A stretch of 64,000 nucleotides of DNA from Lunularia cruciata (Eukaryota; Streptophyta; Marchantiopsida; Lunulariales; Lunulariaceae). The notes under the pieces are model-generated. The model did not search any database. It had not been told where the DNA came from and saw nothing but the letters and a program-made list of their open reading frames with translations. Position numbers and translations under genes: made by a program. The first letter of the stretch is position 1. The number at the start of each line of letters is the position of its first letter. Below, piece after piece: positions 1 to 64,000 of this stretch. The stretch lies in contig OX419761.1 in NCBI GenBank assembly GCA_948567375.1, forward strand, positions 26,078,243-26,142,242, read 5' to 3'.

Positions 1-637
1 CGAAGCGTCTTGCCAGGACCTTTCCATAGCCACCAAGATTGTGTCATTCTGAGCTTTGTGCAAAACGTTATGAGTGATTGAAATTTCTGATACAGGAGCT
101 AGACTTGAGAGTTCGAATCTTCATCATATGGTGTCCAAATGGACTGATTTTTGTGGCATTGGAAACAACTTTGGAAGCACTTTCGATTGATACTAATCCG
201 GCTTGCAGAGCACATACACAAAAAAAGTTATGAAGATTTGAATTCTGCCATCTCTCGAAGATTTTAGGGTTTGAGCTCAATTTTCAACACCTTGTAACTT
301 TTTGGTTCCATGTCCAAATCTTTCAATCTTGGACTCATTGGAAACAGCTGTGAGAGTGCTCTCTTTTGAATTCCCGGTTGCTGAAGTTGGAGTTCTTTGG
401 AAGAAGTTTCGAAATTCATCAATCTGTGTTCTTGTGCGGTTGGTGGTGCTCAAATCTGCAACTTTCAGAGGCTGGAACTTTGGACTCACATCTTCAAATG
501 AGGTGATCTTGGACTCATTAGAAGCATCTTGTCAAGAGCTATTGATTGAAATTCATTTCATAGAATTTGAAGCTTTGTGCTTGAAGTTATGAGCATTTGA
601 ATTCTGTGATTCAATGAGGTTTAGAAGTTTACCATAG
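1..637 (+). mobile_element. LINE copy B, 5' UTR part (interrupted)
   Basis: This is the 5' UTR of a plus-strand LINE whose first ~100 bp lie outside the window. Cores of the ~180-bp monomers are visible near 134, 313 and 493. At 637 the sequence stops at 'accatag' and a minus-strand LINE tail begins. The missing continuation ('agaactctagagg') resumes at 5,885, so the element is split by the insertion of copy A. The uninterrupted junction can be read in the related copy at 20,320-20,340. Confidence 0.85.
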
Positions 638-736
638 AAACAATGAAACAATGAAATATAAAGCCCGAAAGACCCAAAGAGTCAAAAGGCTGGAAACACA
701 ATACAAAACACATGAAATGTGAGCCTAGGCAAGGGC

Positions 737-3700
737 CTAGGGCATCGGACCAATTTGTAACAAATTGGTCCGATGTAAAGTAACTTCTGTCATGTACTTC
801 CCTAATGCTAAAGCTTCAACCTGTAAGAGAGTTGAGAAGTCACTGCAAGTAATCTGATGTCTAACTCTAATCTGCATGTAACAAGGGCAATCAACAAACA
901 CATGATGCTCATCCTCAACTTTGCTCATAATACACAATTTGCAAAGTCGCATGGAGTGCTCTATCTGCTGCCAACGTCCTTGTTCTACTTCTAGTCTATG
1001 AGAACTAGTTCTATATTGAGCGATAACATGTCTCAATGAAGTAGAAATCCTAGCCAAGAGATAATCTTGCTCACAATACACCAACATAGGATTTACAAAC
1101 TACTGATAGAACACCATCTTGGTACCGGGTTGCTGCCATAAGCGAACTAAAAATTGCTCCTTGATCACCTCTCGAAGTGCAATAGGCTCCAATCTCCAAT
1201 GTCGCTCAGAAACATTCCACCTTGTGGCCCATGCAATCAGATCTGTATACCAACCGACAGATAGAGTGGCACAAAAAGCTTGGTAGGGAAGTCTCTCATG
1301 CTCCATGGACCTCACCTTAGTGGCATATGTGATAGCTAAAAACAAAGCTTCAGCCTCAAGAGGTAAAAATCCTGTTTCAGCAAGCAAGAATACATAAGGA
1401 GTTTGAGTCTTCACCCCAAGTTCATCACACAAAAACAATTTCTGAACTTTCTCCACCTTTTGCCACCATGTCTTCTTAGTACCTGGACCCCAAATCTGAG
1501 CACCATAGAGAACCACCGGCTGCACAAGAGATCTGAACAGCACCTTCTTCAACTCCCATGTGGTGAGGTGAGCAAGTCTACTGCGGTTCATGAGTGAATA
1601 CAAAGCTCTAAAGCCTGCATTGATTCTCATCTTCACACAAGTAGACCAACTATAGTCATGAGAAAACTCAAGGCCCAAGTACTTATAAGAAGAAACCTGC
1701 TCCAATTGCTGTCCATCAAAAAAGAAAGGTGTGACACCTTTAGAGCCCACCACAATCACCTTGGACTTGTCAAGGTTCACCTCCATCTTTGTTTCATTGC
1801 AAAAGCAAAGTAGAGAATCCAACAGCTTCTGTAAACTCTGTGGATTTGTGGAGAGAAGCACTACATCATCTGCATAAAGGAGTGCATGTATCATCAAAGA
1901 GCCAACCTGTACACCTGTAGCTCCAGCTTCCATGAGTAGACTCTCTAGATCATCGATGAAGATTCCGAACAGAGTTGGAGACAGAGAGCAGCCTTGGATC
2001 ACACCCATTGTGCTAAGGACATCTTGAGAGCTCAAAGATGAAAGTTTCACAATCACTTTCTCATAGAGTCTAGAGATAGCACCAATCAGATCAGCTGAAA
2101 CACCCACTTCAATGAGTCTTTCACTTAGAGATTTCCTCAGCACCTTATCAAAGGCCTTCCTGAAATCAATAAAGGCAACATAGAGAGCTCTCCCAACCCC
2201 CTTGGATTTGCACCACAAAACATGAAGTACCAATAGGTGATCCAAAGTACTAAAGCCTAATCTGAAACCAACTTGGCACTTAGCTCGAATTTTGTGCTTT
2301 TCAGCCCAAGTACTCAACCTTGACTCCAAAATTCGACCATACAACTTGGCAAAGACACTACCAACAAGTATGGTACGGTAATTGGTGACAACATCTCTCT
2401 GGCCAGACTTGTGAATAGGAACTACCTTCTTGAAGCACCATCTATCCGGAAAGCCACACTTGATTGCCTCATTCAAATGAGAAGTGAGTACTGAAATCAG
2501 TTGGCTACCGCCCCACTTCAGAAGTTCAACACATAGTCCATCAAGGTCTTCAGCCTTACCATTGGCCAACTTCTTCAATTGGTACTTGACATCAGCTTCA
2601 GAGATGGTGAGAGCAGATGCAAGGCAAGGTGCCATGCTTGGAGCATTTGGGAAAAAGTACAAATCCTTCACATAGTCACAAAGCTCATTCAGGTCCAGCG
2701 ATGGAGATGGAGATCTGATGGTTACTTTGTTCCAGAAAGCCTTGGGATTGCTCCTCAATTCAGTGCTCAACTCAACTCCTTTGAGTCTTAGAAATGCCCG
2801 CTTTTTGCACTTCACCAACTTTCTGTATAAAACAAAAGCTTGATTTTGTGCAATCTGATCAAGAGATCTATCCATAGCTTTGATCCTTGCCATTTTGCAA
2901 TCAGCATCATACCATCTATTGCAAGGGAGACCAAGTCTCTTCCTGTGGGAGCCTCTTGGAAACAAAGAAGTTGATGTAGATTGAAGAAGTTCAATGAATT
3001 GATCACTACGTTGTTGAAAATCAGAACTCCACTCCATAGAACTCAATTTCTCTTGGATAGCTTGTTGGTACAAGTCTCTCTTGTGAAAATCTAGACGAAG
3101 TTTGCCTCTAAAAGCATGGTCTATAGGTAATGTGGTTCTATTGAGGCAAGGAAAAAGGATGGTACAGGATAGAGGTGCATGGTCTGATTCTGGTTGAGGA
3201 TCTAAAACAGCAAAATCTGAGACAAGATGGATATCATTAGCTGAAGTGAGCATATAATCTATGGTGCTTGATCCACCTGAGGCAAAGCATGTGCTTTTAC
3301 AAGTTTCTGGAAATTGAGAAAGGCCATTCAAGATCTTCAAGCTACAATTGGCACCAAAGCTCAAAAAGTGCTCACTCATGGAATTGGACATAGGATCTTT
3401 GGAAGAGCGTGACCAAGCACTGGAATGGTCTATCAAGCTGTGGAAAGGATCATTCTCAAGGTCGCTCAAGTCAGGGATCTGAGAGGCTTGGATCCTAGCA
3501 TTGAAATCACCAAGAACAAGGACTGCACCTTTACTTTGAAACTCTAACACATCCTTCGTCAAGGAATGGAAAGGCTGCATGGTGTTGAGAAGTCCACTTG
3601 AATAGATTGGTGATGTCAACGGGGCAAAGTAACAAACAGCAATGAAGCAAGGTGTGGCAACTCCTCCAATCCTCAGCCAATGGTATTGTCCACTTGAATC

Positions 3701-3970
3701 TTGACCTATCAAAGAGACTGATTTCTCAAAGCCAAATCTGACGTAAGTAGCAATACCTCCAAAGCCCCTTCCTTTGTGTTGTCTCCGCTTGTTCCAGGTT
3801 GAACCAACAAGAGTGAATCCTTCAATGTCTTGAATGGTGTTTCCTTCATGTTCCCATGTCTCCACAAGATTGATCAGATCAGCATCATCCCACAAAGGCT
3901 TAGCGCTGGAGTACTTGGTATGTGTGAGCCCATGAACATTCCAAAACAGTACTCTAAAGGTCTGGAATTG
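737..3970 (-). pseudogene. LINE ORF2 (endonuclease-reverse transcriptase), one stop, copy A
   Basis: The frame follows directly after the ORF1 UAG and runs 1,078 codons, the same length as the intact ORF2 copies at 7,039 and 48,222. It encodes an APE-type endonuclease (LVETW, GDFNARI, IDYMLTS, SDHAPLS), a reverse transcriptase (AFIDFRKAFDKV, GVIQGCSLSPTLF, YADDVVLL) and a C-terminal Cys/His cluster (CKLC...EDEHHVFVDCPC). A CAG codon has become TAG at 1,100-1,102, cutting off about the last 120 residues, which include the Cys/His cluster. The first in-frame Met lies far inside the endonuclease domain. Confidence 0.85.
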
Positions 3971-4810
3971 CTATGCAATAGCTGACAATTTCTTTTGAGT
4001 AATCACAGCTCTATTATCTCTCAAGAATGCAACAAAACCTGCTTGTTGAGCCTCCTTCACTTTTGCTAATTCTCCCTTCTTTGCTTGCCATTGGAGAGGT
4101 GTGAGATCAGGGTCCAACCAGATACGGCGCCCCTTTAGTATAGCTTTGTTCCCCATCACTGCATTCCTTTGAGTTTCTGAGCCAAACCTCACCAAAATGC
4201 TTCTTGGTTGTGCACCTTGTTGTCCCAATCTATATGCTTGCAAAATCTGAGGATCATGGACTCTCAAAGAATCAGCAATAAACTCACACACTATGGCCTT
4301 GGTGTCTTCCTTCTCAATCTCAGGCAAACCTGAAATCCTCAAGTTCTTCATTCTCACCAATTGGTTCTCCTTCTCAACCTCATGCTCTTGCAAGTAAGAG
4401 ATTTGAGCCACCTTCGTAGCTTCAGCATATGACTTCATCTTGACCTCTAATGTGTCAACCATCTCTTGCAGCCCTCCATTTTGTGAAGCAATGTTGGTGG
4501 CTTGTGCTCCCAAGGAAGCAACCTTCTTAGTAGCATACACCATACCCTTGGTGGAGTCTAACATCAAATTGCTACTCTTCTTGAGTTCTTGGATATCTAC
4601 GGTGATCGAATTCAGAGATTCTTTCACAGTCAAGACATCAACTCTTACGGTTTGCAAATCTGCCATAAGAGTGTTCATGCATTGAGACATGGGGGCAAAA
4701 AAGCTCTTGAGTTCCTTGTGGAAGTCATTTGCTTTTCTATACATTTCAGCAAGCTGTTGCTGTTTTGAAGCTATCTCATCAATGTCTTGCATCATCTTGG
4801 AAGCTTCCAT
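3971..4810 (-). CDS. LINE ORF1 protein, copy A
   Basis: Intact 279-aa ORF1, starting at ATG (MEASKMMQDI). Residues ~10-130 are rich in E, K, Q, L and M with heptad-like spacing, fitting a coiled coil. Residues ~150-275 (KNLRISGLPE, then AYRLG, RSILVRFGS, GRRIWLDPDLTP, FVAFLRDNRAVI) resemble the RRM plus C-terminal domains of L1-type ORF1 proteins, which bind element RNA as chaperones. It ends in GCA TAG, with ORF2 continuing in the same frame (TAG CAA TTC CAG). The function is inferred from family resemblance. Confidence 0.8.
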   Translation of the reverse strand: MEASKMMQDIDEIASKQQQLAEMYRKANDFHKELKSFFAPMSQCMNTLMADLQTVRVDVLTVKESLNSITVDIQELKKSSNLMLDSTKGMVYATKKVASLGAQATNIASQNGGLQEMVDTLEVKMKSYAEATKVAQISYLQEHEVEKENQLVRMKNLRISGLPEIEKEDTKAIVCEFIADSLRVHDPQILQAYRLGQQGAQPRSILVRFGSETQRNAVMGNKAILKGRRIWLDPDLTPLQWQAKKGELAKVKEAQQAGFVAFLRDNRAVITQKKLSAIA

Positions 4811-5855
4811 TCTAAAATTTCTAACAGATACTATGAGAATGTATCCTCTGGTTCACTCACACTCTGTGAACACCAATAGCTCTACACCAAAAATCAACTC
4901 CTTTGGACTTGTAAATCAAAAGTTGCAAACTTTTGAATTTGAGTTTTTTCCTACATGAAAATTTTGAAATCCTACAGATTTCGAAAATTCATAACCTTGG
5001 CTACAGTACTTGAAAATCTACAATAGATGACTCAATCAAAAGCTCTTGAGAAATTCTATCTAATGAATCAAAAATGAAGTCATTTGAGCCAATAGACATG
5101 AAGTTATGGCCTCTAGAGTTCTCTATGGAAACTTCTAAACCTCATTGAATCACAGAATTCAAATGCTGATAACTGCAAGCACAGAGCTTCAAATTCTATG
5201 AAATGAATTCCAATCAATAGCTCTTGACAAGATGCTTCTAATGAGTCCAAGATCACCTCATTTGAAGATGTGAGTCCAAAGTTCCAGCCTCTGAAAGTTG
5301 CAGATTTGAGCACCACCAACCGCACAAAAACACAGATTGATGAATTTCAAAACTTCTTCCACAGAACTCCAACTTCAGCAACCAGGAGTTCAAAAGAAAG
5401 CACTCTCACAGCTCTTTCCAATGAGTCCAAGATTGAAAGATTTGGACATGGAACCAAAAAGTTACAAGGTGTTGAAAATTGAGCTCAAACCCTAAAATCT
5501 CCGAGAGATGGCAGAATTCGAATCTTCATAACTTTCTTTGTGTATATGCTCTGCAAGCCAGCGTAGTATCAATCGAAAGAGCTTCCAAAGGCGCTTCTAA
5601 TGCCACAATAATCACTCCATTTGGACACCATATGATGAAGATTCGAACTCTCAAGTCTAGCTCCTGTGTCAGAATTTCAATCACTCATAACGTTTCGCTC
5701 AAAGCTCAGAATGACACAATCTTGGTGGCTATGGAAAGGTCTTGGCAAGGCGCTTCGAACGAGACCAAAACCGCAACGTTTGGACATGTATGTAGGGAGA
5801 TATGGCTTCTCAAACTTTCGGGACTCCTCTCCTCTCAAACTTTCGAAACTCCACT
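4811..5855 (-). repeat. LINE 5' UTR of ~180-bp monomers, copy A
   Basis: Minus-strand counterpart of the arrays at 19,598-20,637 and 45,976-47,381. The recurring core is TCCAAATGN-AGTGATTTTTG followed by TCATTAGAAGC. A second shared motif is AAGTTATGA..ATT.GAATTCTG. The array ends at the element's 5' terminus (GGAGTTTCGAAAGTTTGAG). Confidence 0.75.
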
Positions 5856-6195
5856 CCCAACTATACAATGAACATGAACAATAGAGAACTCTAGAGGTCA
5901 TAACTTCATGTCTATTGGCTCAAATGAGTTCATTTTTGATTCATTGGATAGAATTTCTCAAGAGCTTTTGATTGAGTCATATATTGTAGGTTTTAAAGTA
6001 CTGTAGGCAAGGTTATAAATTTTCAAAATCTGTAGGATTTCAAAATTTTCATGTAGGAAAAACTCAAATTCAAAAGTTTGTAACTTCTGATTTACAAGTC
6101 CAAAGGAGTTGATTTTTGGTGTAGAGCTATTGGTGTTCACAGAGTGTGAGTGAACCAGAGGATACACTCTCATAGTATCTGTTAGAACTTTTAGA

Positions 6196-7038
6196 ATGGA
6201 AGCTTCCAAGATGATGCAAGACATTGGTGAGATAGCTTCAAAACAGCAACAACAGCTTGCTGAAATATATAGAAAAGCAAATGACTTCCACAAGGAACTC
6301 AAGGGCTTTTTTGCCCCCATGTCTCAATGCATGAACACTCTTATGGCAGATTTGCAAACCGTAAGAGTTGATGTCTTGACTGTGAAAGAATCTCTGAATT
6401 CAATCACCATAGATATCTAAGAACTCAAGAAGAGTAGCAATTTGATGTTAGACTCCACCAAGGGTATGGTGGATGCTATTGAGAAGGTTGCTTCCTTGGG
6501 AGCACAAGCCACCAACATTGCTTCACAAAATGGAGGGCTGCAAGAGATGGTTGACACATTAGAGGTCAAGATGAAGTCATATGCTGAAGCTACGAAGGTG
6601 GCTCAAATCTCTTACTTGCAAGAGCATGAGGTTGAGAAGGAGAACCAATTGGTGAGAATGAAGAACTTGAGGATTTCAGGTTTGCCTGAGATTGAGAAGG
6701 AAGACACTAAGGCCATAGTGTGTGAGTTTATTGCTGATTCTTTGAGAGTCCATGATCCTCAGATTTTGCAAGCATATAGATTGGGACAACAAGGTGCACA
6801 ACCAAGAAGCATTTTGGTGAGGTTTGGCTCAGAAACTCAAAGGAATGCAGTGATGGGGAACAAAGCTATACTAAAGGGGCACCGTATCTGGTTAGACCCT
6901 GATCTCACACCTCTCCAATGGCAAGCAAAGAAGGGAGAATTAGCAAAAGTGAAGGAGGCTCAACAAGCAGGTTTTGTTGCATTCTTGAGAGATAATAGAG
7001 CTGTGATTACTCAAAAGAAATTATCAGCTACTGCATAG
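6196..7038 (+). pseudogene. LINE ORF1, one internal stop, copy B
   Basis: 280-codon version of ORF1, with one extra Gln in the QQQQ run compared with copy A. An ochre codon replaces CAA at 6,418-6,420 (GAT ATC TAA GAA CTC). The rest of the frame is open to the usual GCA TAG at 7,036-7,038. The copy at 20,638 carries the same stop at the same codon. Confidence 0.8.
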
Positions 7039-10000
7039 CAATTCCAGACCTTTAGAGTATTGTTTTGGAATGTTCATGGGCTCACACATACCAAGTACTC
7101 CAGCGCTAAGCCTTTGTGGGATGATGCTGATCTGATCAATCTTGTGGAGACATGGGAACATGAAGGAAACACCATTCAAGACATTGAAGGATTCACTCTT
7201 GTTGGTTCAACCTGGAACAAGTGGAGACAACACAAAGGAAGGGGCTTTGCAGGTATTGCTACTTACGTCATATTTGGCTTTGAGAAATCTGTCTCTTTGA
7301 TAGGTCAAGATTCAAGTGGACAATACCAATGGCTGAGGATTGGAGGAGTTGCCACACCTTGCTTCATTGCTGTTTGTTACTTTGCTCCGTTGACATCACC
7401 AATCTATTCAAGTGGACTTCTCAACACCATGCAGCCTTTCCATTCCTTGACGAAGGATGTGTTAGAGTTTCAAAGTAAAGGTGCAGTCCTTGTTCTTGGT
7501 GATTTCAATGCTAGGATCCAAGCCTCTCAGATCCCTGACTTGAGCGACCTTGCGAATGATCCTTTCCACAGCTTGATAGACCATTCCAGTGCTTGGTCAC
7601 GCTCTTCCAAAGATCGTATGTCCAATTCCATGAGTGAGCACTTTTTGAGCTTTGGTGCCAATTGTAGCTTGAAGATCTTGAATGGCCTTTCTCAATTTCC
7701 AGAAACTTGTAAAAGCACATGCTTTGCTTCAGGTGGATCAAGCACCATAGATTATATGCTCACTTCAGCTAATGATATCCATCTTGTCTCAGATTTTGCT
7801 GTTTTAGATCCTCAACCAGAATCAGACCATGCACCTCTATCCTGTACCATCCTTTTTCCTTGCCTCAATAGAACCACATTACCTATAGACCATGCTTTTA
7901 GAGGCAAACTTTGTCTAGATTTTCACAAGAGAGACTTGTACCAACAAGCTATCCAAGAGAAATTGAGTTCTATGGAGTGGAGTTCTGATTTTCAACAACG
8001 TAGTGATCAATTCATTGAACTTCTTCAATCTACATCAACTTCTTTGTTTCCAAGAGGCTCCCACAGGAAGAGACTTGGTCTCCCTTGCAATAGATGGTAT
8101 GATGCTGATTGCAAAATGGCAAGGATCAAAGCTATGGATAGATCTCTTGATCAGATTCCACAAAATCAAGCTTTTGTTTTATACAGAAAGTTGGTGAAGT
8201 GCAAAAAGCGGGCATTTCTAAGACTCAAAGGAGTTGAGTTGAGCACTGAATTGAGGAGCAATCCCAAGGCTTTCTGGAAGAAAGTAACCATCAGATCTCC
8301 ATCTCCATCGCTGGACCTGAATGAGCTTTGTGACTATGTGAAGGATTTGTACTTTTTCCCAAATGCTCCAAGCATGGCACCTTGCCTTGGATCTGCTCTC
8401 ACCATCTCTGAAGCTGATGTCAAGTACCAATTGAAGAAGTTGGCCAATGGTAAGGCTGAAGACCTTGATGGACTATGTGTTGAACTTCTGAAGTGGGGCG
8501 GTAGCCAACTGATTTCAATACTCACTTCTCATTTGAATGAGGCAATCAAGTGTGGCTTTCCGGATAGATGGTGCTTCAAAAAGGTAGTTCCTATTCACAA
8601 GTCTGGCCAGAGAGATGTTGTCACCAATTACCGTACCATACTTGTTGGTAGTGTCTTTGCCAAGTTGTATGGTCGAATTTTGGAGTCAAGGTTGAGCACT
8701 TGGGCTGAAAAGCACAAAATTCGAGCTAAGTGCCAAGCTGGTTTCAGATTAGGCTTTAGTACTTTGGACCACCTATTGGTACTTCATGTTTTGTGGTGCA
8801 AATCCAAGGGGGTTGGGAGAGCTCTCTATGTTGCCTTTATTGATTTCAGGAAGGCCTTTGATAAGGTGCTCAGGAAATCTCTAAGTGAGAGACTCATTGA
8901 AGTGGGTGTTTCAGCTGATCTGATTGGTGCTATCTCTAGACTCTATGAGAAAGTGATTGTGAAACTTTCATCTTTGAGCTCTCAAGATGTCCTTAGCACA
9001 ATGGGTGTGATCCAAGGCTGCTCTCTGTCTCCAACTCTGTTCGGAATCTTCATCGATGATCTAGAGAGTCTACTCATGGAAGCTGGAGCTACAGGTGTAC
9101 AGGTTGGCTCTTTGATGATACATGCACTCCTTTATGCAGATGATGTAGTGCTTCTCTCCACCAACCCACAGAGTTTACAGAAGCTGTTGGATTCTCTACT
9201 TTGCTTTTGCAATGAAACAAAGATGGAGGTGAACCTTGACAAGTCCAAGGTCATTGTGGTGGGTTCTAAAGGTGTCACACCTTTCTTTTTTGATGGACAG
9301 CAATTGGAGCAGGTTTCTTCTTATAAGTACTTGGGCCTTGAGTTTTCTCATGACTATAGTTGGTCTACTTGTGTGAAGATGAGAATCAATGCAGGCTTTA
9401 GAGCTTTGTATTCACTCATGAACCGTAGTAGACTTGCTCACCTCACCACATGGGAGTTGAAGAAGGTGATGTTCAGATCTCTTGTGCAGCCGGTGGTTCT
9501 CTATGGTGCTCAGATTTGGGGTCCAGGTACTAAGAAGACATGGTGGCAAAAGGTGGAGAAAGTTCAGAAATTGTTTTTGTTTGATGAACTTGGGGTGAGG
9601 ACTCAACCTCCTTATGTATTCCTGCTTGCTGAAACAGGATTTTTACCTCTTGAGGCTGAAGCTTTGTTTTCAGCTATCACATATGCCACTAAGGTGAGGT
9701 CCATGGAGCATGAGAGACTTCACTACCAAGCTTTTTGTGCCACTCTATCTATTGGTTGGTATACAGATCTGATTGCATGGGCCACAAGGTGGAATGTTTC
9801 TGAGCGACATTGGAGATTGGAGCCTATTGCACTTCGAGAGGTGATCAAGGAGCAGTTCTTACTTCGCTTATGGCAGCAACCCGGTACCAAGATGGTGTTC
9901 TATCAGCAATTTGTAAATCCTATGTTGGTGTATTGTGAGCAAGATTATCTCTTGGCTAGGATTTCTATTTCATTGAGACATGTTATCGCTCAATATAGAA

Positions 10001-10272
10001 CTAGTTCTCATAGACTAGAAGTAGAACAAGGACGTTGGCAGCAGATAGAGCACTCCATTCGACTTTGCAAATTGTGTATTATGAGCAAAGTTGAGGATGA
10101 GCATCATGTGTTTATTGATTGCCCTTGTTACATGCAGATTAGAGTTAGACATCAGATTACTTGTAGTGACTTCTCAACTCTCTTACAGGTTGAAGCTTTA
10201 GCTTTAGGGAAGTACATGACAAAAGTTACTTTACATTGGACCAATTTGTTACAAATTGGTCTGATGCCCTAG
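7039..10272 (+). CDS. LINE ORF2 polyprotein (APE endonuclease + RT), copy B, intact
   Basis: Open for 1,077 codons after the ORF1 UAG. It starts QFQTFRVLFWNVHG, so the first beta strand of the endonuclease directly follows the stop codon. No in-frame ATG occurs until about codon 130 (NTMQPF), after the catalytic Glu of LVETW. Domains in order: endonuclease residues ~5-265 (GDFNARI near 153, SDHAPLS near 260); RT ~430-740 (AFIDFRKAFDKV near 598, YADDVVLL near 698); Cys/His cluster near 1,009. The protein would nick target DNA and prime reverse transcription there. Translation probably depends on the upstream ORF1 frame, which carries a stop in this copy. Confidence 0.85.
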   Translation, partial: QFQTFRVLFWNVHGLTHTKYSSAKPLWDDADLINLVETWEHEGNTIQDIEGFTLVGSTWNKWRQHKGRGFAGIATYVIFGFEKSVSLIGQDSSGQYQWLRIGGVATPCFIAVCYFAPLTSPIYSSGLLNTMQPFHSLTKDVLEFQSKGAVLVLGDFNARIQASQIPDLSDLANDPFHSLIDHSSAWSRSSKDRMSNSMSEHFLSFGANCSLKILNGLSQFPETCKSTCFASGGSSTIDYMLTSANDIHLVSDFAVLDPQPESDHAPLSCTILFPCLNRTTLPIDHAFRGKLCLDFHKRDLYQQAIQEKLSSMEWSSDFQQRSDQFIELLQSTSTSLFPRGSHRKRLGLPCNRWYDADCKMARIKAMDRSLDQIPQNQAFVLYRKLVKCKKRAFLRLKGVELSTELRSNPKAFWKKVTIRSPSPSLDLNELCDYVKDLYFFPNAPSMAPCLGSALTISEADVKYQLKKLANGKAEDLDGLCVELLKWGGSQLISILTSHLNEAIKCGFPDRWCFKKVVPIHKSGQRDVVTNYRTILVGSVFAKLYGRILESRLSTWAEKHKIRAKCQAGFRLGFSTLDHLLVLHVLWCKSKGVGRALYVAFIDFRKAFDKVLRKSLSERLIEVGVSADLIGAISRLYEKVIVKLSSLSSQDVLSTMGVIQGCSLSPTLFGIFIDDLESLLMEAGATGVQVGSLMIHALLYADDVVLLSTNPQSLQKLLDSLLCFCNETKMEVNLDKSKVIVVGSKGVTPFFFDGQQLEQVSSYKYLGLEFSHDYSWSTCVKMRINAGFRALYSLMNRSRLAHLTTWELKKVMFRSLVQPVVLYGAQIWGPGTKKTWWQKVEKVQKLFLFDELGVRTQPPYVFLLAETGFLPLEAEALFSAITYATKVRSMEHERLHYQAFCATLSIGWYTDLIAWATRWNVSERHWRLEPIALREVIKEQFLLRLWQQPGTKMVFYQQFVNPMLVYCEQDYLLARISISLRHVIAQYRTSSHRLEVEQGRWQQIEHSIRLCKLCIMSKVEDEHHVFIDCPCYMQIRVRHQITCSDFSTLLQVEALALGKYMTKVTLHWTNLLQIGLMP

Positions 10273-10362
10273 GCCCTTGCCTAGGCTCACATTTCATGTG
10301 TTTTGTATTGTGTTTCTAGCCTTTTGACTCTTTGGGTCTTTCAGGCTTTATATTTCATTGTA

Positions 10363-10993
10363 TATGCCACTAAAGTGAGGTTCATGGAGCATGAGAGACT
10401 TCACTACCAAGCTTTTTGTGCCACTCTATCTATTGGTTGGTATATAGATCTGATTGCATGGGCCACAAGGTGGAATGTTTCTGAGCGACATTGGAGATTG
10501 GAGCGTTTTGCACTTCGAGAGGTGATCAAGGAGTAGTTCTTACTATGCTTATGGCAGCAACCCGGTACCAAGATGGTGTTCTATCAGCAGTTTGTAAATC
10601 CTATGTTGGTGTATTGTGAACAAGATTATCTCTTGGCTAGGATTTCTATTTCACTTAGACATGTGATTGTTCAATATAGAACTAGTTCCCATAGACTAGA
10701 AGGAGAACAAGGGTGTTGGCAGTAGATAGAGCACTCCATGCGGCTTTGCAAATTGTGTACTATGAGCAAAGTTGAGGATGAGCACTATGTGTTTGTTGAT
10801 TGCCCTTGTTGCACACAAATCAGAGTTAGACATCAGATTATTTGTTGTGATTTCTCAACTCTCTTACAGGTTGAAGCTTTAGCATCAGGGAAGTATATGA
10901 CTGAGATTAGTTTACATCGGACCAATTTGTTACAGATTGGTTAGATACCCTAGGCTGTGGCCTAGGCTTAGATTTCATTGTTCATTGTTCATT
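10363..10993 (+). mobile_element. 5'-truncated LINE fragment (ORF2 C-terminus, 3' UTR, tail)
   Basis: Starts inside ORF2 (YATKVRFMEHERL) directly against the tail of copy B and runs to a (TTCATTG)n tail ending near 10,993. It holds several stops (for example after VIKE and in the GCWQ region) and is more diverged than copy B, so it is an older insertion. Confidence 0.8.
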
Positions 10994-11098
10994 ATTGAGG
11001 CAAGAAAGAAGGATGACACAAGATAGAGGTGCATGGTCAGATTCAGGTTGAGGATCTGAAACAACAAAATCTGAGACAATATGTATATCATTGGGTGA
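10994..11098 (-). mobile_element. Inverted LINE endonuclease fragment
   Basis: About 105 bp of the minus-strand endonuclease C-terminus (SPNDIHIVSDFVV, then PQPESDHAPLSC). It sits between two plus-strand 3' fragments. The right junction has the microhomology 'gtgaggt'. This fits the inverted 5' segment of a twin-primed LINE insertion whose sense part begins at 11,099. Confidence 0.65.
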
Positions 11099-11667
11099 GG
11101 TGAGGTCCATGGAGCATAAGAGACTTCCATACCAAGCATTTTGTGCCACTTCATCTATTGGTTGGTATACATATCTCATTGCATGGGCCACAAGGTAGAA
11201 TGTTTGTGAGCGACATTGGAGATTGGAGCGTATTGCACTACAAGAAGTGATCAAGAAGCAATTCTTACTTTGCTTATGGCAGCAACCCAGTACCAAGATG
11301 GTGTTCTATCACAAGTTTGTAAATCCTATGTTGGTGTATTGTGAGCAACATTATCTCTTGGCTAGGATTTCTACTTCACTTAGACATGTTATTGCTCAGT
11401 ATAGAACTAGCTCTCATAGACTAGAAGTAGAACAAGGATGTTGGTAACAAATAGAGCACTCTATGTAACTTTGCAAATTGTGTATTATGAGCAAAGTTGA
11501 GGATGAGCACCATGTCTTTGTTGACAGCCCTTTTTACTATCAGATTAGAGTTAAACATAAGATTAGTTGTAGTGATTTCTCAACACTCTTACAAATTGAG
11601 GCATTAGCATTAGGGAAATATATGACCGGGGTTAGTTTACATCGAACCAGTTTGTTACAGATTGGTC
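11099..11667 (+). mobile_element. Old LINE 3' fragment, left of the LTR element
   Basis: Sense ORF2 C-terminus starting at 'gtgaggtccatggag' and running to 'cagattggtc', with several stops. The LTR retrotransposon inserted here. The 3' UTR continues at 19,480 (ggtcagatgccctaag). Confidence 0.8.
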
Positions 11668-12349
11668 TGTAACACCCATTTGTGCATGTGTGTGGTATTG
11701 TGATATTTAGCTTGGTATTACAAGTACTTAAGAGATATTATTTATATAGAGATAAAGGATGGTTCTATATTAGTCATGGTTAGCTAAAGTTAGTCATAGC
11801 TAAGATAGATGGGACCTTACTTTAGAGGAAGTAGAAAAGATGAGCACCACTATTTTGGATTTTAGTGTGTTGACTTGGTATTATTCCTAGGTGTTTGGCT
11901 TTGGGGAAAGAGTTGAGAACTCTTGGGCCCGCAAGCCTTTTTGTTTTGGATTCTTCTTTAGTCCAAGGATAGCCCATGTGAAGGAATCCTTGCTTTAGTG
12001 GTTGGGTCAAGATAAGACCACATGCTTAGGGGAATATGCCCATGTGAATGGATATTCCTTTCTACTTTTTGACTTTTAGTCTAGTAACTTGAGTTACTAC
12101 GGTAATTAGTAACTTTGGTACGTAACTATTTCACAAGTATATAAACAAGGAGTGAGGAGGTAATCATCATCCTTTCATTTGCAACTATCTCTCTCTCATT
12201 GAGTTCTCTAGTGAGCAATGTCTTGAGTCTTGGAGTGTTAGCCTTGGAGGAGTATGATGGAGTTGGGGTTCCTTGCCTTCTTAGTCCATGGTGCGCTACC
12301 ATAATAGCCATCAGAGGTTCATCCTGAGTGAGAGACAGGCCGGCTCACA
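11668..12349 (+). repeat. 5' LTR
   Basis: 682 bp, begins TGTAACACCC and ends GGCTCACA. I see no difference from the LTR at 18,798-19,479. Confidence 0.95.
12138..12145 (+). promoter_or_regulatory. Probable TATA box of the 5' LTR
   Basis: TATATAAA in the context caagTATATAAAcaagg, about 200 bp before the LTR end. That is a sensible place for the U3/R boundary. The same motif is at 19,268-19,275 in the 3' LTR. No experimental evidence. Confidence 0.6.
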
Positions 12350-12353
12350 TTTT

Positions 12354-12370
12354 TGGTTCCGTTGCCGGGA
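12354..12370 (+). other. Primer binding site candidate
   Basis: TGGTTCCGTTGCCGGGA begins 4 bases after the 5' LTR. It resembles the tRNA-Asp-complementary site (TGGCGCCGTTGCCGGGG) used by plant Athila/Tat elements, differing mainly at positions 4 and 5. The exact primer tRNA is uncertain. Confidence 0.6.
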
Positions 12371-12390
12371 CCTCTCTAGAAGGCAAGATA

Positions 12391-12561
12391 ATGTTCCGCG
12401 TCCAATTCTACATTAGGCAGAAGGAGGCTATGAGAGTTCACTTGGAGAGAACATTAGGAGAGGAGAGGGCTGAACTTATGTTAGAGAACCAAGATCCATT
12501 TGTATACCCTGTAGTTCATTATGATGTCTTTGAGGTGATTTTGTACATCTTGTACACATGA
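12391..12561 (+). CDS. Leader short ORF 1 of the LTR element
   Basis: 56-aa ORF from ATG (MFRVQFYIRQ) to TGA, just after the primer site. I know no family for it. It aligns without gaps over its last ~41 residues to the short ORF at 13,686-13,850: RVxLxxTLG, then A, LE, FV(Y/F)PxVxY and a shared YILY end, about 18 identities. The two therefore look like paralogues. The conserved spacing argues that the peptides, and not just the DNA, were under selection at some time. Confidence 0.55.
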   Translation: MFRVQFYIRQKEAMRVHLERTLGEERAELMLENQDPFVYPVVHYDVFEVILYILYT

Positions 12562-13209
12562 GAGGAATTGGAGAGATTGTGTGAGGTGGATTGCAGATTT
12601 TGGGGATTAAGGTGATTTTGGGCAAAATCTCAAGTTTGAGATCTGGACTTGAGATTTCTACACATGATAGCTTGGGTTATCTTTCAGTTAGCACACTTGA
12701 AATTATTGAGAGAGCTTCTATGCGCACTAGGCTAGAATTTTTGAAAGTTGATAGGGTAAAGTGCTCCCGCAACTGCATGCTCTCTGGAAAATTGTACAGA
12801 GTCTGCCATTTCTTCAATGTTTAGTGAATTGTCCTGAAAATTTCCAAGAAAATTCAGTGCATTGTATCCTACCTGGTGCCACAAAAATTAGAGAGAGATC
12901 ATTTTTGCGCAGTGCGTTATGAGTTTTTGAAGTGAGGGGGGTGGTTTTCAGACCAAATCTGAAATATGGGTGCTGAATAGAAAGGTGTCTAGGCCAAATG
13001 GCTCGATGAAAAGATCTAAAATTTTGCAGGGAGGGACGCCCTAGAGTTGTGATCAAGTGTGGAAAATTTCAGAGGACTGTGACATATTAGTTGGGAGATT
13101 TGAGTGACATTGTGAGGAAGGGTCAATTCTGCAGAGTGGAGATCTCATGCATGAGAAGTTTGAGATCAACAAAAAGCATGTTTGAGTGTTTAGATTCATC
13201 TTGGGGAAC

Positions 13210-13683
13210 ATGGAGAGTCATCAAGAGTGGAAATTGAGATTATGCAAGGTTCCCCAAGGGTTTGAGGTGATTGTAGGGGTGGATTTGAGGAAAAGAGAGT
13301 TTACAATAGAATTTGAAGAGAGTGTTGAGAGGATCCAAAAACCTACACCACTTGGAGGAAAGAGTGAGTCTAAGTGCTTTCTATGTGGAGAGAAGGGACA
13401 TAAGGCAAGTTCATGTCCATTGACCTTTGAGAGCAAGAGATTGAGGGAAAGGAGAGGCTTACTTGACTTGGGTTTGCATGTTGGACCTTCTTCACCAAGA
13501 TTGGGAGGGAGAAGATCTAAGACCAAGGAGTTGTGTGAGGTTTGTGGAGTTGAAGGACTTCCAAAAGGACATGAGTGTAGTGGAGTAAAAGCACTTTTGG
13601 AAACTTTGGTGAAGGATCTTGGAGAGAGTCTTAGTACAGCTACAGAAATACTACCACCTTCATCAGCTAGTTCTCAAGATTAG
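13210..13683 (+). CDS. Extra zinc-knuckle ORF ahead of gag
   Basis: 157-aa ORF from ATG (MESHQEWKLRLCKVPQ). It carries one CCHC knuckle (CFLCGEKGHKASSCP, C-x2-C-x4-H-x4-C) near residues 57-70 and a second Cys/His cluster (CEVCGVEGLPKGHEC) near 107-121. This is the retroviral nucleocapsid type of nucleic-acid-binding motif, but it lies in a separate frame 240 bp ahead of gag-pol. Some Ogre/Tat elements also have an extra ORF ahead of gag; I cannot tell whether this one is homologous. Confidence 0.7.
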   Translation: MESHQEWKLRLCKVPQGFEVIVGVDLRKREFTIEFEESVERIQKPTPLGGKSESKCFLCGEKGHKASSCPLTFESKRLRERRGLLDLGLHVGPSSPRLGGRRSKTKELCEVCGVEGLPKGHECSGVKALLETLVKDLGESLSTATEILPPSSASSQD

Positions 13684-13685
13684 TG

Positions 13686-13850
13686 ATGGAGATAATCTTT
13701 CAACTTATGGATAAACTATCCATGAGAGTTAGATTAATATGCACTCTAGGATTTGATGTTGCTATAGAAATCTTGGAGCAACCTGAATCTTTTGTGTTCC
13801 CTAGAGTGGATTATTCTCAGATGGTGTTAGTCATGTATATACTCTATTAG
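13686..13850 (+). CDS. Leader short ORF 2 of the LTR element
   Basis: 54-aa ORF starting two bases after the stop of the zinc-knuckle ORF. MEIIFQLMDKLSM is followed by RVRLICTLGFD and it ends VMYILY. It is a paralogue of the ORF at 12,391-12,561, and both end at the equivalent residue. The tight spacing to the upstream stop could allow re-initiation. Function unknown. Confidence 0.55.
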   Translation: MEIIFQLMDKLSMRVRLICTLGFDVAIEILEQPESFVFPRVDYSQMVLVMYILY

Positions 13851-13922
13851 TAATAGAGTGAGAGAAAAGAAAAGGAAAAAAAAAAAAAATTTGAGAGAAA
13901 AGAAAGATAGTGAGGGGTTAAG

Positions 13923-16900
13923 ATGGGGAAACTTTCGGTTTTCTTTGGCAAGGATGGAGAAGATGTGGAGGCCTTTGTGAGAGACTTCAAGAGAGCTTGC
14001 ATAGGAAACAATGAGAGGAGGAAGAATGAGTGGGCCTCATTATTACCAGATTTCTTTGAGGATGCAGCACTTACATGGTATGAGTCAGAATACCAAAAGA
14101 GAGAGAGGAGAGAGGGGGAAGAGGAGTCTTGGGAGACTTTGACTTCAGCACTCATTGAGAACTTTCTTCCTGATGAGAGTTATGAGAGATTGATGAGTGA
14201 GGTTACATTTCTCAAGCAAGGAGATGGAGAGAAAGTGAGGGTCTATGTGGAAAGAGTGGAAAAGTTGGAGTCCAGATTTCGCATAGTGTTGAGGAAGGGT
14301 GGGGATGATGTGGAGACTACAATGATTGGCATAGGGGCCATGCTCACCAAGAATTTTGTGGGAGGATTGAGACCACAAATTAGAAGCAAGGTGAGATATG
14401 AGAAACCTTCTTCCAAGGTTGAAGCTATCAAGATCGCAATTCGTATGGAGGAGAGTTTGGAAGGGGATGAGAGTGATTTGGTGGTGAAGGAGGTTGTGCA
14501 TCCTCCTCAAGGCTACAAGTATGGTGGAACTTCTGATACTTTGGTGACAAGGGTTGCACCACAAGTAGTAGTTGCTCCAGTTCTTGCACCTCCACCAAAA
14601 GATCCACTCCAAACCATCACAGAACAACTTGCGGATCTCAAGATCAATGTGGTGCAACTATGGGAGAAGAGAGAGGTGGATCAGAATGTAGGGAGAGGAC
14701 CTAGGAGTTATGGAAACCATCCATATAGAGGAGGCCAACCAGCCAACAATTTCAATGATAGAAATTGTTTTGGTTGTGGGGGAAGAGGCCATATCCAAAG
14801 GAATTGCCCAAATTCCACTTACCATGGAGGAAGGGGTTATGAGGGAGCCAATAGAGGGAAAGAGGGAGGTAGTGAAACCCAAGTGGCTCCTAATCCCAAC
14901 AAAGGTAAGGGGATAGCATCCATAGATGTGGTTGAGAGCAAGTATGAGAAGGGAGAGTGCTCAAACTCCAAGGGTCCTAATTTGGAGCTTTTGGCACAAG
15001 AGAAGAAGAGAACTCGTTTTGCAGAGGATATTCACTCTTCTCAAGGATTTACTTCAAGCAAGGATACTCCTATGTCTACTAGGAGCACTCGCACCTCAAC
15101 ACCATCAACAACAAAGACTCCAAGGAAGAAGTTGGGGATGGAGGACTTCTTGATCTCCAAGCAACAATGGAACTACAATGTGTTGGAGGATGTTGGTAGT
15201 CACAAGGCTAACATCACAGTGGGCCAATTAATTGCTTTGAACCCTACCTTGAGAAAGGAGCTTAGAGGTGGTTTGAGTTCTACAAGGAGCAAGAAGAAGA
15301 AGAAGGCAAAAGTTCCAATATCAATGGGGGTGGTGGATGCCAAGCCAGCACCATGGGAAGCTTGTGAATATGCCTCCAAGATTGATGTGAGAGTGAATGG
15401 TCACAACATCAAGGATGCATTGGTTGATGGAGGATCAGCAGTGAATGCCATGTCAGAAAGGTTGATGAAGAAGTTGGGTATGATACCCTCAAGAGCTTCA
15501 ACATTTGTGGTGAGCATGGCAAACAAGCAACAAGTTCGACCAGTAGGAGTGATGGATAAGGTGGTAGTTTCAGTTATGGGAGTTCAAAATCTCATGACTT
15601 TCCAAGTCTTGAAGGATTCAAGCTATGACTTACTTCTTGGGAGGCCATGGTTGAGAGCAGCACGCACAACTGATCGATGGCACAAAGGGTACTTAAGGAT
15701 TGGGCCATCAAACCATAGAGTCACTGTTCCTGTGACTAACACCACCAACACCTCACATTCAGATACCCCATCTTCTGATTATTGGGAATCTGATTCTGAA
15801 GGAGGAGCTTCAGGTGTGGACACAAGCATGGAAGAGGAGACTTCCACGGAGGAGGATGAATCTGAATCTGATTCAGATGTGTATCCTTTGTGTGCTATGG
15901 ATTTTGCACCTAAGCCAGAGGTTTTGAAGGACCCAGATAAATCACCATTGACACTTGAGGAGGTAGAGAGAAGGTTATCTACCCTCAAGTATGGCCCAAA
16001 TGTTACCAAGGAGGAGAAGGTGAGATTTGAGGAGATTTTCCGCAAGTTCATCCATGTGTTTGCTTTTAGTTACAAGGATTTGAAGGAAGTCACTTTGGAG
16101 GAGCACAAGATAGAGGTGGAGTCACATGCAAGACCAATCCGCCAAAAGCAACGTCGCATTAGCCCACCAATATCTTTGGTTGTGAAGGAGGAGATTGATA
16201 AGCTCAAGGAGGCTGGATTTATCTTTGAGGTGGAGAATTCAGAATGGGTGTCTCCAATTGTCATTGTGAAGAAAAAGAATGGCAAGCTTCGGGTATGTGT
16301 GGATTACAAGAAGCTTAATGCTGTTACCAAGAAGGACTACTACCCATTGCCATTCATTGATGAGATCTTGGAGGAGGTTGCAGGTCATGAGAGGTACAGT
16401 TTTGGAGATGGTTATAGTGGATATAACCAAATAAAGATTGCACCAGAGCATCAACAACTCACCACATTCACCACACCTTGGGGAACTTACGCTTTCAAGG
16501 TCATGCCTTTTGGGCTTTGCAATGCTCCAGTCACATTCCAACGGTTCATGAACAAGGTATTTGAACCTTTCATTGGGAAATTTGTGAGAGATTTCATTGA
16601 TGACTTTTGTGTCTATGGGAGCAAGGAGGAGCACTTTGAGCACCTAATCAAAGTCTTGCAACGCTTGGATGAGGCAAATGCATCACTCAACCCAGAGAAG
16701 TGCATTTTTGGATGTGAAGAAGGTCTACTTTTGGGGCACATCATCTCCAAGGATGGAATAGCAGTTGATCCTGAGAAGGTGAGGAAAATCTCAGACCTTC
16801 CATTCCCTTCAAGCTTGACAAAGTTACGCCAATTCTTGGGAATGGTTGGGTACTATAGGAGGTTCATCTTCTCATTTTCCAACAAGGCTTATGCATTGAC

Positions 16901-18749
16901 CATCTACATGAAGAAGGGTGTAGATTACATGGTGATTTTGGAAGACAAGGAGGCTCTCAAAGCTTTTGAGGAGCTCAAGCAATCCCTTGTTGTAGCTCCA
17001 ATTCTTGCTAAACCTGATTGGAGTAAGCCTTTCATCCTCTACACTGATGCTTCTAATGTAGCTATAGGATGCACTCTTAGTCAATTAGACCAAGATGGGC
17101 ATGATCATCCAATAGCTTATGCTAGTAGGCAGATGGTTTCAGCAGAGAAGAACTACTCTGTCACAGAGAGAGAAGGGTTGGCAGTGATCTTTGGTCTCAA
17201 GAAGTTTAGACACTACTTGATTGGAGGGAAAGCCACAATTGTCACGGATCACAAGGCTTTGAAGTACATCTTCAACAAGCCTAATGTTGAAGGGAGACTA
17301 GCAAGGTGGATGATACTCTTGTCTGAGTATGACTACACAATTGAGGATAGGCCAGGAAAGAAACATGCAAATGCTGATTTGTTATCTAGAGCCTATGATC
17401 ATGATGGAGATGAGCCAGTAGATGATTCCTTCCCGGATGAGGAGCTCATGACAATCTCAGTCACTCAAGAGGTTCCAATGGAGTACAAGGAGATTGTGGA
17501 TTTTGTGACAAGAGGTAACTATCCAGAAGGGATGCATGCTAGGGAGAGGAAGGCCCTTGCAGCAAGATCTAGACCTTACACAATGGTGGATGATATTCTT
17601 TTTCACCAAGGAGCAGATGGTCTACTTCGAAGAGCAGTGGGTAAGGAAGAGTCTATCCTACTCATAAAGGAGTTTCATGAAGGTTTAGTATGTGGAGGAC
17701 ACTTTGCAGGAAAGGTGACTGCTTTCAAGATTCTAGATGCAGGTTACCATTGGAGAGGGATTTTCAAGGATTGTCTTGATTATTGCAAAACTTGTCATGT
17801 TTGTCAAGCTTTTGCTAGAAAGTCTACATCCACTCCACCACTTAGATCAATTCCATTGCTAGGACCTTTTGAGAAGTGGGGAATTGATTTTGTAGGACCT
17901 CTCAATAGAACCCCAAGGAACAATCGGTACATTGTGGTAGTTACTGATTACCTTACCAAGTGGGTTGAGGCTAGACCATTGAGGGACAAGAATGAAGATG
18001 AAGTGGGTAGATTTCTTTATGAACGCATTATCACTAGGTTTGGATGCCCTTTGGAGTTGGTTTCTGATAGAGGAGGAGAGTTTACAGGAAGCATTACTAC
18101 AGCCATGCTACGACATTTCTCTATCACACATAGAGTAACTACATCCTATAAGCCAAATTCCAATGGCTTGGCAGAGAGAACCAATCAGACCTTGTGCATG
18201 ATATTGGCCAAAGATGCAGAAATGGAGGGGGCTAAACATCATTGGGACAAGAGGATTCATGCAGTTTTGTGGGAGTATAGGACAACCATGAAGACTTCCA
18301 CTGGATATTCTCCATTCCAATTGGTGTATGGTATTGAGTCTACCTTACCTATTCACTTTGATCTTCCTACCTTCCAAAGCATTCATAGGAGATTGAAGAA
18401 AGCACAAGGAAGTGATGCAGAGAAGTCAAGGAAGGATCAACTCATGGAGTTGGAAGAGGCAAGAGCAGTTGCTATGGTTCGAGTGGAGCAAGCCCAAAGG
18501 AAACAAAAGGAGAGCTATGACAAGAGGCAAGGCAAGAAGAAGGTGGAGCCTTTCAAAGAAGGTGATTGGGTAATGTTGTTTGATTCCATTCGATTCAAGA
18601 GAGTACAAAAGAAGTTTTTGCCTAAGTACTTTGGACCTTTCATAGTAGAGAAGGTGTGGGGAAATTACACTTATGATCTCAAGGAGTTGGGAGGAAGACA
18701 CTTTGATAGGATTAACCATGATAAGTTGAAGATGTACCATAGAAGGTAG
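13923..18749 (+). CDS. Gag-pol polyprotein of the Ty3/gypsy element
   Basis: One open frame of 1,608 codons from ATG (MGKLSVFFGK). Gag occupies residues ~1-330, with a CCHC knuckle near 281 (CFGCGGRGHIQRNC). The protease active-site region is near 498 (ALVDGGSAVN). RT lies near 770-930 (VCVDYKKLNAVT, FIDDFCVYG). RNase H begins near 1,038 (LYTDAS). Integrase has an HHCC zinc finger near 1,250-1,296 and a DDE core from about 1,320 (WGIDFVGPL, VSDRGGEF, NGLAERTNQTL), then KYFGPF near 1,567. No chromodomain and no envelope follow. An acidic Ser/Glu/Asp stretch lies between PR and RT. Gag and pol are fused without a frameshift. Confidence 0.93.
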   Translation: MGKLSVFFGKDGEDVEAFVRDFKRACIGNNERRKNEWASLLPDFFEDAALTWYESEYQKRERREGEEESWETLTSALIENFLPDESYERLMSEVTFLKQGDGEKVRVYVERVEKLESRFRIVLRKGGDDVETTMIGIGAMLTKNFVGGLRPQIRSKVRYEKPSSKVEAIKIAIRMEESLEGDESDLVVKEVVHPPQGYKYGGTSDTLVTRVAPQVVVAPVLAPPPKDPLQTITEQLADLKINVVQLWEKREVDQNVGRGPRSYGNHPYRGGQPANNFNDRNCFGCGGRGHIQRNCPNSTYHGGRGYEGANRGKEGGSETQVAPNPNKGKGIASIDVVESKYEKGECSNSKGPNLELLAQEKKRTRFAEDIHSSQGFTSSKDTPMSTRSTRTSTPSTTKTPRKKLGMEDFLISKQQWNYNVLEDVGSHKANITVGQLIALNPTLRKELRGGLSSTRSKKKKKAKVPISMGVVDAKPAPWEACEYASKIDVRVNGHNIKDALVDGGSAVNAMSERLMKKLGMIPSRASTFVVSMANKQQVRPVGVMDKVVVSVMGVQNLMTFQVLKDSSYDLLLGRPWLRAARTTDRWHKGYLRIGPSNHRVTVPVTNTTNTSHSDTPSSDYWESDSEGGASGVDTSMEEETSTEEDESESDSDVYPLCAMDFAPKPEVLKDPDKSPLTLEEVERRLSTLKYGPNVTKEEKVRFEEIFRKFIHVFAFSYKDLKEVTLEEHKIEVESHARPIRQKQRRISPPISLVVKEEIDKLKEAGFIFEVENSEWVSPIVIVKKKNGKLRVCVDYKKLNAVTKKDYYPLPFIDEILEEVAGHERYSFGDGYSGYNQIKIAPEHQQLTTFTTPWGTYAFKVMPFGLCNAPVTFQRFMNKVFEPFIGKFVRDFIDDFCVYGSKEEHFEHLIKVLQRLDEANASLNPEKCIFGCEEGLLLGHIISKDGIAVDPEKVRKISDLPFPSSLTKLRQFLGMVGYYRRFIFSFSNKAYALTIYMKKGVDYMVILEDKEALKAFEELKQSLVVAPILAKPDWSKPFILYTDASNVAIGCTLSQLDQDGHDHPIAYASRQMVSAEKNYSVTEREGLAVIFGLKKFRHYLIGGKATIVTDHKALKYIFNKPNVEGRLARWMILLSEYDYTIEDRPGKKHANADLLSRAYDHDGDEPVDDSFPDEELMTISVTQEVPMEYKEIVDFVTRGNYPEGMHARERKALAARSRPYTMVDDILFHQGADGLLRRAVGKEESILLIKEFHEGLVCGGHFAGKVTAFKILDAGYHWRGIFKDCLDYCKTCHVCQAFARKSTSTPPLRSIPLLGPFEKWGIDFVGPLNRTPRNNRYIVVVTDYLTKWVEARPLRDKNEDEVGRFLYERIITRFGCPLELVSDRGGEFTGSITTAMLRHFSITHRVTTSYKPNSNGLAERTNQTLCMILAKDAEMEGAKHHWDKRIHAVLWEYRTTMKTSTGYSPFQLVYGIESTLPIHFDLPTFQSIHRRLKKAQGSDAEKSRKDQLMELEEARAVAMVRVEQAQRKQKESYDKRQGKKKVEPFKEGDWVMLFDSIRFKRVQKKFLPKYFGPFIVEKVWGNYTYDLKELGGRHFDRINHDKLKMYHRR

Positions 18750-18784
18750 AGAGACCTTCACTTTGAGGACAAAGTGAAAACTTA

Positions 18785-18797
18785 GTCCGGAGGTAAA
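18785..18797 (+). other. Polypurine tract candidate
   Basis: GTCCGGAGGTAAA directly abuts the 3' LTR, where plus-strand priming is expected. It is short and interrupted by pyrimidines, so the assignment rests mainly on position. Confidence 0.35.
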
Positions 18798-19479
18798 TGT
18801 AACACCCATTTGTGCATGTGTGTGGTATTGTGATATTTAGCTTGGTATTACAAGTACTTAAGAGATATTATTTATATAGAGATAAAGGATGGTTCTATAT
18901 TAGTCATGGTTAGCTAAAGTTAGTCATAGCTAAGATAGATGGGACCTTACTTTAGAGGAAGTAGAAAAGATGAGCACCACTATTTTGGATTTTAGTGTGT
19001 TGACTTGGTATTATTCCTAGGTGTTTGGCTTTGGGGAAAGAGTTGAGAACTCTTGGGCCCGCAAGCCTTTTTGTTTTGGATTCTTCTTTAGTCCAAGGAT
19101 AGCCCATGTGAAGGAATCCTTGCTTTAGTGGTTGGGTCAAGATAAGACCACATGCTTAGGGGAATATGCCCATGTGAATGGATATTCCTTTCTACTTTTT
19201 GACTTTTAGTCTAGTAACTTGAGTTACTACGGTAATTAGTAACTTTGGTACGTAACTATTTCACAAGTATATAAACAAGGAGTGAGGAGGTAATCATCAT
19301 CCTTTCATTTGCAACTATCTCTCTCTCATTGAGTTCTCTAGTGAGCAATGTCTTGAGTCTTGGAGTGTTAGCCTTGGAGGAGTATGATGGAGTTGGGGTT
19401 CCTTGCCTTCTTAGTCCATGGTGCGCTACCATAATAGCCATCAGAGGTTCATCCTGAGTGAGAGACAGGCCGGCTCACA
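18798..19479 (+). repeat. 3' LTR
   Basis: 682 bp, same termini and apparently the same sequence as 11,668-12,349. Followed by the target duplication GGTC. Confidence 0.95.
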
Positions 19480-19590
19480 GGTCAGATGCCCTAAGCTCTT
19501 GCCTAGGCTCACATTTCATGTGTTTTGTATTGTGTTCTCAGCCTTTTGGCTCTTTCGGTCTTCCAAGCTTTATATTTCATTGTTTCATTG
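19480..19590 (+). mobile_element. Old LINE 3' UTR and tail, right of the LTR element
   Basis: Continuation of the 11,099-11,667 fragment: ggtcagatgccctaag, CCTAGGCTCACATTTCATG and a (TTTCATTG)n tail. It abuts the 5' end of LINE copy D. Confidence 0.8.
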
Positions 19591-19597
19591 GAGTGGA

Positions 19598-20637
19598 GTT
19601 TCGAAAGTTTGAGAGGAGAGGAGTCCCGAAAGTTTGAGAAGCCATATCTCCCTACATACATGTCCAAACGTTGCGGTTTTGGTCTCGTTCGAATCGCCTT
19701 GCCAGGACCTTTCTATAGCCACCAAGATTGTGTCATTTTGAGCTTTGTGCGAAACGTTATGAGTGATTGAAATTTCTGATACAGGAGCTAGACTTGAGAG
19801 TTCGAATCTTCATCATATGGTGTCCAAATGGACTGATTTTTGAGGCATTGAAAGCGCCTTTGGAAGCACTTTAGATTGATACTAGGCTGGCTTGCAGAGC
19901 ACATACACAAAGAAAGTTATGAAGATTCGAATTTTGCCATCTCTTGGAGATTTTAGGGTTTGAGCTCAATTTTCAACACCTTGTAACTTTTTGGTTCCAT
20001 GTCCAAATCTTTCAATCTTGGACTCATTGGAAACAGCTGTGAGAGGGCTTTCTTTTGAATTCTTGGTTGCTGAAGTTGGAGTTCTGTGGAAGAAGTTTTT
20101 AAATTCATCAATTTGTGATCTTGTGCGGTTGGTGGTGCTCAAATCTGCAACTTTCAGAGGCTGGAACTTTGGACTCACATCTTCAAATGAGGTGATCTTG
20201 GACTCATTAGAAGCATCTTGTCAAGAGCTATTGATTGAAATTCATTATATAGAATTAGAAGCTTTGTGCTTGCAGTTCTGAGCATTTGAATTCTGTGATT
20301 CAATGAGGTTTAGAAGTTTACCATAGAGAACTCTAGAGGCCATAACTTCATGTCTATTGGCTCAAATGAGTTCATTTTTGATTCATTGGATATAATTTCT
20401 TAAGACTTTTGATCGAGTCATCTATTGTAGGTTTTAAAGTACTGTACGCAAGGTTATAAATTTTTGAAATCTGTAGGATTTCAAAATTTTCATGTAGGAA
20501 AAAACTCAAATTCAAAAGTTTGTAACTTTTGATTTACAAGTCCAAAGGAGTTGATTTTTGGTGTAGAGCTATTGGTGTTCACAGAGTGTGAGTGAACCAG
20601 AGGATACATTCTCATAGTATCTGTTAGAACTTTTAGA
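19598..20637 (+). repeat. LINE 5' UTR: six ~180-bp monomers
   Basis: The monomer core (TCCAAA or TTCAAA followed by a TGATTTTTG-like segment and a TCATT(A/G)GAAGC-like segment) starts at 19,663, 19,823, 20,002, 20,182, 20,361 and 20,541. Spacings are 160, 179, 180, 179 and 180. ORF1 starts 97 bp after the last core. The monomers are strongly diverged from each other, so the array is old, yet the phase is kept. Confidence 0.85.
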
Positions 20638-21477
20638 ATGGAAGCTTCCAAGATAATGCAAGACATTGCTGAGATAGCTTCAAAACAACAACAGCTTGCT
20701 GAAATGTATAGAAAAGCAAATGACTTCCACAAGGAACTCAAGAGCTTTTTTGCCCCCATGTCTCAATGCATGAACACTCTTATGGCAGATTTGCAAACCG
20801 TAAGAGTTGATGTCTTGACTGTGAAAGAATCTATGAATTCAATCACCATAGATATCTAAGAACTCAAGAAGAGTAGCAATTTGATGTTAGACTCCACCAA
20901 GGGTATGGTGGATGCTATTGAGAAGGTTGCTTCCTTGGGAGCACAAGCCACCAATATTGCTTCACAAAATGGAGGGCTGCAAGAGATGGTTGACACATTA
21001 GAGGTCAAGATGAAGTCATATGCTGAAGCTACGAAAGTGGCTCAAATCTCTTACTTGCAAGAGCATGAGGTTGAGAAGGAGAACCAATTGGTGAGAATGA
21101 AGAACTTGAGGATTTCAGGTTTGCCTGAGATTGAGAAGGAAGACACCAAGGCCATAGTGTGTGAGTTTATTGCTGATTCTTTGAGAGTCCATGATCCTCA
21201 GATTTTGCAAGCATATAGATTGGGACAACAAGGTGCACAACCAAGAAGCATTTTGGTGAGGTTTGGCTCAGAAACTCAAAGGAATACAGTGATGGTGAAC
21301 AAAGCTATACTAAAGGGACGCCGTATCTGGTTGGACCCTGATCTCACACCTCTCCAATGGCAAGCAAAGAAGGGAGAATTAGCAAAAGTGAAGGAGGCTC
21401 AACAAGCAGGTTTTGTTGCATTCTTGAGAGATAATAGAGCTGTGATTACTCAAAAGAAATTATCAGCTACTGCATAG
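20638..21477 (+). pseudogene. LINE ORF1, one internal stop, copy D
   Basis: Same product as the intact 279-aa ORF1, with TAA at 20,857-20,859 at the same codon as in copy B. The junction GCA TAG CAA TTC CAG into ORF2 is kept. Confidence 0.8.
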
Positions 21478-23954
21478 CAATTCCAGACCTTTAGAGTACT
21501 GTTTTGGAATGTTCATGGGCTCACACATACCAAGTACTCCAGCGCTAAGCCTTTGTGGGATGATGCTGATCTAATCAATCTTGTGGAGACATGGGAACAT
21601 GAAGGAAACACCATTCAAGACATTGAAGGATTCACTCTTGTTGGTTCAACCTGGAACAAGCGGAGACAACACAAAGGAAGGGGCTTTGGAGGTATTGCTA
21701 CTTACGTCAGATTTGGCTTTGAGAAATCAGTCTCTTTGATAGGTCAAGATTCAAGTGGACAATACCAATGGCTGAGGATTGGAGGAGTTGCCACACCTTG
21801 CTTCATTGCTGTTTGTTACTTTGCCCCGTTGACATCACCAATCTATTCAAGTGGACTTCTCAACACCATGCAGCCTTTCCATTCCTTGACGAAGGATGTG
21901 TTAGAGTTTCAAAGTAAAGGTGCAGTCCTTGTTCTTGGTGATTTCAATGCTAGGATCCAAGCCTCTTAGATCCCTGACTTGAGCGACCTTGAGAATGATC
22001 CTTTCCACAGCTTGATAGACCATTCTAGTGCTTGGTCACGCTCTTCCAAAGATCCTATGTCCAATTCCATGAGTGAGTACTTTTTGAGCTTTGGTGCCAA
22101 TTGTAGCTTGAAGATCTTGAATGGCCTTTCTCAATTTCCAGAAACTTGTAAAAGCACATGCTTTGCTTCAGGTGGATCAAGCACCATAGATTATATGCTC
22201 ACTTCAGCTAATGATATCCATCTTGTCTCAGATTTTGCTATTTTAGATCCTCAACCAGAATCAGACCATGCACCTCTATCTTGTACCATCCTTTTTCCAT
22301 GCCTCAATAGAACCACATTACCTATAGACCATGCTTTTAGAGGCAAACTTCGTCTAGATTTTCACAAGAGAGACTTGTACCAACAAGCTATTCAAGAGAA
22401 ATTGAGTTCTATGGAGTGGAGTTCTGATTTTCAACAACGTAGTGATCAATTGATTGAACTTCTTCAATCTACATCAACTTCTTTGTTTCCAAGAGGCTCC
22501 CACAGGAAGAGACTTGGTCTCCCTTGCAATAGGTGGTATGATGCTGATTGCAAAATGGCAAGGATTAAAGCTATGGATAGATCTCTTGGTCAGATTGCAC
22601 AAAATCAAGCCTTTGTTTCATACAGAAAGTTAGTGAAGTGCAAAAAGCGGGCATTTCTAAGACTCAAAGGAGTTGAGTTGAGCACTGAACTGAGGAGCAA
22701 TCCCAAGGCCTTCTGGAAGAAGGTAACCATCAGATCTCCATCTCCATCGCTGGACCTGAATGAGCTTTGTGACTATGTGAAGGATTTGTACTTTTTCCCA
22801 AATGCTCCAAGCATGGCACCTTGCCTTGGATCTACTCTCACCATCTCTGAAGCTGATGTCAAATACCAATTGAAGAAGTTGGCCAATGGTAAGGCTAAAG
22901 ACCTTGATGGACTATGTGTTGAACTTCTGAAGTGGGGCAGTAGCCAGCTGATTCCAGTACTCACTTCTCATTTGAATGAGGCAATCAAGTGTGGCTTTCC
23001 GGATAGATGGTGCTTCAAGAAGGTAGTTCCTGTTCACAAGTCTGGCCAGAGAGATGTTGTCACCAATTACCGTACCATACTTGTTGGTAGTGTCTTTGCC
23101 AAGTTGTATGGTTGAATTTTGGAGTCAAGGTTGAGCACTTGGGCTGAAAAGCACAAAATTTGAGCTAAGTGCCAAGCTGGTTTCAGATCAGGCTTTAGTA
23201 CTTTGGACCACCTATTAAGACATGGTGGCAAAAGGTGGAGAAAGTTCAGAAATTGTTTTTGTGTGATGAACTTGGGGTGAGGACTCAAACTCCTTATGTA
23301 TTGCTGCTTGCTGAAACCGGGTTTTTGCCTCTTGAGGCTGAAGCTTTGTTTTTAGCTATCACATATGCCACTAAGGTGAGGTCCATGGAGCATGAGAGAC
23401 TTCCCTACCAAGCTTTTTGTGCCACTCTATCTGTCGGTTGGTATACAGATCTGGTTGCATGGGCCACCAGGTGGAATGTTTGTGAGCGACATTGGAAGTT
23501 GGAGCCTATTGCACTACGAGAAGTGATCAAGGAGCAGTTTTTACTTCACTTATGGCAGCAACCCGGTACCAAGATGGTGTTCTATCAGCAGTTTGTAAAT
23601 CCTATGTTGGTGTATTGTGAGCAAGATTATCTCTTGGCTAGGATTTCTACTTCACTTAGACATGTTATCGCTCAATATAGAACTAGTTCTCATAGACTAG
23701 AAGTAGAACAAGGACGTTGGCAGCAGATAGAGCACTCCATGCGACTTTGCAAATTGTGTATTATGAGCAAAGTTGAGGATGAGCATCATGTGTTTGTTGA
23801 TTGCCCTTGTTACATGCAGATTAGAGTTAGACATCAGATTACTTGCAGTGACTTCTCAACTCTCTTACAGGTTGAAGCTTTAGCATTAGGGAAGTACATG
23901 ACAGAAGTTACTTTACATCGGACCAATTTGTTACAAATTGGTCCGATGCCCTAG
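21478..23954 (+). pseudogene. LINE ORF2 remnant, copy D
   Basis: Endonuclease and N-terminal RT are readable, with stops at 21,967-21,969 (CAG to TAG) and 23,113-23,115 (CGA to TGA). A large internal deletion at about 23,215 removes RT motifs including YADD. The last 239 codons (23,235-23,954) are open. Confidence 0.8.
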
Positions 23955-24061
23955 GCCCTTGCCTAGGCTCACATTTCATGTGTTTTGTATTGTGTTTCCA
24001 GCCTTTTGACTCTTTGGGTCTTTCAGGCTTTATATTTCATTGTTTCATTGTTTCATTGTTG

Positions 24062-24613
24062 TATTAGTACTTCATGTTTTGTGGTGGAAATCCAAGGGTG
24101 TTGGAAGAGCTCTCTATGTTGCCTTTATTGATTTCAGGAAGGCCTTTGATAAGGTGCTCAGGAAATCTCTAAGTGAGAGACTCATTGAAGTGGGTGTTTC
24201 AACTGATCTGATTGGTGCTATCTCAAGACTCTATGAGAAAGTGATTGTGAAACTTTCATCTTTGAGCTCTCAAGATGTCCTTAGCACAATGGGTGTGATC
24301 CAAGGCTGCTCTCTATCTCCAACTCTGTTCGGAATCTTCATCGATGATCTAGAGAGTCTACTCATGGAAGCTGGAGCTACAGGTGTACAGGTTGGCTCTT
24401 TGATGATACATGCACTCCTTTATGCAGATGATGTAGTGCTTCTCTCCACAAATCCACAGAGTTTACAGAAGCTGTTGGATTCTCTACTTTGCTTTTGCAA
24501 TCAAACAAAGATGGAGGTGAACCTTGACAAGTCCAAGGTCATTGTGGTGGGTTCTAAAGGTGTCACACCTTTCTTTTTTGATGGACAGCAATTGGAGCAG
24601 GTTTCTTCTTATA
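24062..24613 (+). mobile_element. LINE copy F, left part (RT core)
   Basis: 5'-truncated LINE that begins in RT (VLHVLWWKSKGVG) right after the tail of copy D. It carries AFIDFRKAFDKV and YADDVVLL and stops at QVSSY. Its next codons (KYLGLEF) resume near 29,857, so copy E has inserted into it. Confidence 0.8.
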
Positions 24614-24715
24614 ATGAAACAATGAAACAATGAAATATAAAGCCCGAAAGACCCAAAGAGTCAAAAGGCTAGAAACATAATACAAAACACATGAAATGTG
24701 AGCCTAGGCAAGGGC

Positions 24716-27700
24716 CTAGGGCATCTGACCAATTTGTAACAAATTGGTCCGATGTAAAGTAACTTCTGTCATGTACTTCCCTAATGCTAAAGCTTCAACC
24801 TGTAAGAGAGTTGAGAAGTCACTACAACTAATCTGATGTCTAACTCTAATCTGCATGTAACAAGGGCAATCAACAAACACATGATGCTCATCCTCAACTT
24901 TGCTCATAATACACAATTTGCAAAGTCGCATGGAGTGCTCTATTTGCTGCCAACGTCCTTGTTCTACTTCTAGTCTATGAGAACTAGTTCTATATTGAGC
25001 GATAACATGTCTCAATGAAATAGAAATCCTAGCCAAGAGATAATCTTGCTCACAATACACCAACATAGGATTTACAAACTGCTGATAGAACACCATCTTG
25101 GTACCGGGTTGCTGCCATAAGCGAAGTAAGAACTGCTCCTTGATCACCTCTCGAAGTGCAATAGGCTCCAATCTCCAATGTCGCTCAGAAACATTCCACC
25201 TTGTGGCCCATGCAATCAGATCTGTATACCAACCGACAGATAGAGTGGCACAAAAAGCTTGGTAGGGAAGTCTCTCATGCTCCATGGACCTCACCTTAGT
25301 GGCATATGTGATAGCTAAAAACAAAGCTTCAGCCTCAAGAGGTAAAAATCCTGTTTCAGCAAGCAGGAATACATAAGGAGTTTGAGTCCTCACCCCAAGT
25401 TCATCACACAAAAACAATTTCTGAACTTTCTCCACCTTTTGCCACCATGTCTTCTTAGTACCTGGACCCCAAATCTGAGCACCATAGAGAACCACCGGCT
25501 GCACAAGAGATCTGAACAGCACCTTCTTCAACTCCCATGTGGTGAGGTGAGCAAGTCTACTGCGGTTCATGAGTGAATACAAAGCTCTAAAGCCTGCATT
25601 GATTCTCATCTTCACACAAGTAGACCAACTATAGTCATGAGAAAACTCAAGGCCCAAGTACTTATAAGAAGAAACTTGCTCCAATTGCTGTCCATCAAAA
25701 AAGAAAGGTGTGACACCTTTAGAACCCACCACAATGACCTTGGACTTGTCAAGGTTCACCTCCATCTTTGTTTGATTGCAAAAGCAAAGTAGAGAATCCA
25801 ACAGCTTCTGTAAACTCTATGGATTTGTGAAGAGAAGCACTACATCATCTGCATAAAGGAGTGCATGTATCATCAAAGAGCCAACCTGTACACCTGTAGC
25901 TCCAGCTTCCATGAGTAGACTCTCTAGATCATCGATGAAGATTCCGAACAGAGTTGGAGACAGAGAGCAGCCTTGGATCACACCCATTGTGCTAAGGACA
26001 TCTTGAGAGCTCAAAGATGAAAGTTTCACAATCACTTTCTCATAGAGTCTAGAGATAGCACCAATCAGATCAGCTGAAACACCCACTTCAATGAGTCTCT
26101 CACTTAGAGATTTCCTGAGCACCTTATCAAAGGCCTTCCTGAAATCAATAAAGGCAACATAGAGAGCTCTCCCAACCCCCTTGGATTTGCACCACAAAAC
26201 ATGAAGTACCAATAGGTGGTCCAAAGTACTAAAGCCTAATCTGAAACCAGCTTGGCACTTAGCTCGAATTTTGTGCTTTTCAGCCCAAGTGCTCAACCTT
26301 GACTCCAAAATTTGACCATACAACTTGGCAAAGACACTACCAACAAGTATGGTACGGTAATTGGTGACAACATCTCTCTGGCCAGACTTGTGAATAGGAA
26401 CTATCTTCTTGAAGCACCATCTATCCGGAAAGCCACACTTGATTGCCTCATTCAAGTGAGAAGTGAGTATTGAAATCAGTTGGCTACCGCCCCACTTCAG
26501 AAGTTCAACACATAGTCCATCAAGGTCTTCAGCCTTACCATTGGCCAACTTCTTCAATTGGTACTTGACATCAGCTTCAGAGATGGTGAGAGCAGATCCA
26601 AGGCAAGGTGCCATGCTTGGAGCATTTGGGAAAAAGTACAAATCCTTCATATAGTCACAAATCTCATTCAGGTCCAGCGATGGAGATGGAGATCTGATGG
26701 TTACTTTCTTCCAGAAAGCCTTGGGATTGCTCCTCAATTCAGTGCTCAACTCAACTCCTTTGAGTCTCAGAAATGCCCGCTTTTTGCACTTCACCAACTT
26801 TCTGTATGAAACAAAGGCTTGATTTTGTGCAATCTGACCAAGAGATCTATCCATAGCTTTGATCCTTGCCGTTTTGCAATCAGCATCATACCATCTATTG
26901 CAAGGGAGACCAAGTCTCTTCCTGTGGGAGCCTCTTGGAAACAAAAAAGTTGATGTAGATTGAAGAAGTTCAATCAATTGATCACTACGTTGTTGAAAAT
27001 CAGAACTCCACTCCATAGAACTCAATTTCTCTTGGATAGCTTGTTGGTACAAGTCTCTCTTGTGAAAATCTAGACGAAGTTTGCCTCTAAAAGCATGGTC
27101 TATAGGTAATGTGGTTCTATTGAGGCAAGGAAAAAGGATGGTACAGGATAGAGGTGCATGGTCTGATTCTGGTTGAGGATCTAGAACAGCAAAATCTGAG
27201 ACAAGATGGATATCATTAGCTGAAGTGAGCATATAATCTATGGTGCTTGATCCACCTGAAGCAAAGCATGTGCTTTTACAAGTTTCTGGAAATTGAGAAA
27301 GGCCATTCAAGATCTTCAAGCTACAATTGGCACCAAAGCTCAAAAAGTGCTCACTCATGGAATTGGACATAAGATCTTTGGAAAAGCGTGACCAAGCACT
27401 AGAATGGTCTATCAAGCTGTGGAAAGGATCATTCTCAAGGTCGCTCAAGTCAGGGATCTGAGAGGCTTGGATCCTAGCATTGAAATCACCAAGAACAAGG
27501 ACTGCACCTTTACTTTGAAACTCTAACACATCCTTCGTCAAGGAATGGAAAGGCTGCATGGTGTTGAGAAGTCCACTTGAATAGATTGGTGATGTCAACG
27601 GGGCAAAGTAACAAACAGCAATGAAGCAAGGTGTAGCAACTCCTCCAATCCTCAGCCATTGGTATTGTCCACTTGAATCTTGACCTATCAAAGAGACTGA

Positions 27701-27950
27701 TTTCTCAAAGCCAAATCTGACGTAAGTAGCAATACCTCCAAAGCCCCTTCCTTTGTGTTGTCTCCGCTTGTTCCAGGTTGAACCAACAAGAGTGAATCCT
27801 TCAATGTCTTGAATGGTGTTTCCTTCATGTTCCCATGTCTCCACAAGATTGATCAGATCAGCATCATCCCACAAAGGCTTAGCGCTGGAGTACTTGGTAT
27901 GTGTGAGCCCATGAACATTCCAAAACAGTACTCTAAAGGTTTGGAATATG
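24716..27950 (-). pseudogene. LINE ORF2, one stop and one base insertion, copy E
   Basis: Endonuclease, RT and Cys/His domains are all present. An extra base lies just after the ORF1 stop (TAG CAT ATT CCA), which puts ORF2 out of frame with ORF1. CAG to TAG lies at 25,817-25,819, inside the region after YADD. The length is 3,235 bp against 3,234 in intact copies, as expected for one inserted base. Confidence 0.8.
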
Positions 27951-28790
27951 CTATGCAGTAGCTGATAATTTCTTTTGAGTAATCACAGCTCTATTATCTC
28001 TCAAGAATGCAACAAAACCTGCTTGTTGAGCCTCCTTTACTTTTGCTGAATCTCCCTTCTTTGCTTGCCATTGGAGAGGTGTGAGATCAGGGTCCAACCA
28101 GATACGGCGTCCCTTTAGTATAGCTTTGTTCCCCATCACTGCATTCCTTTGAGTTTCTGAGCCAAACCTCACCAAAATGCTTCTTGGTTGTGCACCTTGT
28201 TGTCCCAATCTATATGCTTGCAAAATCTGAGGATCATGGACTCTCAAAGAATCAGCAATAAACTCACACACTATGGCCTTGGTGTCTTCCTTCTCAATCT
28301 CAGGCAAATCTGAAAGCCTCAAGTTCTTCATTCTCACCAATTGGTTCTCCTTCTCAACCTCATGCTCTTGCAAGTAAGAGATTTGAGCCACCTTCGTAGC
28401 TTCAGCATATGACTTCATCTTGACCTCTAATGTGTCAACCATCTCTTGCAGCCCTCCATTTTGTGAAGCAATGTTGGTGGCTTGTGCTCCCAAGGAAGTA
28501 ACCTTCTCAGTAGCATCCACCATACCCTTGGTGGAGTCTAACATCAAATTGCTATTCTTCTTGAGTTCTTGGATATCTCCAGTGATCGAATTCAGAGATT
28601 CTTTCACAGTCAAGACATCAACTCTTACGGTTTGCAAATCTGCCATAAGAGTGTTCATGCATTGAGACATGGGGGCAAAAAAGCTCTTGAGTTCCTTGTG
28701 GAAGTCATTTGCTTTTCTATACATTTCAGCAAGCTGTTGTTGTTTTGAAGCTATCTCAGCAATGTCTTGCATCATCTTGGAAGCTTCCAT
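27951..28790 (-). CDS. LINE ORF1 protein, copy E
   Basis: Intact 279-aa ORF1 (MEASKMMQDIAEIASKQQQ), with the same coiled-coil and RRM-like layout as copy A. A few substitutions (for example RLSDLPE for RISGLPE) mark it as drifting. Confidence 0.78.
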   Translation of the reverse strand: MEASKMMQDIAEIASKQQQLAEMYRKANDFHKELKSFFAPMSQCMNTLMADLQTVRVDVLTVKESLNSITGDIQELKKNSNLMLDSTKGMVDATEKVTSLGAQATNIASQNGGLQEMVDTLEVKMKSYAEATKVAQISYLQEHEVEKENQLVRMKNLRLSDLPEIEKEDTKAIVCEFIADSLRVHDPQILQAYRLGQQGAQPRSILVRFGSETQRNAVMGNKAILKGRRIWLDPDLTPLQWQAKKGDSAKVKEAQQAGFVAFLRDNRAVITQKKLSATA

Positions 28791-29850
28791 TCTAAAATTT
28801 CTAACAGATACTATGAGAATGTATCCTCTGGTTCACTCACACTCTGTGAACACCAATAGCTCTACACCAAAAATCAACTCCTTTGGACTTGTAAATCAAA
28901 AGTTATAAACTTTTGAATTTGAGTTTTTCCTACATGAAAATTTTGAAATCTTACAGATTTTGAAAATTCATAACCTTGGCTATAGTACTTTAAAATCTAC
29001 AATAGGTGACTCAATCAAAAGCTCTTGAGAAATTCTATCCAATGAATCAAAAATGAAGTCATTTGAGCCAATAGACATGAAGTTATGGCCTCTAGAGTTC
29101 TCTATGGTAAACTTCTAAACCTCATTGAATCACAGAATTCAAATGCTCATAACTGCAAGCACAAAGCTTTAAATTCTATGAAATGAATTTCAATCAATAG
29201 CTCTTGACAAGATGCTTCTAATGAGTCCAAGATCACCTCATTTGAAGATGCGAGTCCAAAGTTCCAGCCTCTAAAAGTTGCAGATTTGAGCACCACCAAC
29301 CGCACAAGAACAAAGATTGATGAATTTCGAAACTTCTTCCACAGAACTCCAACTTCAGCAACCATGAATTCAAAAGAAAGCCCTCTCACAGCTGTTTCCA
29401 ATGAGTCCAAGATTGAAAGATTTGGACATGGAACCAAAAAGTTACAAGGTGTTGAAAATTGAGCTCAAACCCTAAAATCTCCGAGAGATGGCAGAATTCG
29501 AATCTTCATAACTTTCTTTGTGTATGTGCTCTGCAAGCCAGCCTAGTATCAATCGAAAGAGCTTCCAAAGGCGCTTCCAATGCCACAAAAATCACTCCAT
29601 TTGGACACCATATGATGAAGATTCGAACTCTCAAGTCTAGCTCCTGTGTCAGAAATTTCAATCACTCATAACGTTTCGCACAAAGCTCAGAATGACACAA
29701 TCTTGGTGGCTATGTCAAGGTCCTGGCAAGGCGCTTCGAACGAGACCAAAACCGCAACGTTTGGACATGTATGTAGGGAGATATGGCTTCTCAAACTTTC
29801 GGGACTCCTCTCCTCTCAAACTTTCGAAACTCCACTCTCGTTGGTTCAAC
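28791..29850 (-). repeat. LINE 5' UTR of ~180-bp monomers, copy E
   Basis: Minus-strand array equivalent to 19,598-20,637 and of about the same length, ending at the element's 5' terminus. Confidence 0.75.
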
Positions 29851-29856
29851 TCTCCC

Positions 29857-30911
29857 CTTGCTTGGGCCTTGAGTTTTCTCATGACTATAGTTGATCCACT
29901 TGTGTGAAGATGAGAATCAATGCAGGCTTTAGAGCTTTGTATTCACTCATGAACCGCAATAGACTTGCTCACCTCACCACATGGGAGTTGAAGAAGGTGT
30001 TGTTCAGATCTCTTGTGCAGCCGGTGGTTCTCTATGGTGCTCAGATTTGGGGTCCTGGTACTAAGAAGACATGGTGGCAAAAGGTGGAGAAAGTTCAGAA
30101 ATTGTTTTTGTGTGATGAACTTGGGGTGAGGACTCAAACTCCTTATGTATTGCTGCTTGCTGAAACCGGGTTTTTGCCACTTGAGGCTGAAGCTTTGTTT
30201 TTAGCTATCACATATGCCACTAAGGTGAGGTCCATGGAGCATGAGAGACTTCCCTACCAAGCTTTTTGTGCCACTCTATCTGTCGGTTGGTATACAGATC
30301 TGATTGCATGGGCCACAAGGTGGAATGTTTGTGAGCGACATTGGAGGTTGGAGCCTATTGCACTACGAGAAGTGAGCAAGGAGTAGTTCTTACTTTGCTT
30401 ATGGCAGCAGCCCGGTACCAAGATGGTGTTCTATCAGCAATTTGTAAATCCTATGTTGGTGTATTGTGAGCAAGATTATCTCTTGGCAAGGATTTCTACT
30501 TCACTTAGACATGTTATTGCTCAATATAGAACTAGTTCTCATAGACTAGAAGTAGAACAAGGACGTTGGCAGCAGATAGAGCACTCCATGCGACTTTGCA
30601 AATTGTGTACTATGAGCAAAGTTGAGGATGAGCATCATGTGTTTGTTGATTGCCCTTGTTACATGCAGATTAGAGTTAGACATCAGATGACTTGTAGTGA
30701 TTTCTCAACTCTTTTACAGGTTGAAGCTTTAGCGTTAGGGAAGTACATGACAGAGGTTAGTTTACATCGGACCAATTTGTTACAGATTGGTCAGATGCCC
30801 TAGGCCCTTGCCTAGGCTCACATTTCATGTGTTTTGTATTGTGTTTCTAGCCTTTTGACTCTTTGGGTCTTTCGGGCTTTATATTTCATTGTTCATTGTT
30901 CATTGTTCATT
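29857..30911 (+). mobile_element. LINE copy F, right part (ORF2 C-terminus, 3' UTR, tail)
   Basis: Resumes at LGLEFSHDYS and runs through the Cys/His cluster (CKLCTMSKVEDEHHVF) to the stop at 30,803, the 3' UTR and a (TTCATTG)3 tail. A TAG lies near 30,386 (VSKE, then stop). Confidence 0.8.
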
Positions 30912-31757
30912 ACAACATGTTTGTGGCCAGACTTGTGAATAAGAACTACTTTCTTTAACCACCATCTATCAAGAAAGGCACACTTGATTGCCTCATTTAA
31001 GAGAGAAGTGAGTATTGGAATCAGATGGCTATTGCCCCACTTCAAAATTTCAACACATAGTCCATCAAGGTCTTAAACCTTACCATTGGCCAACTTCTTC
31101 AGTTGGTACTTGACATCAGCTTCAAAGATGGTGAGAGCAGATCCAAGGCAAGGTGCCATGCTTGGAGCATTAGGGAAAAAATACAAATCCTTCACATAGT
31201 CACAAAGCTCCTTCAGGTTCAGCAATGAAGATGGGCATCTGATTGTTACCTTTGTCCAGAAAGCCTTGGGATTGCTCCTTAGTTCAATGCTCAACTCAAC
31301 TCCCTTGAGTCTTAGAAATGTTTGCTTCTTGCACTTCACCAACTCTCTAAAAGAGACAAAAGCCTGGTTTTATGCAATCTGATCAAGAGACCTATCCATA
31401 ACTTTGATCCTTGCAATTTTACAGTCAAAATCAAACCACCTATTGCAAGGAAGACCAAGTCTTTTCTTGTGAGAACCTCTTGTAAACAAGTACTTGATGT
31501 AGATTGAGGAAGTTCAATCAATTGATCATTATATTTTTTAAAAATCAAAACTCCACTCCATAGAGCTCAATTTCTCTTGGATAGCTTGTTGGTACAAATC
31601 TAGACGGAGTTTCCCACTAAAGGCATAGTCAATAGGCAATGTGGTTCTATTGAGGCATGAAAGAAGGATGACACAAGATAGAGGTGCATGGTCATATTCT
31701 GGTTGAGGATCTAAAACAACAAATCTAAGACAATGTGTATATCATTGGGTGAGGTGA
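30912..31757 (-). mobile_element. Diverged internal LINE fragment H
   Basis: Minus-strand piece spanning the endonuclease C-terminus to early RT (from DIHIVSDF, through SSMEWSSD and the PSMAPCLGSAL region, to HKSGH). No 5' UTR and no 3' tail. Multiple stops and small gaps show that it is old. Its left end abuts the tail of copy F. Confidence 0.75.
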
Positions 31758-32068
31758 TCAATGAACAATGAACAATGAACAATGAAATATAAAGCCCAAA
31801 AGACCCAAAGGGTCAAAAGGCTAGAAACACAATACAAAACACATGAAATGTGAGCCTAGGGAAGGGCCTAGGGCATCGGACTAATCTGTAACAAATTGGT
31901 CCGATGTAAAGTAACCTCGGTCATGTACTTCCCTAACGCTAAAGCTTCAACCTGTAAGAGAGTTGAGAAGTCACTACAAGTAATCTGATGTCTAACTCTA
32001 ATCTGCATATAACAAGGGCAATCAACAAACACATGATGCTCATCCTCAACTTTGCTCATAATACACAA
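31758..32068 (-). mobile_element. Short 3' LINE fragment I
   Basis: Tail (ttcattg)3, 3' UTR and the last ~66 codons of ORF2, truncated at the CIMSK codons. It meets plus-strand fragment J head to head at 32,068/32,069. Confidence 0.8.
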
Positions 32069-32814
32069 TTGCTGAAACAGGATTTTTACCTCTTGAGGCT
32101 GAAGCTTTGTTTTTAGCTATCACATATGCCACTAAGGTGAGGTCCATGGAGCATGAGAGACTTCCCTACCAAGCTTTTTGTGCCACTCTATCTATTGGTT
32201 GGTATACAGATCTGATTGCATGGGCCACAAGGTGGAATGTTTCTGAGCGACATTGGAGATTGGAGCCTATTGCACTTCGAGAGGTGATCAAGGAGCAGTT
32301 CTTACTTCGCTTATGGCAGCAACCCGGTACCAAGATGGTGTTCTATCAGCAGTTTGTAAATCTTATGTTGGTGTATTGTGAGCAAGATTATCTCTTGGCT
32401 AGGATTTCTACTTCATTGAGACATGTTATCGCTCAATATAGAACTAGTTCTCATAGACTAGAAGTAGAACAAGGACGTTGGCAGCAGATAGAGCACTCCA
32501 TGCGACTTTGCAAATTGTGTATTATGAGCAAAGTTGAGGATGAGCATCATGTGTTTGTTGATTGCCCTTGTTACATGCAGATTAGAGTTAGACATCAGAT
32601 TACTTGTAGTGACTTCTCAACTCTCTTACAGGTTGAAGCTTTAGCATTAGGGAAGTACATGACAGAAGTTACTTTACATCGGACCAATTTGTTACAAATT
32701 GGTCCGATGCCCTAGGCCCTTGCCTAGGCTCACATTTCATGTGTTTTGTATTGTGTTTCCAGCCTTTTGACTCTTTGGGTCTTTCGGGCTTTATATTTCA
32801 TTGTTTCATTGTTT
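32069..32814 (+). mobile_element. Short 3' LINE fragment J
   Basis: Begins in ORF2 at AETGFLPLEAEAL. It is open to the normal stop at 32,715, then has a complete 3' UTR and a (TTTCATTG)n tail. Confidence 0.82.
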
Positions 32815-34309
32815 GAATGAACAATGAACAATGAAATATAAAGCCCTAAAGACCCAAATACTCATAATACACAATTTGCAAAGTCGCATGGAGTGCTCTA
32901 CCTGCTGCCGACGTCCTTGTTCTACTTCTAGTCTATGAGAACTAGTTCTATATTGAGCGATAACATGTCTAAGTGAAGTAGAAATCCTAGCCAAGAGATA
33001 ATCTTGCTCACAATACACCAACATAGGATTTACAAACTGCTGATAGAACACCATCTTGGTATCGGGTTGCTGCCATAATCAAAGTAAGAACTGCTCCTTG
33101 ATCACCTCTCGAAGTGCAATAGGCTCCAATCTCCAATGTCGCTCACAAATATTCCACCTTGTGGCCCATGCAATCAAATCTGTATACCAACCAATAGATA
33201 GAGTGGCACAAAAAGCTTGGTAGGGAAGTCTCTCATGGTCCATGGACCTCACCTTAGTGGCATATGTGAGAGCCAAGATCAAAGCTTCAGCCTCAAGAGG
33301 TAAAAATCCTGTTTCAGCAAGCAGAAATACATAAGGAGTTTGAGTCCTCACTCCAAGTTCATCACACAAAAATAGTTTCTGAATTTTCTCCACCTTTTGC
33401 CACCATGTCTTCTTAGTACTTGGACCCCAAATCTGAGTACCATAGAAAACCACCCGCTGCACAAGGGATCTGAACAACACTTTCTTCAACTCCCATGTGG
33501 TAAGATGAGCAAGTCTAGAGCAATTCATGAGTGAATACAAAGCTCTAAAGCCTGCATTGATTCTCATCTTCACACAAGTAGACCAACTATAGTCATGAGA
33601 AAACTCAAGGCCCAAGTACTTATAAGAAGAAACCTGCTCCAATTGCTGTCCATCAAAAAAGAAAGGTGTGACACCTTTAGAACCCACCTCAATCACCTTG
33701 GACTTGTCAAGGTTCACATCCATCTTTGTTTTATTGCAAAAGCAAAGTAGAGAATCCAACAACTTCTGTAAACTTTGTGGATTTGTGGAGAGAAGCACTA
33801 CATCATTTGCATAAAGAAGTGCATGTGTCATCAAAGAGCCAACCTGTTCACCTGTAGCTCCAGCTTCCATGAGTAGACTCTCTAGATCATCGATGAAGAT
33901 TCCGAACAGAGTTGGAGATAGAGAGCAACCTTGGATCACACCCATTGTGCTAAGGACATCTTGAGAGCTCAAAGATGAAAGTTTCACAATCACTTTCTCA
34001 TAGAGTCTAGAGATAGCACCAATCAAATCAGCTGAAACACCCACTTCAATGAGTCTCTCACTTAGAGATTTCCTAAGCACCTTATCAAAGGCCTTCCTGA
34101 AATCAATAAAGGCAACATAGAGAGCTCTCCTAACACCCTTGGATTTCCACCACAAAACATGAAGTACCAATAGGTGGTCCAAAGTACTAAAGCCTAATCT
34201 GAAACCAGCTTGGCACTTAGCTCAAATTTTGTGCTTTTCAACCCAAGTGCTCAACCTTGACTCCAAAATTCGACCATACAACTTGGCAAAGACACTATCA
34301 ACAAGTACA
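32815..34309 (-). mobile_element. 5'-truncated LINE copy K
   Basis: Tail at 32,815, a ~250-bp deletion joining the 3' UTR to ORF2 at 'gacccaaa|tactcataatac', then ORF2 up to the RT start (33,079-34,182 open). A CGA to TGA change at ~33,076-33,078 is shared with copy V. The 5' end is at 34,309 directly against the tail of copy L. Confidence 0.8.
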
Positions 34310-34717
34310 ATGAACAATGAACAATGAACAATGAAATATAAAGCCTGAAAGACCCAAAGAGTCAAAAGGCTAGAAACACAATACAAAACACATGAAATGT
34401 GAGCCTAGGCAAGGGCCTAGGGCATCTGACCAATCTGTAACAAATTGGTCCGATGTAAACTAACTTCTGTCATGTACTTCCCTAATGCTAAAGCTTCAAC
34501 CTGTAAGAGAGTAGAGAAATCACGACAAATAATCTGATGTTTAACTCTGATCAGCATGTAACTAGGGCAATCAATAAACACATGATGCTCATCCTCAACT
34601 TTGCTCATAATACACAATTTGCAAAGTCGCATGGAGTGCTCTATCTGCTGCCAATGTCCTTGTTCTACTTCTAGTCTATGAGAACTAGTTCTATATTGAG
34701 CAATAACATGTCTAAGT
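34310..34717 (-). mobile_element. 5'-truncated LINE copy L
   Basis: Tail, 3' UTR and the last ~100 codons of ORF2, ending in SLRHVIAQYR. Its 5' end abuts the tail of copy M. Confidence 0.82.
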
Positions 34718-37700
34718 GAACAATGAACAATGAACAATGAAATATAAAGCCTGAAAGACCCAAAGAGTCAAAAGGCTAGAAACACAATACAAAACACATG
34801 AAATGTGAGCCTAGGCAAGGGCCTAGGGCATCTGACCAATCTGTAACAAATTGGTCCGATGTAAACTAACCTCGGTCATGTACTTCCCTAACGCTAAAGC
34901 TTCAACTTGTAAGAGAGTTGAGAAATCACTACAAGTAATCTGATGTCTAACTCTAATCTGCATGTAACAAGGGCAAACAATCAACACATGATGCTCATCC
35001 TCAACTTTGCTCATAATACACAATTTGCAAAGTCGCATGGAGTGCTCTATTTGCTGCCAACGTCCTTGTTCTACTTCTAGTCTATGAGAACTAGTTCTAT
35101 ATTGAGCGATAACATGTCTAAGTGAAGTAGAAATCCTAGCCAAGAGATAATCTTGCTCACAATACACCAACATAGGATTTACAAACTGCTGATAGAACAC
35201 CATCTTGGTACCGGGTTGCTGCCATAGGCGAAGTAAGAACTGCTCCTTGATTACTTCTCGTGGTGCAATAGGCTCCAATCTCCAATGTCGCTCAGAAACA
35301 TTCCACCTAGTGGCCCATGCAATCAGATCTGTATACCAACCGACAGATAGAGTGGCACAAAAAGCTTGGTAGGGAAGTCTCTCATGGTCCATGGACCTCA
35401 CCTTAGTGGCATATGTGATAGCTAAAACCAAAGCTTCAGCCTCAAGAGGCAAAAACCCTGTTTCAGCAAGCAGCAATACATAAGGAGTTTGAGTCCTCAC
35501 CCCAAGTTCATCACACAAAAACAATTTCTGAACTTTCTCCACCTTTTGCCACCATGTCTTCTTAGTACCTGGACCCCAAATCTGAGCACCATAGAGAACC
35601 ACCGGCTGCACAAGAGATCTGAACAGCACCTTCTTCAACTCCCATGTGGTAAGGTGAGCAAGTCTAGAGCGATTCATGAGTGAATACAAAGCTCTAAAGC
35701 CTGCATTGATTCTCATCTTCACACAAGTAGACCAACTATAGTCATGAGAAAACTCAAGGCCCAAGTACTTATAAGAAGAAACCTGCTCCAATTGCTGTCC
35801 GTCAAAAAAGAAAGGTGTGACACCTTTAGAACCCACCACAATCACCTTGGACTTGTCAAGGTTCACTTCCATCTTTGTTTCTTTGCAAAACAAGAGAAGA
35901 GAATCCAATAGCTTCTGTAAACTCTGTGGGTTGGTGGAGAGAAGCACTACATCATCTGCATAAAGGAGTGCATGTATCATCAGAGAGCCAATCTGTACAC
36001 CTGTAGCTCCAGCTTCCATGAGTAGACTCTCCAGATCATCGATGAAGATTCCAAATAGAGTGGGAGATAGAGAGCAGCCTTGAATCACACCCATTGTGCT
36101 AAGGACATCTTGAGAGCTCAAAGATGAAAGTTTCACAATCACTTTCTCATAGAGTCTAGAGATAGCACCAATCAAATCAGCTGAAACACCAACTAGAGTG
36201 AGTCTCTCACTTAGACATTTCCTAAGCACCTTATCAAAGGCCTTCCTGAAATCAATAAAGGCAACATAGAGAGCTCTCCCAACACCCTTGGATTTCCACC
36301 ACAAAACATGGAGTACCAATAAGTGATCCAAGGTGCTAAAGCCCGATCTGAAACCCGCTTGGCACTTAGCTCGAACATTGTACTTTTCAGCCCAAGTGCT
36401 CAACCTAGACTCCAAAATTCGACCATACAACTTGGCAAAGACACTACCAACAAGTATGGTACGGTAATTGGTGATAACATCTCTCTGGCCAGACTTGTGA
36501 ATAGGAACAACCTTCTTGAAGCACCATCTATCCGGAAAGCCACACTTGATTGCCTCATTCAAATGAGAAGTGAATACTGAAATCAGATGGCTATCGCCCC
36601 ACTTCAGAAGTTCAACACATAGTCCATCAAGGTCTTCAGCCTTACCATTGGCCAACTTCTTCAATTGGTACTTGACATCAGCTTCAGAGATGGTGAGAGC
36701 AGATCCAAGGCAAGGTGCCATGCTTGGAGCATCAAGGAAAAAGTACAGATCTTTCACATAGTCACAAAGCTTGTTTAGGTCCAGCGATGGAGATGGAGAT
36801 CTGATGGTTACCTTCTACCAAAAAGCCTTAGGATTGCTCCTCAGTTCAGTGCTCAACTCAACCCCCTTGAGTCTCAAAAATGCTCGCTTTTTGCACTTCA
36901 CCAACTTTCTGTATGAAACAAAGGCTTGATTTTGTGCAATCTGATCAAGAGACCTATCCATAGCTTTGATACTTGCCATTTTGCAATCAGCATCATACCA
37001 CCTATTGCAAGGGAGACCAAGTCTCTTCCTGTGGGAGCCTCTTGGAAAGAAAGTAGTTGATATAGATTGAAGAAGCTCAACCAACTGATCACTACGTTGT
37101 TGAAAATCAGAACTCCACTCCATAGAACTCAATTTCTCTTGGATAGCTTGTTGGTACAAGTCTCTCTTGTGAAAGTCTAGATGAAGTTTTCCTCTAAAGG
37201 CATGGTCAATAGGTAATGTGGTTCTATTGAGGCAAGGAAGAAGGATGGCACAAGATAGAGGTGCATGGTCTGATTCTGGTTGAGGATCTAAAACAATAAA
37301 ATCTGAGACAAAGTGGATATCATTAGCTGAAGTGAGCATATAATCTATGGTGCTTGATCCACCAGAGGCAAAGCATGTGCTTTTACAAGTTTCTGGAAAT
37401 TGAGAAAGGCCATTCAAGATCTTCAAGCTACAATTGGTACCAAAGCTCAAAAAGTGCTCACTCATGGGGTTGGACATAAGATCTTTGGAAGAGCGGGACC
37501 AAGCACTAGAATGATCTATCAAACTATGGAGAGGATCATTCTCAAGTTCACTCAAGTCAGGGATCTGAGAGGCTTGTATCCTAGCATTGAAATCACCAAG
37601 AACAAGTACTGCACCTTTACTTTGAAACTCTAACACATCCTTTGTCAAGGAATGGAAAGGCTGCATGGTGTTGAGAAGTCCACTTGAATAGATTGGTGAT

Positions 37701-38166
37701 GTCAATGGGGCAAAGTAGCAAACAGCAATGAAGCAAGGTGTGGCAACTCCTCCAATCCTCAGCCATTGGTATTGTCCATTTGAATCTTGACCTATCAAAG
37801 AGACTGATTTCTCAAAGCCAAATCTGAAGTAAGTAGCAATACCTCCAAAGCCCCTTCCTTTGTGTTGCCTCCGCTTGTTCCAAGTTGACCCAATAAGAGT
37901 GAAACCTTCAATGTCTTGAATGGTGTTTCCTTCATGTTCCCATGTCTCCACAAGATTGATCAGATCAGCATCATCCCACAAAGGCTTAGCGCTGGAGTAC
38001 TTGGTTTGTGTGAGCCCATGTACATTCCAAAACAACACTCTAAGGGTCTGGAATTGCTATGCAACAGCTGACAATTTCTTTTGAGTAATCACAGCTCTAT
38101 TATCTCTCAAGAATGCAACAAAGCCTGCTTGTTGAGCCTCCTTCACTTTTGCTAATTCTCCCTTCT
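34718..38166 (-). mobile_element. 5'-truncated LINE copy M
   Basis: Tail (ttcattg)3, 3' UTR, full-length ORF2, the UAG junction (38,057-38,059) and the last ~36 codons of ORF1. It is truncated at 38,166, next to fragment N. Confidence 0.85.
34823..38056 (-). pseudogene. LINE ORF2, one stop, copy M
   Basis: 3,234 bp, the standard ORF2 length. AAG to TAG at 36,812-36,814 (SNPKAFW, stop, VTIRSP) is the only break. Endonuclease (GDFNARI, SDHAPLS), RT (YADDVVLL) and Cys/His cluster (CKLCIMSKVEDEHH) are intact on either side. Confidence 0.82.
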
Positions 38167-39005
38167 AGCCAAGAGATAATCTTGGTCAAATACACCAACA
38201 TAGGATTTACAAACTGCTGATAGAACACCATCTTGGTACCGGGTTGCTGCCATAATCGAAGTTAGAACTGCTCCTTGATCACCTCTCGAAGTGCAATAGG
38301 GTCCAAACTCCAATGTCGCTCACAAACATTCCACCTTGTGGCCCATGCAACCAGATTTGTATACCAACCGACAGATAGAGTGGCACAAAAAGCTTGGTAG
38401 GGAAATCTCTCATGCTCCATGGACCTCACCTTAGTGGCATATGTGATAACTTAAAACAAAGCTTCAGCCTCAAGAGGTAAAAACCCGGTTTCAGCAAGCA
38501 TCAATCCATAAGGAGTTTGAGTCCTCACCCCAAGTTCATCACACAAAAACAATTTTTGAACTTTCTCCACCTTTTGCCACCATGTCTTCTTAGTACTTGG
38601 ACCCCAAATCTGAGCACCATAGAGAACCACCGGCTGCACAAGAGATCTGAACAACACCTTCTTCAACTCCCATGTGGTAAGGTGAGCAAGTCTAGAGCGG
38701 TTCATGAGTGAATACAAAGCTCTAAAGCTTGCATTGATTCTCATCTTCACACAAGTAGACCAACTATAGTCATGAGAAAACTCAAGGCCCAAATACTTGT
38801 TAGAAGAAACCTGCTCCAATTGCTGTCCATCAAAAAGGAAAGGTGTGACACCTTTAGAACCTACCACAATCACAATCCTTCACATAGTCACAAAGCTCAT
38901 TCAGGTCGAACAATGGAGATGGAGATCTGATGGTTACCTTCTTCCAGGAAGCCTTGGGATTGCTCCTGAATTCAGTGCTCAACTCAACCCCTTTGAGTCT
39001 CATCA
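38167..39005 (-). mobile_element. LINE fragment N, two joined pieces
   Basis: 38,167-38,873 holds the ORF2 region after RT (GSKGVTPFLFDG to LLARIS). 38,874-39,005 holds an upstream ORF2 piece (NPKAFW region to LCDYVKD). An internal deletion of RT joins them, and neither end has a tail. Confidence 0.72.
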
Positions 39006-39009
39006 ATCA

Positions 39010-41355
39010 AGGAAGTTTCGAAAGTTTGAGAGGAGAGGAGTACTAAAAGTTTGAGAAGCCATATCTCCGCACATACATGTCTAAACGTTACGGTTTTGGT
39101 TTTTTTTGAAGCGCCTTGCCAAGACCTTTCCAAAGCCACCAAGATTGTATCATTCTGAGCTTTGTGCGAAACGTTATGAGTGATTGAAATTTCTGACACA
39201 GGAGCTACACTTGAGAGTTTGAATCTTCATCATATGGTGTCCAAATGGAGTGATTTATGTGGCATTGGAAATGCCTTTGGAAGCTCTTTCTATTGATACC
39301 AAGCGCGCTTGCAAAGTACATACACAAAGAAAGTTATGAAGATTCGAATTCTGCCATCTATCGGAGATTTTAGAGTTTGAGCTCAATTTTCAACACCTTG
39401 TAACTTTTTGGTTCCATGTCCAAATCTTTCAATCTTGGCCTCATTGGAAACAGCTGTGAAAGTGCTTTCTTTTGAAAACCTGTTTGCTGAAGTTGGAGTT
39501 CTGTGGAAGAAGTTTCGAAATTCATCAATCAGTGTTCTTGTGCGATTGGTGGTGCTCAAATCTACAACTTTCAGAGGTTGGAACTTTGGACTTACATCTT
39601 CAAATGAGGTGATCTTGGTCTCATTAGAAGCATCTTGTCAAGAGCTATTGATTGAAGTTGATTTAATAGAATTTGAAGCTTTGGGCTTGAAGTTATGAGC
39701 ATTTGAATTCTGTGATTCAATGAGGTTTAGAAGTTTACCATAGATAACTCTAGAGGCCATAACTTCATGTCTATTGGCTCAAATGAGTTCATTTTTGATT
39801 CATTTGATAAAATTTCTCAAGAGCTTTTGATTGAGTTATCACATTGTAGCCAAGGTTATGAATTTTTAAAATCTGCAAGACTTCAAAATTTTCATGTAAG
39901 GAAAACTCAAATTCAAAAGTTTGTAACTTTTGATTTACAAGTCCAAAGGAGTAGAATTTTGGTTCATGAGAAAAAGTAATTGTAGAGCTATTGGTGTTCA
40001 CAAATCTTGAGTGAACAAGAGGATACATTCTCATAGTATCTGTTAGAACTTTTAGAATGGAAGCTTCCAAGATAATGCAAGACATTGCTGAGATAGCTTC
40101 AAAACAACAAGAGCTTGCTGAAATGTATAGAAAAGCAAATGACTTCCACAAGGAACTCAAGAGCTTTTTTGCCCCCATGTCTCAATCCATGAACACTCTT
40201 ATGGCAGATTTGCAAACCGTAAGAGCTGATGTCTTGACTGTGAAAGAATCTCTCAATTCGATCACCGTAGATATCCAAGAACTCAAGAAGAGTAGGAGTT
40301 TGATGTTAGATTCCACCAAGGGTATCGTGGATGCTACTAAGAAGGTTGCTTCCATGGGAGCACAAGCCACCAACATTGTTTCACACAATGGAGGGCTGCA
40401 AGAGATGGTTGACACATTAGAGGTCAAGATGAAGTCATATGCCGAAGCTACGAAGGTGGCTCAAATCTCTTACTTGCAAGAGCATGAGGTTGAGAAGGAG
40501 AACCAATTGGTCAAAATGAAGAACTTGAGGATTTCAGGTTTGCCAGAGATTGAGAAGGAAGACACCAAGGCCATAGTGTGTGAGTTTATTGCTGATTCTT
40601 TGAGAGTCCATGATCCTCAGATTTTGCAAGCATATTGATTGGGACAACAAGGTGCACAACCAAGAAGCATTTTGGTGAGGTTTGGCTCAAAAACTCAAAG
40701 GAATGCAATGATGGGGAACAAAGCTATACTAAAGGGGTGGCGTATCTGGTTGGACCCTGATCTCACACCTCTCCAATGGCAAGCAAAGAAGGTAGAATTA
40801 GCAAAGGTGAAGGAGGCTCAACAAGCAGGTTTTGTTGCATTCTTGAGAGATAATAGAGCTGTGATTACTCAAAAGAAATTGCCAGCTACTGCATAGCAAT
40901 TCCAGACCCTTAGAGTGTTGTTTTGGAATGTTCATGGTCTCACACATACCAAGTACTCCAGCGCTAAGCCTTTGTGGGATGATGCTAATCTAATCAATCT
41001 TGTGGAGACATGGGAACATGAAGGAAGCATCATTCAAGACATTGAAGGATTCACTCTTGTTGGTTCAACCTGGAACAAGCGGAGACAACACAAAGGAAGG
41101 GGCTTTGGAGGTATTGCTACTTACGTCAGATTTGGCTTTGAGAAATCAGTCTCTTTGATAGGTCAAGATTCAAGTGGACAATACCAATGGCTGAGGATTG
41201 GAGGAGTTGCCACACCTTGCTTCATTGCTGTTTGTTACTTTGCCCCGTTGACATCACCAATCTATTCAAGTGGAGTTCTCAACACCATGCAACCTTTCCA
41301 TTCCTTGACAAAGGATGTGTTAAAATTTCAAAGTAAATGTGAAGTACTTGTTTAG
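39010..41355 (+). mobile_element. 3'-truncated LINE copy O
   Basis: Complete 5' UTR from GGAAGTTTCGAAAG, then ORF1 with one stop, the UAG junction at 40,894-40,896 and 146 further codons of endonuclease before it breaks off at FQSKCEVLV. Copy P starts immediately afterwards. Confidence 0.82.
40057..40896 (+). pseudogene. LINE ORF1, one internal stop, copy O
   Basis: 279-codon frame with AGA to TGA at 40,636-40,638 (LQAY, stop, LGQQ). The C-terminal part (RSILVRFGSKTQ, WLDPDLTP) and the GCA TAG CAA TTC junction remain. Confidence 0.8.
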
Positions 41356-41435
41356 GTACATATGCCACATATAGAGAGTGTGAGAGAGAAGAGATTTCCC
41401 GAAAGTTTAGCATGTTATTTCTCAACACCTGCCAG

Positions 41436-43037
41436 TCCAAACCTTACAATCTTGGTCTTGTTAGAAGCGTCTTGCCAAGGGCTTTTTATGACCACCAAGA
41501 TTGTAACATTCTAAGTTCTTTATCTAAAGTTATGGCCAATTGAATTGTCTGACAAATGATCCATATTTGAGAGTTCATTTCTTCCTCATTATGAGTCCAA
41601 ATGTAATGATTTCTGTGACAGTGGATGCGCCTTGACCAGCTCTTTCGATTGATCTCAAGCATGCTTGAAGATCACATCTCTGCAGGAAGTTACAAGGATT
41701 CGAATTCTGTCTTCTTTGGCAGATTTTAGGGTTTGACCTGAAATTTCGAATGACTGTGTCTCTGCCAATACTTCTGGAAATGGAATGATTAGGGATTCAA
41801 TAGAAGCTTCATGATCAGAGCTTTCATTCAAGGTAAAGCTTGTGCAGTTCGGAGCAGTACACAAAGAGTTCTAGAATTTTGAATCCTGAGGAAGCCGTGA
41901 GGAGTTTATATGATTGTGCAAAAATTTGGAGGGGTATTGCTCTGCAGTCACAAGTGGAAATGCAGTGAAGATTGTTGCATCAGAATCTGTGCCTTACAAG
42001 CTCTCTTTCAAGGCCAAGCTCGCAGCATATGGAAGTCTGAGCAAGCAGTGGTGACAATTCTAATTCTCATCTATTCTTCATGAAGGGTTTTTGATTTTGG
42101 AGTTTCTTTGGCAGACACTCAGATGCTTGTATCTTTTCCAATACTTGAGCAAATGGAGTTATTGGGATTACATTAGAAGCACCATTCCAAGAGCTTTGTT
42201 TCAAGCTAAATTGTGTGTAGTTTGGAGCAGTATACAAGGAGTTGTGGATTTTTGAATTCTCTGGAAGTTTTGAGAACTCCATGTGATAGGTAGAAAATTT
42301 GGAGAGGTATTGCTCTGTGGTCACAAGTGCAAATCCAGTGATTATTGATGCATCAGAACCTATGACTTACAAGCTCTGTTTCAAGTGAAAACTTAAAGCA
42401 TATGGAAGTCTGAGCAAAAAGTGGTGACAATTCTCATTATGTCACAACTCTCGAATCTTGGTGTTTGGAGTACCAGCTTTGGAGGGCCAATTCTCTTCAC
42501 TCACAGACCCAATGCAGGTGATTCTTGTATCATAAGAACCACACAGTCACAAGCTTTCTATTTAATCTTTAATTTGGAGAATTTGAGTATCAAGGGCAGA
42601 CGATATGACTAATTGATTGACTCTGATACTGCCAAATACTTTGTGTGTAGATTCAAGCTATTGTATCTTTGTACTCAATGATCCAAATGAAGTGATCTTT
42701 GTGTCATTAGAATCAACTCACTCAGACCTTTACATTGGAAACTGATTGCTTAAGGTTAGAGGACAGATTATCAGCTCTAGGTACCTCAAATTTCGCAGCC
42801 TTTGGTAGCTCTAAGCATTGCAAATTTGGAAGGTAGTATCTTTGTGCTTACATATTCAAATGAGGTGATTTTAATCTCATTAGAACCAATTTCTCAAGGC
42901 CCTTACTTCAACACCTACCTAGTAGTGCTCTGACCTGTAAAATAGAAGCAATGTCTACTTGAAAATCTAGAAGTTTTGGTGTTGAAAGTAAAACTTCTAG
43001 ATTGATTGTGAGTGATTAGTGATTAGCGATTGGCACA
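41436..43037 (+). repeat. LINE 5' UTR: nine ~180-bp monomers, copy P
   Basis: Core starts near 41,436, 41,596, 41,775, 41,955, 42,148, 42,328, 42,507, 42,682 and 42,855. Spacings are 160, 179, 180, 193, 180, 179, 175 and 173. The pairs at 41,775/41,955 and 42,148/42,328 resemble each other, which suggests a two-monomer duplication relative to copy R. Confidence 0.8.
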
Positions 43038-43107
43038 ATGGAAGAGTCCCATATGGTGAAAGATATTGCTGATATAGCCTTGAAGCAATATCAATTAGCA
43101 TAAATGT

Positions 43108-43140
43108 ATAGGAAATCTATAGGAAATCTATAGGAAATCT
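43108..43140 (+). repeat. Three 11-bp direct repeats at a deletion joint
   Basis: ATAGGAAATCT three times in tandem, exactly where the ORF1 start (ATGTATAGGAAA) is joined to the ORF1 end (ATCTGGTTGGA). Confidence 0.9.
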
Positions 43141-44513
43141 GGTTGGATCCTGATCTCACATCTCTCCAATGGCAAGCAAAGAAGGGAGAATTAGCAAAGG
43201 TGAAGGAGGCTCAACAAGCAAGTTTTGTTGCATTCTTGAGAAAGGTCTTGGAGGAGTTGCTACACCTTGCTTCCTTGCTGTTTGTTACTTTGCCCCATTG
43301 ACATCACCAATCTATTCAAGCGGATCTCTCAACACCATGCAGCCTTTCCACTCCTTGACAAAGGATGTGTTGGAATTTCAAAGTAAAGGTGCAGTACTTA
43401 TTCTTGGTGATTTCAATGCTAGAATCCAAACCTCTCAGATTCCTAAGTTTAGTGACCTTGAGAATGACCCTTTCCATAACTTGATAGATCATTCTAGTGC
43501 TTGGTCCCGCTCTTCCAAAGATCTCATATCCAACTCCATGAGTGAGCACTTTTTGAGCTTTGGTACCAATTGTAGCTTGAAGATCTTGAATGGCCTTTCT
43601 CAATTTCCAGAAACTTGTAAGAGCACATGCTTTGCTTCTGGTGGATCCAGCACTGTAGATTATATGCTCACCTCACCCAGTGATATACACATTGTCTTAG
43701 ATTTTGTTGTTTTAGATCCTCAACCTGAATCTGACCATGCACCTTTATCTTGTGTCATCCTTCTTTCTTGCCTCAATAGAACCACATTACTTATTGACCA
43801 TGCCTTTAGAGGGAAACTCTGTCTTGATTTTCACAAGCAAGATTTGTACCAACAAGCTATCCATGAGAAATTGAGCTCTATGGAGTGGAGTTCTGATTTT
43901 CAACAACGTAGTGATCAGTTGGTTGAACTTCTTCAATCTACATCAACAACTCTATTTCCACGAGGTTCTCACAGGAAGAGACTTGGTCTCCCTTGCAATA
44001 GGTGGTTTGATGCTGACTATAAAATGGCAAGGATCAAAGCTATGGGTAGGTCTCTTGATCAGATTGCACAAAATCAGGCTTTTGTCTCTTATAGAAAGTT
44101 GGTGAAGTGCAAGAAGCGAGCGTTCTTGAGACTCAAGGGGGAGGAGTTGAGGAGCAATCCCAAGGCTTTTTGGCAGAAGGTAACCATCAGATCTCCATCT
44201 CCATCGCTGGACGTGAATGAGCTTTGTGAATATGTGAAGGATATGTACTTTTTCCCAGATGCTCCAAGCATGGCATCTTGCCTTGGATCTGCTCTCACCA
44301 TCTCTGAAGCTGATGTCCAGTACCAATTGAAGAAGTTGGCCAATGGTAAGGCTGAAGACCTTGATGGACTATGTGTTGAACTTCTGAAGTGGGGTGGTAG
44401 CCATCTGATTTCAGTATTCACTTCTCTCTTGAATGAGGCCATCAGGTGTGGCTTTCCTGATAGATGGTGCTTCAAGAAGGTAGTTCCTATTCACAAGTCT
44501 GGTCAGAGAGAGC

Positions 44514-45870
44514 TTCAGCTTTTTCTGTGGGAGCCTCTTGGAAACAAAGAAGTTGATGTAGATTGAAGAAGTTCAACCATTTGATCACTACGTTGTTGAA
44601 ATCCAGAACTCCACTCCATAGAACTCAATTTCTCTTGGATAGCTTGTTGGTACAAGTCTCTCTTGTGAAAATCTAGACGAAGTTTGCCTTTAAAAGCATG
44701 GTCTATAGCTAATGTGGTTCTATTGAGGCAAGGAAGAAGGATGGTATAGGATAGAGGTGTTGTAATACTCCGAGGACAAGAGAAGAGAGAAAACACAGAT
44801 TGCACACTCAAACATTTGATGCCCCAAGGGAGCACCTTCTCTTTATTATATAGACAAAGAGGATTTCCTCCAAAGAAGCTCCACCATAGGATTAGGGACA
44901 CAGATAGGTGACATGTCAGTAAACTCCACCCTTGGATTACTTACTTGGATGGGTGACTTGTCTGGTCTAGGTCCTATCTGGTTGGTCAAACGAGCTTTGA
45001 CCGGAGGGAATCTTTTGGGGAATCTTCCTGTAGGAATCTCAAAATCACATGAGTAAGGTACCGTTGGAAAGCTCTCGACGAGACAAACCAAGGGGGAGGG
45101 AAGGCCAGACTTTCCTTTTTTGGGGGGGGGGGGGGGAATTTGCACATTTTTGAGGCCTAATTCATTCGTTTAGGCCTCCAAAATTGCCTTCATAGCTTTC
45201 AGGTATATTTCGATTCCTACTCTATTAGTAGAAGTCCTCTTTTAGTGCTACCTCTTTCTGATCTGTTTAGTCCATCATATGTAACATCCTTCCAGATGTT
45301 ACCAAACCAATTCTCACCTTTAAATCATATGTCTAGCTATTGGTTCTAAGGTTCTCAAGTCTATTTTGGTTTTTGCCCTATTAGTAGAAGTACTCTTTTG
45401 GTGATACTACTATTTGATCTATTTTGACCATTATGTATAACATCATTCTAGATGTTACCAAACCGAATTTCACATCTAGATCATATGGCTAACCTTTGGT
45501 ATTACAGGTGCATGGTTTGATTCTGGTTGAGGATCTAAAACAGCAAAATCTGAGACAAGATGGATATCATTAGCTGAAGTGAGCATATAATCTATGGTGC
45601 TTGATCCACCAGAGGCAAAGCATGGGCTTTTACAAGTTTCAGGAAATTGAGAAAGGCCATTCAAGATCTTCAAGCTACAATTGGCACCAAAGCTCAAAAA
45701 GTACTCACTCATGGAATTGGATATAGGATCTTTGGAAGAGCATGACCAAGCACTAGAATGGTCTATCAAGCTATGGAGAGGATCATTCTCAAGGTCGCTC
45801 AAGTCAAGGATCTGAGAGGCTTGGATCCTAGCATTGAAATCACCAAGAACAAGGACTGCACCTTTACTTT
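44514..45870 (-). mobile_element. LINE copy Q/S, right half of endonuclease (interrupted)
   Basis: Minus-strand endonuclease sequence (from RGSHRK to GDFNARIQ and KGAVLV). It is split by a 746-bp LTR-like insertion and then by copy R at 45,870. It continues without loss at 51,568 (actttgaaactctaac). The 3' half of this copy is missing beyond 44,514. Confidence 0.8.
44761..45506. mobile_element. Probable solo LTR
   Basis: 746 bp with inverted ends TGTAATAC ... GTATTACA, inserted in LINE endonuclease sequence. 'ggtg' occurs on both sides (44,756-44,759 and 45,507-45,510), a 4-bp duplication as for the intact LTR element. It contains a TATA-like attatatag near 44,847, a run of 15 G at 45,122-45,136 and two diverged ~150-bp tandem units (about 45,204-45,350 and 45,351-45,500). 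No internal coding region. Family uncertain. Confidence 0.6.
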
Positions 45871-45975
45871 TTTGCACCGTTCACACCATTGATTCTTGGA
45901 TTTTTTTTTTTTTCGAAGGTTTGAGAGAGGAGATTTTCCCGAAAATTCAGAAACTCATATCTCAGCACTTGCTCA

Positions 45976-47381
45976 TCCAAACCTTTCGATTTTGGTCTCG
46001 TTTGAAGCGCCTTGCCAAGAGCTTTCCATGGACACCAAGAATGCACGATTCTGAGCCTTGTTGCGCAAGTTATGGGTACTTGAATTTTCTGACACAGGTT
46101 CAATATTTGAGAGTTCGTTTCTTCATCACCAGGAGTCCAAATTGAGTGATTTTTATGGCATTGGATGCGCCTTGAAGAGCTCTTTCGATTGATATAAAGC
46201 ATGCTGGAAACCCACATCTGTGCAGAGAGTTACAAGGATTCGAATTCTGTCATCTTGGGCAGATTTTAGGGTTTGGACTATCAATTCGAATGACTGTATC
46301 TCTGCCACTACTTGGACAAATGGAGTGATTGAAGTCTCATTAGAAGCGCTATGCTGAGAGCTTTCTTTCAAGGTAAAGCTTGTCCAGTTTGGAGCAGTAC
46401 TCAGGGAGATCTGGATTTTTCAATTCTGAGAAAGTTTTGAGTAGTCCTTGTTATTGTGCGAGAATTGGAAAGGCTATTGCTCTGTGGTCACAAGTGCAAA
46501 TCCAGTGAAAGTTGCTGCATCAGAATCTATGATTTCCAAGCTCTCTTTCAAGGCCAAGCTCGCAGCACATGGAGGTCTGAGCAAGCAGTGGTGGTAATTC
46601 TCATTCTGTCACATCTCGTGCATCTTGGTGTTTGGAGTACCAACTTTGCAGTGCCAGTTCTCCTCACTCACAGATCCAATCTAGGTGATTCTTGAGTCAT
46701 AAGAACCACATGGTCATAGGCTTTCTATTAAGTCCATACTTGAAAGATTTGGATATCCAACGCAGATGATATGACCATTTGTTTCACTGTAGCACTTGCA
46801 ACTACATGGTGTTAAAATCTGCACATGTGAAGTAGGATTGCTCTGTACTTATAGGTCCAAATCAAGTGGTTTTTGTGGCAATAGAACAAGCATTGTGCAA
46901 GGTTTCTATAGAGTTTTGATTTGTAGAAATTGAAGGTCAGATAAGGAAGTTGTGATAGTTTTAAATCTGTGACTCTTTGGACATCATAACATTGTGAAGT
47001 GCAAATTCAAGCTATTGTATCTTTGTACTCAATGATCCAAATGAAGTGATCTTTGTGTCTTTAGAATCAGCTCCCTCAGACCTTTAGACTGAAAATTGAT
47101 TGCTATAGGTTAGGTCACAAATTAGAAGCTCTAGGTCCCTCAAATTTCGCAGCCTTTGGTATCTATGTGCACTGCAGATTTGAAAGATAGTATCTTTGCA
47201 CTCACATATTCAAATGAGATGATTCTTATCTCATTAGAATTAGTTTTTCAAGGTCTTTATTTCAACACCAGCCTAGTAGTGCTTATTGTAAAACAGTAGT
47301 GCTACCTACTTGAAAATCCTAAAGTTTTGGTGTTGGAAGTAAAACTTCCAGATTGACCGTGAGTGATAAGTGATTGTCACA
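45976..47381 (+). repeat. LINE 5' UTR: eight ~180-bp monomers, copy R
   Basis: Core starts near 45,976, 46,136, 46,315, 46,495, 46,675, 46,856, 47,036 and 47,209. Spacings are 160, 179, 180, 180, 181, 180 and 173. ORF1 begins where a ninth core would fall. Confidence 0.87.
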
Positions 47382-48221
47382 ATGGAGGAGTCCAAGATGG
47401 TGAAAGACATTGCTGATATAGCCATGAAGCAACAACAATTAGCTGAAATGTATAGGAAAGCAAATGATTTCCACAAGGACCTTAGAAGCTTCATGGCACC
47501 TATGTCCCAGTGCATGAGTACTCTCATGACTGATATGGAATTTGTAAAGGTTGAGATCAGTAGTGTCAAAGAGTCTTTGAACCTAGTCAATCAAGAGATT
47601 CAAGACCTCAAGAAGAGTTCTATCTCTTTGTTAACATCAACCAAGGGGATGGTTGATGCTACCGAGAAAGTTGCTTCCTTGGGAGCACAAGCCAACGATA
47701 TTGCTACACAAGGCGGAGGGCTCCAACAGATTGTGGACACATTAGAAGTGAAGATGAAGTCTTATGCTGAAGCTACTAAGGTGGCTCAAATCTCTTGCTT
47801 GCAAGAGCATGAGGTTGAGAAGGAGAACCAATTGGTCAAAATGAAGAACTTGAGAATTTCAGGTTTGCCAGAGACTGAGAAGGAAGACACCAAGGCCATA
47901 GTATGTGAGTTTATTGCTGATTCTTTGAGAGTCCATGATCCTCAGATTTTGCAAGCATATAGATTGGGACAACAAGGTGCACAACCAAGAAGCATTTTGG
48001 TGAGGTTTGGCTCAGAAACTCAAAGGAATACAGTGATGGATAGCAAGGCTATACTGAAGGGGCGGCGTATTTGGTTGGACCCTGATCTCACACCTCTCCA
48101 ATGGCAAGCAAAGAAGGGAGAATTAGCAAAAGTGAAGGAGGCTCAACAAGCAGGTTTTGTTGCATTCTTGAGAGACAATAGAGCTGTGATCACCCAAAGG
48201 AAGTTGTCAACTACCGCATAG
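47382..48221 (+). CDS. LINE ORF1 protein, copy R, intact
   Basis: 279 aa from ATG (MEESKMVKDIADIAMKQQQ). The N-terminal half (residues ~10-135) is diverged from the other copies but keeps the coiled-coil character. The C-terminal half from ~residue 140 (KNLRISGLPETEKED, AYRLG, RSILVRFGSETQ, RRIWLDPDLTP) is nearly identical to them. The frame ends GCA TAG at 48,219-48,221 and runs straight on into ORF2. It is probably an RNA-binding chaperone of the element RNP. Confidence 0.85.
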   Translation: MEESKMVKDIADIAMKQQQLAEMYRKANDFHKDLRSFMAPMSQCMSTLMTDMEFVKVEISSVKESLNLVNQEIQDLKKSSISLLTSTKGMVDATEKVASLGAQANDIATQGGGLQQIVDTLEVKMKSYAEATKVAQISCLQEHEVEKENQLVKMKNLRISGLPETEKEDTKAIVCEFIADSLRVHDPQILQAYRLGQQGAQPRSILVRFGSETQRNTVMDSKAILKGRRIWLDPDLTPLQWQAKKGELAKVKEAQQAGFVAFLRDNRAVITQRKLSTTA

Positions 48222-51200
48222 CAATTCCAGACCCTTAGAGTGTTGTTTTGGAATGTTCATGGTCTCACACATACCAAGTACTCAAGCGCTAAACCTGTGT
48301 GGGATAATGCTGATCTGATCAATCTTGTGGAGACATGGGAACACGAAGGAAACACCATTCAAGACATTGAAGGTTTCATTCTTGTTGGTTCAACTTGGAA
48401 CAAGCGGAGGCAACACAAAGGAAGGGGCTTTGGAGGTATTGCAACTTACGTCAGATTTGGCTTTGAAAAGTCAGTCTCTTTGATAGGTCAAGACTCAAGT
48501 GGACAATACCAATGGCTGAGGATTGGAGGAGTTGCTACACCTTGCTTCCTTGCTGTTTGTTACTTTGCCCCATTGACATCACCAATCTATTCAAGCGGAT
48601 CTCTCAACACCATGCAGCCTTTCCACTCCTTGACAAAGGATGTGTTGGAATTTCAAAGTAAAGGTGCAGTATTTATCCTTGGTGATTTCAATGCTAGGAT
48701 CCAAACCTCTCAGATTCCTGAGTTTAGTGACCGTGAGAATGACCCTTTCCATAGCTTGATAGATCATTCTAGTGCTTGGTCCCGCTCTTCCAAAGACCTC
48801 ATATCCAACTCCATGAGTGAGCACTTTTTGAGCTTTGGTACCAATTGTAGCTTGAAGATCTTGAATGGCCTTTCTCAATTTCCAGAAACTTGTAAGAGCA
48901 CATGCTTTGCTTCAGGTGGATCCAGCACTATAGATTATATGCTCACCTCACCCAGTGATATACACATTGTCTCAGATTTTGTTGTTTTAGATCCTCAACC
49001 TGAATCTGACCATGCACCTTTATCTTGTGTCATCCTTCTTTCTTGCCTCAATAGAACCACATTACCTATTGATCATGCCTTTAGAGGGAAACTCCGTCTT
49101 GATTTTCACAAGCGAGATTTGTACCAACAAGCTATCCATGAGAAATTGAGCTCTATGGAGTGGAGTTCTGATTTTCAACAACGCAGTGACCAGTTGGTTG
49201 AACTTCTTCAATCTACATCAACAACTCTATTTCCACGAGGTTCTCACAGGAAGAGACTTGGTCTCCCTTGCAATAGGTGGTTTGATGCTGATTGTAAAAT
49301 TGCAAGGATGAAAGCTATGGATAGGTCTCTTGATCAGATTGCACAAAATCAGGCTTTTGTCTCTTATAGAAAGTTGGTGAAGTGCAAGAAGCGAGCGTTC
49401 TTGAGACTCAAGGGGGTTGAGTTGAGCAATGAATTGAGGAGCAATCCCAAGGCTTTTTGGCAGAAAGTAACCATCAGATCTCCATCTCCATCGCTAGACC
49501 CGAACGAGCTTTGTGAATATGTGAAGAATCTGTATTTTTTCCCTGATGCTCCAAGCATGGCACCTTGCCTTGGATCTGCTCTCACCATCTCTGAAGCTGA
49601 TGTCCACTACCAATTGAAGAAGTTGGCCAATGGTAAGGCTGAAGACCTTGATGGACTATGTGTTGAACTACTTAAGTGGGGTGGTAGCCATCTGATTTCA
49701 GTACTCACTTCTCTCTTGAATGAGGCCATCAGGTGTGGTTTTCCTGATAGATGGTGCTTCAAGAAGGTTGTTCCTATTCACAAGTCTGGTCAGAGAGATA
49801 TTGTCACCAATTACCGTACCATTCTAGTGGGTAGTATCTTTGCCAAGTTGTACGGTCGAATTTTGGAGACTAGGTTGAGTACTTGGGCTGAAAAGTACAG
49901 AATTCGAGCTAAGTGCCAAGCGGGTTTCAGATCAGGCTTTAGTACTTTGGATCATCTATTGGTACTCCATGTTTTGTGGTGGAAATCTAAAGGTGTTGGG
50001 AGAGCTCTCTATGTTGCATTTATTGATTTCAGGAAGGCCTTTGATAAGGTGCTTAGGAAATCATTAAGTGAGAGACTCATGGAAGTTGGTGTTTCAGCCG
50101 ATCTGATTGGTGCTATCTCTAGACTCTATGAGAAGGTGGTTGTGAAACTTTCATCTTTGAGCTCTCAAGATGTCCTTAGCACAATGGGTGTGATTCAAGG
50201 TTGCTCTCTATCCCCAACATTGTTTGGAATCTTCATCGATGATCTAGAGAGGGTGCTCATGGAAGCTGGAGCTACAGGTGTACAAGTTGGCTCTTTGATG
50301 ATACATGCACTACTGTATGCGGATGATGTAGTGCTCCTCTCACCCAATCCACAAAGTTTACAGAAGTTGTTGGATTCTCTTCTCTTGTTTTGCAATCAAA
50401 CAAAGATGGAGGTGAACCTTGACAAGTCCAAGGTGATGGTGGTGGGTTCTAAAGGTGTCACACCTTTCTCTTTCGACGGACAGCAATTGGAGCAGGTTTC
50501 TTCTTACAAGTACTTGGGCCTTGAGTTTTCTCATGACTATAGTTGGTCTACTTGTGTGAAGATGAGAATCAATGCAGGCTTTAGAGCTTTGTATTCACTC
50601 ATGAATCGCTCTAGACTTGCTCACCTTGCCACATTGGAGTTGAAGAAGGTGCTGTTCAGATCTCTTGTGCAGCCGGTGGTTCTCTATGGTGCTCAGATTT
50701 GGGGTCCAGGTACTAAGAAGACATGGTGGCAAAAGGTGGAGAAAGTTCAGAAATTGTTTTTGTGTGATGAACTTGGGGTGAGGACTCAAACTCCTTATGT
50801 ATTGCTGCTTGCTGAAACCGGGTTTTTGCCTCTTGAGGCTGAAGCTTTGTTTTTAGCTATCACATATGCCACTAAGGTGAGGTCCATGGAGCATGAGAGA
50901 CTTCCCTACCAAGCTTTTTGTGCCACTCTATCTGTCGGTTGGTATACAGATCTGGTTGCATGGGCCACCAGGTGGAATGTTTGTGAGCGACATTGGAAGT
51001 TGGAGCCTATTGCACTACGAGAAGTGATCAAGGAGCAGTTTTTACTTCACTTATGGCAGCAACCCGGTACCAAGATGGTGTTCTATCAGCAATTTGTAAA
51101 TCCTATGTTGGTGTATTGTGAGCAAGATTATCTCTTGGCTAGGATTTCTACTTCACTTAGACATGTTATCGCTCAATATAGAACTAGTTCTCATAGACTA

Positions 51201-51455
51201 GAAGTAGAACAAGGACGTTGGCAGCAAATAGAGCACTCCATGCGACTTTGCAAATTGTGTATTATGAGCAAAGTTGAGGATGAGCATCATGTGTTGATTG
51301 TTTGCCCTTGTTACATGCAGATTAGAGTTAGACATCAGATTACTTGTAGTGATTTCTCAACTCTCTTACAAGTTGAAGCTTTAGCGTTAGGGAAGTACAT
51401 GACCGAGGTTAGTTTACATCGGACCAATTTGTTACAGATTGGTCAGATGCCCTAG
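48222..51455 (+). CDS. LINE ORF2 polyprotein (APE endonuclease + RT), copy R, intact
   Basis: 1,077 codons after the UAG, starting QFQTLRVLFWNVHG, with no ATG before about codon 130. Catalytic Glu in LVETW (~37), GDFNARI (~153), SDHAPLS (~260), RT AFIDFRKAFDKV (~598), GVIQGCSLSPTLF (~655), YADDVVLL (~698) and a Cys/His cluster CKLC...EDEHH...CPC (~1,009). All key residues are present. There is no RNase H domain. The RT motif QGCSLSPTLF differs from the RQGDPLSP usual in plant L1 elements. Confidence 0.88.
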   Translation, partial: QFQTLRVLFWNVHGLTHTKYSSAKPVWDNADLINLVETWEHEGNTIQDIEGFILVGSTWNKRRQHKGRGFGGIATYVRFGFEKSVSLIGQDSSGQYQWLRIGGVATPCFLAVCYFAPLTSPIYSSGSLNTMQPFHSLTKDVLEFQSKGAVFILGDFNARIQTSQIPEFSDRENDPFHSLIDHSSAWSRSSKDLISNSMSEHFLSFGTNCSLKILNGLSQFPETCKSTCFASGGSSTIDYMLTSPSDIHIVSDFVVLDPQPESDHAPLSCVILLSCLNRTTLPIDHAFRGKLRLDFHKRDLYQQAIHEKLSSMEWSSDFQQRSDQLVELLQSTSTTLFPRGSHRKRLGLPCNRWFDADCKIARMKAMDRSLDQIAQNQAFVSYRKLVKCKKRAFLRLKGVELSNELRSNPKAFWQKVTIRSPSPSLDPNELCEYVKNLYFFPDAPSMAPCLGSALTISEADVHYQLKKLANGKAEDLDGLCVELLKWGGSHLISVLTSLLNEAIRCGFPDRWCFKKVVPIHKSGQRDIVTNYRTILVGSIFAKLYGRILETRLSTWAEKYRIRAKCQAGFRSGFSTLDHLLVLHVLWWKSKGVGRALYVAFIDFRKAFDKVLRKSLSERLMEVGVSADLIGAISRLYEKVVVKLSSLSSQDVLSTMGVIQGCSLSPTLFGIFIDDLERVLMEAGATGVQVGSLMIHALLYADDVVLLSPNPQSLQKLLDSLLLFCNQTKMEVNLDKSKVMVVGSKGVTPFSFDGQQLEQVSSYKYLGLEFSHDYSWSTCVKMRINAGFRALYSLMNRSRLAHLATLELKKVLFRSLVQPVVLYGAQIWGPGTKKTWWQKVEKVQKLFLCDELGVRTQTPYVLLLAETGFLPLEAEALFLAITYATKVRSMEHERLPYQAFCATLSVGWYTDLVAWATRWNVCERHWKLEPIALREVIKEQFLLHLWQQPGTKMVFYQQFVNPMLVYCEQDYLLARISTSLRHVIAQYRTSSHRLEVEQGRWQQIEHSMRLCKLCIMSKVEDEHHVLIVCPCYMQIRVRHQITCSDFSTLLQVEALALGKYMTEVSLHRTNLLQIGQMP

Positions 51456-51567
51456 GCCCTTGCCTAGGCTCACATTTCATGTGTTTTGTATTGTGTTTCT
51501 AGCCTTTTGACTCTTTGGGTCTTTCAGGCTTTATATTTCATTGTTTCATTGTTTCATTGTTTGTTTC

Positions 51568-53856
51568 ACTTTGAAACTCTAACACATCCTTCGTCAAGGA
51601 ATGGAAAGGCTGCATGGTGTTGAGAAGTCCACTTGAATAGATTGGTGATGTCAACGGGGCAAAGTAACAAACAGCAATGAAGCAAGGTGTGGCAACTCCT
51701 CTAATCCTCAGCCATTGGTATTGTCCACTTGAATCTTGACCTATCAAAGAGACTGATTTCTCAAAGCCAAATCTGATGTAAGTAGCAATACCTCCAAAGC
51801 ACCTTCCTTTGTGTTGTCTCCGCTTGTTCCAGGTTGAACCAACAAGAGTGAATCCTTCAATGTCTTGGATGGTGTTTCCTTCATGTTCCCATGTCTCCAC
51901 AAGATTGATCAGATCAGCATCATTCCACAAAGGCTTAGCGCTGGAGTACTTGGTATGTGTGAGCCCATGAACATTCCAAAACAGCACTCTAAAGGTCTGG
52001 AATTGCTATGCAGTAGCTGATAATTTCTTTTGAGTAATCACAGCTCTATTATCTCTCAAGAATGCAACAAAACCTGCTTGTTGAGCCTCCTTCACTTTTG
52101 CTAATTCTCCCTCCTTTGCTTGCCATTGGAGAGGTGTGAGATCAGGGTCCAACCAGATACGGCGCCCCTTTAGTATAGCTTTGTTCCCCATCACTGCATT
52201 CCTTTGAGTTTCTGAGCCAAACCTCACCAAAATGCTTCTTGGTTGTGCACCTTGTTGTCCCAATCTATATGCTTGCAAAATCTGAGGATCATGGACTCTC
52301 AAAGAATCAGCAATAAACTCACACACTATGGCCTTGGTGTCTTCCTTCTCAATCTCAAGCAAACCTGAAATCCTCAAGTTTTTCATTCTGACCAATTGGT
52401 TATCCTTCTCAACCTCATGCTCTTGCAAGTAAGAGATTTGAGCCACCTTCGTAGCTTCAGCATATGACTTCATCTTGACCTCTAATGTGTCAACCATCTC
52501 TTGCAGCCGTCCATTTTGTGAAGCAATGTTGGTGGCTTGTGCTCCCAAGGAAGCAACCTTCTCAGTAGCATTCACCATACCCTTGGTGGAGCCTAACATC
52601 AAATTGCTACTCTTCTTGAGTTCTTGGATATCTATGGTGATTGAATTCAGAGATTCTTTCACAGTCAAGACATCAGCTCTTACGGTTTGCAAATCTGCCA
52701 TAAGAGTGTTCATGCATTGAGACATGGGGGCAAAAAAGCTCTTGAGTTCCTTGTGGAAGTCATTTGCTTTTCTATACATTTCAGCAAGTTGTTGTTGTTT
52801 TGAAGCTATCTCAGCAATGTCTTGCATCATCTTGGAAGCTTCCATTCTAAAAGTTCTAACAGATACTATGAGAATGTATCCTCTGGTTCCCTCACACTCT
52901 GTGAACACCAATAGCTCTACACCAAAAATCAACTCCTTTGGACTTGTAAATCAAAAGTTACAAACTTTTGAATTTGAGTTTTTCCTATATGAACATTTTG
53001 AAATCCTACAGATTTCCAAAATTCATAACCTTGGCTACAGTAATTCAAAATCTACAAGTGATGACTCAATCAAAAGCTCTTGAGAAATTTTATCCAATGA
53101 ATCAAAAACGAACTCATTTGAGCCAATAGACATGAAGTTATGGCCTCTAGAGTTATCTATGGTAAACTTCTAAACCTCATTGAATCACAGAATTCAAATA
53201 CTCATAACTTCAAGCACAAAGCTTCAAATTCTATAAAATGAATTTCAATCAATAGCTCTTGACAAGATGCTTCTAATGAGTCCAAGATCACCTCATTTGA
53301 AGATGTAAGTCCAAAGTTCCAGCCTCTGAAAGTTGTAGATTTGAGCACCACCAATCGCACAAGATCACAAATTGATGAATTTCGAAACTTCTTTCACAGA
53401 ACTCCAATTTCAGCAAGAATTCAAAAGAAAGCCCTCTCACAACTGTTTCCAATGAAACCAAGATTGAAAGATTTGGGCATGGAACCAAAAAGTTACAAGG
53501 TGTTGAAAATTGAGCTCAAACCCTAAAATCCCTGAGAGATGGCAGAATTAGAATCTTCATAAATTTCTTTGTGTATGTGCTGTGCAAGCCCGCCTAGTTT
53601 CAATCAAAAGAGCTTCCAAAGGCGTTTCCAATGCCACAAAAATCACTCCATTTGGACACCATATGATAAAGATTCGAACTCTCAAGTCTAGCTCCTGTGT
53701 CAGACATTTCAATCACTCATAACGTTTCGCACAAAGATTAGAATGACACAATCTTGGTGGCTATGGAAAGGTCTTGGCAAGGCGCTTCGAACGAGACCAA
53801 AACCGCAACGTTTGGACATGTATGTAGGGAGATATGGCTTCTCAAACTTTCGAAAC
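51568..53856 (-). mobile_element. LINE copy Q/S, left half (endonuclease start, ORF1, 5' UTR)
   Basis: Continues copy Q/S across copy R. Endonuclease N-terminus, UAG junction (52,006-52,008), intact ORF1 and a 5' UTR of ~180-bp monomers to ~53,856 (TTTCGAAACTCC on the plus strand). Confidence 0.82.
52006..52845 (-). CDS. LINE ORF1 protein, copy Q/S
   Basis: Intact 279-aa ORF1 from the ATG at 52,845 (MEASKMMQDIAEIASKQQQ). The frame is open upstream of this ATG, but the MEAS start is shared by the other copies. Same domains as copy A. Confidence 0.78.
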   Translation of the reverse strand: MEASKMMQDIAEIASKQQQLAEMYRKANDFHKELKSFFAPMSQCMNTLMADLQTVRADVLTVKESLNSITIDIQELKKSSNLMLGSTKGMVNATEKVASLGAQATNIASQNGRLQEMVDTLEVKMKSYAEATKVAQISYLQEHEVEKDNQLVRMKNLRISGLLEIEKEDTKAIVCEFIADSLRVHDPQILQAYRLGQQGAQPRSILVRFGSETQRNAVMGNKAILKGRRIWLDPDLTPLQWQAKEGELAKVKEAQQAGFVAFLRDNRAVITQKKLSATA

Positions 53857-54640
53857 TCCTCCTAAAGCTTCAACCTGTAAGAGAGTTGAGAAATCACTAC
53901 AAGTAATCTGATGTGTAACTCTAATCTGCATGTACCAAGGGCAATCAACAAACACATGATGCTCATCCTCAACTTTGCTTATAATACACAATTTGCAAAG
54001 TTGCATGGAGTGCTCTATCTGCTGCCAACGTCCTTGTTATAGATTCTCACATTAGAGCACATTGATACTTAGTGCAATCTTAGTACTTGAGTGCATCTAA
54101 GTCACTTTCTTGAATCTTTTGCATAATAGCCTTCATTTGTGTTTTGTCCATCTAATACCATTTATGAAAGGTTACTGATGAATGTGTGAGAAGCCTGACA
54201 ATGCTATACCGCACGAGGAGTCACAAATTTCAAACTATCACAACTTCCTTGTTTGGTCTCCAATTGTAACAAATCAGACCTCAATAGAAACCTTGTGCAA
54301 TACTTGTTTTATTTGCAAAAAAATCACTTGATTTGGACTGATAAGTATAGAGAAATACTACTTCACATGAGTAGATCTTAACACAAAATACTTGGAAGCA
54401 TTAGAGTGAATCAGTTTGTCATATCATCTACCTTGGATACTCAAATTCCTCAACTATAGATTCAATAGAAAGTTTATGATTATGTGGTTCTCATGACATA
54501 AGAATCATGCAAATTGGGTCTATGAGTGAAGAGAATTGGCCTTCCAAAGTTGGTACTATAAACACTAAGATCCAAGAGTTGTGACAGAATTAGAATTGTC
54601 ACCACTATGTCAGATTGGACTAGAGGTTTGCAATCATCCT
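53857..54640 (-). mobile_element. Internally deleted old LINE copy T
   Basis: Read on the minus strand, several monomers of the old-subfamily 5' UTR (54,640 to ~54,038, matching 46,600-47,000) are joined to ~180 bp of ORF2 C-terminus (54,037-53,857, ending in TTACAGGTTGAAGC). The whole of ORF1 and most of ORF2 are gone. Copy Q/S abuts its 3' side. Confidence 0.7.
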
Positions 54641-55969
54641 TGATGGAGCGATAGTGTCAGCTTATGCTCCATTCTCTCTTAGTTGACTCGTCCATTCGTA
54701 GGGCTACTAGAGCACATCTATGCTCTTGCTCTAGCAAGGATGCAGGCTCTTGGATCCTAGCTCAACTGTGCATTAGGGCATTCCAACCTGCTCTATCCAC
54801 TTTCTCTACAACAATGAGGTTCCACCCAGGTTTGGTCTACCCGTTTGCATCTTTGTTACTCACTTGTGAGTGTGGTTTAACACTAGATGCAGCAATTTTC
54901 TATATGATATGGTGTCCTTATGGAGGATAGAGGATAGAGGATATAGTGTTTTTTATGGCACAAGAGAGTGGATACCTTACTTGGAGGAAGTGTTCATATT
55001 CTTTGTAGACAATATGTGTCAGAGCAAACTTATACTTCATCTGAGATGATCAAGTAAAATTGGCAGATGTTGAGGTTATAGACCCTACATGTGATGCAGT
55101 TTTGGAAGGAGTGACACTCATCCTCTTGGATATGCAGTGAGCGGAGCAATAGCATGCAAGGTCTCCAAGTATAGGTTTGCAACAAGGTCACCTCTTTGTT
55201 CCTCTAGCCTTGGAGTTATGTGGAACAAGGGACATGGCGTTCTACACATTTTTTAGGGTCTTTCGGGCTACACATTTCTACACATTTGTTAGGGTCTACT
55301 CTTTGGGTCTTTCGGGCTTTATATTTCACTGTGTATTTCACTGAATACACAAGAGCTTATCATATTAAACGTTGGATGTACCACTCTCACTCTCATACTT
55401 TGTAGCATATTATGGACAATGTGTGTCCATTGCTCTACAAAGAGCATTGGTTGGTGCAATCCATAGGAGAGAAATCATTCTACGTGATGCTTCTTTGGAT
55501 ACTCTAGTAGTTTGTAGACCTTACCACTTGCATAGCTTGGATATCTTAGGTGTGGTAGGGTAGATTTCTCACATTAATACTATTTGGGCCTAGCCCTATT
55601 CTACCTCTTTTGTCTCTCCTTTGTATGCCTTGATTGGCTCTTCCCATCCTTCTTGTGTTATGCGTGTGTGTGGTTGCCTTTTCTCAGTGTGTGAGAAAGC
55701 TCTATGGAGAAACAATTTTAAACAAGCAAGGAGGTCTTTGCCCTCTTGGTTTTCCTCTTTAATCCTTTAGATGTGAACAAGCGGATCATTGCATATTCTA
55801 CTATGTGTTGTCCAGAAAAGGAAAAGAAAAAGTGAAAGGGTTCAATTTTTGCCAATTATTATCAATTTTTTTTTCATTTTAAGTAAAAAGATCTATGTTA
55901 CACACAGTGGAACATTATTTTAATTTGAAATATTTTATGATTTGGGTAGAAGGACTCATTGGTAATATG
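54641..55969. other. Unassigned repetitive DNA between LINE copies
   Basis: An 88-aa plus-strand ORF (54,664-54,930) has no recognisable domain. A short degenerate piece of LINE 3' UTR is present at ~55,295-55,345 (ctttgggtctttcgggctttatatttcac), with partial echoes at 55,255-55,295, and GGATAGA repeats occur near 54,925. From ~55,560 on I see only AT-rich, non-coding sequence. Confidence 0.5.
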
Positions 55970-56985
55970 AATGAAACAACAATGAAACAATGAAATATAG
56001 AGCTCGGAAGACCCAAAGAGTCAAAAGGCTGGAAATACAATACAAAACACATGAAATGTGAGCCTAGGCCAAAGCCTAGGGCATCTGACCAATCTGTAAC
56101 AAATTGATCTGATGTAAACTAATTTGTATCATATACTTCCCTAATGCCAAAACTTCAACCTGGAAGAGAGTTGAGAAATCACTACAAGTAATCTGATGTC
56201 TAACTCTGATCTGCATGTAACAAGAGCAATCAACAAACACATGGTGCTCATCCTCAACTTTGCTCATAGTACACAATTTGCAAAGTCACATGGAGTGCTC
56301 TATCTACTGCCAATGCCCTTGTTCTACTTCTAGTCTATGAGAACTAGTTCTATATTGAGCAATAACATGTCTAAGTGAAGTAGAAATCCTAGCCAAGAGA
56401 TAATCTTGCTCACAATACACCAACATAGGATTTACAAACTGCTGATAGAACACCATCTTGGTATCGGGTTGCTGCCATAATCAAAGTAAGAACTGCTCCT
56501 TGATCACCTCTCGAAGTGCAATAGGCTCCAATCTCCAATGTCGCTCACAAATATTCCACCTTGTGGCCCATGCAATCAGATCTGTATACCAACCAATAGA
56601 TAGAGTGGCACAAAAAGCTTGGTAGGGAAGTCTCTCATGGTCCATGGACCTCACCTTAGTGGCATATGTGAGAGCCAAGAACAAAGTTTCAGCCTCAAGG
56701 GGTAAAAAACCCCTTGAGGCAAGCAGCAATACATAAGGAGTTTGAGTCCTCACTCCAAGTTCATCATACAAAAACAGTTTCTGAATTTTCTCCACCTTTT
56801 GCCACCATGTCTTCTTAGTACTTGGACCCCAAATCTGAGTACCATAGAGAACCACTGGCTGCACAAGAGATCTGAACAACACCTTCTTCAACTCCCATGT
56901 GGTAAGGTGAGCAAGTCTAGAGCGATTCATGAGTGAATACAAAGCTCCAAAGCTCGCATTGATTCTCATCTTCACACAAGTAGAT
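55970..56985 (-). mobile_element. 5'-truncated LINE copy V, right-most copy
   Basis: Tail (tttcattg)n, 3' UTR and ORF2 C-terminal third, truncated at 56,985 (STCVKMRINAS). It shares with copy K the TGA at ~56,476-56,478 and the NICERHWRLE variant, so the two form a subfamily. It marks the edge of the LINE-rich block. Confidence 0.82.
56692..56720. repeat. Perfect 12-bp inverted repeat with A5 loop
   Basis: GCCTCAAGGGGT, five A, ACCCCTTGAGGC. Other copies have GCCTCAAGAGGTAAAAATCC followed by TGTTTCAGC here, so the palindrome is new in this copy. Confidence 0.9.
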
Positions 56986-59900
56986 GAAGGGTGCTCAATA
57001 AAGAATAATGAAATCCGGATATCTGTAGAGGAAAAAAAGAATTGGATTGTCCTCAATTCGAAGAAAGAAATTTTTTTCTAACATGATAATCTTTTTACTC
57101 TAGTTCTCCTTAATTTAGGTACATCTTATTCTATTCTCTTTTTCTCCTTGATGTGTGCTTGCTCTTTACTTGTGTTTGCTTCTTTCCTAAAAGATTCTTC
57201 TAAGTCAAAGACCTTTATAAGTTTCTTATAGGTTTATCTATTCTTATGGGAATAGTTAACATGAGGTTCAATTTTGCTTCTTCTTTTTTAAAGGTTTTGC
57301 AACTGTTCATTTTTCTATATGGTTAGTATAAGTAGATGGACATGAGTAGAATGGTCACCGTCTTAAAATTGGTACAAAATGGTTAAAATGAGACTTCTTT
57401 TCTCACCTAGCTTTTTATTCAATTTTGGCAAAAATAAGGTTTACATCTGACCACTAAATGAACAAAATGGACTAAAGGCCCGATGTGTCCATAGTTGCAC
57501 CAAAATATGCTATGTTTTAACTTCCAAATCTGAGGTATAATCTGGTCTTAGATACCATTCTAATCTTTGTCTAAACGTCTAATTATATTTGAATAAATAA
57601 AACTGTAAAATAATTGCTTCAAATGTGGAAATATAGTCATTATTAAGTCATATTGCAGTAGAGTGCATTGTGACTGTGAAGAGTTAAGTCAAGTTCTCTA
57701 GAACTAAAGGTATATTGAATTTACTATGCAAAGGTTTTATAACATAGTCAAGTCAAGGTTGACCTCTTATTACTTTCAACCAAAGCTTTTCTACGTACAT
57801 AATACAATGTTGTTCTTCCAATCCACTTATCTATAAATTTGAACCAACCCTTATTTACCTTATATGCATACAAAATTGTTCTCTCAATCTACCTATACAT
57901 AAATTTTATATCCAAATTGAGATCTCCATATAGAATATTCTATGCTATAACAATTAGTACACATAATGCTCACTTCTAGTAAGCATTGTGCATACAAAAT
58001 ACATTTTTGCACTAATTACTTAAAAGTGAACATGGCATAGTTATAAACTATTTCCTCTCTAGAACTAATTGTTAAAGCACTCAAGTGGTTAAGGATTGTC
58101 GTATCCTCCCTCAGATTCTATGTAAGGTTACACATCAAGATTGCAACTTCACTTTCATATATGAACACGTTATTTTTAATACCTTGTAAGTAGGTCTTCT
58201 AAGTTGTTATTTGGGGTCTGAAGAAATCAATCTGCTAATAAATTAAATTTGGATATTTTAACACTTCCTTTTAAGAATCCTTCTTGTGCTACATAGTATT
58301 TGGTCCGGATAAAAAAGAAGAAGAAAAGAAGATGTGCAAAGGAACTCGTATCATCGATGTAACTAATTTATTGAGAAATGTTTTTGAAAATTTCTTGGGA
58401 ATCAAAATTTATGCACAATAAAGAGATCTGATCTGCATCAAAGTATTCGAAAAGGAAAACTCAATTGTAAATTGACTAGAGTACATTACCCGACAATCTT
58501 TTTTATTAAGCTCATTACCACCTTGATTCATCCAAGCAACGTGAAAATTATGTCATTTCGGTGGTAACTAGATCTCAATATGATAACTGATTGCTTTGGA
58601 TTCCCACAAAGTATTCGTTGATGAAGAACTTGATTGTTATTTGAAACCCCATAGAATAAGTGTGGACTTTCCAAAACAAAAAAAAAAAACAGAAAAAAAA
58701 CAAAACTGACTTTTGGTTTACAATTACATTTTATTCTTATTACCCAAATAAAAGCTGGAAATATAAACTACCTCATAAACTACTTTGAGTTGTTTGTTAG
58801 ATTGACTAAACGTTTGATCATATGATAATGGGTAGACCTACCAAAGAAACTGTATTTTTATCTTCTTGAATATACCTATTGGATAAGGATAGACAAATAA
58901 CCAAAAAATTATGATTCTTATTCTCTCTTTATATTATTTAATTGAAGATACGATATTAGAGGTAATTTTCAACCCGTTCCAAAATGCTGCTTCTAATAAC
59001 AATAATAATAAGTTCGTATAACCTTTTTGATGTTCATATATATAAAAAAGATTATGCTAACTAATACACTCACTGCATGAATGCATGATTGATACTTCTT
59101 TTCATCATTTTAACTCAATGAGATTTCCACAAAAGTCTTGTCTCGTAGTTTAACATTGAAGACTTAATATACCTCGCACGATGGTTTGTTCCAAATGAAA
59201 AATCTAATAATATTGATTTATACTATACAAACTTTAGTCATTAAAGAAACCTCAATTTTTTCCCTAGATTTCTTGCAATATTTGTAATTTGACTAAGTTT
59301 GTTTTTGTTATTCCACCTCTTTAATGGAAGGGTGCATTTTAAGAATTTTACATCCAGTACTCATTGGTGATGTGTCTTTTTGCAGATAAATTCTTTTTGT
59401 CTTTTCTTTGAGACGTTTTGACTCAGAACGAAGTGCTGAAAATGCGCTGTTAAAGAGTAAAAGAACCTCCTTTTGAATTGCGTTTGAGTCTTCATATTAA
59501 TTATCCCACGCGGAGCTTCGAAGTTCCAAATATGGGTCGGCTTAATCTATCTCTGCCTGAAACACACTACACATTGAACTCATACTCGTTCGTACTCATA
59601 GTCTGTACTCGCCTTCGCGGAGCTACAGTGGGTTTAAGAAAAGACTGTATTGTTGGTTCATAAAGAACTATATTCATGAACTGTATTGTTGATTTGAAAG
59701 AATGTAGTTGATGGCACTAAAGCCGGAGGTTATAAACATTCTTAAAACATGTCGCACTTCTTTCAAAGAGTTCAATTTCCACATACGGACCCTCCCGCTC
59801 CTGTTACAAAGGTAAGGAGTGGTCACAACACCGACCAATACCTACTACTGGACATTAGAAAGCCCTTACCGATGCAGAAAGTGGAGCTTAACCTTAGTGT

Positions 59901-60504
59901 TACAATTGAGTCTTAGTATCCCATCATCACAAAAATTACACGAAGACAATACCACCCTTCAAGAGTTATTTCGCTCTAAAGCCCTCAACATTCTGGTTGT
60001 CCACAAAGGCAACGGAGGAGTTTCTTGAGAAGAGATGCAGATATCTAATAATGAATCTGGAATTCTCAGAGAATGTTGTTGCGGACCAACTTTTTCTTGC
60101 CAATACTATCCATGTGTCACACTATAACTCTTCTAATCGACAATGTTTCATTTTCCAGTTCTAGTGACAATCTATATCCTCTCTCTTCTTCTGAAGTCCC
60201 ATTCCATCGGAGTTTGTCACATCCAGAAAGGTGTTCTCCACCATGAACAACATCATGTAATATTTCTGCGGTGTTTTGACCCAGATTCAGAATGTGCATG
60301 GAGAAGTTACCGGTTCTAGAGGAAGTCTGCGCCTTCTTAGATCCTTATAAGACGTAGAGTTCGTACGACCCCTTCATACTACTGTGATCGATTTTTTAAG
60401 CTTTTATTAGACTTCCACTATCGAGAGGAAGATGACGCCATGTATATCGGTGAAGCAATTTACTCCTTTAGAATAAATCTCGAGTCCAGTTGCTAAGCTG
60501 ATAA
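56986..60504. other. AT-rich intergenic DNA, no supported gene
   Basis: 56,986-59,400 is AT-rich with poly-A and poly-T runs (for example 58,678-58,700) and no long ORF. 59,460-60,300 holds short ORFs on both strands (61, 69 and 60 aa) without recognisable motifs; a few could be exons or UTR. 60,300-60,504 is probably the 3' UTR of the minus-strand gene that ends at 60,505. Confidence 0.5.
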
Positions 60505-62961
60505 CTATGTTGGAACACCAGCACATTTTACCTGTGATCCGGGGGGAAGTCGACCAAGACCTGGTAGAATGACCTTAAAGCTCCTTGGCATGGGGTTTGG
60601 GTCATAGTTAAAGCCCGTCAACAGCATACCTGCAACCAGAGCAATGATTTAACGAGGTATACCAACACAATATAATCGTTATGGTCTGAATCCTGACTAG
60701 TCAAACTGCTTCTATTGGTTTCTTAGACAATAAACCAGACCAGATGTTTCTTTATATATTTATATATATTTATGTACTGTCATGATTGCGGGAAGGACGG
60801 CAATACCATATACACATAATGCACATAATGCACATAATGCTTACCATGGCTGGCAACACCCAGCACTTCTGCAGGGGGGATGTTGGCGACAAAAAGCACT
60901 TTCTTCCCTACAGCATCTTCAACATCCATGACGTACTTGCATTCAGACACCACTATCCTCTCCTCGCATCCAATGTCAACCTACGGAAGGAAATAGCGTA
61001 AGAACATAGAAACTTGGGTCATACTGTATTCCCAATCAACAATAACCACTGCATAATAAAATGAGTCAGCCCCGATACTTTAAGTTACCTATAACCCACT
61101 AACCAACAGTACAGACTCGCTCCAGAAATGACCACAGGTGCTTGAGTAGTTCTGGACTACTCATGCACCTATGGTAAGTACATAACATATTTAAGGTGCA
61201 GGACAAAGACTAAAACAAAGAGCTGCTCTATAAATACATCTCGATCGAAGCTACACCTGTGAACTATTTTAGCGCTATTATATTGTTTCAGGAAAAGTGT
61301 AATGATGCGTATGGTGTCTTTCCGAATCGGTCCTGCATAAATTGCAAATACGAGATATCCTGTGCTGCTTGAAATGCGCTTAAACGGCCACCACGCATAC
61401 CAGTCGGAGACAGGAGATGGAAGTAAAAATGTGATCACATATTTAGAACTGGTATAATCTGAAAAGCTCAGTCAATATGAACGAGTAGAAAAGAAAAGAA
61501 AAGAAAAGAATAATACATATAAATGTATACACCCGAAGGAAAGGGGAACGGAGTACAAGGTGCAAGAGCGCAAGGTCCAAGAGTCCCAAGTAACCAAGAA
61601 AGAAACAAAATGAACGGTAGCAGTCTTCAAAGTTAATCAACTAGAGAAACGACGCTTATTTCTGTTCTTCAAGATTTCTTTGTACCATAGACATGTCGAG
61701 GACAAAAGGCATCTAATGTGTTTCGACGAAGGACGCACTGTTCGCATGAGATTTTCCAAAAAGTGTGGCTGCTGGGATTCGAGCCCAGGTCTCCACGGCC
61801 ACAACGTGGAATTCTCACCACTAAACTACAGCCACATCTTACGTGAACGTTTCAAACCAACTTATATATAGAATAAGATCAGAGTACGATGCCTTACGGT
61901 AAGCTGAAGGTGCTTCCGACTCCTTGTTGGCACCCCTCTCTTCGCTGACATCTCAGGATCGTGCACGGCTTTCGCATCTGTCTGCACTTTATCCACAATT
62001 CCATATCATACAGGAAAGAAAACTCACTCCTTGTAAGGATGGTATCAAAGTGTACGCTGGACCCAGAATAGAAAACCCTCGTGCAAAAAGATAAAAACAC
62101 CTAGCTTTTCTTGCTCGAAGATATTCAAGAATTGACAGTTCACAATCTACTGATTTTCGAAGAAGTGGGGAATCCGGAAAGTATGCTTGCTGGAATTCGA
62201 CATCCTACACACATGAATTTCATAAGGAGACGAGGACCGCTACTCACGATCAATCCGACCCGGATGTCCAAAGTTTCGAAGGTTGAGACATCGACTTCTG
62301 CCTTCACGGCCGGGCAAGCTGTGCGACTGACCGCTACTTCTGCTGTCTCTTGATGGCTCCTAATTAGGGCGGTTCTCCTTGTTGATTGCCTATCGGTAGT
62401 TTTCTCTGAAGCGATTACGAAGAGAAAAGATTGAATGGGAAGGAGAGAGATAAATACTTGGTAACAGTTACCCGCAGCGGGAAACGTTAATTGAAAACTG
62501 AAGTTTCTTGTTCATTTCACAAAAGGTGAGCAAAGACGAGCAATCATGTCAAAAAACTATCCAGATCAACAACCTCGTAACCTGGTAAGTCGTTGTTCAC
62601 GCTTGACAAATTCGAAAAAAGATATTCAAATAAAAGTCACCAGCTACAAAAGCATCACAGACCCTGTTTGCTGTTTCAAACGAAGCTCCATGTTCTGCAG
62701 CTATCCGTGCGTAGCTCTCATTTTGTTTTATGGAGTAGCTTGTTCGAGAGCATCCAACTCCAAATAATCCTCAAACAAGCTAAATTTCTCTTCTCATAAT
62801 TCACATAGGAGTAGCTTACCTGCGGAAAACTTGCAAGAAGGTCCCTGGAAAGAAGAGCCCCAGCTGCAATTGGCACCAACCGTTGGCTCCTTACGGTTCT
62901 TTCCAACTACAGGAGAAGCTAACAAGTTACAATACACCACACCACATTGGATTGTCGCCAT
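60505..62961 (-). CDS. Organelle-targeted tRNA-binding OB-fold protein (CsaA/EMAPII-like), five exons
   Basis: Exons on the minus strand: 62,961-62,820, 62,405-62,248, 61,981-61,898, 60,980-60,845 and 60,629-60,505. All four introns are GT-AG (donors GTAAGC, GTGAGT, GTAAGG, GTAAGC), all phases agree, and 645 coding bases give 214 aa plus stop. The start is MATIQCGVVYCNLLASP in a strong context (GCGATGG). Residues 1 to ~85 are Ser/Thr/Arg-rich and low in acid, like a plastid or mitochondrial presequence. The tRNA_bind-type OB fold follows: FETLDIRVGLI, then KHLQLTVDIGCEERIVVSE, VGKKVLFVANIPP, VLGVASHGMLLTGF, ending LPPGSQVKCAGVPT. The KHLQLTVDIG spacing is closer to CsaA/YgjH than to the EMAPII HPxADKL type. 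Likely role: tRNA or RNA binding in an organelle. The exon structure is read from sequence only. Confidence 0.85.
61764..61835 (-). tRNA. tRNA-His (GUG)
   Basis: 72 nt on the minus strand. Acceptor GTGGCTG pairs with CAGCCAC and A is the discriminator. A box TAGTTTAGTGG, anticodon arm CCACG-TTGTGGC-CGTGG with anticodon GTG, T arm CTGGG-CTCGAAT-CCCAG. It has no intron. TTTTT follows two bases after the discriminator as Pol III terminator. The sequence is of the land-plant nuclear type as I recall it. It lies inside the third intron of the OB-fold gene, same strand. Confidence 0.97.
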
Positions 62962-64000
62962 CGCCCCTGTTCTTCTATAGACCAATCCACTAATACTCTA
63001 TGCGTTTGATGAAATCAGTTGTGTCAATAGGCAGAGGACCCCGGAGAAGGTTCCCTGCTGTCTTTGCTCAAGCTCGGATTGCGGTCCCTCTAAACTGTAA
63101 GAGCCGAGACTGTCTCTTCTGTCCTCTTTCGTGGATGCGTTTCCGCTCTGTTTGAGCATCGTATCATGAGGATCGACTCCCATTGGCTTGCCTAGGATGA
63201 TGTTTCTCCTCGTTACAGTGGCAGCGTAGGTATCTTTTAAACGAAATTTCGTTCATGGTTAGATGAGTGTCACTGTAGGTAGAGGGGGCCTTAGAATCTT
63301 TGGGATCAATTTCGCCAGTGATTCCCATCTACGAGAGGGGTTTACAGGTATCTCGTGAGGTGATACGGTAGTCTCTACTTACTTTTGTGTACCATTCAGA
63401 TCTGTCAGCTCTATTGAGCGGAAAAATATTTGAATACATTTGATACATTTGATACATTTGAATGGAATTTGATGTCATCTGGATCTTGGGAGGAGATATG
63501 AACCTGTTTGGCTCTAAATCAGTGCTATACACGACTCCTTTTGCTTGATAAGGATTGGGTATCACGAGGACGAGTAAGAGTTCAAAGCACTCATACCCAC
63601 AAGCTGAATCCTTATCTATGTTTGGATTTTCGACTATGGTTTTCATATATGATTGGAACCGTGGAGTACAAGTAATACTGTACAGTTCAATCTTACTTGC
63701 TCTATACAATGACACGAACCAGAATGGTTTCTTTACCTGTAACTAAACTTATTAAACAAAGTTTAATGAGTTTAGTTTAAGCCAAAGCTAATATAAAAAC
63801 ATGGTGACAACTGTCCATAACAGTTAGGAGATTCCGAACAGGGTTTTTCAAGTGTAGAATTACACCAATCTTGAACTAATTTGTTTAGGTGGGGATATTG
63901 TTTTCATCTTGGACATTTCAACCTTGCTGGGTTGCCCTGCCACAAGGAGGCAACTGGATCCACGAGAGGTAGCCGAAGTATTGCGAGCTTTTGGATGGAT
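62962..64000. other. Upstream region of the OB-fold gene; possible neighbouring gene pieces
   Basis: Contains the promoter and 5' UTR of the minus-strand gene, though no TATA stands out. A 9-bp repeat (TTTGATACA, about three times) lies near 63,440. A longer minus-strand ORF (63,329-63,715) and a short plus-strand open stretch at the right edge (LDPREVAEVLRAFGW) may be exons of neighbours. I recognise no family in either. Confidence 0.4.
63164..63328 (-). CDS. Unknown 54-aa ORF upstream of the OB-fold gene
   Basis: ATG (MGITGEIDPKDSKAPSTYSD) to TGA, with charged, protein-like composition. A second minus-strand frame (KPMGVDPHDTMLKQSGN to ISSNA) overlaps its end and reaches 62,998, less than 40 bp from the start of the OB-fold gene. 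Either could be the last exon of an upstream gene or an upstream ORF in the same transcript. Not recognised. Confidence 0.3.
   Translation of the reverse strand: MGITGEIDPKDSKAPSTYSDTHLTMNEISFKRYLRCHCNEEKHHPRQANGSRSS

Follow-up and report, generated by a model that had tools for sequence, protein, structure and literature searches.

A LINE retrotransposon in the 64-kb window (the whole stretch of DNA analyzed) encodes its two proteins in one reading frame divided by a single UAG. We estimate at roughly 60% the probability that its ORF2 enzyme is produced by readthrough of this stop codon, an explanation that we favor over re-initiation. Under the proposed mechanism, most ribosomes would terminate at the UAG that closes ORF1, yielding an RNA-binding protein. 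A minority, aided by the following CAA UUC, would decode the UAG and stay in frame, giving an ORF1–ORF2 fusion that bears endonuclease and reverse transcriptase. How LINEs synthesize a second protein from one mRNA has been settled for few elements. If true, readthrough would mean that the LINE class with an L1-like ORF1 can use the gag–pol strategy of retroviruses; it predicts an ORF1–ORF2 fusion protein and would be a case of a type I leaky stop encoded in the nuclear DNA of a plant. According to a 2009 paper, the plant cases of readthrough verified by experiment until then came from viruses, and Gypsy elements of rice were candidates (PMC2754532).

Nested copies of this LINE family crowd the window. 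Both ORFs were seen intact, in one frame and with a single UAG between them, only in the copy named here 48219 after the first base of its junction stop. In the 7036 copy, ORF2 is intact but ORF1 contains an internal stop. The features of the 48219 copy are as follows.

47382..48221, plus strand: ORF1, 279 amino acids plus UAG, L1-like ORF1 protein (open frame; profile of 12 ORF1s matching L1 ORF1p)
48219..48227, plus strand: junction UAG of the intact copy with the adjoining CAA UUC, the proposed leaky stop (five of six bases matching CARYYA)
48222..51455, plus strand: ORF2, 1077 amino acids, AP-like endonuclease and reverse transcriptase (Pfam), with no AUG before codon 131
48231..48257, plus strand: ORF2 residues 4–12 (TLRVLFWNV), first strand of the endonuclease in an AlphaFold2 model
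48243..48245, plus strand: ORF2 codon 8, UUG in this copy, the best alternative near-cognate start
48612..48614, plus strand: ORF2 codon 131, the first in-frame ATG
51453..51455, plus strand: terminal UAG of ORF2, with GCC next and, four codons later, another UAG in frame

We searched the window for the junction GCATAGCAATTCCAG (GCA-UAG-CAA-UUC-CAG), allowing up to three mismatches, and obtained seven matches, all of them exact. At the same tolerance, shuffled sequences gave a mean of 2.44 matches and reached seven in 2 of 100 cases; the weight of the matches lies in their exactness and homologous setting, not in their number. An earlier note on this DNA had described seven such junctions with ORF2 in the same frame as ORF1 and one further copy with an extra base at 27,951, and both observations were borne out. 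In the eighth junction (TAG at 27951–27953, minus strand), one T is inserted after UAG-CA (CATATTCC), which puts this copy out of frame, and a stop follows six codons later. Outside the 48219 copy (exact match at 48216, plus strand), the junctions are these.

3962..3976, minus strand: exact junction; ORF1 open, ORF2 interrupted after 956 amino acids
7033..7047, plus strand: exact junction; ORF2 intact (1077 amino acids), ORF1 with an internal stop
21472..21486, plus strand: exact junction; open frame of ORF1 limited to 206 codons, stop in the ORF2 frame at codon 164
38048..38062, minus strand: exact junction; 5'-truncated ~107 nt ahead of the UAG, stop in the ORF2 frame at codon 414
40891..40905, plus strand: exact junction; open frame of ORF1 limited to 86 codons, stop in the ORF2 frame at codon 153
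51997..52011, minus strand: exact junction; ORF1 open, ORF2 truncated (match ending in the endonuclease region)
27938..27953, minus strand: junction with a single base inserted behind UAG-CA, which shifts ORF2 out of the ORF1 frame

The element is a two-ORF LINE with an L1-like ORF1. ORF2 contains the AP-like endonuclease and reverse transcriptase of an L1-type LINE (Pfam RVT_1, E = 1.8e-28; Exo_endo_phos, E = 9.1e-12; both above the cut-off). In a PDB search with ORF2, R2 proteins scored up to 85.6 bits versus 68 bits for L1 ORF2p, a ranking by score that is not a tree and that, on sequence similarity, does not favor L1. ORF1 begins in the context ACAATGG. A single-sequence Pfam scan of ORF1 alone found no family, and 12 ORF1s scanned against Pfam gave no LINE ORF1 family among the matches listed, so the assignment to L1 derives from a profile of those 12 ORF1s. 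This profile matched solved L1 ORF1p structures (2ldy, E = 8.1e-5; 2yko, E = 8.9e-5; also 2ykp and 2w7a; range to 3.5e-4), which identifies an ORF1 of the L1 kind with an RRM and a C-terminal domain. The top row of the same search, 7rdr (E = 1.3e-11), is a designed-looking repeat protein that scored through seven weak repeats and was judged spurious.

The surroundings of the intact copy show further features. Its presumed 5' UTR (45871–47381) contains degenerate direct repeats that are 62–86% alike and mostly spaced at 160–180 nt or double that distance; Tandem Repeats Finder reported no repeats in 45871–47381. These repeats could be promoter-type monomers. Near the 3' end of the LINE, at 51535–51565, short TTTCATTG-like repeats take the place of a plain poly(A), and the inverted 5' part of another LINE copy starts at 51565. 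Elsewhere in the window, a Gypsy-type element (13914–18749) encodes gag, protease, reverse transcriptase, RNase H and integrase in one 1611-amino acid frame ending in TAG. A tRNA-His (GTG) at 61763–61835 on the minus strand is the sole tRNA in the window according to ARAGORN and Rfam.

The absence of an early start codon in ORF2 is central to the argument. Consistent with the earlier note, which had placed no AUG before about codon 130, all seven exact copies reach their first in-frame AUG at codon 131 (the 3973 copy being read from its translation), 393 nt past the ORF1 stop and behind the first endonuclease strand and Glu37. The motifs WNVHG and VETWEH precede this codon and contain, by ORF2 numbering, Asn11 and Glu37, which we take to be catalytic residues of the endonuclease. 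On the reading frames of these copies, an AUG start without splicing is excluded for a complete endonuclease. Purifying selection acts on this AUG-less part: when the intact ORF2s of the 48219 and 7036 copies are compared, codons 1–130 differ by 17 synonymous changes on 87 sites versus 10 nonsynonymous changes on 303 (dS 0.227, dN 0.034, dN/dS 0.15; Fisher P = 2.6e-6). Because of this selection, codons 1–130 are almost certainly translated. Two related proteins at ~50% identity, P0030 and P0031, also keep the N-terminal part and are listed with the starts MWN and MLVWN, in which the first M may be AUG or GUG; these starts fit relatives that likewise lack an upstream in-frame start.

Splicing could in principle remove the UAG from a subgenomic mRNA encoding ORF2. 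Three Riccia sorocarpa gene models (P0018, P0032 and P0035) do fuse ORF1-like and ORF2-like parts past the junction, presumably through predicted introns. They exit ORF1 at differing places, however, and lack the first endonuclease strand, for which reasons they look like annotation workarounds. Moreover, the unspliced junction is kept in 8 of 8 copies in the window, although a subgenomic mRNA need not leave copies. We consider splicing very improbable. Internal ribosome entry, or another non-AUG start independent of ORF1 termination, would also fit an ORF2 without an early AUG. Across codons 1–44, near-cognate codons present in 7 of 7 exact copies are 8 (UUG or CUG), 19 (AAG), 33 (AUC) and 36 (GUG). 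The last three are available for such a start, but they fall behind the endonuclease residue Asn11, which only codon 8 precedes. As no other sequence sign of internal entry and no unusual structure near the UAG was seen, this route too appears highly unlikely.

The main alternative is that ribosomes terminate at the UAG and then restart at a non-AUG codon, most plausibly codon 8, to make a separate ORF2 protein; we regard this as unlikely. Such termination–re-initiation is used by, or proposed for, other LINEs (SART1 and mammalian L1; PMC5972666), and every one of the seven exact copies carries UUG or CUG at codon 8, with a G at −3; the preceding codon 7 reads GUG in four copies and GUA in the other three. 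Leucine codons are, however, often YUG by chance, and SART1 has a stop–start overlap, unlike this LINE, which has no AUG there. The listed starts of P0030 and P0031 could represent GUG or AUG near the codon-8 site, but may instead reflect the choice of a gene caller. A start at codon 8 would also remove half of the first endonuclease strand, which spans residues 4–12 in a weak AlphaFold2 model built on an alignment of five sequences (mean pLDDT 50; mean 69 for residues 1–10), and would leave the W at position 3. If this weak model is right in beginning the strand at residue 4, almost every residue after the UAG is needed. In the solved exodeoxyribonuclease 5cfe, which the profile matches weakly (E = 0.0057, with 0.46 for the best stretch), the W is at position 6, and four residues precede SWN versus two before WN for a codon-8 start. 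Codons 1–7 are the part that separates readthrough from codon-8 re-initiation, and they are too few to decide: codons 1–8 carry one synonymous and one nonsynonymous change between the 48219 and 7036 copies, so that selection cannot show whether codons 1–7 are translated.

The shared frame is a further point in favor of readthrough. ORF1 and ORF2 lie in the same frame with nothing but the UAG between them, an arrangement that readthrough would explain; re-initiation would not require the shared frame, which by itself has a chance of about one in three. Readthrough needs no non-AUG start, which re-initiation in the ORF2 frame would. Of the earlier proposal that ORF2 is made by stop readthrough, the premises of one frame, one UAG, no AUG and a near-type I context are borne out; from these and the selected N terminus we infer readthrough itself.

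We then compared the stop context with known leaky signals. The sequence UAG-CAA-UUC agrees with the CARYYA consensus at five of six positions, as the earlier note had stated, and falls short of the full six bases at +9, where C replaces the consensus A. Counting both strands and the junctions themselves, 49 of the 1,860 TAG triplets in the window (2.6%) match CARYYA at five or more of six positions. At the 48219 junction, the UAG is in addition followed by an in-frame extension under selection. Judged by its sequence, the junction is a good if imperfect leaky context of type I. Transient plant reporters gave 32% readthrough with the tobacco mosaic virus (TMV) context and 11% with that of BNYVV, according to PMC2754532; the junction differs from the consensus at +9. 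In the TMV reporter of the same source, readthrough was abolished by adding a base 3' of the stop or by changing the +4 C to G (PMC2754532). The 27953 copy, with its insertion 3' of the UAG, is not intact.

The lack of a stimulatory RNA structure counts against readthrough, although the type I signal is described as needing no such element. No stable structure stood out on either side of the UAG in six folds (z −0.24 to 1.49), and downstream stem-loops of the type II/III kind, sought in five stretches from four of the eight copies with a program without pseudoknots, were no better than in shuffles (z −0.24 to 0.53). We also considered reassignment of UAG to an amino acid in the host, and rejected it. 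ORF2 itself ends at a UAG in a different context (GCC) with a second UAG four codons later, an indication that UAG is a real stop here; the Gypsy frame ends at UAG as well.

Conservation of the motif was rejected as proof of readthrough. The earlier note had suggested checking whether the UAG and bases +4 to +9 are more conserved than their flanks; within the window they do not exceed the background, because the copies are young. Five of the seven exact copies lie within 1.5–4.1% of each other over 1.26 kb, and the 48219 copy is 11–12% away from the other junction copies, figures that disregard the 5'-truncated 38059 copy, for which the list of invariant runs is meaningless upstream of about −107. 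Among the seven exact copies, over 502 nt, windows as invariant as the junction are common (28% of the 165 in-frame windows of 9 nt and 6% of the 162 of 18 nt). By length, the 18-nt invariant run that covers the junction ranks sixth among those listed. These counts, like those for codon 8, used seven of the eight copies, leaving out the 27953 copy. The seven junction copies should not be taken as seven independent witnesses.

Divergence of the 48219 copy is uneven along its length. Relative to the 27953 copy (27951–28832, minus strand), dS is ~0.99 in the first half of ORF1; relative to the 7036 ORF2 (7039–10272), it is 0.43 in codons 131–450 and 0.11 in codons 801–1077. This pattern suggests that one of the subfamilies is a mosaic or arose through recombination.

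Beyond the window, 18 protein relatives of ORF1 were found, nine from Marchantia polymorpha and five from Riccia, which makes a liverwort, or a plant near to the liverworts, the most probable host; one of the protein searches scored the best 8,000 of its candidates. Eleven of the 18 were aligned, with P0005–P0007, P0009, P0011, P0012 and P0018 left out, and showed 31–60% identity to ORF1, the partial Marchantia models being highest. Ten of these 11 match the end of ORF1 within one column, and by eye the end is alike in 14 of the 18, with P0011, P0012, P0016 and P0018 deviating. The shared C-terminal end implies that the position of the ORF1 stop is old; the Marchantia polymorpha and Riccia ORF1-like sequences were compared at the protein level. 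At the DNA level, no relatives of the LINE were found in the viral contigs, genome contigs, phages or plasmids scanned, the plasmid query being the first 493 residues of ORF2. We tentatively extend the proposal, at somewhat less than even odds: a LINE of land plants whose ORF1 is L1-like would make its endonuclease–reverse transcriptase solely as a readthrough fusion, through a tobamovirus-like UAG kept across liverwort LINE families. If true, such fusion-only readthrough would set how much enzyme is made for a given amount of RNA-binding protein, as in gammaretroviruses.

Several known systems share parts of this arrangement. The type I UAG of tobamoviruses and benyviruses is likewise followed by CAA UU, and their polymerase is produced by extending the protein encoded upstream; these are RNA viruses with A as the last base of the motif, whereas here a retrotransposon has C. 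The soybean Sirevirus SIRE1, Candida Tca2 and murine leukemia virus (MuLV) are retroelements with two frames and one in-frame stop between them (PMC2194720, PMC2829016), but are LTR elements or a retrovirus rather than LINEs. SIRE1 has been cited as using stop codon suppression, MuLV readthrough is described as using a purine spacer and a pseudoknot, and Tca2, with the same look, failed in a yeast readthrough reporter (PMC2194720). Mammalian L1 and silkworm SART1 are two-ORF LINEs like the present one, the ORF1 of which matches L1 ORF1p by profile. For these, PMC5972666 reports termination–re-initiation as proposed across a 63-nt spacer in L1 and as observed at an overlapping stop–start in SART1. 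An AUG of the SART1 or L1 type at or soon after the ORF1 stop is absent here, the nearest in-frame one being that of codon 131. In the open-licence PMC literature, no plant LINE with UAG readthrough was found among the matches listed. A close parallel comes from Paramecium, a ciliate that uses a different genetic code. For its Group 3 LINEs, which belong to a distinct LINE clade, readthrough of the ORF1 stop was proposed from consensus sequences (PMC5405496); as here, ORF1 and ORF2 share one frame across the ORF1 stop, a likeness of arrangement. The strategy that the earlier note had called unusual for a LINE is indeed unusual, but not unprecedented: readthrough has already been proposed for LINEs, and the plant LINE would vary a form of recoding already known rather than establish a new one.
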